Of a stretch of DNA of 64,000 bases, positions 1-64,000 are shown in pieces. Below the pieces are notes generated by a model. It made no database searches and was not told the DNA's origin. It saw nothing but the letters and a program-made list of their open reading frames with translations. A program made the position numbers and the translations under genes. Within the stretch, counting starts at the first letter, position 1. Every line of letters starts with the position of its first letter. This stretch comes from Xestospongia muta (lineage: Eukaryota; Porifera; Demospongiae; Haplosclerida; Petrosiidae): the NCBI GenBank assembly GCA_963693285.1, contig OY848918.1, forward strand, positions 1,743,501 to 1,807,500, read 5' to 3'.

Positions 1-200
1 TTTTGGAAAAAAAGTCACTTCCGCTTTGCAATAGGATTTGTACAGTGGCTGTCAAGTACAACAACATTCCCACTTTTAATTTGGATAGTACTGTGTAACC
101 CAATTTCATAGTCATAGGTGGTCTATATAGTTTATTTTCAGTACAAGATATAAAAGTGTGGTTACTAGAGCTTTTATGTGAAACAAGATAGATGGATATG

Positions 201-211
201 CTTACAAATAT
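201..211. repeat. Left target-site duplication of the MULE
   Basis: The 11 bases CTTACAAATAT recur exactly at 4253-4263, immediately outside the two ends of the inverted-repeat element. MULEs usually make 9-11 bp duplications, so the length fits. Confidence 0.85.
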
Positions 212-330
212 GGAGTGGCTCCTGCCACCGAAAATCCGGTGGCACATAAAGCCACTAATTTACTCGTGCCATCGATATCGGTGGTGCAAAGAGCAGCGAA
301 TTTGCTGCTGCCACCGATATAAGTTAAACG
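212..330 (+). repeat. Left terminal inverted repeat of the MULE
   Basis: This arm aligns to the reverse complement of 4133-4252: shared blocks include GCTCCTGC-ACCGAAAAT, GAGCCACTAATTT or AAGCCACTAATTT, CTCGTG and CTGCCACCGAT. Inside the arm are smaller palindromic pieces (for example ATCGATATCGGT), so the ends are themselves folded. The two arms have diverged at many positions, which suggests an old insertion. Confidence 0.85.
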
Positions 331-711
331 ATTAAAATGACTAACTTTGGTAGTCTGAGTTGACCATGGCCAACATTGGCAACTGTACTCATCTCTTTCT
401 ACACACTTAGAAAGATTGTTTCATAAATAGCAGAGTAAAGGAACTATATCTATGCTCTCATTCTCTCAGCATTATCTATGACCATGATGACTCAGTGCTT
501 TTACTAAGCAAAGTTGTTCCTTTAAATAGAGAATATTTTCAAAATAACATATGATAAGTGATAAATGAGATTCTATATGATCCTTTAAAATAAAGAATAT
601 TTTCAAAGTGATATATGAACATGATAAATGGGATAATACATGCTCTTTTTTAAGAAAAAAGTCTTTAAATCACTAAATACAAGTTGAACAAGGTAAATAT
701 TTCTGGCATAA

Positions 712-3700
712 TTATGAAATGCATTTACAACACAACCAAGTATCATCTAACTCTGTATCTGAGGTTATTCCAACACATACAAAATGGTACCATTCTTGGC
801 ATTGGTCACATGCAACCATCTTATCTCCTTGTCATTCAGGAAGTCGGCATACACAATATAGCTGAATGAAGTCATTATTGCCTTAAATAACATATGGCGG
901 ATTTTAACAGAAGGAAACACTGTGAATTCTTTCTTCTGTAAGCAGGAAAGAAAATGTGGCCTCATTGTTAGGACATAATACTATATTTCAACTGGGTCTT
1001 CTCCTTGCCATACTGTGTAAGCATAGGCTAAGGCGAAAACACCACAAGCTGATCCATCTGACTTTTGTTGAACATCTGGAAAGATCAGTGTTACTTTCTT
1101 CTTCTGGTAGTGGTAGCGTAGTAAGGCAGAGTTAAGTTCTTTTGCAGAAAGAGGTAGATCACCTGTCCTTAAACTATCATAAATTTTGACAGTACCAGCA
1201 TTACAAGTCTTATTGTAAACACAAACCCAGTTTCATCTGGGTAGCAAAGAGTATTTGCAAGGGACACATCATAAAGACAACTTGATCCTGGGAATTGGGA
1301 ACGAAGCATGTTAAGACCAGCATTAATAAGACTGTCATTGAGCCATTCACTTTGTGACTCCAACATTTCAATATCAGCCTTCAATATTTTGTGTCCATAC
1401 ACTTCGAACATAGGTGATATTGAAACCGACTGTTGTTCATCAATGCTCAAAAGACCGACATTGTCATTAGTTGTAGAGTTCAGAATAGAGCTTTCTCTTC
1501 TTCATAGCTAAGTAAGCTGGTGTTCCCATCTCAGCTAGTTTCCGTTTATTAATGTGTTCTTTATTCTCAAGTCGAACTTTCTTGGTGGCAGGAATGTTTT
1601 CTTTGATTTGCATTTTTTTCCTTTTACCAGTAACTCTGCTTTTTGATGGCCATATTACACCTGTGTTCTTTGGTCTTCCACGTGGCTTGATGTGTGGTTT
1701 GATACTCATTTCATTCTTTAACATAGATAGCTTCAATTGTTTTATGCCACTTTCTTGCACTTCTTTAACAAAAGCTTCTGTTTCAGTTATTTCATTAAAT
1801 GTAGAAGAACTATTCTGTTTCTCGAAATGAGTCATACCCTCCATTTTATGACTTTCATCTATATTTATGTCATTACCTTCTGTCTCTTTCACACAATCAT
1901 CTTCCACTTGATTATCACATTCTATATCCTTAGTATGACTGATGTTTGTTTCCTATAAGAAAATAAAATATAAGGTATAAATTAAGTGAATAAACAATCT
2001 TACATCTTGGGTTGATATATAGGCAGGGATGTCATTTTCCCAGTAACCTACTAGCTTTTGAAGTTGCACAAAGTTCTCACAAAATTGGGGCATACCACAC
2101 TCAAATGCTATTAAAGATAATTTATCAGTTAAAGAGCACGTCTTTTTGTACTTCTGGTTGCAACTCAAAGCAGTTGATAATGTGGTGTTAGCCTGAATAG
2201 AACGAACTTGCACTTGGTTATGTTCAGATATCATATGTGAATCGTGGTAACTGCTATCATCGGTAACAATTGAAGTCTGGTATGACTTTAGCCATCTTGT
2301 AACAACTATATCCTCAGTGAATACTACCATTTTCAAATACATACGTAGGGCAAACATGTGACGGCATGGCATCATTAAAGTCCTTTTGAAAGAACAGGAA
2401 CAAGTGTTATCAATCACGTTGACTCGATGAATATTGCTTTCATTAACAGTGAGAATGTACTGGTCAACATCCTCAGCTGAAATCTGGTATTTCACTGTCT
2501 GTGCCAATTGAAGTTGTTGTGACATCAAGTTAGAAGCATACTGTGTACATACAGATTGAATGTTATGTACACCAGGAATGTCAGTGTCAGCTAAATTAAC
2601 AGTGGTAGTGAATTCTTCCATGAAGACACAATGATTGAATTCAGAGGCTGATATATCTGAAAATCTAAGTAGGTTTTGAAACATTTCAGTGAGATTAGAT
2701 GATCTTTGTGTTAAATGTTTCAGTTTCTGATTATGAGATTCTAGCCAGTTGTTAGTTGTGTTTCCTAATTGAACATGATAGTCACGTTTGAATGTAACCC
2801 ACATTTCTTGACATTCGTCCCAGTTAGCTTGAAAAAACTTTGTAAATTGCTCATTTGTGTGACTGTAGAGTTCCTGCTTTGTGTCTTCATAAACATCAGC
2901 ATCCTTTTAACATACTAACTGACATAGTAGCTTTCTTGTTTCACCTCTTTCACTTTTTTCAACATCACATTCCATCGTTTTCTTAAACATTGCCTTCATC
3001 ATATGCCATTGACAAAATAGGACATTTACACTAGGAAATTCCTCCTTAAGCACTTTCCATTTGGTGAAATCTTTGTCAACAACAATAACACGTACAACAT
3101 CTCAATCAAGATCTTCAGACTTAAATGACTGTACAATTTGATGAAGATGAGAAGTGTCTTCTTCAGTTGTTGCAGCATAATACACAACACCCCACGCCCA
3201 AAACCATCCTCAATCATGAAGCAGTAGAGTGGCATACCTATTCCATTGATGTTATATGCAGCATCAATAAGCATTATCTCTGAAAACTTTTTGAATAAAC
3301 ACTTCATTAAGCCAGACTGATAATAAAACACTTCTAGGGTACTATCTTCATTTACAATAACACAGCCAGCTGATGAGCTATCATTCCTTAATGTTGCCTT
3401 CAGTGTTTCAAGAAGAAGGTGTGCGTCTTTAGATTTGCCATGTATCTCATTTTTCATTCTCGTTTTTAAATTATGAATATCTTTCAAAGTTACAAACTTT
3501 CCATACTTCTTTTCAATCATCTCTTTTACATTTTTTGTGTTTGGTCGTAAACTTAAAACTTCTTTTACAGCAAGGGCAGTCTCACCATTCAGTTTTCAGC
3601 TAGATGGATAATGCGCCATGAGATCAGACCCAATGCGATAATTATGTTCAAGATTGCTAACTTTAACAAGTAGTTTTTTACAAACCCTATAATATGGTAC

Positions 3701-4078
3701 AATTTCAGTAGATAAAATAAACAATCAAATAATTTTTAGTGCTAATTCTACAAAACTAATATTGACTTACTTGTCATATGACAAAGTTAGCATTGCCTGG
3801 CAACCTTTACTGAGTGTTCGAAGGCTTTTACAAATACTCTTCCCACGACTAAGTCTAGGTTCACCATAATGTACACAGCGAACACTGTAATAAGTGTAAG
3901 GAATCTTTGTGCAATCAACAGCTGGAGATGAGTTTGATGCATTTATCAACCTCTTGTTATAGTACTCCGCCTTTTTACTGTTATAAACACGAAAAGGATG
4001 ATTTTGTTCCTTCTTCAATCTTTCTAGGTCGCACAAGAAGTCTTTGAAGTAATCAAAGCACGTACCAACACTCAGCAA
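712..4078 (-). pseudogene. MULE transposase with SWIM, AT-hook, Ulp1 and PHD domains (broken)
   Basis: Exon 1 (about 3772-4078) resembles the N-terminal region of ZSWIM1/3-like proteins (C..H..G....R...S..KGC). A GTAAGT donor near 3770 joins in phase to an exon starting near 3690 that contains LEHNY. The DDE/RNase-H-like core includes IMLIDAAYNINGIGMPLY and VLFCQWHMMKA. The SWIM zinc finger is CSCSFKRTLMMPCRHMF at about 2346-2400. After an intron (about 1954-2005) come an AT-hook (PRGRPKN), a Ulp1 cysteine protease (WLNDSLIN, IYDSL, QQKSDGSACGVFA with catalytic Asp, Gln and Cys) and a PHD finger at about 715-866 (CVCR, CDQC, WYH, WLCCKC). Lesions seen: a TGA near 3600, a frameshift near 3200, a TGA near 3100, a TAA near 2910, a frameshift near 1495, apparent loss of the Ulp1 His segment near 1215, a TAG at 981-983, a frameshift near 870 and a TGA near 832. 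Its function when intact would have been transposition; the role of the protease and PHD parts is unknown. Confidence 0.85.
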
Positions 4079-4132
4079 TTTCTTAACAGCTGTCCTCCTG
4101 CTTCTCGAAGGTGTGGTTTATGGGTGGAGACT

Positions 4133-4252
4133 TTTTAACGGTGGCCGATCGGTGGCAGTAGCATTTCAGTTGTTCATCGTGCCACCGATCGGTGCCACGA
4201 GCAAATTAGTGGCTCTACGCGCAACCGAATTTTCGGTAGCAGGAGCATCGGC
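4133..4252 (-). repeat. Right terminal inverted repeat of the MULE
   Basis: This is the reverse-complement partner of 212-330 and ends ...CGGTAGCAGGAGCATCGGC just before the target duplication. It carries two internal CACCGATCGGTG palindromes. Confidence 0.85.
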
Positions 4253-4263
4253 CTTACAAATAT
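4253..4263. repeat. Right target-site duplication of the MULE
   Basis: Exact copy of 201-211 (CTTACAAATAT), marking the right edge of the insertion. Confidence 0.85.
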
Positions 4264-5371
4264 TAGTGCTAGCATTTTATATAAATGCATCAAAACATGT
4301 CAGGAGATGTATATATGCAAATGTTGCAATGCATACACGGAAGAGAGCTTTCACAATGTTGTTCGTCTAGGGTGATGGTATTAGTACTACTAGACTGGAC
4401 TTGCCATATGATGTTGATACAGTAGAATGTTAAGACCAGCTTCAGTTATTTTGAAGTATACGAACACACTTATCAAACAATTTTGTTGAATTTCCTTCCG
4501 AATATAAACATGCTTTAGTACATGGTAAAATCTTCCAAATATAATAATGATGTTTGTGTTAATACCAGCTCTAAAATTTTGCCTACTATTATATTGCTCT
4601 ATTATCTATGGTGATAGTCCAGGGATGAGAAAAAATACAATAGTCCTACAAGCCAGGCCCAACTCCTATAATTGAACAATTGAGAGACAGGCATTCTCCA
4701 CCAATCAATCATAGAGGCATGATAAGTGGGCACACCCAGTCCTTAATTGAACAATGGATTAAAAAACATTATTTTTTTTCTTTGGGTGCTTTCTGCTCCC
4801 GTTCTCTGTCCTTTATTCATGCACTAGGGCGTAAAATTCGTCAGTACTCAGGAAATGAACTTGCTACTTCTTATTTGCTGCAGAGGATCTCAGTTGCAGT
4901 GCAGAGAGGGAATGCTCTGTTGGTGATGGATACTCTTCCACCTGTGTCCTCCTCTGACTTCTTTTTTCCTTATTGATTGATATTTTATTAATACTATTAC
5001 TATTATTATTATTATTATATCCATATCATAATCCAGTTATATATTAATACTATATATTATATTATATATGTTAATGTTTGTATATTAAAATTATTCAAAC
5101 TAAAAAAAAACAACATTTTGACAAAAAAATAATAATTTCAACTGTTAGTAACTTAACTTTAAAATGTTTGTCTTGAAACCCCCAAAGATACTGGTTATGT
5201 CAACCTTGTCTTGTCATGGCCATGGTATAGATGATCGAATAACTGGTCCGAATAATGGTTATTACTTTGAATAAAAAAGGAAGTGTTTAGAGGTCATAAT
5301 AATAATTAAAGAGGTTTCAATACAACATCAGAATATGATATACACACAAATATATATATATATATATATAC

Positions 5372-5418
<47 letters not shown>

Positions 5419-5442
5419 GTAAAATGATAGTTAATTACCTCA
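4264..5442. other. Intergenic, AT-rich, with one possible repeat-derived ORF
   Basis: There is no confident gene here. A 98-codon plus-strand frame at 4680-4976 ends in a segment reading LLQRISVAVQRGNALLVMDT. Its ordinary amino-acid composition looks like a relic of a repeated coding sequence, but I cannot assign a family. From about 4985 to 5110 the DNA is nearly pure A/T, and from 5350 it becomes a TA microsatellite just past the stop codon of receptor gene A. Confidence 0.5.
5350..5411. repeat. (TA)n microsatellite
   Basis: Two runs of alternating T and A, interrupted once by CAT, lie about 30 bases beyond the stop codon of receptor gene A and probably fall in its 3' UTR or just past it. 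Confidence 0.9.
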
Positions 5443-7880
5443 TTATCTCCTCCCCTGAACGACACAACAAATAATAGCTATCATAGCTATTATTATTAAT
5501 AATAATAATACAACTACAATAACAGCTATAACAATATAAACCATATTGACATTTCCTTTACCTATATACAAACAATTAACACAATTTGTCTCTTATGTTT
5601 TAACTTACAATTAGATGTACAACTAATAGTAGATTCTATTGATGTCGTGATACCAGTAGTACTAGTAATAATAATAGTGTCAAGACTTCCTGTACCTATA
5701 TACGAACAATTAATACAATTGTCTCTAATGTTTTAACAGAAATACCAATAGAAGTTGGTTCTGTTGATGTCATAATATCAATAGTACTAGTAATAGTATT
5801 AGTGACATTATTGAATGTCACATCACTTGAAGTAGTACCTAGTAACATGAGTTAATAATAATATAACAATTATATAATATAAATACTGCTTACTGATTGT
5901 AGGTGATGTTTGTAGCCAATCTAACAACTCATTTATAGATAACTTCTTTTCAGATTTCAATAAATTTAAGCTATTTTCTATACGTCCAATAAAAGTGTAA
6001 TTCAAACGAGGATCAATATTTGAAGCAGTACAACTGACAAATATTAATATCTCATCTTTTAAAGGAAATGTAATATTTTTTTGAGCACATATTGTTTCTG
6101 CAGATGAGTTCACTCTTAAAACAGCCAGGAATGAGAAGTTACAAAGTTTAGGAGTACCTTTAACCTATTATTAAGAGAGAACACTATATTCATACAGGAT
6201 CCCTTAATAATGTGAGGTAACAGTATGCATATTCATACAAATAATTAAATTCATGTTTCTGCAAATGTAGTCTCATCCTCAAACTGCCATGCCCCTGGAT
6301 GAAAAGGCTGTCTGGTACATTTCCTTTAAATTCTTCATCCTAGTGTCATCAATGTGACATGTCAACTCTAATCAATCATATATTAATGGTCACATGACAA
6401 ATAACTGATGGTCACCTAACAAATACTTTTTGTGAGAAATCAGTAATAAAAATCATAACTCCAAAATAAAAGTACCATTCCTCTAAAAAAGCTCTTGTTA
6501 TAAAGTCTGTGTTTGAAAATGATAAGATTGAATACACATGATGATTAATCACAAGTTATAACATAATTATAATTGTCCTTCTATTACTAATACACAAGAC
6601 ATTCTTTTCACAAAAGAAATGCAAGAAAAGTTTGCTATATTAGATATTCGTGAGAGGCATGAATTACACATTTTTTTCATGTCATATGATCACTGACATT
6701 ATGCTGATAACACTAGAACCAAGAATTTGAAGCAAATACACTAGATTACCTTTTCACTTAGCAGGTGTGGCAGTCTGGAGACAAGGCTATGTAAATGTAA
6801 GAGCTATTAACCACTCAAGAAGTCACACCCACATACAAATGAACATGGTCACTACTACTACTTTATAGCACTTAAACTCATGATGGGGCATGAATTATGG
6901 TCTGAAAATAGTAACAGTATTATAAAAAATAAATTTTATTATTTGTGTGGGAGAGGCTAGTCTGCATTTTTATGGCTTCTTGGTTATTATAACATGCTGT
7001 AGAGTTATTAACTTACAGTAATCCAAAACGTCATATTAAATTTGTTAATAGAATCATCAAATATGACGGTGTGATTATGTATCACAAGAACATATTCTAT
7101 AAAATTAATAATATCTATTACAAAAATTACAAAATGTTATTACTTACCAACAGAATATTCTTCTTGAATTGTCACATTATGTGAGATATAGGATTGTCCA
7201 TTAACTGTTACTGTCATTATAACAGTAGCAGTATAAATATCACAGACTGTGAGGTTATATAACTCATAAGATGTATCATTAGTGATATCACTATATAGTA
7301 ACTGGCCATGTTGGTTCCGTATATAAATGTGATATGATAGTGGATAGTTCTTAAATGGATAAGACCACGTTAGCCAAGATGAACTGGTATAATTAAAAGT
7401 GAACTGAAGGTTTTCCACTGGTAAAGCACCTATTTTGGAAACATGGTTGTATAGAAATGGCAAGTTTAGACTGTACCTTTGACTGTCAGGGTAGCTCCAA
7501 CTTGTCTAATATCATATGGATTAAAACTGATCACAGTACATTGAAAAACTATCCTATCATTAATAGATAATGCTCTTATAGTTAGTACTGATGACCACAC
7601 ATCAACTGATATGTTCTTAGTAAATACTAATATTTCTCTGTCTTGATTACTGGGATCAGTGAGTGAATGACCTCCTACTGTCCACTCCAACGCTTTTCCT
7701 AGGCCCTCACAGGTAAAGTTAGCCAGTGTATAAAGTGGAGCAGATACTGATGAAGGAGCTACTGTGATTTTAACTGTATTGAATCAAGAACACAACATAC
7801 AAACTACTTTAAGGTCATATATATCATTTACCTATAGCATCTGTTCCTATTAAAGTAACTACAAAGACCGTCATCACCAT
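5443..7880 (-). CDS. Receptor gene A: Ig + FN3 type I membrane protein with short tail
   Basis: Eight exons can be joined in phase: 7832-7880, 7477-7773, 7148-7429, 7017-7096, 5894-6164, 5746-5838, 5609-5695 and 5443-5561. They total 1278 nt, giving 425 residues. Residues 1-16 form a signal peptide. Residues 17-115 are an Ig domain with Cys in NFTCEG and FQCTV, a core Trp (LEWTV) and LTIRAL. Residues 116-209 are FN3-like (HIYIRNQHGQLLY, SYELYNLTVCD). Residues 210-326 are a Cys-containing domain shared with genes B, C and F (GTPKLCNFS, LNYTFIG). Two Ser/Thr-rich exons then form a stalk, followed by a strongly hydrophobic helix (about 393-419) and only QGRR outside it. It lacks the membrane-proximal domain of B and F. 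The role is inferred to be cell-surface recognition; the tail has no signalling motif. The ATG at 7872-7874 is an alternative start two codons downstream. Confidence 0.85.
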
Positions 7881-8647
7881 GGTTGGAAACATTTGACGTT
7901 TTTGCTACATACCGTTATGACCCTTAAAGTCGCTGAACGAACTGAGCATGCTCAATTTATCCAGCCCCTCCTTCTAATTGTAAAGTAGGCAGAAGATTTG
8001 TAGGTGTGGCTGGAGGTATGAATACTTAATCTCTTACCTGAGATGCACGTGACATTACTACAACTTTTGGTGGACAACTACCTGAGAATAACATGATACC
8101 CTCTTGTCTGTCCAACCAGCTCCCTATATGGCTACTGCTGCAACCAAAGGAAGAAGCTCTTATGCAGCTATGTTAATGGAATCCCATGCTAGGGACCACT
8201 GGAGTTGGAACTGCTATGAGAAATGAGCAGGAAGACTTCACAGCCTCAGCCATCAGATGTATCAGGTGCTAGTGTAGGTTCTGTTGTAGATGTGGGAAGA
8301 AAGACATACCATTCTATTCTTTGAGAAAGAGGGACCACTATACTGTATCGGATTTAGTCTCAGCATTAAGCCACATGTAGTGTGAGTGTTTCTGCAGGAT
8401 CCATATTGTATTGATTAACTGACGAGTAAAGGTCCAACCAGTGGGAATCGCAGCATGGTTTAAGTGGCCTAGTAGGACATAGAGCTAGTGCTTAGTAGTA
8501 CTGTGCTTGTTTATCTACTGTTGGATGGTGCATTTTAAAAGGAGTAACCTTGGTAGTAATAATCATAGTTCCATCCTGCTTGACTAAGTCAATATGTATA
8601 CTGAGGAAAACCAGCACTGATAAATGGCCCAGAGACCTTTGTTGAGT
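7881..8647. other. Intergenic region upstream of receptor gene A
   Basis: This interval holds the upstream region of gene A and no ORF or domain that I recognise. Base composition is less AT-rich beyond 8040, which suggests it belongs to decayed BEL/Pao or other repeat sequence, but nothing in it can be named. Confidence 0.4.
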
Positions 8648-8683
8648 TCTCTCCCAGATTGAACAAGATACAAAATTTAGCAT

Positions 8684-8983
8684 TCAACAAAATACTTTCT
8701 TTTCACAGTGTTTTTCCAATTTTACAAATTTACATTGTTTTTGTAACTTAATTGCTTTTTCTGTGGAATCATCACCAGTCAATCTATCATCTACATAAAA
8801 AGCTCTGTTTACTGCATCAACAGCCAGTGGATAGTCCATGGCAAAGTCAATGGCATTCTGCTTGACTGACATGTTGGTGACGAACAAGGAGGCGAAGACA
8901 CCAAAGGTGTCATCGGCAACAAGAGCCACACGGTGTAAATGAAAACGAAGTCGTACATCAAGGAGATGTGGGTGAATATTCAT
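8684..8983 (-). pseudogene. BEL/Pao reverse transcriptase fragment
   Basis: The fragment carries the RT segment typical of BEL/Pao: LVADDTFGVFASLFV followed by FAMDYPLAVDAV and FYVDDRLTGDDS, where YVDD is the catalytic box, then EKAIKLQKQ. About 100 residues remain, whereas a full RT has more than 250. The frame ends where the LTR-like block begins. Confidence 0.8.
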
Positions 8984-9013
8984 TCTTCAATCTCCCAGAA
9001 CTTTCGCAACAGA

Positions 9014-9656
9014 TCATCTCCAGTGAGGACAGATATGATGAGAGGTAATGGAGTGACTTGAGGCATAGACATTGAGCTTTCCAGTGAGGACCCAACCAAA
9101 TTCTGTCTCGAAGGTGGACGGAGAGCCAGGAGTGCTAGTCCGCCGGCCCTGACATAGAACTTCAACAATGATGTCAACTCCCAGAAGGATGTCTATTCTT
9201 CCGGGGAGACCAAAGTCCAGGTCTGAGAGGGGGATGCCCTCCAAATGTCTCCACTTCAAATCAATGGGAATGGGGTGAAGTTGTAGGTCATACATCACAC
9301 AAGGCACAACAACAGCTCTCACCTTGAATTTTCAAAGGAGACCAAACAGCAGATATACTGAAACTAGGGACAGCTTGGAGAGGAGAGTTGTGAGAGAGAC
9401 CAGCAATACCTGAAATTTGCACTCCTTTTCGGAAGCATGGAAGATGCAGGCTTTGAGACAAATGCTCCAATACAAAGGAGGCTGATGAGGCAGAGTCAAG
9501 AATGGCTCTAGCTTCCACAGAGGAACCATCAGGGGCATCAACCAAAACACGACACGTCATGAGCAAGATTTGGTGTTTGTGAGACTTACAAATGACACAG
9601 TTGTGGCTGGTAGAATCCACAGTACTAGCTCTACACAAGGCTATTTGACTTTCCAA
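9014..9656 (-). pseudogene. BEL/Pao aspartic protease region (frameshifted)
   Basis: The upstream frame (9288-9656) has a zinc-knuckle-like CVICKSHKH and the retroviral-type protease active site in the form AILDSASSASFV. The continuation lies in another frame (9014-9322) with LPGRIDILLGVDI and FETEFGWVLTG, the usual tail of this domain. The frame change near 9325 inactivates the copy. Confidence 0.75.
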
Positions 9657-9797
9657 CGTTAGAACTCTCCTTCACTGAGTGATCTTCAACTTAAGAGGCT
9701 CTCTTGTGGTCTGAGACAGAAGCTTCAGAAGCTTCGGCACATAGGTTAATCAGCAGATTGAGACAGTTCTTCAATGACACCCTTCACTGTACCATCC

Positions 9798-10405
9798 TTA
9801 AGCAAATGTCAAAGATACACCAGCTTCTGCATCAGACAAACCAGGTCGGCTATGAATTGAGATTGAGAATTGCTCCCAAAAGGTCCTCCAGTTTACGATG
9901 TTCCCATCAAACTTAGGTACATCCAATTTGGACAGCTTAACTCTCTTGCCATCGAGTAAGGGTGGAGTAGAGTCAAGGAAACAACCAGATGGGAATAACA
10001 ACCTCTTGATTTTAAGAGAGCAGTCAAACAGCTCCTTATCAAGTTGTGTTTGCAAGGTATAGAGCTCATTGGATTCCTCTACACCAAGGGACAAAAGAAC
10101 GCTACAGACGTCTCCCAATTCAGCCTTGAGATCGCGAAGTCGCTCTTCATATTGACGAAGAAGACAAACATCATCAGGCCCTCCGGACAAGGAGCCAATT
10201 CGTTCGTTTACAGTAGATAAATTTCTTTCAAGGGGTGAGCTAACCTTTGGGAAGCTATCTTATGAGGACCAAATTCGGAGGAGGAGTCACAGGCTACAAT
10301 TAGCCGCTTAATATGAGTAGACAATGTGGCCATCTCGTCATCATGTCCATCTAGAATATCCTGCTCCTTGAGCATAGTTTCAATGATGCATGAATGATGC
10401 CTCAT
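9798..10405 (-). pseudogene. BEL/Pao gag-like region (frameshifted)
   Basis: Two overlapping frames cover an N-terminal segment (LDGHDDEMATLSTHIKRL) and a core that includes LRQYEERLRDLKAEL and LSKLDVPKFDGNIVNWRTF, the conserved gag motif of this superfamily. They are separated by a one-base slip in a run of C near 10235. After SDAEAG the frame is lost. Confidence 0.75.
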
Positions 10406-10670
10406 CTCTTCCTAAGTGTAGTAGGATTTGAGCCATTATTTTCATCAATGAGGCAAAATGTGAATCAAAAAAATGGAGGTGCTAAGAGAGCACGTGGTCG
10501 AGTACGAAAAGATGAGTACGACGGAGATAACTGAGCTTTGAGAGAGAACCATCAAACTATTGACGTTCTTGCTAGTATCTGGTTCGGTGGAACAAAAATA
10601 TGTTGAGTTCTCTTCCAGATTGAATGAGATACGAAATTTAGCATTCAACAAAATAGTTTCTTTTCACAGT

Positions 10671-11614
10671 ATACATACACCATTCTGTAGGCACTTTTTA
10701 AGGTCCAGTTTTGCCATTAGGGATCATAGCCCTCAGGTTTTAGTGAGTCAAAAAGCATCCATGATGAAGGGGTAGGTGAGAAAATAGAGATTCAGGTGTA
10801 TACTACCGTATTATTCACACTGTGATAGAGAGATAACAAGTCTTATATTAGACAAATTTGAGTAGGTTGGTTGGGCTTTAGGTATTAGGCCAATAAGACT
10901 AGTATGAACCCCACTTTGGACATTACTTTCCCTCAGTCTCCCAGATACCATCTCCTCTGTAATGTACAATTGACTGGTGATTTGTCTGTATAAACAGACC
11001 TTAGATTGCACATGACTGGGGAAGGGTGGGAAGATCCTGCTGCAGGTGTAGCCACTTCAAGAATAAGCAGGACTTTAAGTGCAAATAGTGACCTTGGAAA
11101 ATGTTAGCAGCATCTAAATGGGAGGGACAGAGAATTACTGACTAGATTTTGAAGTTAAGGATAGTGAGGCTAATGTAAGGACACTGGTTAATTAGTATAT
11201 GGTTCCCTGTTATTATCAATTAGGGAGTGCAGCCCCAAAGTATTTATTGATGAAGAGGTTTATTTGAGACTCAATGGTGGTCAAGTGATTGGTAAGAATG
11301 GCAATGATAAGAGTAAATGATAACTGAATAGAGTAAAATGCAGAAAAACATCTCTGTCTATCCCATGAGTAGTGTGGCAGCCCCCTATTTTGCAATGTAG
11401 GTAGTACCATGTGTGGCTGCCCAGTTGGAGGACTTATTGAAACATGTCACTTTCCTGTGATCTGACTTCAACTAACTGTTACAGCAGTGATCATACTTAC
11501 ATTGACTGCCAGCTTTGCAGAGATTTCAGTTAAATCTATTGCAGATTTCACCAGGAACTAAAACCCAATAAGGACATCCACCATGAGAGGTACCCTTACT
11601 GGTGGGGCCTGTGG
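10671..11614. other. Intergenic, no recognisable gene
   Basis: Only short overlapping frames (10811-11011, 11216-11410) are present and neither has a recognisable motif. The composition is less AT-rich than the surroundings, like that of the adjacent BEL/Pao relic, so part of it may be older repeat sequence. Confidence 0.4.
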
Positions 11615-11833
11615 CTAGTTGTTGAGTCTTTGTACCCTCCAATGAGTTGAGAGCACATTCAGCTTTTGAATGATCACTCGCAAAACAGAGGTCACAGACC
11701 TAACGATGCTGTCTGTCCCACTGTAGAGAAACAATCGTCGATGTTGCTTGTAAGTTTTCAATGAGAGTCTTTTAAAACAATGTCCACAAAGCATGAAATT
11801 TGTAGTCTTAGACTGTCTTAATCTCTGAGACAT
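11615..11833 (-). CDS. Small zinc-finger-like ORF divergent to the six-exon gene
   Basis: The 72-residue frame starts with MSQRLRQ and contains CGHCFKRLSLKTYKQHRRLF, a C-x2-C-x11-H motif with further basic residues that may be a treble-clef or C2H2-like finger. I recognise no named family. It may be only the first exon, since a GT lies after SGTDSI near 11710. It begins 124 bp from the start of a gene on the other strand, so the two probably share a promoter. Confidence 0.5.
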   Translation of the reverse strand: MSQRLRQSKTTNFMLCGHCFKRLSLKTYKQHRRLFLYSGTDSIVRSVTSVLRVIIQKLNVLSTHWRVQRLNN

Positions 11834-11957
11834 TTTAGAACAAAGTAACCAAGATATCTCTCTGCCACTGTTGCAGTGATCACGTGATAAGGTAGCTGAA
11901 AGGCGCGGGATCTCTATACAGTTTTATCTCGTTCTCTCTGGCTCTAGAAGTTAGAAG
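11834..11957. promoter_or_regulatory. Probable bidirectional promoter interval with an E-box
   Basis: The 124 bp between two divergent ATGs contain ATCACGTGAT at about 11879-11888, a palindrome with a perfect CACGTG E-box, plus a relatively GC-rich stretch (AAAGGCGCGGGATC). No TATA box is visible. That it drives both genes is inferred from the spacing. Confidence 0.45.
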
Positions 11958-13942
11958 ATGGCCTATTCTTTCCATCACCATCAACCCAGTCCTAGCTGTT
12001 TTGATCAACTCAATGATAATGACTACGATGAGTATCCTGAGAGCCTGTCATTGAGCTCATCTAACTGTCACAGTACTGAATATCATGACTCAAGTCCTGT
12101 TGTAAATCCTCCTACACCTTCAAGAATAGCAATGAACAGTCAATTGAACCTACTCTCTCGTTTCGAAGATGCCATTGCTCCATCTCAGTTATCTTCTTGG
12201 ATAAATGCTAGCGCTTCTTTAAAAACAAAGATAACAGTGTTAAAGCTAGTGCCAAAGTTACTACTAGTCAAAACCAGAACTTCTTCGAATTGTAATCAAA
12301 AAACTCAAGGTAGTACTAAAGTTAAGGAATCTCCTGTTGTCCATAACTTCATTGATAATAAACAGACAGGTAAATAGTAAAATTGTACACTTTTATGTTA
12401 TATTTTTGTAACAATGGACAAAGTTTTCCAAGAGATTAAAAATTCAGAAGAAAGGTTACAGACACGTATTGAGGACTTGGAAGGTAGATTTGGACAATGT
12501 CATGATTCTACTACAAGAAGAAAGATTTCATCTCCTGAAGTAAGAGTAAGTTATTCGTAGTGTCTATTCGTCCGTCAGGAAATGTATACTTTGTTGTATA
12601 AAGGTTTAGGGGGTGGGGATCAGCTTAATACACAACAAAGTATACATTTCCTGCTGGACGAATAGACACTGCGTAAGTTATTTTGATGTGCTGAGGTAAA
12701 GTGAGAAATTTAACAGCTTTTATAATACAACCACATAGCTATTTACACAATTTGTGGTCTATGGTAATCTTAATTTCTCCTTAGGCTTTTTAGTTGACTT
12801 AGGTATCATGATGTGTTTATTCAGAAAGAATACTGTATACTATCCTTATGCTTTAGGGTGTGAAATGTTTTTGGTATGGGGCTAAACTGGAAAATAAATA
12901 TATTACAGTATATTATTATGTGTACAGTCAATTGATTGTGTATTTCTTAACAAACAGTACACTGTAATTTGTGTTAAGAATTCCAAGACACTTCCCTTTG
13001 TCCCTTTATAAACTAATAGTACGGTTGAAAAGTCTGCTCACTAGTCTAAACTATGATTAATTTTTACAGTGATAGGCAAATAATTATAGTAATATAATTG
13101 TGACAATATTGTATGTATAACACTGTTAGTACATATGACCCACCCACACATCATGTTATGTATAGTAACTTTTATTATCTAGGATTGTGTACGCAAGACA
13201 TATTTAGCTTTATACGAAGAAGATGAGAAAATTGAATGGAACTTTAGGTATGAATAACATTACCTCTACTTGTGACAATATCTCTTGTATACTTGTTGTA
13301 GTAAGAAAATAGGTGACAAAGAAAATCTAATGATATTAAAGAAATTAGTAGCAGAAGTGAAATCTCATTTTCCTGATGTAGCCACTTCAGTTATTAATGG
13401 TTAGTAATATTATCAACCTGAAAAACATATTGGCATATCTGTTGAAATTATGAATGTTATGTATTATATAATGTGTGCATTATTAAGTATTTTATTAAAT
13501 ATGGTTGTATCATATTACTCATCATTATGATCCTTTTATAGATGCTACTAAAACTTATTTTTCAAGTTGTCACTAAGGCAAAGCTCATAAATTCAGGAAA
13601 GTATTCTAATAAGTGTGAAAAACAGAGAAGAAGAAACAGGATAACTAGAGTAAGTAGTTCATACCATTTAATTAATACTATTGCAATTTCCATTATAGGA
13701 ATTAATATTAATAATGATAGTGTAAATACCTATGGATTTTTCCTTTTATTTCAAACACTGTTTTTTAATAGAAGCTACAACGAAGACTTACTGAATATGA
13801 TCGAATAGGTGGCCTATCTGATGTTACTAAAGCAAAGTGGAGAGTTTGTTTCACCGGTGATATGATGAGCTCAGAAGAGAGTGATGAAAATGAAAATTGC
13901 CGGTTTATTATTCCCACTTTTCCCTGGAGAGGAAAAATCTAA
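11958..13942 (+). CDS. Six-exon gene of unknown function with coiled coil and acidic C-terminus
   Basis: Exons 11958-12369, 12424-12545, 13183-13247, 13302-13399, 13567-13649 and 13772-13942 join in phase (951 nt, 316 residues). The N-terminus is Ser- and His-rich. Exon 2 (QEIKNSEERLQTRIEDLE) is a likely coiled coil. Exon 5 is very basic (KCEKQRRRNRITR). Exon 6 has LQRRLTEYDRIGGL, MMSSEESDENE and ends FPWRGKI. Two bases fewer near 13932 would continue the frame about 28 codons further, so the present stop may be a recent frameshift. The exon 5 acceptor at 13566 was preferred because the ATAG at 13541 leads to a stop. I cannot assign a function; the composition suggests a nuclear or nucleic-acid-binding protein or a domesticated transposon partner. 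Confidence 0.65.
12546..12682. mobile_element. MITE (12556-12672) with its target duplication, at a splice donor
   Basis: Arms of about 40 bp (from AGTGTCTATTCGTCC on the left to its complement on the right, ending near 12671) form a hairpin with a short central loop. The direct repeat GTAAGTTATT flanks it at 12546-12555 and 12673-12682, fitting a 9-10 bp target duplication. The duplicated bases are the 5' splice site of exon 2 of the surrounding gene. Confidence 0.8.
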
Positions 13943-15083
13943 CAAATTTATTGTATGCTTTGGACAAAAAATCTTCCAAAAATTGTTCAGTAAGAAGTAA
14001 GCATTATGACTTAAAATGAAGGAAGGCCTTCCTTCTGATAGACTGAAACCAGCTGGTTATTCCGAATGTGCTTTTCAGCATTGATTGTAATGACAGTGGT
14101 TATTCAATAATTACTTTTATGAGTCATTTATCTAATCATTTAAAAAGTTATGTTATGTGATATATGATGTCATCAAGTGTTGGTTTGTTGAGAGTATTCT
14201 GATTATGTCATTTATTGTTTAACTTGTTTATGTGACAATGATTATCTTTGTGATTTACATAACATTTCCTTTTTTTGAGGACATCATAATAGAAATGTAT
14301 TTAATTTTGTAGTGATTACTTGATGTTTTTGAATTTGTTGTATTTGTAAATAATTATTAAATTCATTAAAAAAACATTAAAGTTTCTTTAGTAAACACAA
14401 ATAAACATTTGGTGTTTTAAGTGTTTCTATATAGTGGGAAACTTTCTCTTCACATGTGTTTCTTATCAAAAGAAGTTTTTATGTTTCCTTAGTTTGGAAA
14501 CACCAGAAACATAACAGGATACTTGACATTTTCAAAACGTTTCCAGATGTTTCATGAAACCAGAAAAATATTAATTTTTCCAGTGCTGTGATGGTCCCCC
14601 AGTTCCCCATCTATTTGAGGAGGGAAAGGGAAAGAGAGAGATCATGCCTATTAAGATGACAGGTGAAAGGTTGGTCAAGAGACTTGATAGGCCTAAGGGT
14701 GGGACATAGAAGAGAAACAGAGGTTCTAAGACTGTATTGGTTTGCAACAATTTGACCAATGGTCAAGCTGGATAGTACCAGCTGACAGGAAGGATGGACT
14801 GGTTAGGATAAGATATGCAGGGGAGGGAGGTTTGGAGGATGGGAAGAAAAAGAGAGAGGCTATTCAAGAACTGAAGAATATGTTCAAGAAATGGCTGGAC
14901 ACACAAATATAGCAATTTAGTTTGTCTACTTAGTTTAGTTAGTTGTTTGTTAATTATAATTACTTTTGTTTAGACGATTTGGCACTAAGTCATTGATTGT
15001 ACAAGTAGACAAATTGGGAATAATCAATAAAAGCAAGTGTCATGATAACATGATGTACCTGAAGCTAGTTCTAACCTACACAT
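13943..15083. other. Intergenic between convergent genes
   Basis: This contains the 3' flanks of the plus-strand gene and of receptor gene B. A segment at about 14580-14900 is purine-rich and less AT-rich (GGAGGGAAAGGGAAAGAGAG) and could be a decayed transposon, but no coding motif survives in any frame. Around 14400-14550 GTTTC/GAAAC words recur in both orientations. Confidence 0.45.
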
Positions 15084-18000
15084 TTAAATTATATTAATAT
15101 TTTCATAGTCAGCAGTACATGTCCTACTAGGTTGTACTGTTATATATGATGGATTAGTTTCTAACTCCACTCTTCTACTTCTCATCTCCAATCTGTTCAC
15201 TATACATGTATAATGATGATAATGTTAATAATAATGATGTAGTATACAGTTTACCTTCTTCATATGCAGGATTGTAAGTAATAGCTTGCTGATCAACTAA
15301 AGAACAAAAGTATTATATAAGCAAATAAAAATTTCTAAAAAAGTTCATTAAATGTAGGAATGGCAGTAAAAACATTTCAAACAAGGGCAGTATGTAGGAA
15401 TGGCAGTATGGTGTGAACATCCTATATAATAGCCACAAAATCAAGTGTATAATGCTTTATTGCAACATTTATATGAAACAAACATGCATAGTCCCAGTAT
15501 AAGAAGTCTAAAAGTAAAAGACTGTTCAGTTAGATAGAGCTTTCAAAATAAACATTGTGTTTAGGTACTTCTGCGTGACTACTATGTAGGGATGTCCATA
15601 CTACCATTCCTACTTTGGGCTTATTTGAGATGTATTTAGTGCCATACCATTTACTGAATTTTTTTGTAAAGTTTTATTTACTTGTTTGGGTTAATTTATT
15701 TGAATTATAATTAATTAAAGTTTCTTTATTATTACAGGTTGAATGAGTGTACTCAGGATATACTATACAACAGACCTTTGCTATAACTTTATAATGACTA
15801 ACAAGAATATGTTATGTATGATATGAGTTATGTATAAATCTGATCTCCTTAAGAAACAGAAACAAAGGTTATTGACGAAGAACATAAATCAATAACAGAA
15901 TAATAGAATTATTGGCCCTACAAACTTCTGTCAATGACCTCTGTTGTTCTTTTAAATAATTATGATTATAGCTCATAAAAGTGGCATCTCTCACAGAGGC
16001 TACTTCAAAGCCTTATATGCAAATTATTACTTTCATTATTAAAAGCATTCAAAATTAGACTTGCAAAACCAGACACCTCATGTAAAAACATACCTTAGTG
16101 TGTAAAAATAATCTTTATAAGCCTTTTACTTTAGTTATGGTGTAAAAAGAAGAATAACAAGAAAATAGAACATTGTGCTATCCCTAAATAGGCAGTACTA
16201 TACCGTCTGTCTTCTAATAGTTAATAATCCATTTCTTACTCACCTTCAACTTCAATCTCATGTTGGTTAATCTTATTCTTCCTTAAACATATAATAATAA
16301 TAACTCCTGTTACTAACATTACTATACCAACAATTAATAGAACTGCAACTATACAGGCAGAAATGAGGACTATGGACTCATTGGATTGGTTGATATCTAA
16401 AGAGAATGTCAGTCCACATGGTCAATGAAATGTTGTATACCTGATTTACTACTAGTGGGTATTGAAGATGATGTTAATATACCAGTTTTAGTAATATATG
16501 TCTCTTCACTTAACATGATTCCTAAATACCATCAGATTATGTGCTGAAAATTCAAAGTACATGTTAGTGTTTACACTACTTACTGGTAGTAATAGTAATC
16601 TCAGTAGTAGATTGTAGTAGTAAGATATACTCCAGTGCTTGAGGGTACACAACAGATGGGTTAGTTATAATAGTACCATCTACTATATCATGAGCTGTCA
16701 CAGTATAGTTACCACTAACTGGTAGAGTTATATACTGGTATACTATACTCTCCTCTATACTGGATTTAGTTATATTAATAGACTTCATAGTTCCTTTAGA
16801 AGACTCTCTAAATATCACATGACATCCATCAGCAGTAGAACTTTCAGCAAACCTACACTCTACAACAACTGATCCATTATCAGAGTAGTACTGTAGAGTG
16901 AGTCCTTGAACATGATAGGTTGCTACATAGGCAATAAACCCTCACATTAATCAAGAGTATTATTACTCACTGAAATATGACATATTCCTTGCCTTGGAGT
17001 TATTTAAGTAATCCAATAGATCAGCAATAAATATATAATTCAGTTGACATCCAGTACTTGATATATTGTATTGAACAGCGACTGACTTACAGTCTTCTGA
17101 ACAACACATGATATCTTTATGAGAGTGTTCTGTTTCTGTTCTATTAAATAATCTGTGTCTTGTAATTCCCATTAATGTACTGTTACAAACTCTAGGATAT
17201 CCTTCAACCTGTATATCCATTATATATGAACAGACTGTTAATACTTACAATGACTTGAAATTCTACATCAAAGGAATTATTATGTTCTTTGAAAATGACC
17301 TTATGATCAGGTAGAATAATGACATAATACTCTGTTAAATAGCAGTTAAAGTAAAAAAGTTATTAAAATCAATACCTCCATTATATTCATCTAAAATTGT
17401 AGCAATATAAGAACTATATTCTCCACTATGAGCTATAACAGTACCAGTGTAAATATCACAGACCGTGAGGTTATATAACTCATAAGATGTATCATTAGTG
17501 ATATCATTATATAGTAACTGGCCATGTTGGTTCTCTATATAAATGTGATATGATAGTGGATAGTTCTCAAATGGATGAGACCAGATTAACCAAGATGAAC
17601 ATGTAAAGTTAAAAATGAAGTGAAGGTTTTCAACTGCTAAAGCATCTGTTTTGAAAAATTGGTTATTAAGAAATGACAAGTTAGAATATAGTTACCTTTA
17701 ACAGTTAATGTAGCTGCTTTTGGTTTAAAACCATATGGATTAAAACTGATCACAGTACACTGAATAGTTATTCCATCATTAATAGGTAGTGCTCTTATAG
17801 TTAGTACAGATGACAGAGTACCAACTGATACATTGTTAGTAGTTACTGATATCTCTCTATCTTGATTACTGGGATCAGTGAGTGGATTACCCTGTATTGA
17901 CCACTCTAATACATCTCCTATACCCTCACAGGTAAAGTTAGCCAGTTGGTAGAGAAATGCTGTAACTGGTGAAGGAGCTGTTGTGATGTTAGCTATATAA

Positions 18001-18130
18001 CAATATGACACAAATAAAGTAAATTGTGTTATACAAATATTTTAACTACCTTACCAGCTCCATCTACTGTCCAAGGTATCAGAATAAGGAGTATCAAAAA
18101 ATCACTAAGAATGACTTCCATCTCTGTCAT
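15084..18130 (-). CDS. Receptor gene B: Ig + FN3 membrane protein with NPxY tail
   Basis: Ten exons join in phase: 18055-18130, 17696-17992, 17376-17645, 17249-17331, 16971-17208, 16584-16922, 16441-16521, 16244-16396, 15255-15296 and 15084-15199. They total 1695 nt, giving 564 residues. The order is signal peptide (1-25), Ig (26-124, NFTCEG...IQCTV), FN3-like (125-214, HIYIENQHGQLLY), Cys domain (215-321, GYPRVCNSTL, LNYIFIA), a second beta-rich domain (322-434, VVVECRFAES, CHVIFRES, SGNYTVTAHD), short stalk, TM (about 468-493) and cytoplasmic tail. The tail has two NPxY motifs (NPAY, NPSY) and DYENI, all tyrosine-centred docking candidates. The start at 18130 was chosen over 18121 only because it is the more upstream in-frame ATG. 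The role is inferred to be recognition and signalling at the cell surface. Confidence 0.85.
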
Positions 18131-18253
18131 AATCTTTACTGTGTAAATCTTATGAGATAATCATGAAGCTATCTACTATCTGTTATTATTACACATTTAA
18201 TTAATTAATCATAATGAATTTTACAATAACAACATATTACACAAGAGAGTCAG

Positions 18254-19877
18254 CTATGGGTCTTTGTATATCAGTTCTATTATGACCAACATACTAATAA
18301 TAACATATTGAACTCCACCCACTGGAGGGACTGATAATCTATTAGGGAGGTGTGGTACGTACGACCGAGAAGAACCACTTAATTCAGGAAACTTTAACTG
18401 AGCATATTCAATAGAGTCTTTTTGTCTTGTGGAGAGAGAGAGTCTGGTAGACTAGAGGCAGTAAAACTCATATTTATCTAAGAAGAGAAGAAGATATTAT
18501 TAGATGACATAAAAGAAAAAATATAATTTACCATAATAGCACTTTGAGGACGATCAAAGTAGTCATCATTTGATGATATTTTTTCATATAGAGGTAGTTC
18601 TTCTGGTAATACTGGTAATGCTAATTGTTTTATTGGTGGCCACACAGATATAACTTGAGGTGGTAGTAAGTTATTCTCCATTAACTGGATAATTAAATAT
18701 TAACTAGTTAATAATATAGGATCTAACAATATGTAGTGCTTTATACCCTGAACCTGATATCACCCTCACTTCAAAAAAACACCCCCATTATCATACCCAC
18801 ATGTTTGTATATTAATGTACATTATCAGACCCTATCATAAATGTACATGATATACACAAGACCCCATTATCAGTTGATATAGAGGCACTCTGTACTCCAT
18901 AACTACCTATTTGGGAGAAAAGAGAGATAGTTTGTAATCTGATATTATATGTTTAAAACTATACGTATGCTTTATTGGTAATAATATTACTATTATATTA
19001 TACATAGGAATGTACCAATAATGTTTTCTCTAGTGTTACTATAGTTATAACAACCACAATCACAAAGAGACATCTTACAATAAATAGAACAGAAAATTGA
19101 ACTACTCAAGTAAATTTACATTTAATTGTTCAATTTCCATGTATTATATTATGCTACATGTAATGAGATGTTTACCAGTATTGTTTTCTCTAGTGTTACT
19201 ATGGTTACAATAACAATAGTTACAATGAGATAACAGTGATAGTACATAATGAACACAACTGATAATTAAACACACACAGTATATATCTAGTTCTATGAGA
19301 TTGTTTTGATTTGAGAGGTAGACAATATTTACTAACTATATATAACTATATATTGTTTATAATAATTATTATTAAGAATTAAATTGAAGTTTGTTGTAAT
19401 TATTATTAGTAGTATTTTAATATAAATTATATCATTTTAAATGCCATGTATACTAACTGAAGCTAGAATTGATGATGTTACTGACTCCACCCACAGTCTC
19501 ATCCAATATAGTGATGTCATAGAAGTAGTTATGTACAAGCTCACTAACCATCTGTTATAGTTAGTGGTCCATATCAGTGATAGTAGTGTACATTAAAAAT
19601 GATTTTTCTAATAGGAGAGGGGGACATTATAACAAAATGACATGTAAAAAGATTAATCATTTCAGCACTGTGAACTATGTGAATTATAATTAATTGATAA
19701 TTACTTATACTTGTGAGTATAAGTAATTATCAATTACTCAAAATATAACTATTTATCTTAATCCTTAACACTTTTATCATGAATATTATTACCCTTCTAA
19801 TAATAGTATAGTAAACTTTACCCTTTATATAAGGTATTATAGATTATATAAGGTATACATTACTACTATCTATACAA

Positions 19878-19910
<33 letters not shown>

Positions 19911-21108
19911 CCCTCAGATATGGCAATTCAAATATACATACCAGTAGTAGTAGTCCAGTACTTTTGCGTCATCTGAGTTTACAATGTCTCCTCTTTATAT
20001 GACAATGTACTTGTCTCTATGTGTACTCTATCCCCTATAGACAAAAGATTTGGATCTTTTATATAAATAATGAAACAAGCCTATATTTATAGAAAGACTT
20101 ATCTATGATAATATCAAAACTATAAATTATGTTTTCACTTTCATCAAAAGTTAACACAACATGATAACAACAAATAATATACATATCATTTATCCAAATC
20201 TTTGTATGGTTATTACTTGGTATTAAATCTAACTTAAAGAATATTAAAATATGTTTGTGACTCCATTCATTAAATCGATAAGGTTATTCTTTTTCATAAA
20301 GAATGAAAACTTCTGTTTGAATTATGTTCATTAGAGAGGCTATTATCCGGACAAGGTGGTGATGTTATAGGTTGTAGTCTCATACAATAATGCCATATAC
20401 TTGAATTCTCAATGAATCTGACTAGTTTGAATATTGACATGATATTCCAAAAGAAGTCCTAATTACCATTTACAATCTACCTGGTTTCTTGTTGATTGAA
20501 CAGACACTGGTTTTCTTCACAACAACATAGTATCATATGTAGATTATTATCAGTAATTTATCAATAAGATGTCCTCATGAGTTGTTACAGATTTAAACAA
20601 ACTAAAATAGTAACAGGGTTAACAAATTTTCCTAAAAAATTTATAATAACAGTCAATTTATACAAGAGAATACAATAAGAACATGTCATCAAGTTTTCTA
20701 TCATAATATATCAGTTATTGGTATAAGAGAAATAATATATAAAAGAGAAAAAATTTAGAGTCACAAAATGTACTTGAGACTAGAAAACAGCCTCAGAGAG
20801 AAACACATTACTTCTATCTGACATAGTACATCTGTCAAAAATATTTCATTAGTTGATCCAGTAGCTATAGTATCTGATAATTCAATGGATTCCTGTCTTG
20901 TAATACTTGACTTTAGTTGTACTCTTTTAACTAATGAAGACAGACAATGGAATATTGAACAAATACATTAGATATATATTACAGTCATCAGTTATTGAAC
21001 CAGTCTCCAGTTCAGATTGTTCAGATTCATTACGAGTACTATCAAATCTAGGAACATCTCTATCAGAATTTTTACAAACATCAGTAGATTCAGATATGTA
21101 GTCCATAG
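18254..21108 (-). CDS. Candidate cytoplasmic-tail exons of receptor gene C
   Basis: Four candidate exons keep phase with one another: 20983-21108 (DYISESTDV, FDSTRNESEQSELETG), 20812-20930 (QESIELSDTIATG), 18532-18684 (PPQVISVWPP, DYFDRPQSAIM) and 18254-18451 (KDSIEYAQLKFPEL). The composition is acidic, Ser/Thr- and Tyr-rich, as in receptor tails. IEYAQL matches the ITIM pattern I-x-Y-x-x-L. No TM exon lies between them and the gene C ectodomain, so it is unclear whether they are expressed. The last exon overlaps a block repeated elsewhere in the window, which weakens it. Confidence 0.4.
18338..18400 (+). repeat. About 60-bp dispersed element, copy 1
   Basis: The sequence from CTATTAGGGAGGTGTGG to CCACTTAATTCAGGAAA has close relatives in reverse orientation at about 25382-25445 and 31512-31572. 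It lies roughly 200 bp upstream of the receptor gene B start. It may be a small transposon, a conserved exon or a regulatory block. Confidence 0.5.
19691..19736. repeat. Perfect 20-bp-stem hairpin
   Basis: TAATTGATAATTACTTATAC at 19691-19710 is followed by the loop TTGTGA and its exact reverse complement at 19717-19736. Confidence 0.9.
19882..19910. repeat. (TA)n microsatellite
   Basis: Alternating T and A for about 29 bases. Confidence 0.9.
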
Positions 21109-21213
21109 CTATTGATGTTGAGAGTGATGACAATCATATAGAAATGATAATTTCCTTTATAAAAAAGTTGAATGAGTTATCAATGTTAATAAAAATGAAG
21201 ATGTTAGACTTAC

Positions 21214-23522
21214 AGATTTATTTTTGTGTCACAATTGATGGGTTAGTTATAATAGTACAATCTAGTATATCATGAGCTGTCACAGTATAGTTACCACTAG
21301 CTGGTAGACTTATATACTGGTATACTCTACTCTCCTTTATACTGGATTTAGTTATATTAATAGACTTCACAGTTCCTTTAGCTCTAAATTCCACATGACA
21401 TCCATCAGCAGTAGATCTCTCAGCAAACGTACACTCTAAAACAACTGATCCATTATCAGAGTAGTGCTGTAGAGTGAGTTTTTGGACATGGTAGGTTGCT
21501 ATAGTGATGATAAAGGAATCAATGACACATATTAAAAAAACAAGTAACTAACTTAAAAAATATTATATGATCTTCATCCTTTGTGTTGTTATATAAATCA
21601 ATAATGTATGCAGTAAATGTATAATAGAGAGAAGGATGTAGATCAGTTATATTATAATATAATGTTGTTTCATTAACATCAGCAACATTCTTAATATCAA
21701 CATGATGATAGGTTGTTGTCTCATTGTTAACATTATCCTTTGTTATACCATATATGGTACTATTACATAGGTGAGGGAAACCTTTGATCTAGAAATATAT
21801 ATCAATTAAAATTATTGTAATGTGTTTATAAAGTGTAGTCCTTACATTGATGGTAAACTGTGCTTGTATTATAGAACTGTTTCCAGAGTCATTAAACTTC
21901 ACCTCATGGCCAGTAATATCAGTAGTATAACCTAATATATTATAACATACAATAAGCATTTATTATAATCTTACCTCCAGTATTTTGTTTAGTAGCACTA
22001 GTAACAGGTGAACTGTACTGTTTAACAAAAGCTTGGACACTGACATCATAAGAATCACAGGCAGTGAGGTTACTAGGTAACTGATAGAATGTATCAGCTG
22101 TATTAACATCTACTATTACAGGACCATCTTGATTCTGCACATAAACATGATATATTGTAATACTTCCTTGTGGAATATCGTTAGAGTAAAATGATGGAGG
22201 AGACCAGGTTATGGAAGACTTGTAAATAAAATCCGAATCAAGGTGTTCAACAAACAAAATACCTACAATAAATAATATTTTTATTGACAGAACAAAACAC
22301 AGCTGGTTTAGAAAATACTTAGCTGTCTAGTAGTAAGTATTATGACCTTAAATGTAATTACCAGTGTAAGAATATATAGTTAATTGAATAAGTGTGGTCT
22401 ACAAAGTTGTGATTGATCAAACTCTATTGTAGCATGTCAGCAAAATAAGTTATTGCTGAAACAAAGCTCAATCAATCGATAAAACTAGAACAACACTAAA
22501 ATGTATTGGGAGAAAACACTGAATATTATATAATATACTGTTTATAATATACTGTTAATATACTGACAACTAATTTATAGATTATGGCAATGTTTTTAAG
22601 CATCACATTAAAACTTGGTAAATGCTAAACTTGTTCATGTTTTTGATTCATTTGTAGCCAATAATTTGGTGACCAAAAACGTTTGCCATCATTTGCCAAA
22701 ACATTTATATGATATAACTGTTGTTATAGATATGACTAAATACTAGCAGCCCTAACATCAGCAGCAACAGTGAGTCATCATAATTGCAACTTTGAATTCA
22801 ATGATAGCTTCATGTACATTAGGTAACTAAATACTTTGTTTAGAAAAAGCTAAGAGAACAAGCAAATGTAGAGATAGCTAATGTCAGTCCTTTACAAAGA
22901 ATCCAAACAAGACAATATCCTTACATTTGCTTCTTTTTTTCATAAAATCTTAGCTATACTAATAATATAAATAGTTTAAACATTAGTGGAGGTGTTTTGA
23001 GTGTTGACATTTTTACCAAAGTTTTCTATGTAATTCAGTTATATGAACTTAAAACTAACAAATTAGATTTCTTTATGTATATTATAAAGTTATCTACTAG
23101 AAACTAACCTTTAACTGTTAAAGTACCTCCTTTTAGATCAAGACCCATATTGTCATCAGCAACACTCCGTACATTACATCCAATAATTATCCCATCATTA
23201 ATAGGTAGTGCTCTTATAGTTAGTATTGATGACCACACACCAACTGATATATTGTTAGTAGTTACTGATATCTCTCTGTCTTGATTACTGGGATCAGTGA
23301 CAGAAAAACCCTCTAAAGACCACTTCAATATATATCTTCTGTACCCTCACAAGTCAAGTTAGCCAGTGTGTAAATTGGAATAGACATTGGTGAGGGAGCT
23401 ACTGTTATTTTTTCTGTGTTAAAAGAAAGAACAAATACACCAGTACAATATAGATTAGCATTTCACTTACCAGTGGAAACTGTCTTTACTAAAATAAATA
23501 CAAGTAAAACAGCCAGAATCAT
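21214..23522 (-). pseudogene. Receptor gene C ectodomain, frameshifted and without TM exon
   Basis: Exons match those of genes A, B and F: 23471-23522 (signal peptide, MILAVLLVFILVKTVST), 23109-23413 (Ig; ANLTCEG, DPSNQDREISV), 21975-22262 (FN3-like, HVYVQNQDGP), 21846-21931, about 21553-21788 (GFPHLCNSTIYGI) and 21214-21498 (VVLECTFAE, SGNYTVTAHD). Lesions: the Ig exon carries two extra bases in a TA run near 23330, giving TGA; the fifth exon ends in the wrong phase after a T6 run near 21556; the last exon runs into TAA near 21223, where B and F continue to a stalk and TM. The gene is therefore either dead, secreted by some alternative reading, or damaged by assembly error in homopolymers. 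Confidence 0.7.
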
Positions 23523-23844
23523 TTTTTGTGGGGCAACAATTAGCTATATAAAGGGCATTAAATAGAACATTTTGAGTTACTTAGCAACGCATAAGTTCTG
23601 AAAAACACAAAAAATCTTCTAATACACAAGTCACTGCAGTGGTTACATTTCTATTTAGAATGTAATGTAAGTATATAGATATGTTTATTGTAATAATGTA
23701 TGCAATTTATCCACTCACTTGAATCTGAATTTGAAAAAATGGGTGCAGTACTGAATTTAAAAGAGTTGTCTGAAGTCACTTGCCTTTTATAATTATGCAT
23801 GTGCTCCTTTGTGCATTGAACCACTGAAATAATCTGAGTGGATT

Positions 23845-23955
23845 GGTGCCAAATTCAGTGGTAGTCTCGTGAGGTCTTTCTCTAAGCAAAGGCTGGTCTG
23901 GAAAACTGTTTTAGTGATCAATTTTCCTCAATCTCAGTGTGTAAACTATATTTAT
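23845..23955 (+). repeat. Dispersed repeat, copy 1 (partner 33805-33920)
   Basis: Shared blocks with 33805-33920 include GAGTGG-TTGGT, TTTCTCTAAGCAAA, GCTGG-CT-GGAA and TTTTAGTG, in the same order and orientation. The family is unknown. Confidence 0.6.
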
Positions 23956-24112
23956 TTTCTTTTGAATCCTGTACTAGCAATAGCAGTGTTTATGTAAGGA
24001 TATTGATGGCACACATTTTCCATTGAAATGTGTTGCAAAATTTTACAAAAATCAGCTATAACATAAGTAATAAGCTACATGTTAAGTAGTTCATTTACAA
24101 AAAAATAACAAA

Positions 24113-24451
24113 ACAAGTAAATAAAAACATTTTCTAAAAAATGAAGTAAATGCAGGGATGAGTAGTATCAGTCCAACACAAAGAATGCAAACAAGATAGT
24201 AGAGGTGGCTGGTAAGGGCATCATCCCTATATAATAGTACCAACATAGAATACAACAGCATGTCACTGATAATATTTAAGAGGTTTAGATAGTTGGTGAA
24301 TATCCTAAATTGTTTGTGGTACCTGTGCCATTATGTAAGGATGATACAATTGCCATCCCTACTATCTTGTTTGCATTCTTTGTAATAGCCTGATATTAAC
24401 CATTACTACATTTACTTCATTTTTAGAAAATGCATTTTTTTATTTACTTGT
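24113..24451. mobile_element. MITE with about 110-bp inverted repeats
   Basis: The left arm (ACAAGTAAATAAAAACATTT..., CAAAGAATGCAAACAAGATAGTAG) and right arm (...CTACTATCTTGTTTGCATTC, ...TTATTTACTTGT) are complementary over most of about 110 bp each, separated by about 110 bp of unrelated sequence. There is no coding capacity. A partial relative lies at about 22840-22960 inside an intron of gene C. Confidence 0.75.
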
Positions 24452-25089
24452 GTATTAACACAATTTGTGAAAAGCCCAACTCAAACATTACAATTGTATA
24501 TGTTCCATCATTGATTTGGTGATGATATCAAACCCACATCTACTCATCAGCTGCTCAACAATACCTCTATTATCAACTTCCAACTATTATGATATTCATA
24601 TTAAATGAAAGAAATACTCTGACAAAGCATACAACAATAAGTGATTTGACTTGAACTATAGAATGGTAGGATGGAATAAAGCATGTGAACTGATTGACTT
24701 CTTAGACAGGAATGTTACAATGTCTGATTATATCAACACAACATGGGAGAACTGACAGAATAATTTGCTTCTTATAATATATAATTATAATGGAATAGAT
24801 GCATTCCAAGATTGAAGATTACAAACATATCTTGGATGTCAAAATCGCTGGTGTAATCAAAAAATTTTATTGAACTTTTATTATACATATAAATTATTCC
24901 ACAATATATCACACTTAACAACTATAATATTATAAAGGACATGTTTGAATAATGAATAGTCACAATACCATAATAACAAGGAGAAAAGAAAGAATAAACA
25001 AAATAAATAAAGACAACATTATTACATTAACTGATAGTACTTACATTATCACTTACATTGTCAGGACAACATAATAAATAATGACTTCA

Positions 25090-25260
25090 TAATTAGTTAA
25101 CCCAGTATCACAAGGAGTAATTCTTCTTGCTTGGAAAGTATAACACAATCACTAATTTCATCCATGCTACAGTAAATGTATGTTGTAATATTAGTAGGAG
25201 GAGAGTCTAGAGAAGTGGTAGCTATTGTACCTTAATGTGGGTAGTGAGCAATAACTAAAG
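25090..25260 (-). other. Duplicated conserved segment, possibly an exon
   Basis: On minus, after an AG near 25235, one frame reads TIATTSLDSPPTNITTY then IYCSMDEISDCV and ends in TAA. The homologous segment at about 31245-31390 keeps an open frame (SITTCIYCSLDEVS). Frame conservation between duplicates hints at coding sequence, but it lies beyond the stop codon of gene D and no phase partner was found. Confidence 0.3.
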
Positions 25261-25381
25261 TGAGATGACTGTTGTATGTTACTATTATGAAGTTGTCAAT
25301 ATTAAGAGTAAATAACATAATTGAAAGATAAATTAAACAGCAATATGTTGACTCTATACAGAAGACACAAGTATGCAGTTT

Positions 25382-25445
25382 CCTGAATTGAGTGGATCTC
25401 TTCAGTCATACAGACCACACCACCTTAATTGGTTTTTTCAGCAAT
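25382..25445 (-). repeat. About 60-bp dispersed element, copy 2
   Basis: It resembles 18338-18400 in reverse orientation (CCTGAATTGAGTGGATCTC, ACAGACCACACCACCTTAAT). Confidence 0.5.
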
Positions 25446-25685
25446 CACAGATATCATCTAATAACTTGTCTTGTGACATAAAGATCAATGTCTTTTTCAA
25501 AGTTAATAAAATAATAATTGAACAAAAATGACATTATAAGTCACAACTAAGTCAAATAATTGATAAAAGGATACACACACATCATTAAGAGTAAGTTATA
25601 TTAGCTAATGTTAACAACATATGCAAATACTAGTTCCTGACATATCTACTGTAGAATACATACACAGCAAAAAGTACAATTTATG

Positions 25686-28025
25686 TCACTGTAAGAGGAC
25701 AACTTGGTTTTCATGTGAAAGATTGTTTTCTTTCATCACAGCCTCAATCAAAACACTCTCATTTCCTTCGACATCTTCATTTATCCATTGAATAAACACA
25801 TCTTTAAAAGCAGGCACAATTTGAGAGTGGTTGTCACCTAAAAAATCATATGATATCAATGACTGTTTTATTAAGTAATAGTTTACTTTATAAGTTATTA
25901 AAGTACTATATAAAATAATAATAAGTTACTTATTAGTAATCAAAGTTAGATAAAGGACTCTTTGTTAAGGTAAGGGGTTGCAGTAAACAAGCCAGTATTT
26001 TGAGTGGTAAGACTAATATAGCATGCCAATTGTCATAGTAAATGTCAACCTTGTTAATTCATGAAGACATGATCAATCATTGTGACACACATTTTGAATG
26101 GACTGTGATTTCTCATGGATTATGGACTCACCACACTTGTAAATACTAATAGGAAGTGATACTCTACACCAGAGCTATATAATATGTTTTAATGACTAAA
26201 TTTCAAGGTGGGTGTGGCACATCATAAAGAGGGTCCAAACCTGATTGGTCAGATTGGTTTCTTAAGTGCTATGTAGTGTTTAAAGAAATCAGGTGACTAC
26301 TTCCAAACCATCAGATTGGCTATAGGTCACATGATCAGTAATAAACTATTCTTAATAGTTTATTACTGATCTTTGACCAATCAGATGTCCGAGACATCTG
26401 ATTGGCCAAAGATCACATGGTCAGTAATACACCATTCTTAATATAACACATTAGTGTATAGATATTTCAATATCACAGCTCAATCCATTAACTATATCAT
26501 GTCTTACTTACCAAGTGGTTCATCTGGCAAGTCAACATGAGCAACCATTGAGTCATATCCTATTAATAATAGTTAAAACAATTGTACTATATAGTATTCT
26601 CACCTTTATAGACTTCATTGTCATCAGTCATAATAAATGGTAGGGTATCTTTATCCACTTGGTACTGAGCAATGTATTGTCCTGCCTCATCCTTCAATGC
26701 AAAACCAAGAAATAGAACATCATCATGGATGTGTTCCTGGAGACAAGAAAGGTCATAGTAACATATAATGCTACAAACTCACATACAACTACAAGTACGA
26801 CAACATGGTATCCATGACAAATACTGGACAATTAATAATAATAATGATTGGTAAACTAACCTGAGGTACTGTGTTAGACTTGAATAGATTTATCACAGAA
26901 TCACATGACTTCTCAAACACAGATTTATCTCTGTCAATCAGTTGACAATATGGCAAGACAACAAGAATAAAATATGATGAAGACATTTGATCACAAATCA
27001 AAGACAAAAACGTTCCATATTTGAAAGCACATGACTTTTCAACAAGAATGAAATTTTCATGAAATTCATGAAATGTAGACAGCAGCTGGACATTCTTCAG
27101 GTGTAAGTCAATTTTCTTTTTAAACCCTTTTGTCTTGTTGTAACAGCCAACAACTACAACTTTTCTACTATCAACTGTTTTTTCTCTCACTTTTACTCCT
27201 CCTCCATCAAACAAATCATAACATTGACACTGGCCACCACTATCATAAAAATACATCCAGTCATTTTTGTGGAGATCTTTTAACGTCTCTTGACTTTGAT
27301 GTTCTAGTGTTAAACAAACATAGATAATAGAATAGTTAATAACAGACTTTCTGCATAAGAAGTTGCTCATACATCAAACCAAAACTTACAATAACAATAG
27401 AGAAATAGTTGACTGGTTAACTCGGCACTTACTAAAGATGTGAACCTAACCTTGTATATTGTGAATAGCATCAAACTGTAGCCAGATAATGGCCTTGTAA
27501 GCTATCCATTAATTCAAATTACTATTATTAATTCAAGGACTGTGTTTGCTGTGGAAATGTGTCATTATTTGAGTCTCTTCTCACTTGTTGTGTACTTTAT
27601 TATTACAATAACTGTACTGTTTACAGTGAGGACAATAACATACTGTTAAGTACTTTAGATATTATCAATGTAGCCTTTGATTTGATTGGAAACTACAAAA
27701 TCCTAAATCAATTATCATTCAAAAAATTATCTGCCAAAAGTTGATTCTATGGATGTTAGAAAACTTTGATAAACATTTTCCCAATGAATACAACCCACTG
27801 TCCAGTACACAAAGTACACATTATATACTCCCAATGAATACAACCCACTGTCCAGTACACAAAGTACACATTATATACTCCCAATGAATACAACCCACTG
27901 TCCAATATATAGAGTACATATTAATTATACACTCTACCTTGTGCTGAAGTTTGTATATCTCCACTCAAAAAAGGAACTTTCCCATCAGTCTTGTCACTAC
28001 AGTAATATGACTTATTACAAAAACC
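25686..28025 (-). CDS. Paralogue D: unrecognised protein, C-terminal part
   Basis: Exons 27938-28025, 26861-27303, 26604-26736, 26512-26559 and 25686-25837 join in phase and encode about 287 residues ending HENQVVLLQ. The first exon shown is internal (phase-0 acceptor), so the 5' end is missing or lies further upstream. The large exon contains VVVVGCYNKTKGFKKKID, NFILVEKSCAFKYGTFLSLI and a strand-like FILVVLP. The alternation of charged and hydrophobic strands loosely recalls TIR/SEFIR-like folds, but no motif is decisive. The next exon (DVLFLGFALKDEAGQYIAQY) is strongly conserved in D'. No TM segment or signal peptide is seen. In D' the same exons follow ankyrin repeats, so a cytoplasmic adaptor or sensor is the best guess. 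Confidence 0.6.
26335..26414. repeat. Two adjacent hairpins in an intron of paralogue D
   Basis: TCAGTAATAAACTATT at 26335-26350, loop CTT, and its exact complement to 26369 form the first. 26368-26414 forms the second, a stem of about 22 bp with one mismatch around GTCCGAGAC. The corresponding place in D' (about 32430-32470) has a single unfolded copy, so the inverted duplication arose after the two genes split. Confidence 0.85.
27781..27930. repeat. 50-bp tandem repeat, three copies
   Basis: Units start at 27781, 27831 and 27881 (CCAATGAATACAACCCACTG). The first two are identical and the third is diverged. A single copy lies at the matching place in D' (about 34400-34450). Confidence 0.9.
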
Positions 28026-28199
28026 CTAAAGGATATAGGATGATTTAAAGCATGGTCCATCAAATAAGAAATAATCATCTAAAATGTTTACATAATATGT
28101 AATTAGATACTACAAGAGTTTGATGAGGAAGAGATGTAGCATATAAACCTACTGACATTACTTGTCTACTTAGCAATAGAAACATTCATTATAAATTAA
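28026..28199. other. Intron or flank upstream of paralogue D exon
   Basis: This AT-rich flank is shared with D' (about 34542-34660), including GATACTACAAGAGTTTGATG. It leads into the satellite on its far side. No gene is visible. Confidence 0.5.
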
Positions 28200-28980
28200 C
28201 ACTTATGTTGAATTCAATACACTTAAAAATTATACTACATTATATCACACTTACCAACTATTATATTGTAAAGGACACATTCAGATCACAAGTAATCACA
28301 GCAATGTAAATATGGAAACAAAAAAAAAACAATAAAGTAAACAAAATGACAACATTGAATTTAATACACTAGGAAATTACACTACATTATATCACACTTA
28401 CCGACTATTATATTGTAAAGGACACATTCAGATCAAAAGTAATCAAGCAATGTAAATGTGGAAACAAAAAAAAATATAGTAAACAAAATGACAACATTGA
28501 ATTCAATACACTTAGAAATTATACATTATATCACACTTACAGGCTATTATATTGTAAAGAAAACATTCAGATCACAAGTAATCACAGCAATGTAAATATG
28601 GAAACAAAAAAACAGTAGAGTAAAAAATGATAACATTGAATTCAATACACTTAAAAATTATATTACATTTTATCACACTTACTGACTATTATATTGCAAA
28701 GAACACATTCAGATGACAAATAAGCACAGCAATGTAAATATGGAAACAAAAACAAAATAGAATAAACAAAATGACAACATTGAATTCAATACACTTAGAA
28801 ATTATACTACATTATATCACACTTACCCGCTATTATATTGTAAAGGACGCAATCAGATCACAAGTAGCAATGTAAATATGGAAACAAAGATACAATGTAG
28901 TAAAAAATGACAACATTGAATTCAATAGACTTAAAAATTATACTACATTATATCACACTTACAGGCTATTATATTAGTAT
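28200..28980 (-). repeat. 145-bp satellite, block 1 (about 6 units)
   Basis: Six units with ATCACACTTAC at about 28248, 28394, 28536, 28674, 28820 and 28958. The triplets between TTAC and CTATT (plus strand) are CAA, CGA, AGG, TGA, CCG and AGG. The block lies upstream of the first recognised exon of paralogue D, the same relative position as block 2 in D'. Confidence 0.9.
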
Positions 28981-29896
28981 ATAATGTATTGATGGGACAT
29001 TAACGTGATGTTGGTCGTATGTACATTGTATCAGTTGGAATGTGTAATTTGTAGATTGGTTTGATCATAACTTCATAACTTTGTTATATTACTTACTAAA
29101 GAGTTAGTTTTGATATCATTGGATTACTCTCATTCTTGTGGTTCTTATGACAGTATTCACAAAGTGATTGGCATTTTTTAAGGACAACCCTCCATATAAA
29201 TTATGTGTATAATCTCTCATAAGGAATCATTTCTATCTACAAGTCAAAACCAACAGAGTATAGTATATATATATATATATATTCTAATAATTACTTACTA
29301 CTTATCTCATTAGATTATTATATGACAATAGACTGATGTTATAGAAGTACGTGATATCTATAGTAATTAAAGTATTAATAATAGATCAATATCTACTGTA
29401 TTAAATGATCATTAAAATGTACTATACTTGGACATGACTAGTGGTTAGAGATACAAGACAAGATAAAAGATGTGACATTTCAATTTATTGACATAAACTC
29501 TTTAATTTATTAATTAATTCTAAGTTATTAATTGAGCTTTCATTTAATATATCAGTTGTAATAATATAATTGATAAGAAGATTGATAATAATGACTTATA
29601 AAGTTATTTTTGTTAATGATACATCCAGATGTTATTATTATTTTTTAAAGTTTCTAAATTATAAAACTATAACTGTGTCATTGTTATGACAAACTCTTCA
29701 ATATATTTTGCATCATTGGTAAAGATTCTCCAAATCTATATAAGTTAATCATATTTATGACTGTTAATGATAGATTCTTATTTAACAGGAACAAATGAAA
29801 TCAATTACTATATAATGCATTCAGTGTTATAATGTAAACAACTGTTGTTTGAACACTTAACAATCACTTAATTTTACATAACATGATCGCGTTTAT
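28981..29896. other. Non-coding AT-rich stretch
   Basis: No ORF or recognisable repeat is seen apart from a short TA run at about 29264-29281. Confidence 0.5.
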
Positions 29897-30346
29897 ATGA
29901 TAGTACACTGTAGGTAGTGTTACTATATATAACTGATCATGATAGTACGCTGTAGTACTGTTACTGTATGTAACTGATCACGATAGTACACTGTAGTACT
30001 GTTACTGTATGTAACTGATCACGATAGTACACTGTAGTACTGTTACTGTATGTAACTGATCACGATAGTACACTGTAGTACTGTTACTATATATAACTGA
30101 TCACGATAGTACACTGCAGTACTGTTACTATATATAACTGATCACGATAGTACACTGCAGTACTGTTACTATATATAACTGATCACGATAGTACACTGCA
30201 GTACTGTTACTATATATAACTGATCACGATAGTACACTGTAGTACTGTTACTATATATAACTGATCACAATAGTACACTGCAGTACTGTTACTATATATA
30301 GCTTATCATGATAGTACACTGTAGTATTGTTACTATATATAACTGA
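29897..30346. repeat. 41-bp tandem array 1 (about 11 units)
   Basis: The unit is GATAGTACACTGTAGTACTG followed by TTACTATATATAACTGATCAC or the TACTGTATGTAACTG variant. Each unit contains the imperfect palindrome AGTACACTGTAGTACT. Confidence 0.9.
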
Positions 30347-30640
30347 TTTATTTGCATCATCACTGACATATGATAGTTTAAAGAACAAACACTATTCTAT
30401 AGATGTATAGTAATACATGTGAAATATATAATAATATAATATATACATATTACAGTAGCCTGTGTTAGCATAGATGAATATTGTCTACTAAGTAGTGTTC
30501 CTTTTAAAACATGTTAATGAGCCACTTTTCATTCAGAGAGGGCCCAGTCTAGTGAATTAATATTAGAGAAAATAGGGGTATGGTATGAAGAGAGAGCTCC
30601 ATGTAAACATAGGATAGCGGATCTAAGAAGAGAGACATAT

Positions 30641-31170
30641 GATAGTACGCTGTAGTACTGTTACTATATATAACTGAACATGATAGTACACTGTAGTACT
30701 GTTATAATATATAACTGATCATGATAGTACGCTGTAGTACTGTTATAATATATAACTGAACATGATAGTACGCTGTAGTACTGTTACTATATATAACTTA
30801 ACATGATAGTACGCTGTAGTACTGTTATAATATATAACTGAACATGATAGTACGCTGTAGTACTGTTACTATATATAACTTAACATGATAGTACGCTGTA
30901 GTACTGTTATAATATATAACTGAACATGATAGTACGCTGTAGTACTGTTACTATATATAACTGAACATGATAGTACGCTGTAGTACTGTTATAATATATA
31001 ACTGATCATGATAGTACGCTGTAGTACTGTTATAATATATAACTGATCATGATAGTACGCTGTAGTACTGTTACTATATATAACTGAACATGATAGTACG
31101 CTGTAGTACTGTTACTATATATAACTGGTCACGATAGTACACTGTAGTACTGTTACTATATATAACTGAT
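30641..31170. repeat. 41-bp tandem array 2 (about 13 units)
   Basis: This is the same unit as array 1 but mostly with GTACGCTGTAGTAC and with alternating TTACTATATATAAC and TTATAATATATAAC forms, indicating separate amplification. About 290 bp of unrelated sequence separates the arrays. Confidence 0.9.
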
Positions 31171-31511
31171 AGCACTTACATCATTACTTTTATTGTCAAG
31201 ATAATAATAAATAAATAATGACTTCATAATTAGTTAACCCAGTATATATCACAAGTAGTAATTGTTGTTTGGAAAGTATAATATGATTACTAACTTCATC
31301 TAGACTACAGTAAATGCATGTTGTAATACTGGTAGAAGGAGACTTTAAAGAGGTGGGTACGGTAGCTGTTGTACCTTGATGTAACAGTAATGACAGTGAG
31401 ATGACTGTTGTATGTTACTAACTATTATGAAGTTGTTAATATTAGCAGTAAATAACAGAACCGAAAGAAAAACAATGACATGTTGACTCTCTCTCTCCAG
31501 AAGTCACAAAT

Positions 31512-31572
31512 AGATCAAGTTTTGATTCCCTAATTAAGTGGTTCTCCCTAGTCATACAGACCACACCTCCCT
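31512..31572 (-). repeat. About 60-bp dispersed element, copy 3
   Basis: It matches 25382-25445 (AATTAAGTGGTTCTCCC, ACAGACCACACCTCCCTAAT). The location relative to D' is the same as that of copy 2 relative to D, so these two copies reflect the tandem gene duplication. Confidence 0.5.
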
Positions 31573-31745
31573 AATTGTTTCCTTCAATAATCACAGATAT
31601 TATCTAATGACTTGTCTTGCAATATGAAAACTCAAATGTCTTTTTCAAAAGTGAATAATGTAGCAAAAAATGATATTATAAATCACAACTAAAAGTTTAG
31701 CTAAATAACCAATACAGATAAGGTGTAATTAATAGTCATCTTATT

Positions 31746-34700
31746 TTATATGAACACATCTCTAAAAGCAACTTCAATTTGAGAGTGGTTGTCACCTAAA
31801 GAAACCATATAATATCAATGATTATTTTATTAAGTAACAAATTAAGTGGTTGTCCTTAATAGCATGTAACATAACATTTGGAACATGTAAGGTTTCACCA
31901 ATGTTATATCACTATCTCTTAGAACATGCTCTAGGTTAACAAGATGACTGTCACCTATACAAATCAAGTAATATCAATTGAAATGTTTTATTAAGTTGTA
32001 GTTTACTAGTTATAAAAGTACTACATCTAAGTTACTTATTAGTAATCAAAGTGAGATAAAGGACTAAAGGACTAAATGGTTATGGTAAGGAGTTATGCAG
32101 TAAGTAGACCAGTATTTAGTGATAAGGTTCTATTACGACATGTCAATTGTGAAAATGTCAACTTTGATAATTATTCATGAAGACATGATCAATGACACTG
32201 ATTTTGAATGGACTATGATTTCTCAAAGATTTTAGACTCACCACACTTGTAAAAGATGGTAAAAAGTGATACTTTACACTATAGCTATATAATGTGTTTT
32301 AATGACTAAATTACAAGGTGGGTGTGGCACCATAACAAAGAGGGTCCAAACCTGACTGGTCAGATTGGTTTGTTAAGTAGCTATGTAGTGTTTAAAGAAA
32401 TCAGGTGACTACTTCCAAGGCATCTGATTGGCTATAGGTCACATGGTCAGTAATAAAGTATTCTTAATATAACAATTAGTGTATAAATATTTCAAAATCA
32501 TAGCTCAATCCATTAGATATCTTGTGTCTTACCAAGTGGTCCATCTGACAAGCCAACAAGACCAACCATTGAGTCATATCCTATTAATAATAGTATTCTT
32601 ACCTTTGTCAGACATTATAAAAGGTAGACTATCTTTATCCACTTGGTACTGAGCAATGTTTTGTCCTGCCTCATCCTTCAAAGCAAAACCAAGGAACAGA
32701 ACGTCTTCATGGATGTGTTCCTGGAGACAAGAAAGGTTATAGCAACATACAAGGATACAAAATCACACACAACTACAACTACAACAATATGGTAGACATG
32801 ACATAGGACTGAACAGTTAATAATTAATAATAATGATTTGTAAACTAACCTGAGGTATTGTGTTAGACTTGAATACACTCATCACAGGGTCACATGACTT
32901 TTCAAACATAGGTTTATCTCTGTCAATTAGTTGACAATATGGCAAGACAACAGGAATAAAATATGATGAAGACATTTGATCACAAATCAAAGACAAAAAC
33001 GTTCCATATTTGAAAGCACATGACTTTTCAACAAGAATGAAATTTTCATGATATTCATGAAGTGTAGACAGCAACTGGACATTCTTCTGATGTAAACAGT
33101 CAATTTTCTTTTTGAACCTTTTTGTCTTGTCATAACAGCCAACAACTACAACTATTTTTCGTCCAATTTTGCTACCACCAACTATTTTCTCTCTCACTTT
33201 TACTCCTTTTCCATCAAATACATTGTAACATTGACACTGACCACAATTATTATAAATATAGTCTTTTTTGTGGAGATCATTTAAAGCTTCTTGATTTACA
33301 AAAGTTTTTGGCAGATGAGAAGTAAAATATCCTGTAAAAGAAAAACAAGATGTTTTAGTGTTAAACTAACATAGATAATAGAATAGTTAACAACAGAATT
33401 TCTGTTCATAACCAAATATGTGTTTTAGAGAATAAGAAATTGTTTGTGCATCAAACCAAACCTTGTACCATGCTATGCCTTAATTGACCAATGAGATCGC
33501 TCCATTTTAAGTTAAAAAATAACCTGTACATCTCCCATAGAGGTATACAAGTTTGTATACGCTCCTTTCTGAGGCTGTAATTTCCAACTTAGTATAGCAA
33601 TCAATTAGGCTGAAATTGTTACCTATGTTTCTATTTTCTATAAATCAGTAAATTCATTATAACAAACATTGTGAAATTTAGATTAGAAATAAAAAGGTCA
33701 TCAATATCAGAATTTTCACAACTCAAGGCTGTTTGTACATGGAACACAATGCTCCTGAAAATGTGAAAGAAGTAAATACTGAGATTTAAAGAATGAACTT
33801 GATGAATGCTGAGTGGGTTGGTTTCAAATTTCAGTGACACTCACATGAAGTTTTTCTCTAAGCAAAATAGCTGGCCTTGGAAGACCATTTTAGTGGTTCT
33901 ATTTTCCCATAGAGAGTCTAATACGAAGTTAAAACCTTTCCATGAGCTTAAAGACTATCATCGATTTTGGAGTATAGTCCTCTGTTTAGAAGTAACAACT
34001 ATTGCTACCAAGCAAAGTTGCAATATCTAGTAAATTGGTATGACACTCAGCCAAACAATTGTGTAACACTATAGCAAAATAGTATTGTCGTGCATTGTAA
34101 ACAAAAGTACAAATAAAAAGTACATTTCTTCCACTCCAAGTAAAATGGTAAGCTTTCCTTCGTTAACTAAAACTAACAACCAGATCTTGACATACATGTA
34201 TCCAAAGCAGCAGATACAATGGATCTAATATACCAAATGAAACAAAGCAATCTGATTGGTCAACATGGTACAAGTCTGTTATTAGCCTCAGTCTCATTAG
34301 CTACGTGATTTTTATACATCTCTGGCCTGCAACCATTGGTATATATATCTACCTCAACCTATAACCTATTTTGGAATATAATCAGTACACATTACATGCT
34401 CTCAATGAATACGACTCACTGTCCATACACAAAGTACACATTATATACTTTACCTTGTGCTAAATTTTGTCTATCTCCACTCAAAAAAGGAACTTTCCTA
34501 TTAGTCTTGTCATTATAGTAATGTGACTTATTACAAACACCCTAAAGGATATATGATGATGTAAAACATATTCCGTCAAATAAGAAATAATCATCTAAAA
34601 TGTTTACATAATATGTAATTAGATACTACAAGAGTTTGATGAGGAAGAGATGTAGCATATAATCATATTTTATAATTTATTATACTTGTATTCCAAGTAT

Positions 34701-37700
34701 AATAAGGTCATTGTTCAAACAATTAATATTTGGTGTGATTTAGAGGTAAATTTTCAATTACCAATTACAGCAGAACATTGCTTATCCGAACTTCATTCAA
34801 CCAAACACGTCGATTAACCGAATGTCTTGCTGGCTGACACACCCATCAGACACGCCTAATAATTATTGCATGTGTACGTGTCTAATCATAGCTAGTGAGA
34901 TTGCATCTTGTAGAAGAAAGTGACTAGTCTTGAGTATTCACGATAAACTGAAAATCTGAGAATTTGCCAAAAAAAGGAAGGACCTTATAAAGCATAGCTC
35001 ACGTGTATGAGATCGGTAAATCCACCGTTCACAATATTGTGAAGAACGATAAGAGAGTATACATATTCATGATTACTTTGCCAAATTGTGATATAAAAAG
35101 TGTTCAATTATATAATAATGTTTGTTACATGTTTGTTTTGTATTGTGGTAATCAGCACTTCAATTATCTGAACACCCTTTGGGCCCAACGTGTTTGGATA
35201 AGTGACATTCTACTGTACCATGTCAACCATATGAGCCAGGTACATTAAGTATGTCTGATATTCTTAGGATTGTCTTTTTTGCCAAATTATGACTTATAGA
35301 TATTAAAAATGGTTTACACAAGGCAACACAAGTGTACGTATATATATATATATAGACTATGTCTATATATATATACAGACTACTGTAATCAATATACATG
35401 CAGTAATGGTGAGGGTTACTTACACACATACTGACATTATTTGTCAAAACAATATCGCTAGTGTTCACAAAATGTTAATAAAATTTATTTAGAACTAAAA
35501 ATTAGAAATCAAATTCTCACAATTATTTTACATATTATTTTATCCTGAATTTAGTAATGGAATATGCAATGATACTATAGTCATTTTAAACAAATGACAA
35601 TAAATAATTCTGAAATTCACAAGTGGATAAAGCATACACACAATAGAGTAAACAAAATGATGACATTGAATTCAATACACTTATAAAATTATACTACATT
35701 ATATCACACTTACAAACTATTATATTGTAAAGGACACATTCAGATCACAAGTAATCACAGCAATGTTGATGTGGAAACAAAAAACAATAGATTAAACAAA
35801 ATGACAACATTGAGTTTAATTCACTTAGAAATTATACTATATTATATCACACTTACCACCTATTATATTGTAAAGAACACATTCAGATCACCAGCAATCA
35901 CAGCAATGTAAATGTGGAAACAAAGAATACAATAAAGTAAACAAAATGATAACGTTGAATTCAATACACTTAGAAATTATACTACATTATATCACACTTA
36001 CCTCCTATTATATTGTAAAGGACACATTCAGATCACAAGTAATCACAGCAATGTAAATGTGGAAACAAACAATACAATAGAGTAAACAAAATGACAACAT
36101 TGAGTTTAATACACTTAGAAATTATACTAGATTATATCACACTTACCTCCTATTATATTGTAAAGGACACATTCAGATCACCAGCAATCACAGCAATGTA
36201 AACGTGGAAACAAAGAATACAATAAAGTAAACAAAATGATAACGTTGAATTCAATACACTTAGAAATTATACTACATTATATCACACTTACCCACTATTA
36301 TATTGTAAAGGACACATTCAGAACACAAGTAATCACAGGAATGTAAATGTGGAAACAAAGAATACAATAAAGTAAACAAAATGATAACGTTGAATTCAAT
36401 ACACTTAGAAATTATACTACATTATATCACACTTACCTGCTATTACATTGTAAAGGACACATTCAGATCACAAGTAATCACAGCAATGTAAATGTGGAAA
36501 CAAAGAATACAATAGAGTAAACAAAATGACAACATTGAGTTTAATACACTTAGAAATTATACTACATTATATCACACTTACCGGCTATTATATTGTAAAG
36601 AACACATTCAGATCACAAGTAATCACAGCAATGTAAATGTGGAAACAAACAATACAATAGAGTAAACAAAATGACAACATTGAGTTTAATATACTTAGAA
36701 ATTATACTACATTATATCACACTTACCCACTATTATATTGTAAAGGACACATTCAGATCACAAGTAATCACAGCAATGTAAATGTGGAAACAAAGAATAC
36801 AATAAAGTAAACAAAATGATAACGTTGAATTCAATACACTTAGAAATTATACTACATTATATCACACTTACCTGCTATTACATTGTAAAGGACACATTCA
36901 GATCACAAGTAATCACAGCAATGTAAATGTGGAAACAAAGAATACAATAGAGTAAACAAAATGACAACATTGAGTTTAATACACTTAGAAATTATACTAC
37001 ATTATATCACACTTACCTCCTATTATATTGTAAAGGACACATTCAGATCACAAGTAATCACAGCAATGTAAATGTGGAAACAAACAATACAATAGAGTAA
37101 ACAAAATGACAACATTGAGTTTAATACACTTAGAAATTATACTGGATTATATCACACTTACCGGCTATTATATTGTAAAGAACACATTCAGATCACATGT
37201 AATCACAGCAATGTAAATGTGGAAACAAAGAATACAATAAAGTAAACAAAATGATAACATTGAATTCAATACACTTAGAAATTATACTACATTATATCAC
37301 ACTTACCCGCTATTATATTGTAAAGAACACATTCAGATCACAAGTAATCACAGTAATGTAAATGTGGAAACAAAGAATACAATAAAGTAAACATAATGAC
37401 AACATTGAGTTTAATACACTTAGAAATTATACTACATTATATCACACTTACCGGCTATTATATTGTAAAGAACACATTCAGATCACAAGTAATCACAGTA
37501 ATGTAAATGTGGAAACAAAGAATACAATAAAGTAAACATAATGACAACATTGAATTCAATACACTTAGAAATTATACTACATTATATCACACTTACCGGC
37601 TATTATATTGTAAAGAACACATTCAGATCACAAGTAATCACAGTAATGTAAATGTGGAAACAAAGAATACAATAAAGTAAACAAAATGATAACGTTGAAT

Positions 37701-40700
37701 TCAATACACTTAGAAATTATACTACATTATATCACACTTACCTCCTATTATATTGTAAAGGACACATTCAGATCACAAGTAATCACAGCAATGTAAATGT
37801 GGAAACAAACAATACAATAAAGTAAACAAAATTATAACATTGAATTCAATACACTTAGAAATTATACTACATTATATCACACTTACCGGCTATTATATTG
37901 TAAAGAACACATTCAGAACACAAGTAATCACAGCAATGTAAATGTGGAAACAAACAATACAATAGAGTAAACAAAATGACAACATTGAGTTTAATACACT
38001 TAGAAATTATACTGGATTATATCACACTTACCTCCTATTATATTGTAAAGAACACATTCAGATCACCAGCAATCACAGCAATGTAAACGTGGAAACAAAG
38101 AATACAATAAAGTAAACAAAATGATAACGTTGAATTCAATACACTTAGAAATTATACTACATTATATCACACTTACCCACTATTATATTGGAAAGGACAC
38201 ATTCAGATGACAAATAATTACAGCAATGTAAATGTGGAAACAAAGAATATAATAAAGTAAACAAAATGATAACATTGAATTCAATACACTTAGAAATTAT
38301 ACTACATTATATCACACTTACCGGCTATTATATTGTAAAGAACACATTCAGATCACAAGTAATCACAGTAATGTAAATGTGGAAACAAAGAATACAATAA
38401 ACTAACAAAATGATAACGTTGAATTCAATACACTTAGAAATTATACTACATTATATCACACTTACCCACTATTATATTGGAAAGGACACATTCAGATGAC
38501 AAGTAATTACAGCAATGTAAATGTGGAAACAAACAATACAATAGAGTAAACAAAATGACAACATTGAGTTTAATACACTTAGAAATTATACTGGATTATA
38601 TCACACTTACCTCCTATTATATTGTAAAGGACACATTCAGATCACAAGTAATCACAGCAATGTAAATGTGGAAACAAAGAATACAATAAAGTAAACAAAA
38701 TGATAACATTGAATTCAATACACTTAGAAATTATACTACATTATATCACACTTACCTCCTATTATATTGTAAAGGACACATTCAGATTACAAATAATCAC
38801 AGCAATGTAAATGTGGAAACAAAGAATACAATAAAGTAAACAAAATGACAACATTGAATTCAATACACTTAGAAATTATACTACATTATATCACACTTAC
38901 AAACTATTATATTGTAAAGGACACATTCAGATTACAAATAATCACAGCAATGTAAATATGGAAACAAAAAACAATAGAGTAAACAAAATGACAACATTGA
39001 ATTCAATATACTTAGAAATTATACTACATTATATCACACTTACCTGCTATTACATTGTAAAGGACACATTCAGATCACAAGTAATCACAGCAATGTAAAT
39101 GTGGAAACAAAGAATACAATAGAGTAAACAAAATGACAACATTGAGTTTAATACACTTAGAAATTATACTACATTATATCACACTTACCTGCTATTACAT
39201 TGTAAAGGACACATTCAGATCACAAGTAATCATAGCAATGTAAATGTGGAAACAAAAAACAATAGAGTAAACAAAATGACAACATTGAATTCAATACATT
39301 TAGAAATTATACTACATTATATCACACTTACAAACTATTATATTGCAAAAGACAAATTCAGATCACAAGTAATCACAGCAATGTAAATGTGGAAACAGAA
39401 AAAAACAATAGAGTAAACAAAATGACAACATTAAATTCAATACATTTAGAAATTATACTACATTATATCACACTTACCCACTATTATATTGTAAAGGACA
39501 CATTCAGATCACAAATAATCACAGCAATGTAAATGTGGAAACAGAAAAAAACAACAGAGTAAACAAAATTATAACATTGAATTCAATACACTTAGAAATT
39601 ATACTACATTATATCACACTTACCTCCTATTATATTGTAAAGAACACATTCAGAACACAAGTAATCACAGCAATGTAAACGTGGAAACAAAGAATACAAT
39701 AAAGTAAACAAAATGATAACGTTGAATTCAATACACTTAGAAATTATACTACATTATATCACACTTACCCACTATTATATTGTAAAGAACACATTCAGAT
39801 CACAAGTAATTACAGCAATGTAAATGTGGAAACAAACAATACAATAAAGTAAACAAAATTATAACATTGAATTCAATACACTTAGAAATTATACTACATT
39901 ATATCACACTTACCGGCTATTATATTGTAAAGAACACATTCAGATGACAAGTAATCACAGCAATGTAAATGTGGAAACAAACAATACAATAGAGTAAACA
40001 AAATGACAACATTGAGTTTAATACACTTAGAAATTATACTGGATTATATCACACTTACCTCCTATTATATTGTAAAGAACACATTCAGATCACCAGCAAT
40101 CACAGCAATGTAAACGTGGAAACAAAGAATACAATAAAGTAAACAAAATGATAACATTGAATTCAATACACTTAGAAATTATACTACATTATATCACACT
40201 TACCCACTATTATATTGTAAAGAACACATTCAGATCACAAGTAATTACAGCAATGTAAATGTGGAAACAAACAATACAATAAAGTAAACAAAATTATAAC
40301 ATTGAATTCAATACACTTAGAAATTATACTACATTATATCACACTTACCGGCTATTATATTGTAAAGAACACATTCAGATGACAAGTAATCACAGCAATG
40401 TAAATGTGGAAACAAACAATACAATAGAGTAAACAAAATGACAACATTGAGTTTAATACACTTAGAAATTATACTGGATTATATCACACTTACCTCCTAT
40501 TATATTGTAAAGAACACATTCAGATCACCAGCAATCACAGCAATGTAAACGTGGAAACAAAGAATACAATAAAGTAAACAAAATGATAACATTGAATTCA
40601 ATACACTTAGAAATTATACTACATTATATCACACTTACCTCCTATTATATTGTAAAGAACACATTCAGATCACAAGTAATCACAGCAATGGAAATGTGGA

Positions 40701-43700
40701 AACAAAAAACAATAGAGTAAATAAAATGACAACATTGAATTCAATACATTTAGAAATTATACTACATTATATCACACTTACAAACTATTATATTGCAAAA
40801 GACAAATTCAGATCACAAGTGATCACAGCAATGTAAATGTGGAAACAGAAAAAAACAATAGAGTAAACAAAATGACAACATTAAATTCAATACATTTAGA
40901 AATTATACTACATTATATCACACTTACCGACTATTATATTGTAAAGGACACATTCAGATCACAAATAATCACAGCAATGTAAATGTGGAAACAGAAAAAA
41001 ACAACAGAGTAAACAAAATGACAACATTGAATTCAATATATTTAGAAATTATACTACATTATATCACACTTACCGACTATTATATTGTAAATGACACATT
41101 CAGATCACAAATAATCACAGCAATGTAAATGTGGAAACAGAAAAAAACAACAGAGTAAACAAAATGACAACATTGAATTCAATATATTTAGAAATTATAC
41201 TACATTATATCACACTTACCGACTATTATATTGTAAAGGACACAATTTGATGACAAATAATCACAGCAATGTAAATGTGGAAACAGAAAAAAAAACAATA
41301 GAGTAAACAAAATGACAACATTGAATTCAATACACTTAGAAATTATACTACATTATATCACACTTACAAACTATTATATTGTAAAGAACACATTCAGATC
41401 ACAAGTTATGACAGCAATGTAAACATGGAAACAAAAAAACAATAGAGTAAACGAAATGACAACATTGAATTCAATACATTTAGAAATTATACTACATTAT
41501 ATCACACTTACAAACTATTATATTGCAAAAGACAAATTCAGATCACAAGTGATCACAGCAATGTAAATGTGGAAACAGAAAAAAACAATAGAGTAAACAA
41601 AATGACAACATTAAATTCAATACATTTAGAAATTATACTACATTATATCACACTTACCGACTATTATATTGTAAAGGACACATTCAGATCACAAATAATC
41701 ACAGCAATGTAAATGTGGAAACAGAAAAAAACAACAGAGTAAACAAAATGACAACATTGAATTCAATATATTTAGAAATTATACTACATTATATCACACT
41801 TACCGACTATTATATTGTAAAGGACACATTCAGATCACAAATAATCACAGCAATGTAAATGTGGAAACAGAAAAAAACAACAGAGTAAACAAAATGACAA
41901 CATTGAATTCAATATATTTAGAAATTATACTACATTATATCACACTTACCGACTATTATATTGTAAAGGACACAATTGGATGACAAATAATCACAGCAAT
42001 GTAAATGTGGAAACAGAAAAAAACAACAGAGTAAACAAAATGACAACATTGAATTCAATACACTTAGAAATTATACTACATTATATCACACTTACCCGCT
42101 ATTATATTGTAAAGGACACATTCAGATTACAAGTAATCACAGCAATGTAAATGTGGAAACAGAAAAAAACAACAGAGTAAACAAAATGACAACATTGAAT
42201 TCAATATATTTAGAAATTATACTACATTATATCACACTTACCGACTATTATATTGTAAAGGACACATTCAGATCACAAATAATCACAGCAATGTAAATGT
42301 GGAAACAGAAAAAAACAACAGAGTAAACAAAATGACAACATTGAATTCAATATATTTAGAAATTATACTACATTATATCACACTTACCGACTATTATATT
42401 GTAAAGGACAAATTCGGATCACAAGTAATCACAGCAATGTAAAAGTGGAAACAGAAAAAAACAATAGAGTAAACAAAATGACAACATTGAATTCAATACA
42501 TTTAGAAATTATACTACATTATATCACACTTACCGACTATTATATTGTAAAGGACACATTCAGATCACAAATAATCACAGCAATGTAAATGTGGAAACAG
42601 AAAAAAACAACGAAGTAAACAAAATGACAACATTGAATTCAATATATTTAGAAATTATACTACATTATATGACACTTACAACCTATTATATTGTAAAGGA
42701 CATTCGGATGACAAATAATCACAGCAATGTAAATGTGGAAACAAAAAATAATAGAGTAAACAAAATGACAACATTAAATTCAATACATTTAGAAATTATA
42801 CTACATTATATCACACTTACAAACTATTATATTGTAAAGGACACAATCGGATGACAAATAATCACAGCAATGTAAATGTGGAAACAGAAAAAACAGAAGA
42901 GTAAACAAAATAACAACATTGAATTCAATACATTTAGAAATTATACTACATTATATCACACTTACCGACTATTATATTGTAAAGAACACATTCAGATCAC
43001 AAGTTATGACAGCAATGTAAACATGGAAACAAAAAAACAATAGAGTAAACGAAATGACAACATTGAATTCAATACATTTAGAAATTATACTACATTATAT
43101 CACACTTACAAACTATTAGATTATAAAGGACACATTTGAATGACAAATAATCATAGCAATGTAAATGTGGAAACAAAAAACAATAGAGTAAACAAAATGA
43201 TAACATTGAATTCAATACACTTAGAAATTATACTACATTATATCACACTTACCTCCTATTATATTGTAAAGGACACATTCAGATTACAAGCAGTCAAGGC
43301 AATGAAAATGTGGAAACAGAAAAAAAACAATAGAGTAAACAAAATGACAACATGAATTCAATACATTTAGAAATTATACTACATTGTATCACACTTACCG
43401 ACTGTTATATTGTAAATGACACATTCAGATGACAAAAAATCATAGCAATGTAAATGTGAAAACAAAAAACAATAGAGTAAATAAAATGACAACATTAAAT
43501 TCAATACATTTAGAAATTATACTACATTATATCACACTTACAACCTATTATATTGTAAAGGACATTCGGATGACAAATAATCACAGCAATGTAAATGTGG
43601 AAACAAAAAATAATAGAGTAAACAAAATGACAACATTAAATTCAATACATTTAGAAATTATACTACATTATATCACACTTACAAACTATTATATTGTAAA

Positions 43701-46700
43701 GGACACAATCGAATGACAAATAATCACAGCAATGTAAATGTGGAAACAGAAAAAACAGAAGAGTAAACAAATAACAACATTGAATTCAATACATTTAGAA
43801 ATTATACTACATTATATCACACTTACCGACTATTATATTGTAAAGAACACATTCAGATCACAAGTAATCACAGCAATGTAAATGTGGAAACAGAAAAAAA
43901 ACAATAGAGTAAACAAATGACAACATGAATTCAATACATTTAGAAATTATACTACATTATATCACACTTACAAACTATTATATTGTAAAGAACACATTCA
44001 GATCACAAGTTATGACAGCAATGTAAACATGGAAACAAAAAAACAATAGAGTAAACGAAATGACAACATTGAATTCAATACATTTAGAAATTATACTATG
44101 TTATATCACACTTACAAACTATTAGATTATAAAGGACACATTTGAATGACAAATAATCACAGCAATGTAAATGTGAAAACATAAAATACAATAGAGTAAA
44201 CAAAATGACATCATTGAATTTAATACACTTAGAAATTATACTGCATTATATCACACTTACCACCTATTACATTGTAAAGGACACATTCAGATCACAAGCA
44301 ATCACAGCAATGTAAATGTGGAAACAAAGAATACAATAAAGTAAACAAAATGATAACATTGAATTCAATACTCTTAGTCATTATACTACATTATATCACA
44401 CTTACCACCTATTATATTGTAAAGGACACAATCAGATGACAAGTAATCACAGCAATGTAAATGTGGAAACAAAAAAAAACAATAGAGTAAACAAAATGAC
44501 AACATTGAATTCAATACACTTAGAAATTATACTACATTATATCACACTTACCCGCTATTATATTGTAAAGGACACATTCAGATTACAAGTAATCACAGCA
44601 ATGTAAATGTGGAAACAAAAAATAATGGAGTAAACAAAATGACAACATTGAATTGAATACATTTAGAAATTATACTACATTGTATCACACTTACCGACTG
44701 TTATATTGTAAATGACACATTCAGATGACAAAAAATCATAGCAATGTAAATGTGGAAACAAAAAACAATAGAGTAAATAAAATGACAACATTGAATTTAA
44801 TACTCCTAGAAATTATGTCATCATTTATTATAATTTATTGTGTTTATATAAATCTCAAAAAAAGGATACAGTACTTAGGACTACTACTTCATTGTAAATA
44901 TAGTACAATTGTATTGTATAAACTTGTTAGTTAAAGTCAGGTACAGTAGTCTTATATCATTATAATGTCTATATTATCTCTTCTCTAATAGTTTATGTCT
45001 TCTCTAATTAACTCACACAACTTAAAGAAAAAACATGCTCATTTTCATAATCTTATTTACCTCAGTAACAACATCAATATTAGCTCCATGGTTAACCAAT
45101 AATTCAACAATGTCTGTATGTCCTTCATAACTTGCATAATGAAGAGCTGTCCATCCTCTCTATTGTAATAATAAACAAATTATTAACTCTCAAATTAGAC
45201 CACTAACACACTATATAAACTAATAGTGTTGATGTCCAATAACAATTAGTAGTAAAATAGATTAATATGTAATGTTATTAAAATAAACGTTTTCCTAACA
45301 TTATTATATTTAATTTATTTGACACATCATTGATAAACAATAATACAACCTTTACATTAAAATAGTACCACAACTTATAGCTGTATTTTAAGGAAAAAAG
45401 TGTCACATTTTATATTATACAGACTATTAACTCTTAACTTAGACTACTAACACACTATATAAACTAATCCTCCATACAGTCACAGACAATTGCTTGGCCA
45501 AATGATAAAGTTAGAAAAGCCAACAAAGTATGTTAAGAAAATGTGGACCTTATCAGCTGTACAGTTCAGACATACCACTTAAAATTAGCAAATATACTAG
45601 TCATCATGCAGCCTTGCATTTCTTTTTTAGAATTATATGATAGCCTCAAAAAATAATACCGTACTTTTCTATAGTGCTCATTGTGTTGCACTTTGCAAAA
45701 TTTAGGTGTTAATAAATTTTCATACATGCCTCTTGTGTCCGAAATTTTTTCTAACATGTTAATTTTTTACATGAAATTTTTGCAACACAAAAAGTTGCTC
45801 AATCTATGGCATATCTATTACTAATAAATATTTAGTTTTTGAGCAGATCTTTTAACACTAATTTAGCTGCCTTGTGTAATCTAAGGGATTGGTAAACAAG
45901 ACACAAAAAAATTGTTAGGATGTAGACCCTATCTTATTAAGTCAACAGTATCCCATGACAATATAACATGTAGCTCTTTATGTTATTGCAACTATCAACT
46001 AACATCATGTCATGTCATGTGACTCTATATTACTATAATAAATAACATTATTTCTGTCAGACAATTATTACATCTGATGAAGTATATAGCTAGTTCACAA
46101 TCTGTACATTAAACACAAACAAAACTGACTTTTAAAATGTGGTTTATGAGAAATAAAAACCCATCTATGTACTTAACAACTACATTCGGGTTATCAAATA
46201 TAATGCTTGCCAAATGGTATGCCTCCATGACATGGTCAGCCTCAACAAATGTCTACTTGTACAATATCTTTGCTGGGTAAGGTAATACAATGACACTAGC
46301 TAGCAAAACTATTTCTTCATTACTTAAATAGTTATAAAACAAAGTGATAAATATACTTACAATGGAACTTCTAATAACAGACATTTGTAATAGTAGACAT
46401 TCACTACAATAGACAATAACTTTGGAACTTGACCTTTTTGTAGACAGCACTAGAATTGTGTCCTCTTAAATGTGGACAGCTCATTTTAGGACAATAACTT
46501 TTCTGACTCCAGAAATTACTAGCACATGAAGTTTTGCCTCTTATAACAGACAGTGGGTGTGTCTAGTGTACTTCACATGGGCTTAGTTTATACAATGAAT
46601 GGCTTTGCAATAATTTCTCTTTCTCAAGTACTTTGTTTAAGCTTGAATAGAGTTGTTAATATATTGTTACAACCTCTAAAGTTAAGTATACCTCTCTATA

Positions 46701-46941
46701 GAGGATATTAACACTTGTCCCAATGGCATTCATTGCAGACAATTTTAGACTAAACACAGTATTGGTTATTAATAAAGTAACATTTTCAGATTTACTGCCT
46801 CATTTATAGAACATATATTCTCTTGTATAATAAATTAAATTAACTTACCATATCAGTATAATTTACATTGGCTCCTCTTGAGAGAGCATATTGTACTCCA
46901 AACAAGTCTCCTTTCTTAACAGACTCAATTAGACTATCATT
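31746..46941 (-). CDS. Paralogue D': ankyrin-repeat protein with unrecognised C-terminal domain
   Basis: Exons 46849-46941, 45061-45159, 34454-34541, 32850-33331, 32603-32720, 32533-32580 and 31746-31795 join in phase (0-0-0-1-0-1-1). The first two encode ankyrin repeats (SVKKGDLFGVQYALSRGANV; GWTALHYASYEGHTDIVELL). The rest parallel paralogue D (KIVVVVGCYDKTKRFKKK, DVLFLGFALKDEAGQNIAQY). The last exon stops after GDNHSQIEVAFRDVFI, about 33 residues earlier than in D. The intron 34542-45060 is 10.5 kb and is mostly satellite; the intron upstream of 46941 also opens into satellite. The 5' end was not found, though a possible 54-nt phase-0 exon lies at 53048-53101. It is presumably a cytoplasmic ankyrin adaptor; the function is unknown. 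Confidence 0.6.
33805..33920 (+). repeat. Dispersed repeat, copy 2
   Basis: Partner of 23845-23955, here inside the intron of D' between 33332 and 34453. It explains part of the extra length of that intron relative to paralogue D. Confidence 0.6.
34768..35215 (+). mobile_element. Tigger/pogo-type DNA transposon relic, 448 bp
   Basis: The ends are CAGCAGAACATTGCTTATCC and the complement of CAGTAGAATGTCACTTATCC, both next to TA, fitting the TA target duplication of Tc1/mariner-pogo elements. Inside, a plus-strand frame reads YEIGKSTVHNIVKNDKR (about 35006-35058), the helix-turn-helix of the CENP-B/Tigger transposase N-terminus. The rest of the transposase is deleted and upstream frames have stops. 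Confidence 0.85.
35340..35385. repeat. TA-rich palindrome
   Basis: TATATATATATATATAGAC-TAT-GTCTATATATATATA is self-complementary. It probably grew by microsatellite slippage. Confidence 0.7.
35645..44815 (-). repeat. 145-bp satellite, block 2 (about 63 units)
   Basis: Head-to-tail units spaced 144-146 bp, with ATCACACTTAC from about 35704 to 44689, fill most of the 10.5-kb intron of the ankyrin paralogue D'. On minus each unit reads ...AATAG, three variable bases, GTAAGTGTGATATAATG. Plus-strand triplets seen include AAA, CAC, CTC, CCA, CTG, CGG, CCG, CGA and AAC. Higher-order copies occur, for example three-unit blocks near 39720-40155 and 40156-40590. Short open frames on plus (VNKMTTLNSIHLEIILHYIT) are unit translations, not genes. 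Confidence 0.95.
44816..45060. other. Intron flank of the ankyrin exon
   Basis: Non-satellite AT-rich sequence between block 2 and the ankyrin exon. Nothing else is recognised. Confidence 0.5.
45160..46848. other. Intron between the two ankyrin exons of D'
   Basis: About 1.7 kb without satellite. Only short frames are present (45566-45757, 46253-46450), and they have no motif or splice context. Confidence 0.5.
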
Positions 46942-47007
46942 CTATGGTAAAACAAAAAATTAATTGTATCATTTAAAATAATGCATAATCTAATGCCAAC
47001 ACATTTT

Positions 47008-50000
47008 GATATTATACTACATTATATTTTACTTACCTGCTATTATATTGTAAAGAACACATTCAGATCACAAGTAATCACAGCAATGTAAATGTAGAAA
47101 CAAAAAACAATAGAGTAAACAAAATGATAACATTGAATACAATACACTTAAAATTATACTACATTATATCAGACTTACCAACTATTATATTGTAAAGAAC
47201 ATATTCAGATCACAAGTAATCACAGCAATGTAAATGTGAAAACATAAAATACAATAGAGTAAACAAAATGACAACATTGAATACAATACACGTATATTAT
47301 ACTGCATTATATCACACTTACCAACTATTATATTGTAAAGGACACATTCAGATTACAAGTAATCACAGCAATGTAAATGTGGAAACAAAAAACAATAGAG
47401 TAAACAAAATGATAACATTGAATACAATACACTTAAAATTATACTACATTATATCAGACTTACCAACTATTATATTGTAAAGAACATATTCAGATCACAA
47501 GTAATCACAGCAATGTAAATGTGAAAACATAAAATACAATAGAGTAAACAAAATGACAACATTGATTCAATACACTTAAAATTATACTACATTAGATCAC
47601 ACTTACCGACTATTATATTGTAAAGGACACATTCAGATCACAAGTAATCACAGCAATGTAAATGTGGAAACAAAGAGTACATTAGAGTAAACCAAATGAC
47701 AACATTGAATTCAATACACTTATAAAATTATACTACATTATATCACACTTACCTCCTATTATATTGTAAAGGACACATTCAGATTACAAATAATCACAGC
47801 AATGTAAATGTGGAAACAAAGAATACAATAGAGTAAACAAAATGATAATATTAAATTAAATACACTTAGAAATTATACTACATTATATCACACTTACCAA
47901 CTTTTGTATTGTAAAGGACACATTCAGATTACAAAAAATCACAGCAATGTAAATATGGAAACAAAAAAAAAACAATAGAGTAAACATAATGACAACATTT
48001 AATTCAATACACTTAAAATTATACTACATTAGATCACACTTACCGACTATTATATTGTAAAGGACACATTCAGATCACAAGTAATCACAGCAATGGAAAT
48101 GTGAAAATTGATAAAAACAATAGAGTAAACAAAATGACAACATTGAATTCAATACACTTAGAAATTACACTACATTATATCACACTTACCACCTATTATA
48201 TTGTAAATGACACATTCAGATCACAAGTAATCACAGCAATGGAAATGTGAAAACAAAAAAAACAATATAGTAAACAAAATGACAACATTGAATTCAATAC
48301 ACTTAGAAATTATACTACATCATATCACACTTACCGACTATTATATTGTAAAGGACACATTCAGATTACAAGTAATCACAGCAATGTAAATGTGAAAATA
48401 GAAAAAAACAATAGAGTAAACAAAATGACAACATTCAATTCAATACACTTAGAAATTATACTACATTATATCACACTTACCACCTATTATATTGTAAAGG
48501 ACACATTCAGATTACAAGTAATCACAGCAATGTAAATGTGAAAATAGAAAAAAACAATAGAGTAAACAAAATGACAACATTCAATTCAATACACTTAGAA
48601 ATTACACTACATTATATCACACTTACCACCTATTATATTGTAAATGACACATTCAGATGACAAGTAATCACAGCAATGGAAATGTGAAAACAAAAAAAAA
48701 CAATATAGTAAACAAAATGACAACATTAAATTCAATACACTTAGAAATTACACTACATTATATCACACTTACCACCTATTATATTGTAAATGACACATTC
48801 AGATCACAAGTAATCACAGCAATGGAAATGTGAAAACAAAAAAAACAATATAGTAAACAAAATGACAACATTGAATTCAATACACTTAGAAATTATACTA
48901 CATCATATCACACTTACCCGCTATTATATTGTAAAGGACACATTCAGATTACAAGTAATCACAGCAATGTAAATGTGAAAATAGAAAAAAACAATAGAGT
49001 AAACAAAATGACAACATTCAATTCAATACACTTAGAAATTATACTACATCATATCACACTTACAAACTATTATATTGTAAAGGACACATTCAGATCACAA
49101 GTAATCACAGCAATGTAATTGTGAAAACAAAAAATACAATAGAGTAAACAAAATGACAACATTGAATACAATACACGTATATTATACTGCATTATATCAC
49201 ACTTACCTCCTATTATATTGTAAATGACACATTCAGATCACAAGTAATCACAGCAATGGAAATGTGAAAACAAAAAAAACAATATAGTAAACAAGATGAC
49301 AACATTGAATTCAATACACTTAGAAATTATACTACATCATATCACACTTACCGACTATTATATTGTAAAGGACACATTCAGAGTACAAGTAATCACAGCA
49401 ATGTAAATGTGAAAATAGAAAAAAACAATAGAGTAAACAAAATGACAACATTCAATTCAATACACTTAGAAATTATACAACATCATATCACACTTACAAA
49501 CTATTATATTGTAAAGGACACATTCAGATCACAAGTAATCACAGCAATGTAATTGTGAAAACAAAAAATACAATAGAGTAAACAAAATGACAACATTGAA
49601 TACAATACATGTATATTATACTGCATTATATCACACTTACCTCCTATTATATTGTAAAGGACACATTCAGTTTACAAGTAATCACAGCAATGTAAATGTG
49701 AAAATAGAAAAAACAATAGAGTAAACAAAATGACAACATTCAATTCAATACACTTAGAAATTATACTACATTATATCACACTTACAATCTATTATATTGT
49801 AAATGACACATTCAGATCACAAGTAATCACAGCAATGTAATTGTGGAAACAAAAAAATAATAGAGTAAACAAAATGACAACATTGAATACAATACACGTA
49901 AATTATACTACATTATATCACACTTACCACCTATTATATTGTTAAGGACACATTCAGATCACAAGCAATCACAGCAATGTAAATGTGGAAACAAAGAATA

Positions 50001-51775
50001 CAATAGAGTAAACAAAATGACAACATTGAATACAATACACTTAGAAATTATACTACATCATATCACACTTACCGACTATTATATTGTAAAGGACACATTC
50101 AGATTACAAGTAATCACAGCAATGTAAATGTGAAAATAGAAAAAAACAATAGAGTAAACAAAATGACAACATTGAATACAATACACGTATATTATACTGC
50201 ATTATATCACACTTACCTCCTATTATATTGTAAATGACACATTCAGATCACAAGTAATCACAGCAATGGAAATGTGAAAACAAAAAAAACAATATAGTAA
50301 ACAAAATGACAACATTGAATTCAATACACTTAGAAATTATACTACATCATATCACACTTACCGACTATTATATTGTAAAGGACACATTCAGATTACAAGT
50401 AATCACAGCAATGTAAATGTGAAAATAGAAAAAAACAATAGAGTAAACAAAATGACAACATTCAATTCAATACACTTAGAAATTATACTACATCATATGA
50501 CACTTACAAACTATTATATTGTAAAGGACACATTCAGATCACAAGTAATCACAGCAATGTAATTGTGAAAACAAAAAATACAATAGAGTAAACAAAATGA
50601 CAACATTGAATACAATACATGTATATTATACTGCATTATATCACACTTACCTCCTATTATATTGTAAATGACACATTCAGATCACAAGTAATCACAGCAA
50701 TGTAATTGTGGAAACAAAAAAATAATAGAGTAAACAAAATGACAACATTGAATACAATACACGTAAATTATACTACATTATATCACACTTACCACCTATT
50801 ATATTGTTAAGGACACATTCAGATCACAAGCAATCACAGCAATGTAAATGTGGAAACAAAGAATACAATAGAGTAAACAAAATGACAACATTGAATACAA
50901 TACACTTAGAAATTATACTACATCATATCACACTTACCGACTATTATATTGTAAAGGACACATTCAGATTACAAGTAATCACAGCAATGTAAATGTGAAA
51001 ATAGAAAAAAACAATAGAGTAAACAAAATGACAACATTCAATTCAATACACTTAGAAATTATACTACATCATATCACACTTACCGACTATTATATTGTAA
51101 AGGACACATTCAGATCACAAGTAATCACAGCAATGTAATTGTGAAAACAAAAAATACAATAGAGTAAACAAAATGACAACATTGAATACAATACACGTAT
51201 ATTATATTGCATTATATCACACTTACCGACTATTATATTGTAAAGGACACATTCAGATTACAAGTAATCACAGCATGAAAACAAAAAAACAATAGAGTAA
51301 ACAGTATGACAACATTGAATTCAATACACTTAAAATTATACTACATTATATTACACTTACCACCTATTATATTGTAAAGGACACATTCAGATTACAAGCA
51401 ATCATAGCAATGTAAATGTTGAAACAAAGAATACAATAGAGTAAACAAAATGACAACATTGAGTTTAATATACTTAGAAATTATACAACATTATATCACA
51501 CTTACCGGCTATTATATTGTAAACAACACATTCAGATCACAAGTAATCACAGCAATGTAAATGTAAAAACAAAGAATACAATAGAGTAAACAAAATGACA
51601 ACATTGAATTTAATACACTTAGAAATTATGCTACATTATATCACACTTACTCTCTATTATATTGTAAAGGACACATTCAGATTACAAGTAATCACAGCAA
51701 TGGAAATGTGGAAACAAAAAAACAATAGTGTAAACAAAATGATAACGTTAAATTCAATAGAAATTATGCTTTGTT
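47008..51775 (-). repeat. 145-bp satellite, block 3 (about 33 units)
   Basis: Units continue from about 47025 to 51650 upstream of the first ankyrin exon. Triplets (plus) include CTG, CAA, CGA, CTC, CAC, CCG, AAA, AAT, CGG and TCT. A higher-order copy about 865 bp (six units) long is evident: 49939-50127 and 50804-50992 translate identically. Some units have short deletions in the ATGTGGAAAC region, whereas the AATAG-NNN-GTAAGT core is kept. Confidence 0.95.
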
Positions 51776-52881
51776 GTTAAAAGTGTGAAATATAAATTAC
51801 TTGAAGTATTATACAAGGCAACACATACACACGTGCATGTATATAGACTATTGTTATGCGTATTATGTCATTTAGTAAGTTTTATGAATATTCATATGTT
51901 AATGTAAGCTGGACACACAATAGTTCAAAACAGTCTTAAAATATCTCACAACTTAAGCAAGAAAAGCAAGCATAAGACCAGGTTATCTATATAAACAAAC
52001 GTTTTTGTCCTGAGATGTTGGATGTGACCAAATGAATAGTTTAATAGTGAATATGGCCTCTCTTTCGTCACCAAGTTGTCATGTTTCAAAGCAATATTTG
52101 ATAACAAGCAAATAAAAACATCCTCAATAAATACTGCGTGCCTGATAAAAGGGTTGAGTGAAATTTGGGACAATTACATAACTGCTGTTTCTTTAAGTAA
52201 TAATTCAGTTCAGCTTTGCCTTGCAAAACATTATAAAATGAAAGGCACTAAAGTACTGAACCAAAGTACTGTGCCAAACCTCACTTCAGTTTCTAAGTTA
52301 TTTATAAATGCTATGCCAGCTTAGACCCAGCTATGATGTTGCTAGGTAGCATTGCAAGAAAATTTAACATTCTAGAAGGTGTGGTCACATTTATCAATAT
52401 TTCATATACAAAATTTATTGTAACTTGAAGATGAAGCCTTCTTTGGAAACGTCCCATAGTACAAATATAAATCAATATATTATCTATTAGTAGCGGTTTT
52501 TACAGTGCTTTGAGACGTTTCCTGAATGCGTCACTTCGCTCCAAGTCCATGTAAAATCTTGAAAACACTTTTCAGAACTTTTCTAACGATTGCTTCGACC
52601 AACAGCCTTCAGTATTGCTGATGCGTATTCCTCTAAGATTCTCTACAACATGCTAATAAATCTCCACTTTAAGGTTTTTACTTTTCGAGAAATGGCACCT
52701 TGACATCTGCAGCCTGAAAATTCTTTTGTGAGTTTTAAGCTTTCATTTTCCTTGACAATGTTCTTGATACTATGGTTGTAAAGTCCACACGTTTTTCTAT
52801 TTGTTGCTAAACATTTAAAGCTGCTAACGCTTTGCTTGCCAAGTTATAGCAGTTCAAAAACAATCCCCAGTAACAGGCAGT

Positions 52882-52918
<37 letters not shown>
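52882..52918. repeat. (CA)n microsatellite
   Basis: About 18 CA dinucleotides. The plus-strand frame starting here (poly Thr-His) is an artefact of the repeat. Confidence 0.95.
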
Positions 52919-52923
<5 letters not shown>

Positions 52924-53047
52924 TGACAGACTACAGTACCTTCACTATGCGCCCATGCACAGTGAGGTTAAATATATACACTTAGAATATAATCATACAC
53001 ATCAGTATACTATTAATCTGTGTGTTGATCATGAAGTAGTCACTTAC

Positions 53048-53101
53048 TTTGTAAACAAAATCATTATTGTGTCCTCTCCAAAGATTGGTGTTATCACTTC
53101 T
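53048..53101 (-). other. Possible 54-nt exon of the ankyrin gene D'
   Basis: The segment is bounded by CTTGTTAAG on the acceptor side and GTAAGTGAC on the donor side and is open in phase 0 (SDNTNLWRGHNNDFVYK). The phase fits the next D' exon at 46941. There is no similarity support. Confidence 0.25.
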
Positions 53102-53339
53102 CTTAACAAGATAATATTGTGTTATCTATATAATTCAATCAATAGTAAAAAAGAATATTAATGTTTAGTTAACTCATTTATTCATCATTGACTTAGTTAC
53201 TATAGCAATGTATTTTCCATAAATGTACTGTCTATTATCTCACTGTATTACATTTTAATTGGTCACTTCCCAACTACACTATCATTTAGATATAAATATT
53301 TTCTCCTACTAATAAAAAATTCAAAAAATAGCTATTTTA

Positions 53340-56090
53340 TTACAAATTCAATACACTTAGAAATTATACTACATTATATCACACTTACCAACTATTATAT
53401 TGTAAAGGACACATTCACATCACAAGTAATCACAACAATGTAAATGTGAAAACAAAGAATACAATAGAGTAAACAAAATGACAACATTGAATTCAATACA
53501 TTTAAAATTATACTACATTATATCACACTTACAAACTATTATATTGTAAAGGACACGTTCACATCACAAGTAATCACAGTAATGGAAATGTGAAAACAAA
53601 GAATACAATAGAGTAAACAAAATGACAACATTGAATTCAATACATTTAAAATTATACTACATTATATCACACTTACCGACTATTATATTGTAAAGGACAC
53701 GTTCACATCACAAGTAATCACAGCAATGTAGATGTGGAAACAGAAAAAACAATAGAGTTAACAAAATGACGACATTGAATTCAATTCACTTAAAATTATA
53801 CTACATTATATAACACTTACCAACTATTATATTGTAAAAAACACATTCATATCACAAATAATCATAGCAATGTAAATGTGGAAACAGAAAAAACAATAGA
53901 GTTAACAAAATGACAACATTGAATTTAATACACTTAAAATTATACTACATTATATCACACTTACCACCTATTACATTGTAAAGGACACAATCAAATCACA
54001 AGTAATCACAGCGTGGAAACAAAAAAACAATAGAGTAAACAAAATGACAACATTGAATTCAATACACTTAGAAATTATACTACATTATATCACACTTACA
54101 AACTATTATATTGTAAAGGACACATTCAGATCACAAGTAATCACAGCAATGTAAATGTGGAAACAAAAAAACAATAGAGTAAACAAAATGACGACATTGA
54201 ATTCAATACACTTAGAAATTATACTACATTATATCACACTTACAAACTATTATATTGTAAAGGACACATTCAGATCACAAGTAATCAAAGCAATGTAAAT
54301 GTGGAAACAAAAAAACAATAGAGTAAACAAAATGACGACATTGAATTCAATACACTTAGACATTATACTACATTATATCACACTTACCAACTATTATATT
54401 GTAAAGGACACATTCAGATCACAAGTAATCACAGCAATGTAAATGTGGAAACAGAAAAAACAATAGAGTTAACAAAATGACAAGATTGAATTTAATACAC
54501 TTAAAATTATACTACATTATATCACACTCACCACCTATTACATTGTAAAGGACACAATCAAATCACAAGTAATCACAGCATGGAAACAAAAAAACAATAG
54601 AGTAAACAAAATGACAACATTGAATTCAATACACTTAGAAATTATACTACATTATATCACACTTACCCGCTATTATATTGTAAAGGACACATTCACATCA
54701 CAAATAATCACAGCAATGTAAATGTGGAAACAGAAAAAAAATATAGTAAGCAAAATGACAACATTGAATTCAATACACTTAGAAATTATACTACATTATA
54801 TCACACTTACCAACTATTATATTGTAAAGGACACATTCACATCACAAATAATCACAGCAATGTAAATGTGAAAACAGAAAAAAAAATAGAGTAAGCAAAA
54901 TGCCAACATTGAATTCAATACACTTAAAATTATACTACATTATATCACACTTACCACCTATTACATTGTAAAGGACATAATCAGATCAAAGTAATCACAG
55001 CAATGTAAATGTGAAAACAAAGAATACAATAGAGTAAACAAAATGACGACATTGAATTCAATACACTTAGAAATTATACTACATTATATCACACTTACAA
55101 ACTATTATATTGTAAAGGACACAAGTAATCACAGCAATGTAAATGTGGAAACAAAAAAACAATAGAGTAAACAAAATGACGACATTGAATTCAATACACT
55201 TAGAAATTATACTACGTTATATCACACTTACAAACTATTATATTGTAAAGGACACATTCAGATCACAAGTAATCACAGCAATGTAAATGTGGAAACAGAA
55301 AAAACAATAGAGTAAACAAAATGACGACATTGAATTCAATACACTTAGAAATTATACTACATTATATCACACTTACCAACTATTATATTGTAAAGGACAC
55401 ATTCAGATCACAAGTAATCACAGCAATGTAAATGTGGAAACAGAAAAACAATAGAGTTAACAAAATGACAAGATTGAATTTAATACACTTAAAATTATAC
55501 TACATTATATCACACTCACCACCTATTACATTGTAAAGGACACAATCAAATCACAAGTAATCACAGCATGGAAACAAAAAAACAATAGAGTAAACAAAAT
55601 GACAACATTGAATTCAATACACTTAGAAATTATACTACATTATATCACACTCACCACCTATTACATTGTAAAGGACACAATCAAATCACAAGTAATCACA
55701 GCATGGAAACAAAAAAACAATAGAGTAAACAAAATGACAACATTGAATTCAATACACTTAGAAATTATACTACATTATATCACACTTACCAACTATTATA
55801 TTGTAAAGGACACATTCACATCACAAATAATCACAGCAATGTAAATGTGGAAACAGAAAAAAAAATAGAGTAAGCAAAATGACAACATTGAATTCAATAC
55901 ACTTAAAATTATACTACATTATATCACACTTACCCGCTATTACATTGTAAAGGACATAATCAGATCAAAGTAATCACAGCAATGTAAATGTCGAAACAGA
56001 AAAAACAATAGAGTTAACAAAATGACAATATTGAATTCAATACACTTAAAATTATACTACATTATATCACACTTACAATTTATTACATTA
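53340..56090 (-). repeat. 145-bp satellite, block 4 (about 20 units)
   Basis: Units run from about 53375 to 56075 with triplets (plus) CAA, AAA, CGA, CAC, CCG and AAT. Variants here share TATTACATTG instead of TATTATATTG and deletions that remove AATGTAAATG, so the block has its own subfamily. The last unit decays to CTTACAATTTATTACATTATAC. Confidence 0.95.
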
Positions 56091-57363
56091 TACATAATAT
56101 AATTTATTATGTGTAATATTCAGTGGAATACTACACATAATAAATTATGTAAGGTCTAACAGATTGTATATGATATTGGACTAGTTTGCTTTCAACACTA
56201 ATCATCAATTCTTATGTTTGTTATGTTTGTTACAATTGTATCATCATGTCTGGACATTTTGTACAGGTATAAGTAGCCTAACCTTATTTTAATGGAAGAA
56301 AAAATTAAACAATCAAACAATTGTCAAAAACTGTAAAAATTGTACTTATTAACCAGTGTGATATAATCTTCCACTAAATTAGTTACCTCATACTAAACAT
56401 ATTCATATACACTTATATAAAGTAATGTCAGTACATGTATCTTGAGTAATTGATAATATGAGGAAGTACAGACATTAAGATAAATACATTGTGAGCCACA
56501 CTCTTATAAGATTTTATCAAGGCAATGTATAGTGATTACATACCACATACCATATTAAGGTATATCATATTATTACTGATGTGTGGCCACTATACAGCAT
56601 CAGGCAATCCTATTTTTTAATTTGTAACTCTTTTCACTTCATGGAATTTAATAAACAATGCAAAACAATTTACTATTTTTGATGTCTCCACCATTAAATG
56701 ATAGATAAGTATATACAATTGTAACTTCGAGTCCAATATCAAAATTTTAGCAACATAATTCATTGAATGGGGACAATCATATCTCTTCAAAGACTACAAA
56801 TGTCTGTGAAAGAGTTTAGTTTGATTTAAATATCCATTAATACACTAATAATAAGATATTATTCACTATGTGAAGAAGTCTTCACATATATATATTGTCA
56901 GTCAATACATAATGGTTCCACTTCTATAACACAAAAACCTCATATAACTCCACTAATTTTATATATTATATTTGCTCAAATTAAAATGAGTAAAACAGAA
57001 AAAGATGTGACAAACATTATTAAGCTGGTACATTTATCATAATACATGGTCATCTTCATAGAACATTAGCTCAATTTAAATTTTTCCCATCAATGGACAT
57101 CTTTATTGAACAATTATAAAGTTTGTGAGCTGTCATTAAATACAGGTGATATTGAGTATCTTACTAATATATTAAGTCATTGTAAGTTATTTAAATGATA
57201 GCCTTTATCCCATAATTTAGCTATTAGTGTATGAACAAACCAAACTTACAACAAGAAATGTCAACATTTGACAAAAGTTCCAGGAAGTACAAGTAACCCT
57301 GACTTTGGTTTTAACTAAAATATATCAATTAAATTATATCTCTTTAACAATATTTTAATTTAC
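56091..57363. other. 3' flank of receptor gene F
   Basis: It begins with a hairpin (56092-56150) at the satellite edge. A possible terminal exon of gene F follows an AG at about 57315 on minus in the right phase (VKTKVRVTCTSWNF, ending in TAG/TAA-rich sequence), but support is weak. No other gene is recognised. Confidence 0.4.
56092..56150. repeat. Hairpin at the edge of satellite block 4
   Basis: AATTTATTATGTGTA at 56101-56115 pairs exactly with TACACATAATAAATT at 56132-56146, with further pairing outside. Confidence 0.85.
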
Positions 57364-60300
57364 CAAAAGCATTATCAACATAGGCAAATCGTTGAGTTTG
57401 CTGAGGTCTGTAGCAAGATTCATCAGATCTAATATTATAAAGACATGACTCAATATACTGTATGTAGTTCATAATAACTTACTCATTAATAATAGGATCA
57501 CATGTGATATTGTCATCATCAACTTGAATCACACCTCGGACATTAGAAGAGGTGACAATATCATTTGTTATACTTAACTTCTGAGTGGTACAAACAAGTT
57601 CAGGTGAGGAAAGAGTGACCACATGATCCTTATCTGATTCAGGTTCATCTTCAATGATACATTCCAGGGAGATACAACAACAAGGAGGAGACATAACATC
57701 TTCAGCACTAGAATCAAAGGTACGCAGACAGCTGTTTGACATTTCCTCTGGATGTGATATGATACTACTGACTATACGAGTTGAATGACCTCCATTTTCA
57801 TTAATAGCCTGGTTTGGTAACTTGCTGCCCACTAATAACTAAATAAATTAAAATAACAATTTTAAATAAACTTACCAAACTGAACTGAACACTCATTATC
57901 AGTTAAAGTGGTTGAAGATATATAAACACAGTCATCATCATCAGCTATAAATATATAGTATATTATGTCATTTAAATGATCATTATCTATTTACCAGTAT
58001 TAGTCTGAGCAGAACCCTCATCATTAACATCAAGATGACTTATCTCATGTGAAAGTTGCTCCTAAATTGAAAAAATAGAATTTTAATTGATAGTTCTTCA
58101 GTAATTATGAGTGTATTAAAAACATAATTATTTTTCATCATATCAATGACATTTTATGATCAATTAATTAATCCTTATAGATTTGTCCCAAACAGATTAG
58201 TCTCAGACAGACAAGGACTATAGTAATGTTTCTTGTGCTATGATGTAAGTAAGATAGTTTTCTTTCTCTGTCAAATACTATTAATTTATTAAACATATGG
58301 TTTCATAAAATAATAAATTTAAATTATGGCATTTTAAGAAAGCAAAACCTCAAATACTTCATCCACTAATAATCATTTTACAGTATTTTCAAATGAGACT
58401 TTAATTGCCTATCTTAATGCCAATTTAATGTGATACAAGTTTGATATATTTGTTCTCTAACTTCATTATTGACTTCTAATAACACATTATTGATTAACAT
58501 TGAATCAACATTAAATGACTTAAATGCAAAATGATCCTAAAAATAATTCTAATAGGATATTTTTAAAAATGTTAGTTATTTCCTTAATTAACTAATACAT
58601 CTAACACAGTATAGCATAGTTCACAGCCTACTAACAGTTATTATAATAACACTATGAATATAATTAAACATTCCTTATAAGGTCATTCCTAAGAAAGTTA
58701 TGGCTTCAGGTAGTTGTTCATTAGGCTGTGTGGTCTCATGACAGTAGTAAATACTTACTTCTTTGTTATGTGAATCTAATTTAGCTTGTGTCAGTTCAGA
58801 TAAGTCTTCATGACTAATGGATAATAATAATATCTCCTTTCAAAGACATGACATAACATACTTGTTGTTAGCTTGTGAAGTTTTTGCTATATCCATCTCT
58901 GTTAGTGAGCAAACTTACATTATTACAGTATGTAGCTAGTAACTGTATCTTACCTTTACTGACATGTGCTGTCTTCTCTTTCTGATCAACTGATACTACT
59001 CTTCCTTGTAGAACTATAACAATAGCAATTGCAGCCACTATAGACACAATTAAAATAACAATAGCTCCACATGATGTAGCTATAACAGCAAAGCATCCAT
59101 TAACTGTACAAGAAATAGATATCATATTATATACTACACATTACTTACTATCATAGACAGTAAATGGTAGTGGTAAGATATACTCCAGTACTTGAGGGTA
59201 CACAACAGATGGGTTAGTTATAATAATACCATCTACTATATCATGAGCTGTCACAGTATAGTTACCACTAACTGGTAGACTTATATACTGGTATACTGTA
59301 CTCTCCTCTATACTGGATTTAGTTATATTAATAGACTTCACAGTTCCTTTAGAAGACTCTCTAAATATTACATGACATCCATCAGCAGTAGATCTCTCAG
59401 CAAACCTACACTCTACAACAACTGATCCATTACCAGAGTAGTACTGTAGAGTGAGTCCTTGGACATGGTAAGTTGCTATGGTGATAAATGAAGGAACATA
59501 AACATTTATTCAGAAACTAGCTTACTGAATATTGCTTTCTCTTTCACTTTTGATACATTGGCATTATTTAACACTTGTCCAATAAAAATCCAGTTCACTT
59601 GAGGAGTGAGATTGAATACAGTATAGTTAACATTCACTGATATCTTGTGAGAACAATCAATATTCATAAGGGCATGTTCTCTTTCTGAGCCATTTGATGA
59701 ACTTTCTTTTGTTATACCCAGTAATGTACTATTACATAGTCTAGGATATCCCATGATCTGTTGTTTAGCAACCATAATAAATAGACATTATACTGTAGTC
59801 AACTTACCATAATCTGGAAAATAACATCAAAAGTGTTAGAAAATTTCTCAAATAAGACTGTATGATTATGAAATACAAGACGATATTCTGTAGACAAGAT
59901 TATTAGTTAAAACACTGTTCAAAGTGCTATACAGGACATATAGTACAAGGGGTGTGGTCAAGATACTCATATATCACAAGGCAAAGCCAGATACCATATG
60001 ATGCTTTAAATGGTTAATAGTCTACTAGGGCATCAAAGGCACTCAAAGGAGTAACAAAATTGTTTTAACTTCTCATGATCATTATAACTACTGGAAAAAA
60101 GCATGCAATCCATATACAAATGACCACACCTACATGACCTATATAACATAGTTGAAATTATATGGATATAACACATTGTCATTGCTATTGACACACCCAC
60201 TTGCTATGCTATATTATTATAATAATATAACAACAACATACCTCCAGAGAACTCTTCCTGAATTGTCACATTTAATGAAGAATAATGTTGTCCATTATCT

Positions 60301-60983
60301 ATTACTTTCACAGTAGCAATGTAAATATCACAGACTGTGAGGTTATATAACTCATATGATGTATCCTCAATGATATGGTTATATAGTAACTGGCCATGTT
60401 GGTTCTCTATATAAATGTGATATGATATTGGAGTATTCTCAGAAGAAAATAATGGATGAGACCAGATCAACCAGCCTGACAAAGTAGTAACATTAAAAGT
60501 AAATTGGAGATTTTCCACTGGTGTGATACCTGTCATTAAACAAATTAAAGTAATGAAGTCTTGTGCTAGTTTACCTTCAACTGTCAACGTAACACCTTTA
60601 AATGCAAAATCGAGGTTTTGATCTGTTACAACGCATCCAACAACTATCCCATCATTAATAGGTAATGCTCTTATAGTTAGTACTGATGACCACACATCAA
60701 CTGATATATTGTTAGTAGTTACTGATATCTCTCTATCTTGATTACTGGGATCAGTCAATAAATTACCCTCAACTGACCAGGATAATCTGTTTCCTATACC
60801 CTCACAGGTGAAGTTCACCAGTTTGTAAAGTGGAGCAGTAACAGCTGAGGGAGCTACTGTAATATCTGGATAGCAGCAGGTAGTAGTTGGAACTAAAAGT
60901 ATAAACCAAATTCACTTACCAACGCCATTGGTCATTTTTAGACAAAGGAGAATGATTTTAAAGAGAATCATAGTATACATCAT
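57364..60983 (-). CDS. Receptor gene F: Ig + FN3 membrane protein with long tail (3' end unsure)
   Basis: Thirteen exons join in phase: 60920-60983, 60575-60865, 60242-60529, 59808-59887, 59526-59757, 59149-59475, 58954-59103, 58862-58898, 58759-58813, 57995-58061, 57876-57944, 57483-57831 and 57364-57428. They encode about 691 residues. The order is signal peptide (1-21), Ig (22-118, NFTCEG...VGCVV), FN3-like (119-214), Cys domain (215-318, GYPRLCNSTLLGI, VNWIFIG), second beta-rich domain (319-427, VVVECRFAER, SGNYTVTAHD), TM (about 431-457) and a cytoplasmic tail of at least 230 residues. The tail is acidic and Ser/Thr-rich with tyrosines (CVYISS, FAYVDNAF). The 45-bp intron 60530-60574 is in frame and stop-free, so its retention would add 15 residues. 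The final exon is uncertain. The role is inferred to be a surface receptor with a signalling tail. Confidence 0.8.
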
Positions 60984-61237
60984 CTTGTCCGGGCTTGGAG
61001 AAAAACCTTTCATAACAAAAACCTTTGAAAACCCTCCTCTCCTCCTTTATACTGATAAACGATTAACACAAGTGAGTAGGTAAAATAACTCACGTGAGGA
61101 TTTGAGTGAATAATTTCCCCCCGGACAAAATGCATTAATAAAAATTTAATAATGGCCCCTTCTGTGAATATCATCCCCCTGTCAGTTAACGTTTCCCGTC
61201 ACAGCTTGAAATAATATATAGCAGTTTCCAATGTTCC

Positions 61238-61457
61238 TGTAATAACTATATTATGATGTCATAGTGTGGTTTATTAATTTGTGACGTATTTCATATTTAA
61301 GCAGTGGTCTCATGTATTATTGTTCAGTTAGAGTTTAGTTGTTATCTTTTGTTATTGCTGGTTGGATTCCTTTGCATTGTGGTTATATCTATATCTGTAT
61401 ATTTATTTCTAAAGATAGTTTTATTGTTGTTTCCTAATCGGCTGACAAGTTATTACA
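61238..61457 (+). repeat. 5' LTR of the Ty3/gypsy element
   Basis: It begins TGTAATAACT and ends AGTTATTACA, a 10-bp terminal inverted repeat with the TG...CA rule. The leader and likely primer-binding region (TTGGCGACGAGG) follow at once. The 3' LTR is outside the window. Confidence 0.85.
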
Positions 61458-61481
61458 ATTGGCGACGAGGGTCAAACCGAA

Positions 61482-62000
61482 ATGGCAGTACATGGTACGC
61501 TGTCTGTTTACGATTCGGCTGCTGAGCCATGGACAATTTATGTTGAAAGATTAAACCAGTATTTCATTGCTAATGACGTGGAAGACAGCAGTAAGAAGCG
61601 GGCAATTTTGTTAGCAGCATGTGGTTCAAAAACTTTCGAGCTCATTCGTAGTTTAACAGAAGAGGATCCAACCTCAAAACCATACGACGACGTAGTTCAG
61701 TTGGTTATGGACTATTACGACCCGAAAAAGTCAGTTATAGTACAACGTTATAAATTCAATTCCAGAGTTAGAGGGACAGACGAAAATATTTCAAATTATG
61801 TAGCGGCACTAAGACAGCTGGCAGAACACTGTAACTATAGAAATACCTTGTCTGAAATGCTACGCGATCGTCTCGTTTGTGGCATCAATCACCCGGCAAT
61901 TCAGAAGACCCTCTTGGCTGAGAAAGATCTAACATTTGATAAAGCTCTGGATATTGCAAGGGCATTAAAGGCCGCCGAGAAGGGCACTAAAGATCTTTAA
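61482..62000 (+). CDS. Ty3/gypsy gag (capsid part)
   Basis: A 172-residue frame starting MAVHGTLSVYDSAAEPW contains the retrotransposon gag core: YFIANDVEDSSKKRAILL, then PKKSVIVQRYKFNSRVRG, NISNYVAALRQLAEHC and LRDRLVCGI. It ends at TAA (61998-62000), before the zinc knuckles that normally complete gag, and the knuckles lie in another frame. Its product would form the particle shell. Confidence 0.85.
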   Translation: MAVHGTLSVYDSAAEPWTIYVERLNQYFIANDVEDSSKKRAILLAACGSKTFELIRSLTEEDPTSKPYDDVVQLVMDYYDPKKSVIVQRYKFNSRVRGTDENISNYVAALRQLAEHCNYRNTLSEMLRDRLVCGINHPAIQKTLLAEKDLTFDKALDIARALKAAEKGTKDL

Positions 62001-62100
62001 GTGGAAGTCACTCCAACTGCTATTTCAAGCTATTTTGTGTCTCAAAGTCATTATCGTCGTCCACCGCCGAAAACGTTAGAATCAACGGTCACATAAACCG

Positions 62101-62199
62101 TGCTATAGATGTGGGGGACCTCATCTCCCTTCAACGTGTAAATTGAAGGACTGGGAGTGTTTTAATTGTGAAAAGAAAGGACACATTGCAAGTGTTTGT
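62101..62199 (+). pseudogene. Two nucleocapsid zinc knuckles, out of frame with gag
   Basis: CYRCGGPHLPSTC and CFNCEKKGHIASVC are successive CCHC knuckles that bind the element's RNA. They are separated from the capsid frame by a stop and a frameshift. Immediately after CKSKK the protease would be expected, but the sequence passes straight to the RT leader. Confidence 0.85.
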
Positions 62200-62215
62200 A
62201 AATCAAAAAAGACCG

Positions 62216-64000
62216 GTGAGAAGAGAAATCATAGAAGAGTATCCTAATATATTTTCAGACCAACTGGGTTGTCTCAATGGGGCCAAAGTTCACCTCTATG
62301 TAAACCAAGAGGCTTGTCTAAAATTTTTCAGAGCCAAGACCTGTCCCACTTGCTTTAAAAGACAAAGTAGGAAAAGAGTTAGATAGATTAGTTGCTGAAG
62401 GGATATTATCCCCTGTCCAATTCTCAAAGTGGGCTACCCCAATAGTCCCTGTTGTCAAGCACAATGGTTCAATTAGAATTTGCGGTGACTTTAAGGTTAC
62501 CATTAATCAAGTCTCTCGCTTAGTCTCGTCCCCAGACCTACACGCAAGCTTAAAGTAGCTTGCGTGTAGGTCTGGGGACGAGACTAGTCTCTCGCTTAGA
62601 TAGTTATCCCCTGCTAAGAATTGAGGAATTGTTTGCAAAGTTATCAGGGGGTAAATATTTCAGCAAGCTGGATTTGTCACAGGCATATCTCCAGTTACCA
62701 CTTGAAGAAAGTTCTAAGGAATTTGTTACCATCAATACCCACAAGGGATTATTTTGCTACAATAGACTACCTTTCGAGGTGGCATCGGCACCTGCTATTT
62801 TTCAGCGGTATAGGGAAACCCTACTTCAAGATTTTAAAGCAGTAACTGTATACCTTGATGATATATTAGTCACTGGTTCGTCAGTCGAAAATCATCTCGA
62901 GAATCTTAAAGCGGTGCTCAGCAAACTGGACAAGGCTGGACTGCACTTGAATAAAGATAAATGTAAATTTATGAGGACAAAGGTCGAATATTTGGGACAC
63001 ATCATTGATCGTGAAGAATTACACCCATCCACTGAGAAGGTCAAGGCCATACAAGAAGCTCCCCAACCAAAAGATGTGTCTGAACTCAGATCTTTCCTGG
63101 GTATAACAAATTACTATGGTAGATTTCTACCTAATCTGTCATCTAAATTAGCACCCCTTTATGACCTGTTACATAAGGACAGGAAGTGGCAGTGGTCAAG
63201 TAAACAGGATGAAGCCTTCAAATTAGCCAAGGAAGCTTTACAAACAGACTCATTACTAGTCCATTTTGATGACAATAAGCCACTAGTTTTAACATGCGAT
63301 GCCTCTCCATACGGTCTTGGAGCCGTGTTATCACATACAATGGATGACGGCAGTGATCGACCAATTGCTTATGCATCAAGGAGCTTAACAGCTGCTGAGA
63401 AGGGTTATGCACAGTTAGAAAAGGAGGCGCTATCGATTATCTTTGGTATCAAGAAATTCCACAATTATTTGTATGGTCATAAGTTCATAATTGAATCTGA
63501 CCACAAACCACTATTTTTCTTATTTAGTGAAAAGAAAGGTATTCCTCATATGGCTTCCGCTAGTATTCAGAGATGGGCTTTAACACTGAGTGCCTACCAA
63601 TACACTATTCATCACAAGTCAGGAACCGAGATTGGTAATGCTGATGGACTTAGTCGATTACCCATACCAGCTAGTACCTCAACAGATTATCTTCCAAGTG
63701 AAATGATAAATTTATTGGAACATTTGCTAGAAACAAGTTATGATGCTACAGATATCAAGAAGTTCACCAATACTGACCCAGTTTTATCCACAGTACGAAG
63801 ATGTATTCTCTCAGGATCGACTGTTCCTGAGGAGGAAGATTTCAAACCTTACAAAACCAGGCAACATGAGCTTTCTGTTTTACAAGGCTGTTTGCTCTGG
63901 GGATCAAGAGTTGTAATTCCAAAAAAGTGTCATGCTACAGTTCTCAAAGAGCTACATGAAATGCACCAAGGAGTAAACAAAATGAAGTCTCTGGCAAGGT
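62216..64000 (+). pseudogene. Ty3/gypsy pol: RT, RNase H and start of integrase
   Basis: The RT leader has frame changes ([23 protein letters not shown]), then [10 protein letters not shown] and RICGDFK. It is interrupted at 62521-62599 by a palindromic insertion. From 62600 the frame is open to the window end: KLDLSQAYLQLPL, LPFEVASAPAIFQR (Gly to Glu in the usual LPFG), VYLDDILVTG with the YxDD catalytic pair, EYLGHII, RNase H LTCDASPYGLGAVLSH and YAQLEKEALSI, then the zinc-binding start of integrase (ELHEMHQGVNKMKSLA). The order RT-RNase H-integrase defines Ty3/gypsy. The copy is inactive as read. Confidence 0.85.
62511..62599. mobile_element. Perfect 30-bp palindromic insertion with 13-bp duplication
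   Basis: GTCTCTCGCTTAG at 62511-62523 is repeated at 62587-62599. Between lies a hairpin with 30-bp perfect stems (62521-62550 and 62557-62586) and a six-base loop TAAAGT. Removing the insert plus one repeat restores the RT reading frame across the junction, so it is a later insertion into the retrotransposon. Its tiny size and nearly complete palindrome are unlike ordinary MITEs. Confidence 0.85.

Follow-up and report, generated by a model that had tools for sequence, protein, structure and literature searches.

Rows of a 145-base satellite with one variable triplet per unit lie in introns of a sponge ankyrin gene family and may act as optional one-codon exons

Results

Genes and satellite blocks

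The window analysed here is a stretch of 64,000 nucleotides from Xestospongia muta (contig OY848918.1), and the features of interest lie on its minus strand (Table 1). They include an ankyrin-type gene whose exons ITQ, NDS, A and GVC are bordered by AG and GT and start in phase 0. The Ig/FN3-like pieces of the window that were tested gave no Pfam match, and several relatives have a precomputed fn3 assignment (PF00041). Two relatives of the C-terminal exon, P0242 and P0243, have by eye a P-loop-like N-terminal part. No known RNA family was matched between 28000 and 57000.

Table 1. Exons, satellite blocks and neighbouring segments of the window
Feature	Position	Strand	Remarks
Second GVC (27939-28025) and C-terminal (26861-27295) exon copy	26861..28025	-	downstream of block 1
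Block 1	28208..28976	-	6 units; upstream of the second GVC and C-terminal exon copy
C-terminal exon of host gene	32850..33332	-	no Pfam family
Exon GVC	34455..34541	-	downstream of block 2; read from phase 0; one base more to a phase-1 donor
Block 2	35640..44816	-	63 cores, AG-NNN-GT intact in 63/63; 9 triplets, 8 amino acids
Block 2, last triplet (TTT)	35714..35716	-
Block 2, first (5'-most) triplet (TCG)	44695..44697	-	example of a candidate one-codon exon
Block 2 intron		-	between exon A (45061-45159) and exon GVC (34455-34541)
Exon A (RGWTALHYASYEGHTDIVELLVNHGANIDVVTE)	45061..45159	-	one ankyrin repeat; AG/GT borders, phase 0/0
Exon NDS	46849..46941	-	ankyrin repeats begin here; AG/GT borders, read phase 0/0
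Block 3	47011..51759	-	33 cores, 33/33 intact; 10 triplets, 9 amino acids; between exons ITQ and NDS
Exon ITQ (ITQYYLVKRSDNTNLWRGHNNDFVYK)	53048..53125	-	AG/GT borders, inferred from sequence; read phase 0/0
Block 4	53345..56092	-	20 cores; upstream of exon ITQ; AG-NNN-GT intact in 19, with 5 triplets and 5 amino acids among these
Tail-like segment	57482..57871	-	upstream of block 4; common to the paralogue in L025-L028
Ig/FN3-like receptor segments	59180..60818	-	further upstream, same strand

The satellite unit reads CAATATAATAG-NNN-GTAAGTGTGATATAATG, so written that AG precedes and GT follows three variable bases. With up to three mismatches allowed, this pattern occurs 121 times in the window, always on the minus strand, and never in 100 shuffles. 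A laxer core gives 122 units (121 with AG-NNN-GT intact), on the strand of the ankyrin-type gene and in blocks of 6, 63, 33 and 20, bearing out the count of about 122 units in four blocks made in a sequence-only reading of this DNA. That reading had set the unit at 145 bp; the period is indeed mostly 145, but lengths vary, the 20 commonest among 487 sampled units running from 125 to 148, and the sample holds two subfamilies. Units number in the thousands in the 158-Mb genome, and introns of the ankyrin gene family contain long rows of near-identical 145-base units with one variable codon each, arrays and exons having been duplicated together. The satellite core had no match among viral contigs.

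A fast-changing triplet

Units were also found independently of the core, by a profile of the unit middle, which gave 665 junctions in the window and in 27 of the 28 genome loci searched. Per-site diversity in these junctions is 1.79, 1.94 and 1.66 bits at the triplet, compared with 0.08-0.16 bits at the four splice bases, which are among the best-kept positions, as the near-invariant AG and GT flanks of the sequence-only reading had implied. The 14 triplets it listed are those found in the window, and the diversity plot it called for places the triplet above every other position. Its further claim, that variation is confined to the triplet, needs loosening: sites that separate the subfamilies reach 1.47 bits, lower than any of the three triplet positions. 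The triplet outpaces its surroundings, differing in 66 of the 173 non-identical unit pairs with less than 2% flank difference, 47 of these 66 by two or three bases, and adjacent units often carry different triplets.

Two-base differences between identical flanks are what might be expected of a non-coding satellite whose core is mutable or recombining, in which a local break or mutation process would alter the triplet while the arrays travelled with duplicating ankyrin genes. The joint duplication of arrays and exons fits this explanation, as does the high triplet diversity of several arrays for which no host gene was detected. Diversity shows no difference between arrays that have ankyrin exons and those that lack them (p = 0.59), which weighs against reading the units as one-codon exons. 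This comparison, together with the relation of diversity to the fraction of broken cores (Spearman -0.29, p = 0.11; 31 arrays of at least 6 units), led us to abandon the idea that triplet diversity could mark functional arrays.

The make-up of the triplet is less easily reconciled with a mutable core. Among 3,113 exact cores in the genome, C is the third base in only 14 and a stop codon stands in one (TAG 1, TGA 0, TAA 0), both of which a mutable core leaves unexplained; TTG, TCG and TGG together make up 1,160. The single TAG belongs to locus L029, where 4 of 7 cores are broken. Shuffling triplet types within loci predicts 10.7 stops (sd 2.3), and none of 5,000 shuffles fell to the observed one or below. 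The earlier observation that no triplet is a stop extends, with this one exception, to the exact cores of the genome. Nevertheless, several sense triplets are just as scarce (CTA, GTA, TTA, TAT, TGT, GCT and GGT stand at zero in the shuffled sample), so the deficit is not specific to stops; we count it as support and reject it as proof of coding. Third bases by codon box lean in the expected direction (two-fold 250 R/119 Y, four-fold 207 R/54 Y), a test that we did not use because CTT (23) runs contrary to it and the counts are not independent.

The third position of the triplet is dominated by A/T at some loci and by G/T at others. This bias, like the frequent differences between neighbouring units, speaks against an introner or transposon with a 3-base target-site duplication, whose tandem insertions would make up the rows. 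The unit does read as a GT...AG intron with three variable bases around it, and many arrays end at the 3' side only slightly beyond a core. Their 5' ends, however, are spread across unit positions ~2 to 113, and the single copy at L024, one copy only, is flanked by two unlike triplets, TTT and TTA. We regard such an origin as highly improbable.

Splice bases kept within ankyrin genes

In 657 units the donor G (99.2%) and the acceptor G (98.2%) are the two best kept of 22 consensus-G positions (median 85.4%); the donor T ranks first among 64 T and the acceptor A second among 35 A. This conservation goes with the host gene. Of 566 cores in the 12 fetched stretches that contain ankyrin exons, 6 are broken, as against 51 of 200 in 14 stretches without a recognised exon, an imperfect class in which the L023 array (2 of 12 cores broken) seems by eye to be followed by an ankyrin-like exon and L018 and L024, with one junction each, have other host exons. 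As distinct locus-type combinations the broken cores reduce from 51 to 23 and stay at 6, and since units and loci are related by duplication, counts of either overstate independence. Mismatch at AG and GT is 0.26% versus 8.8% at other junction positions in the 12 stretches with exons, 0% in 41 junctions from two loci with exon A just beyond the stretch, and 7.0% versus 9.6% elsewhere in the junction in the 14 without. The per-locus mismatch ratio separates the classes (Mann-Whitney p = 1.2e-5; 14 versus 10 loci, each with 4 junctions or more; L016 and L033 were placed in their own group by hand), whose flank divergence shows no difference (p = 0.50).

In all 12 stretches the array runs on the same strand as the ankyrin exon. 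A tally of 46 satellite clusters, which this comparison supersedes, was based on a hand-typed subset of 88 listed sites, of which two are approximate, plus one exon position from the window; 14 of the 17 clusters with exon A nearby were concordant and 3 mixed or discordant, the other 29 having no exon A among 150 scored exon matches. An ordinary satellite would show constraint independent of genes and no strand preference, and these arrays show neither. In arrays borne by ankyrin genes, the splice bases look selected. A purely mutable core fails to explain why AG and GT are kept only beside ankyrin exons when flanks diverge to a similar degree, and we consider it unlikely.

The spacing of AG and GT is also kept. 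A gap-free spacer of three bases separates them in 662 of 665 sampled junctions, and no spacer of 4-16 bases between exact flanks was found genome-wide. Exons ITQ, NDS, A and GVC being read from phase 0, such a spacer would keep the frame. The sequence-only reading had taken the introns flanking the arrays to be phase 0, and this stands insofar as the exons next to the blocks of the window begin in that phase; upstream of block 4, however, no phase-0 donor is established.

The same spacing bears on recursive splicing, by which the units would serve as ratchets for the removal of a long intron, their residues being incidental and many codons retained or the products discarded. Strong acceptor-donor pairs in rows, an intron of ~10.5 kb around block 2 and the retention of splice bases within genes would all suit such ratchets. 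To our knowledge, though, the known ratchet points have AG directly followed by GT with nothing between. Because AG and GT stand three bases apart here, each step would leave a codon, and residue-free ratchet points are unlikely. Recursive splicing also fails to explain why the triplet changes so much more quickly than other parts of the unit, and why A-B introns as short as ~1.3-2.4 kb (L019) carry arrays; it seems to us quite unlikely.

The ankyrin repeat at the junction

Ankyrin exons beside the arrays, when joined directly, form a complete repeat, and the join falls at the expected hairpin tip. Joined A and B exons align to solved ankyrins, DARPin structures among them, gapless in all but one of the listed alignments; the repeat would therefore be complete without an inserted codon. 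The nearest annotated protein among the matches listed, P0126 (a partial "Gigantopelta aegis" record), has exons of these types joined with no extra residue, a point against insertion of a codon. No annotated spliced protein with an inserted residue appeared among the best 120 of 303 and the 50 matches listed, within the length limits, sequences being inspected for nine and three of these matches. Very small exons are described as often absent from annotation (PMC8831610).

Discussion

The reading that we favour, and hold to be somewhat probable, is that each unit is an optional one-codon exon and each array a menu of residues. The satellite unit, which in the window lies in rows of 6 to 63 within introns of an ankyrin-repeat gene and on its coding strand, would then consist of a 142-base intron and a 3-base exon. 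The spliceosome would take a unit's AG as acceptor and, three bases on, its GTAAGT as donor, placing one extra codon between two ordinary exons. Since the units share nearly the same splice signals, a row could offer alternative codons; in A-B introns, this menu would supply the ankyrin hairpin tip. Unequal exchange and conversion may homogenise the signals and shuffle codons among units, while selection for different residues may maintain codon diversity. From the genomic DNA we infer that codons would be included in mRNA, in some number per transcript and by some choice among units, with a benefit and under diversifying selection. The one-codon micro-exon already proposed for this locus is strongly supported, though not proved, by the gene-linked AG and GT, the strand agreement, the phase-0 exon starts and the rarity of stops; the stop deficit that some sense triplets share and the donor upstream of block 4 are its weaker parts.

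It could also be imagined that the splice sites are decoys, kept to slow or regulate intron removal, with the 3-base exon never included. Exons of three bases are hard to recognise, and a decoy would account for both the strand and the conservation of the splice bases. It leaves the variability of the triplet and the rarity of stops unexplained, and a genuine 3-base exon is reported for RPS24 (PMC12686416). Decoys are in our view very unlikely.

A bolder form of the one-codon exon model is possible, if doubtful. Near-identical splice signals may allow each transcript of an ankyrin receptor-like gene to draw a codon or a few randomly from rows of dozens, in several introns together, so that single cells would differ in the residues at the binding fingertips of their ankyrin repeats, with concerted evolution holding the splicing frame uniform and selection the codons diverse. 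Such a lottery would give an animal a repertoire-making system with no need for gene rearrangement. Were the codons included at all, a single intron would offer up to 63 alternatives for one amino acid, and satellite DNA, usually held to be inert, would be a coding repertoire. The arrays would be extreme in the number and smallness of alternative exons, provide a route to receptor diversity and show how a 3-base exon is recognised. They also present a testable case of concerted evolution, in the flanks, and diversification, in the codon, on neighbouring bases.

We found no description of a satellite of one-codon exons in the titles and abstract beginnings of the papers listed. The closest known systems are the micro-exon genes of schistosomes and Dscam-type exon arrays. 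The exons of a schistosome micro-exon gene are different short exons of one gene. They are given as 3-81 bp long, with verified protein products, and protein variation is related to gene duplication and alternative splicing (PMC10526429). Here, by contrast, the exons are predicted, and one intron holds up to 63 near-identical satellite units with the codon as their main difference. Dscam-type clusters consist of tandem near-duplicate exons between constant ones, each much longer than three bases and chosen as one of many. For Dscam1 itself, combinations of alternatively spliced exons are described as yielding many isoforms (PMC5465998). The arrays resemble such clusters in being tandem near-duplicate candidate exons between ordinary exons; they differ in that the candidates are 3 bases long. 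A simple test, on block 2 only, found no docking-type RNA pairing that would enforce the use of one unit: the longest complementarity of the units to the upstream intron was 14, reached in 8 of 100 shuffles, and to the downstream intron 13, reached in 36 of 60.

Recursive splice sites likewise bring acceptor and donor close together within a long intron, with none rather than three bases between AG and GT. DARPin binders are made by randomising residues close to the hairpin tip; theirs is a laboratory design, whereas the splicing proposed here would insert an extra residue at that tip. Finally, the 3-bp exon of RPS24 is reported to be truly included between ordinary exons (PMC12686416). It is one 3-base exon in one gene, while the candidates in the arrays described here number in the thousands and vary in content.

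Results

The satellite, with a unit of about 145 bp, forms four blocks in the window, all on the - strand. Its core, CAATATAATAG-NNN-GTAAGTGTGATATAATG, in which the triplet lies between an acceptor-like AG and a donor-like GT, was matched 121 times in the window at ≤3 mismatches, versus 0 in 100 shuffles. A laxer core picked out 122 units in the window (6+63+33+20), with AG-NNN-GT intact in 121 and no stop triplet, in agreement with the sequence-only reading of some 122 units in four blocks with triplets free of stops. Across the genome (158 Mb, 28 contigs) there are 3,404+4,962 cores at ≤3 mismatches and 906+2,207 = 3,113 exact short cores. Two unit subfamilies can be told apart by locus through the third triplet base, which is mostly A or T in shorter units (~135 bp), mostly G or T in ~145-bp units, and rarely C in either. 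At their 3' ends, the arrays in five loci (L009, L011, L019, L020 and L021) share a degenerate last core of approximately AATATA(A/G)TAATTGTTAAGTGTTCTAG; it lacks the acceptor AG, and its donor is weakened. The array at L030:1-4001 has nearly one triplet only (TTG in 15/16) and, in contrast to gene-borne arrays, adjoins two similar ORFs that are inverted relative to each other.

Diversity in the triplet far exceeds that in the remainder of the unit. Its positions reach 1.77, 1.95 and 1.60 bits in 487 units picked by core, and the next most variable site, at 1.47 bits, reflects the two subfamilies; the triplet is therefore the most variable part, as had been claimed, but variation is not confined to it. 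Because choosing units by core could flatter the flanks, the measurement was repeated with a profile of the unit middle, which gave 1.79, 1.94 and 1.66 bits over 665 junctions, with AG kept in 98.6% and 98.0% and GT in 99.1% and 99.1%. The seven bases are gapless in 662 of these junctions, AG and GT both being intact in 630 (38 distinct triplets) and broken in 32, and the three gapped junctions can also be read by eye as AG, three bases, GT. Nowhere in the genome were exact flanks found with 4 to 16 bases between them. When 623 units were compared pairwise, the triplet differed in 6 of 70 pairs with identical 144 flanking bases, four of the six by two bases, and in 66 of 173 pairs with a flank difference below 2% (one base in 19, two in 44, three in 3). 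Since most near-identical pairs with differing triplets differ by two bases, codons seem to be swapped whole between units, a pattern that recombination would produce by redistributing old codon alleles among homogenised flanks. We infer that diversifying selection, or an unknown directed mutation process, lies behind this diversity.

Over 657 units, the donor G (99.2%) and acceptor G (98.2%) are the best kept of 22 consensus-G positions (median 85.4%), the donor T ranks first of 64 T positions and the acceptor A second of 35 A positions. We sorted 811 junctions in 298,028 bases by the presence of an ankyrin exon (E ≤1e-6) in the same stretch, merging neighbouring loci. The exon lies on the array's strand in 12/12 exon-bearing stretches (opposite strand, 0); 6 of their 566 gapless cores are broken, and mismatch is 0.26% at the four splice bases versus 8.8% at other junction positions. 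The 14 stretches without an exon, some of which may lie in genes because the stretches are short, have 51 of 200 cores broken and mismatches of 7.0% versus 9.6%. The per-locus ratio differs (p = 1.2e-5; 14 vs 10 loci with ≥4 junctions, related by duplication), and flank divergence shows no difference (p = 0.50). Broken cores have been multiplied by array duplication, and amount to 23 distinct locus-type combinations without an exon versus 6 with one. Where exon A lies just outside the stretch (L016, L033), 0/41 cores are broken; the same holds for 0/19 at L035, although no host exon was in the first stretch viewed, and an unplanned check of neighbouring sequence found exon A upstream and exon B downstream of the array. 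Among loci classed as lacking an exon, L023 apparently has an ankyrin-like exon right after its array (read by eye), L018 an NDS exon on the same strand and L024 receptor segments.

A search with a profile built up from exons at satellite loci gave two recurrent ankyrin exon types, A (xGWTALHYASxxGHTKIVEVLVNHNADLNIVTK) and B (EGSTPVMLAAKKGHKDVVLILTQKGANLDLVNR). At loci that show both, the array usually sits between an upstream A and a downstream B (L009, L017, L019, L020/L021, L026, and L035 with its neighbours); L020 has two small arrays between B exons. Two B exons there (L020:1712-1807 and 2437-2532, -) end on the donor GTAAGTGTGATCTGAATG, satellite-like sequence acting as donor of ordinary B exons. 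Directly joined, A and B match solved ankyrins, with a gap in just one of the alignments shown, and the join falls at what we take, from the fold, to be the hairpin between repeats. The first residue of exon A is variable too (7 codons in 14 exons, by reading).

Read along the - strand, the window has block 4, ITQ, block 3, NDS, exon A, block 2, GVC and C-terminal exon, in that order. The flanking ankyrin-gene introns had been said to be phase 0; ITQ, NDS, A and GVC do read from phase 0, and the candidate exon before block 4 ends in a stop or a phase-2 donor. Ig/FN3-like segments lie upstream on the same strand; ankyrin repeats follow, and the C-terminal part matched no Pfam family. Taken together as a candidate single transcript, these segments may belong to a receptor-type gene. 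A paralogue on the same contig also has Ig-like, FN3-like, tail, ITQ-like, NDS and GVC pieces.

Features of the host gene and its surroundings in the window
Feature	Position	Strand	Remarks
Exon ITQ	53048-53125	-	AG before, GT donor after, phase 0
Exon NDS	46849-46941	-	AG before, GT donor after, phase 0
Exon A	45061-45159	-	AG before, GT donor after, phase 0
Exon GVC	34455-34541	-	AG before, from phase 0, one base further to GT donor
Candidate exon before block 4	57482-57871		ends in stop or phase-2 donor
Further Ig/FN3-like copies	7430-7146, 17649-17374, 16923-16627, 21499-21230, 22269-21973	-	receptor segments recur along window (7146-22269)
Second tandem repeat	29897-31170		41-bp unit, 31 copies, between two copies of C-terminal exons
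50-bp repeat	27779-27923		2.9 copies, 94% match, adjoins second GVC exon
ORF	3029-3520	-	ZSWIM1/3 RNaseH-like domain (PF21056, E 8.2e-16)
ORF	61482-61997	+	weak PNMA match, under its cut-off

Discussion

We lean towards the proposal that each unit is an optional one-codon exon of the host ankyrin gene. Such exons would be picked out of a row whose units have almost equal splice signals; the window gene would have three menus, of 5 amino acids in block 4, 9 in block 3 and 8 in block 2. This proposal of the sequence-only reading gains from the retention of the splice bases and the near absence of stops, and loses from P0126, which among annotated proteins that have these exons is the nearest and shows no extra residue. 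The conservation of AG and GT speaks for the codon because, if both are used, the three bases between them must stay in the RNA; that the splice sites are kept as decoys remains a rival account of the same conservation. Several arrays without a detected gene have equally high triplet diversity, so the diversity itself may be inherited or mutational. The records P0121 and P0126, named Gigantopelta aegis, are 61-78% identical to these ankyrin exons, through contamination or a shared gene type.

As to the codon, the 3,113 exact cores hold TAA 0, TAG 1 and TGA 0 times, TTG+TCG+TGG 1,160 times and TCA+TTA 67 times, the sole TAG being in L029, where 4/7 cores are broken. Within-locus shuffles of triplet types predict 10.7 stops, and 0/5,000 gave ≤1. 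Stops are not alone in this deficit: seven sense triplets (CTA, GTA, TTA, TAT, TGT, GCT and GGT), as rare as stops, are also at zero in the sample of 630. C is the third base in 14/3,113, which is in keeping with a position immediately ahead of a donor and therefore argues for splicing, not for coding.

Among the papers listed in a literature search that covered few subscription papers, none described a satellite built of one-codon exons. Tandem alternative exons, micro-exons and satellites are each known singly. A 3-bp exon of RPS24 is known to be included (PMC12686416), and in schistosome micro-exon genes the exons measure 3-81 bp (PMC10526429).
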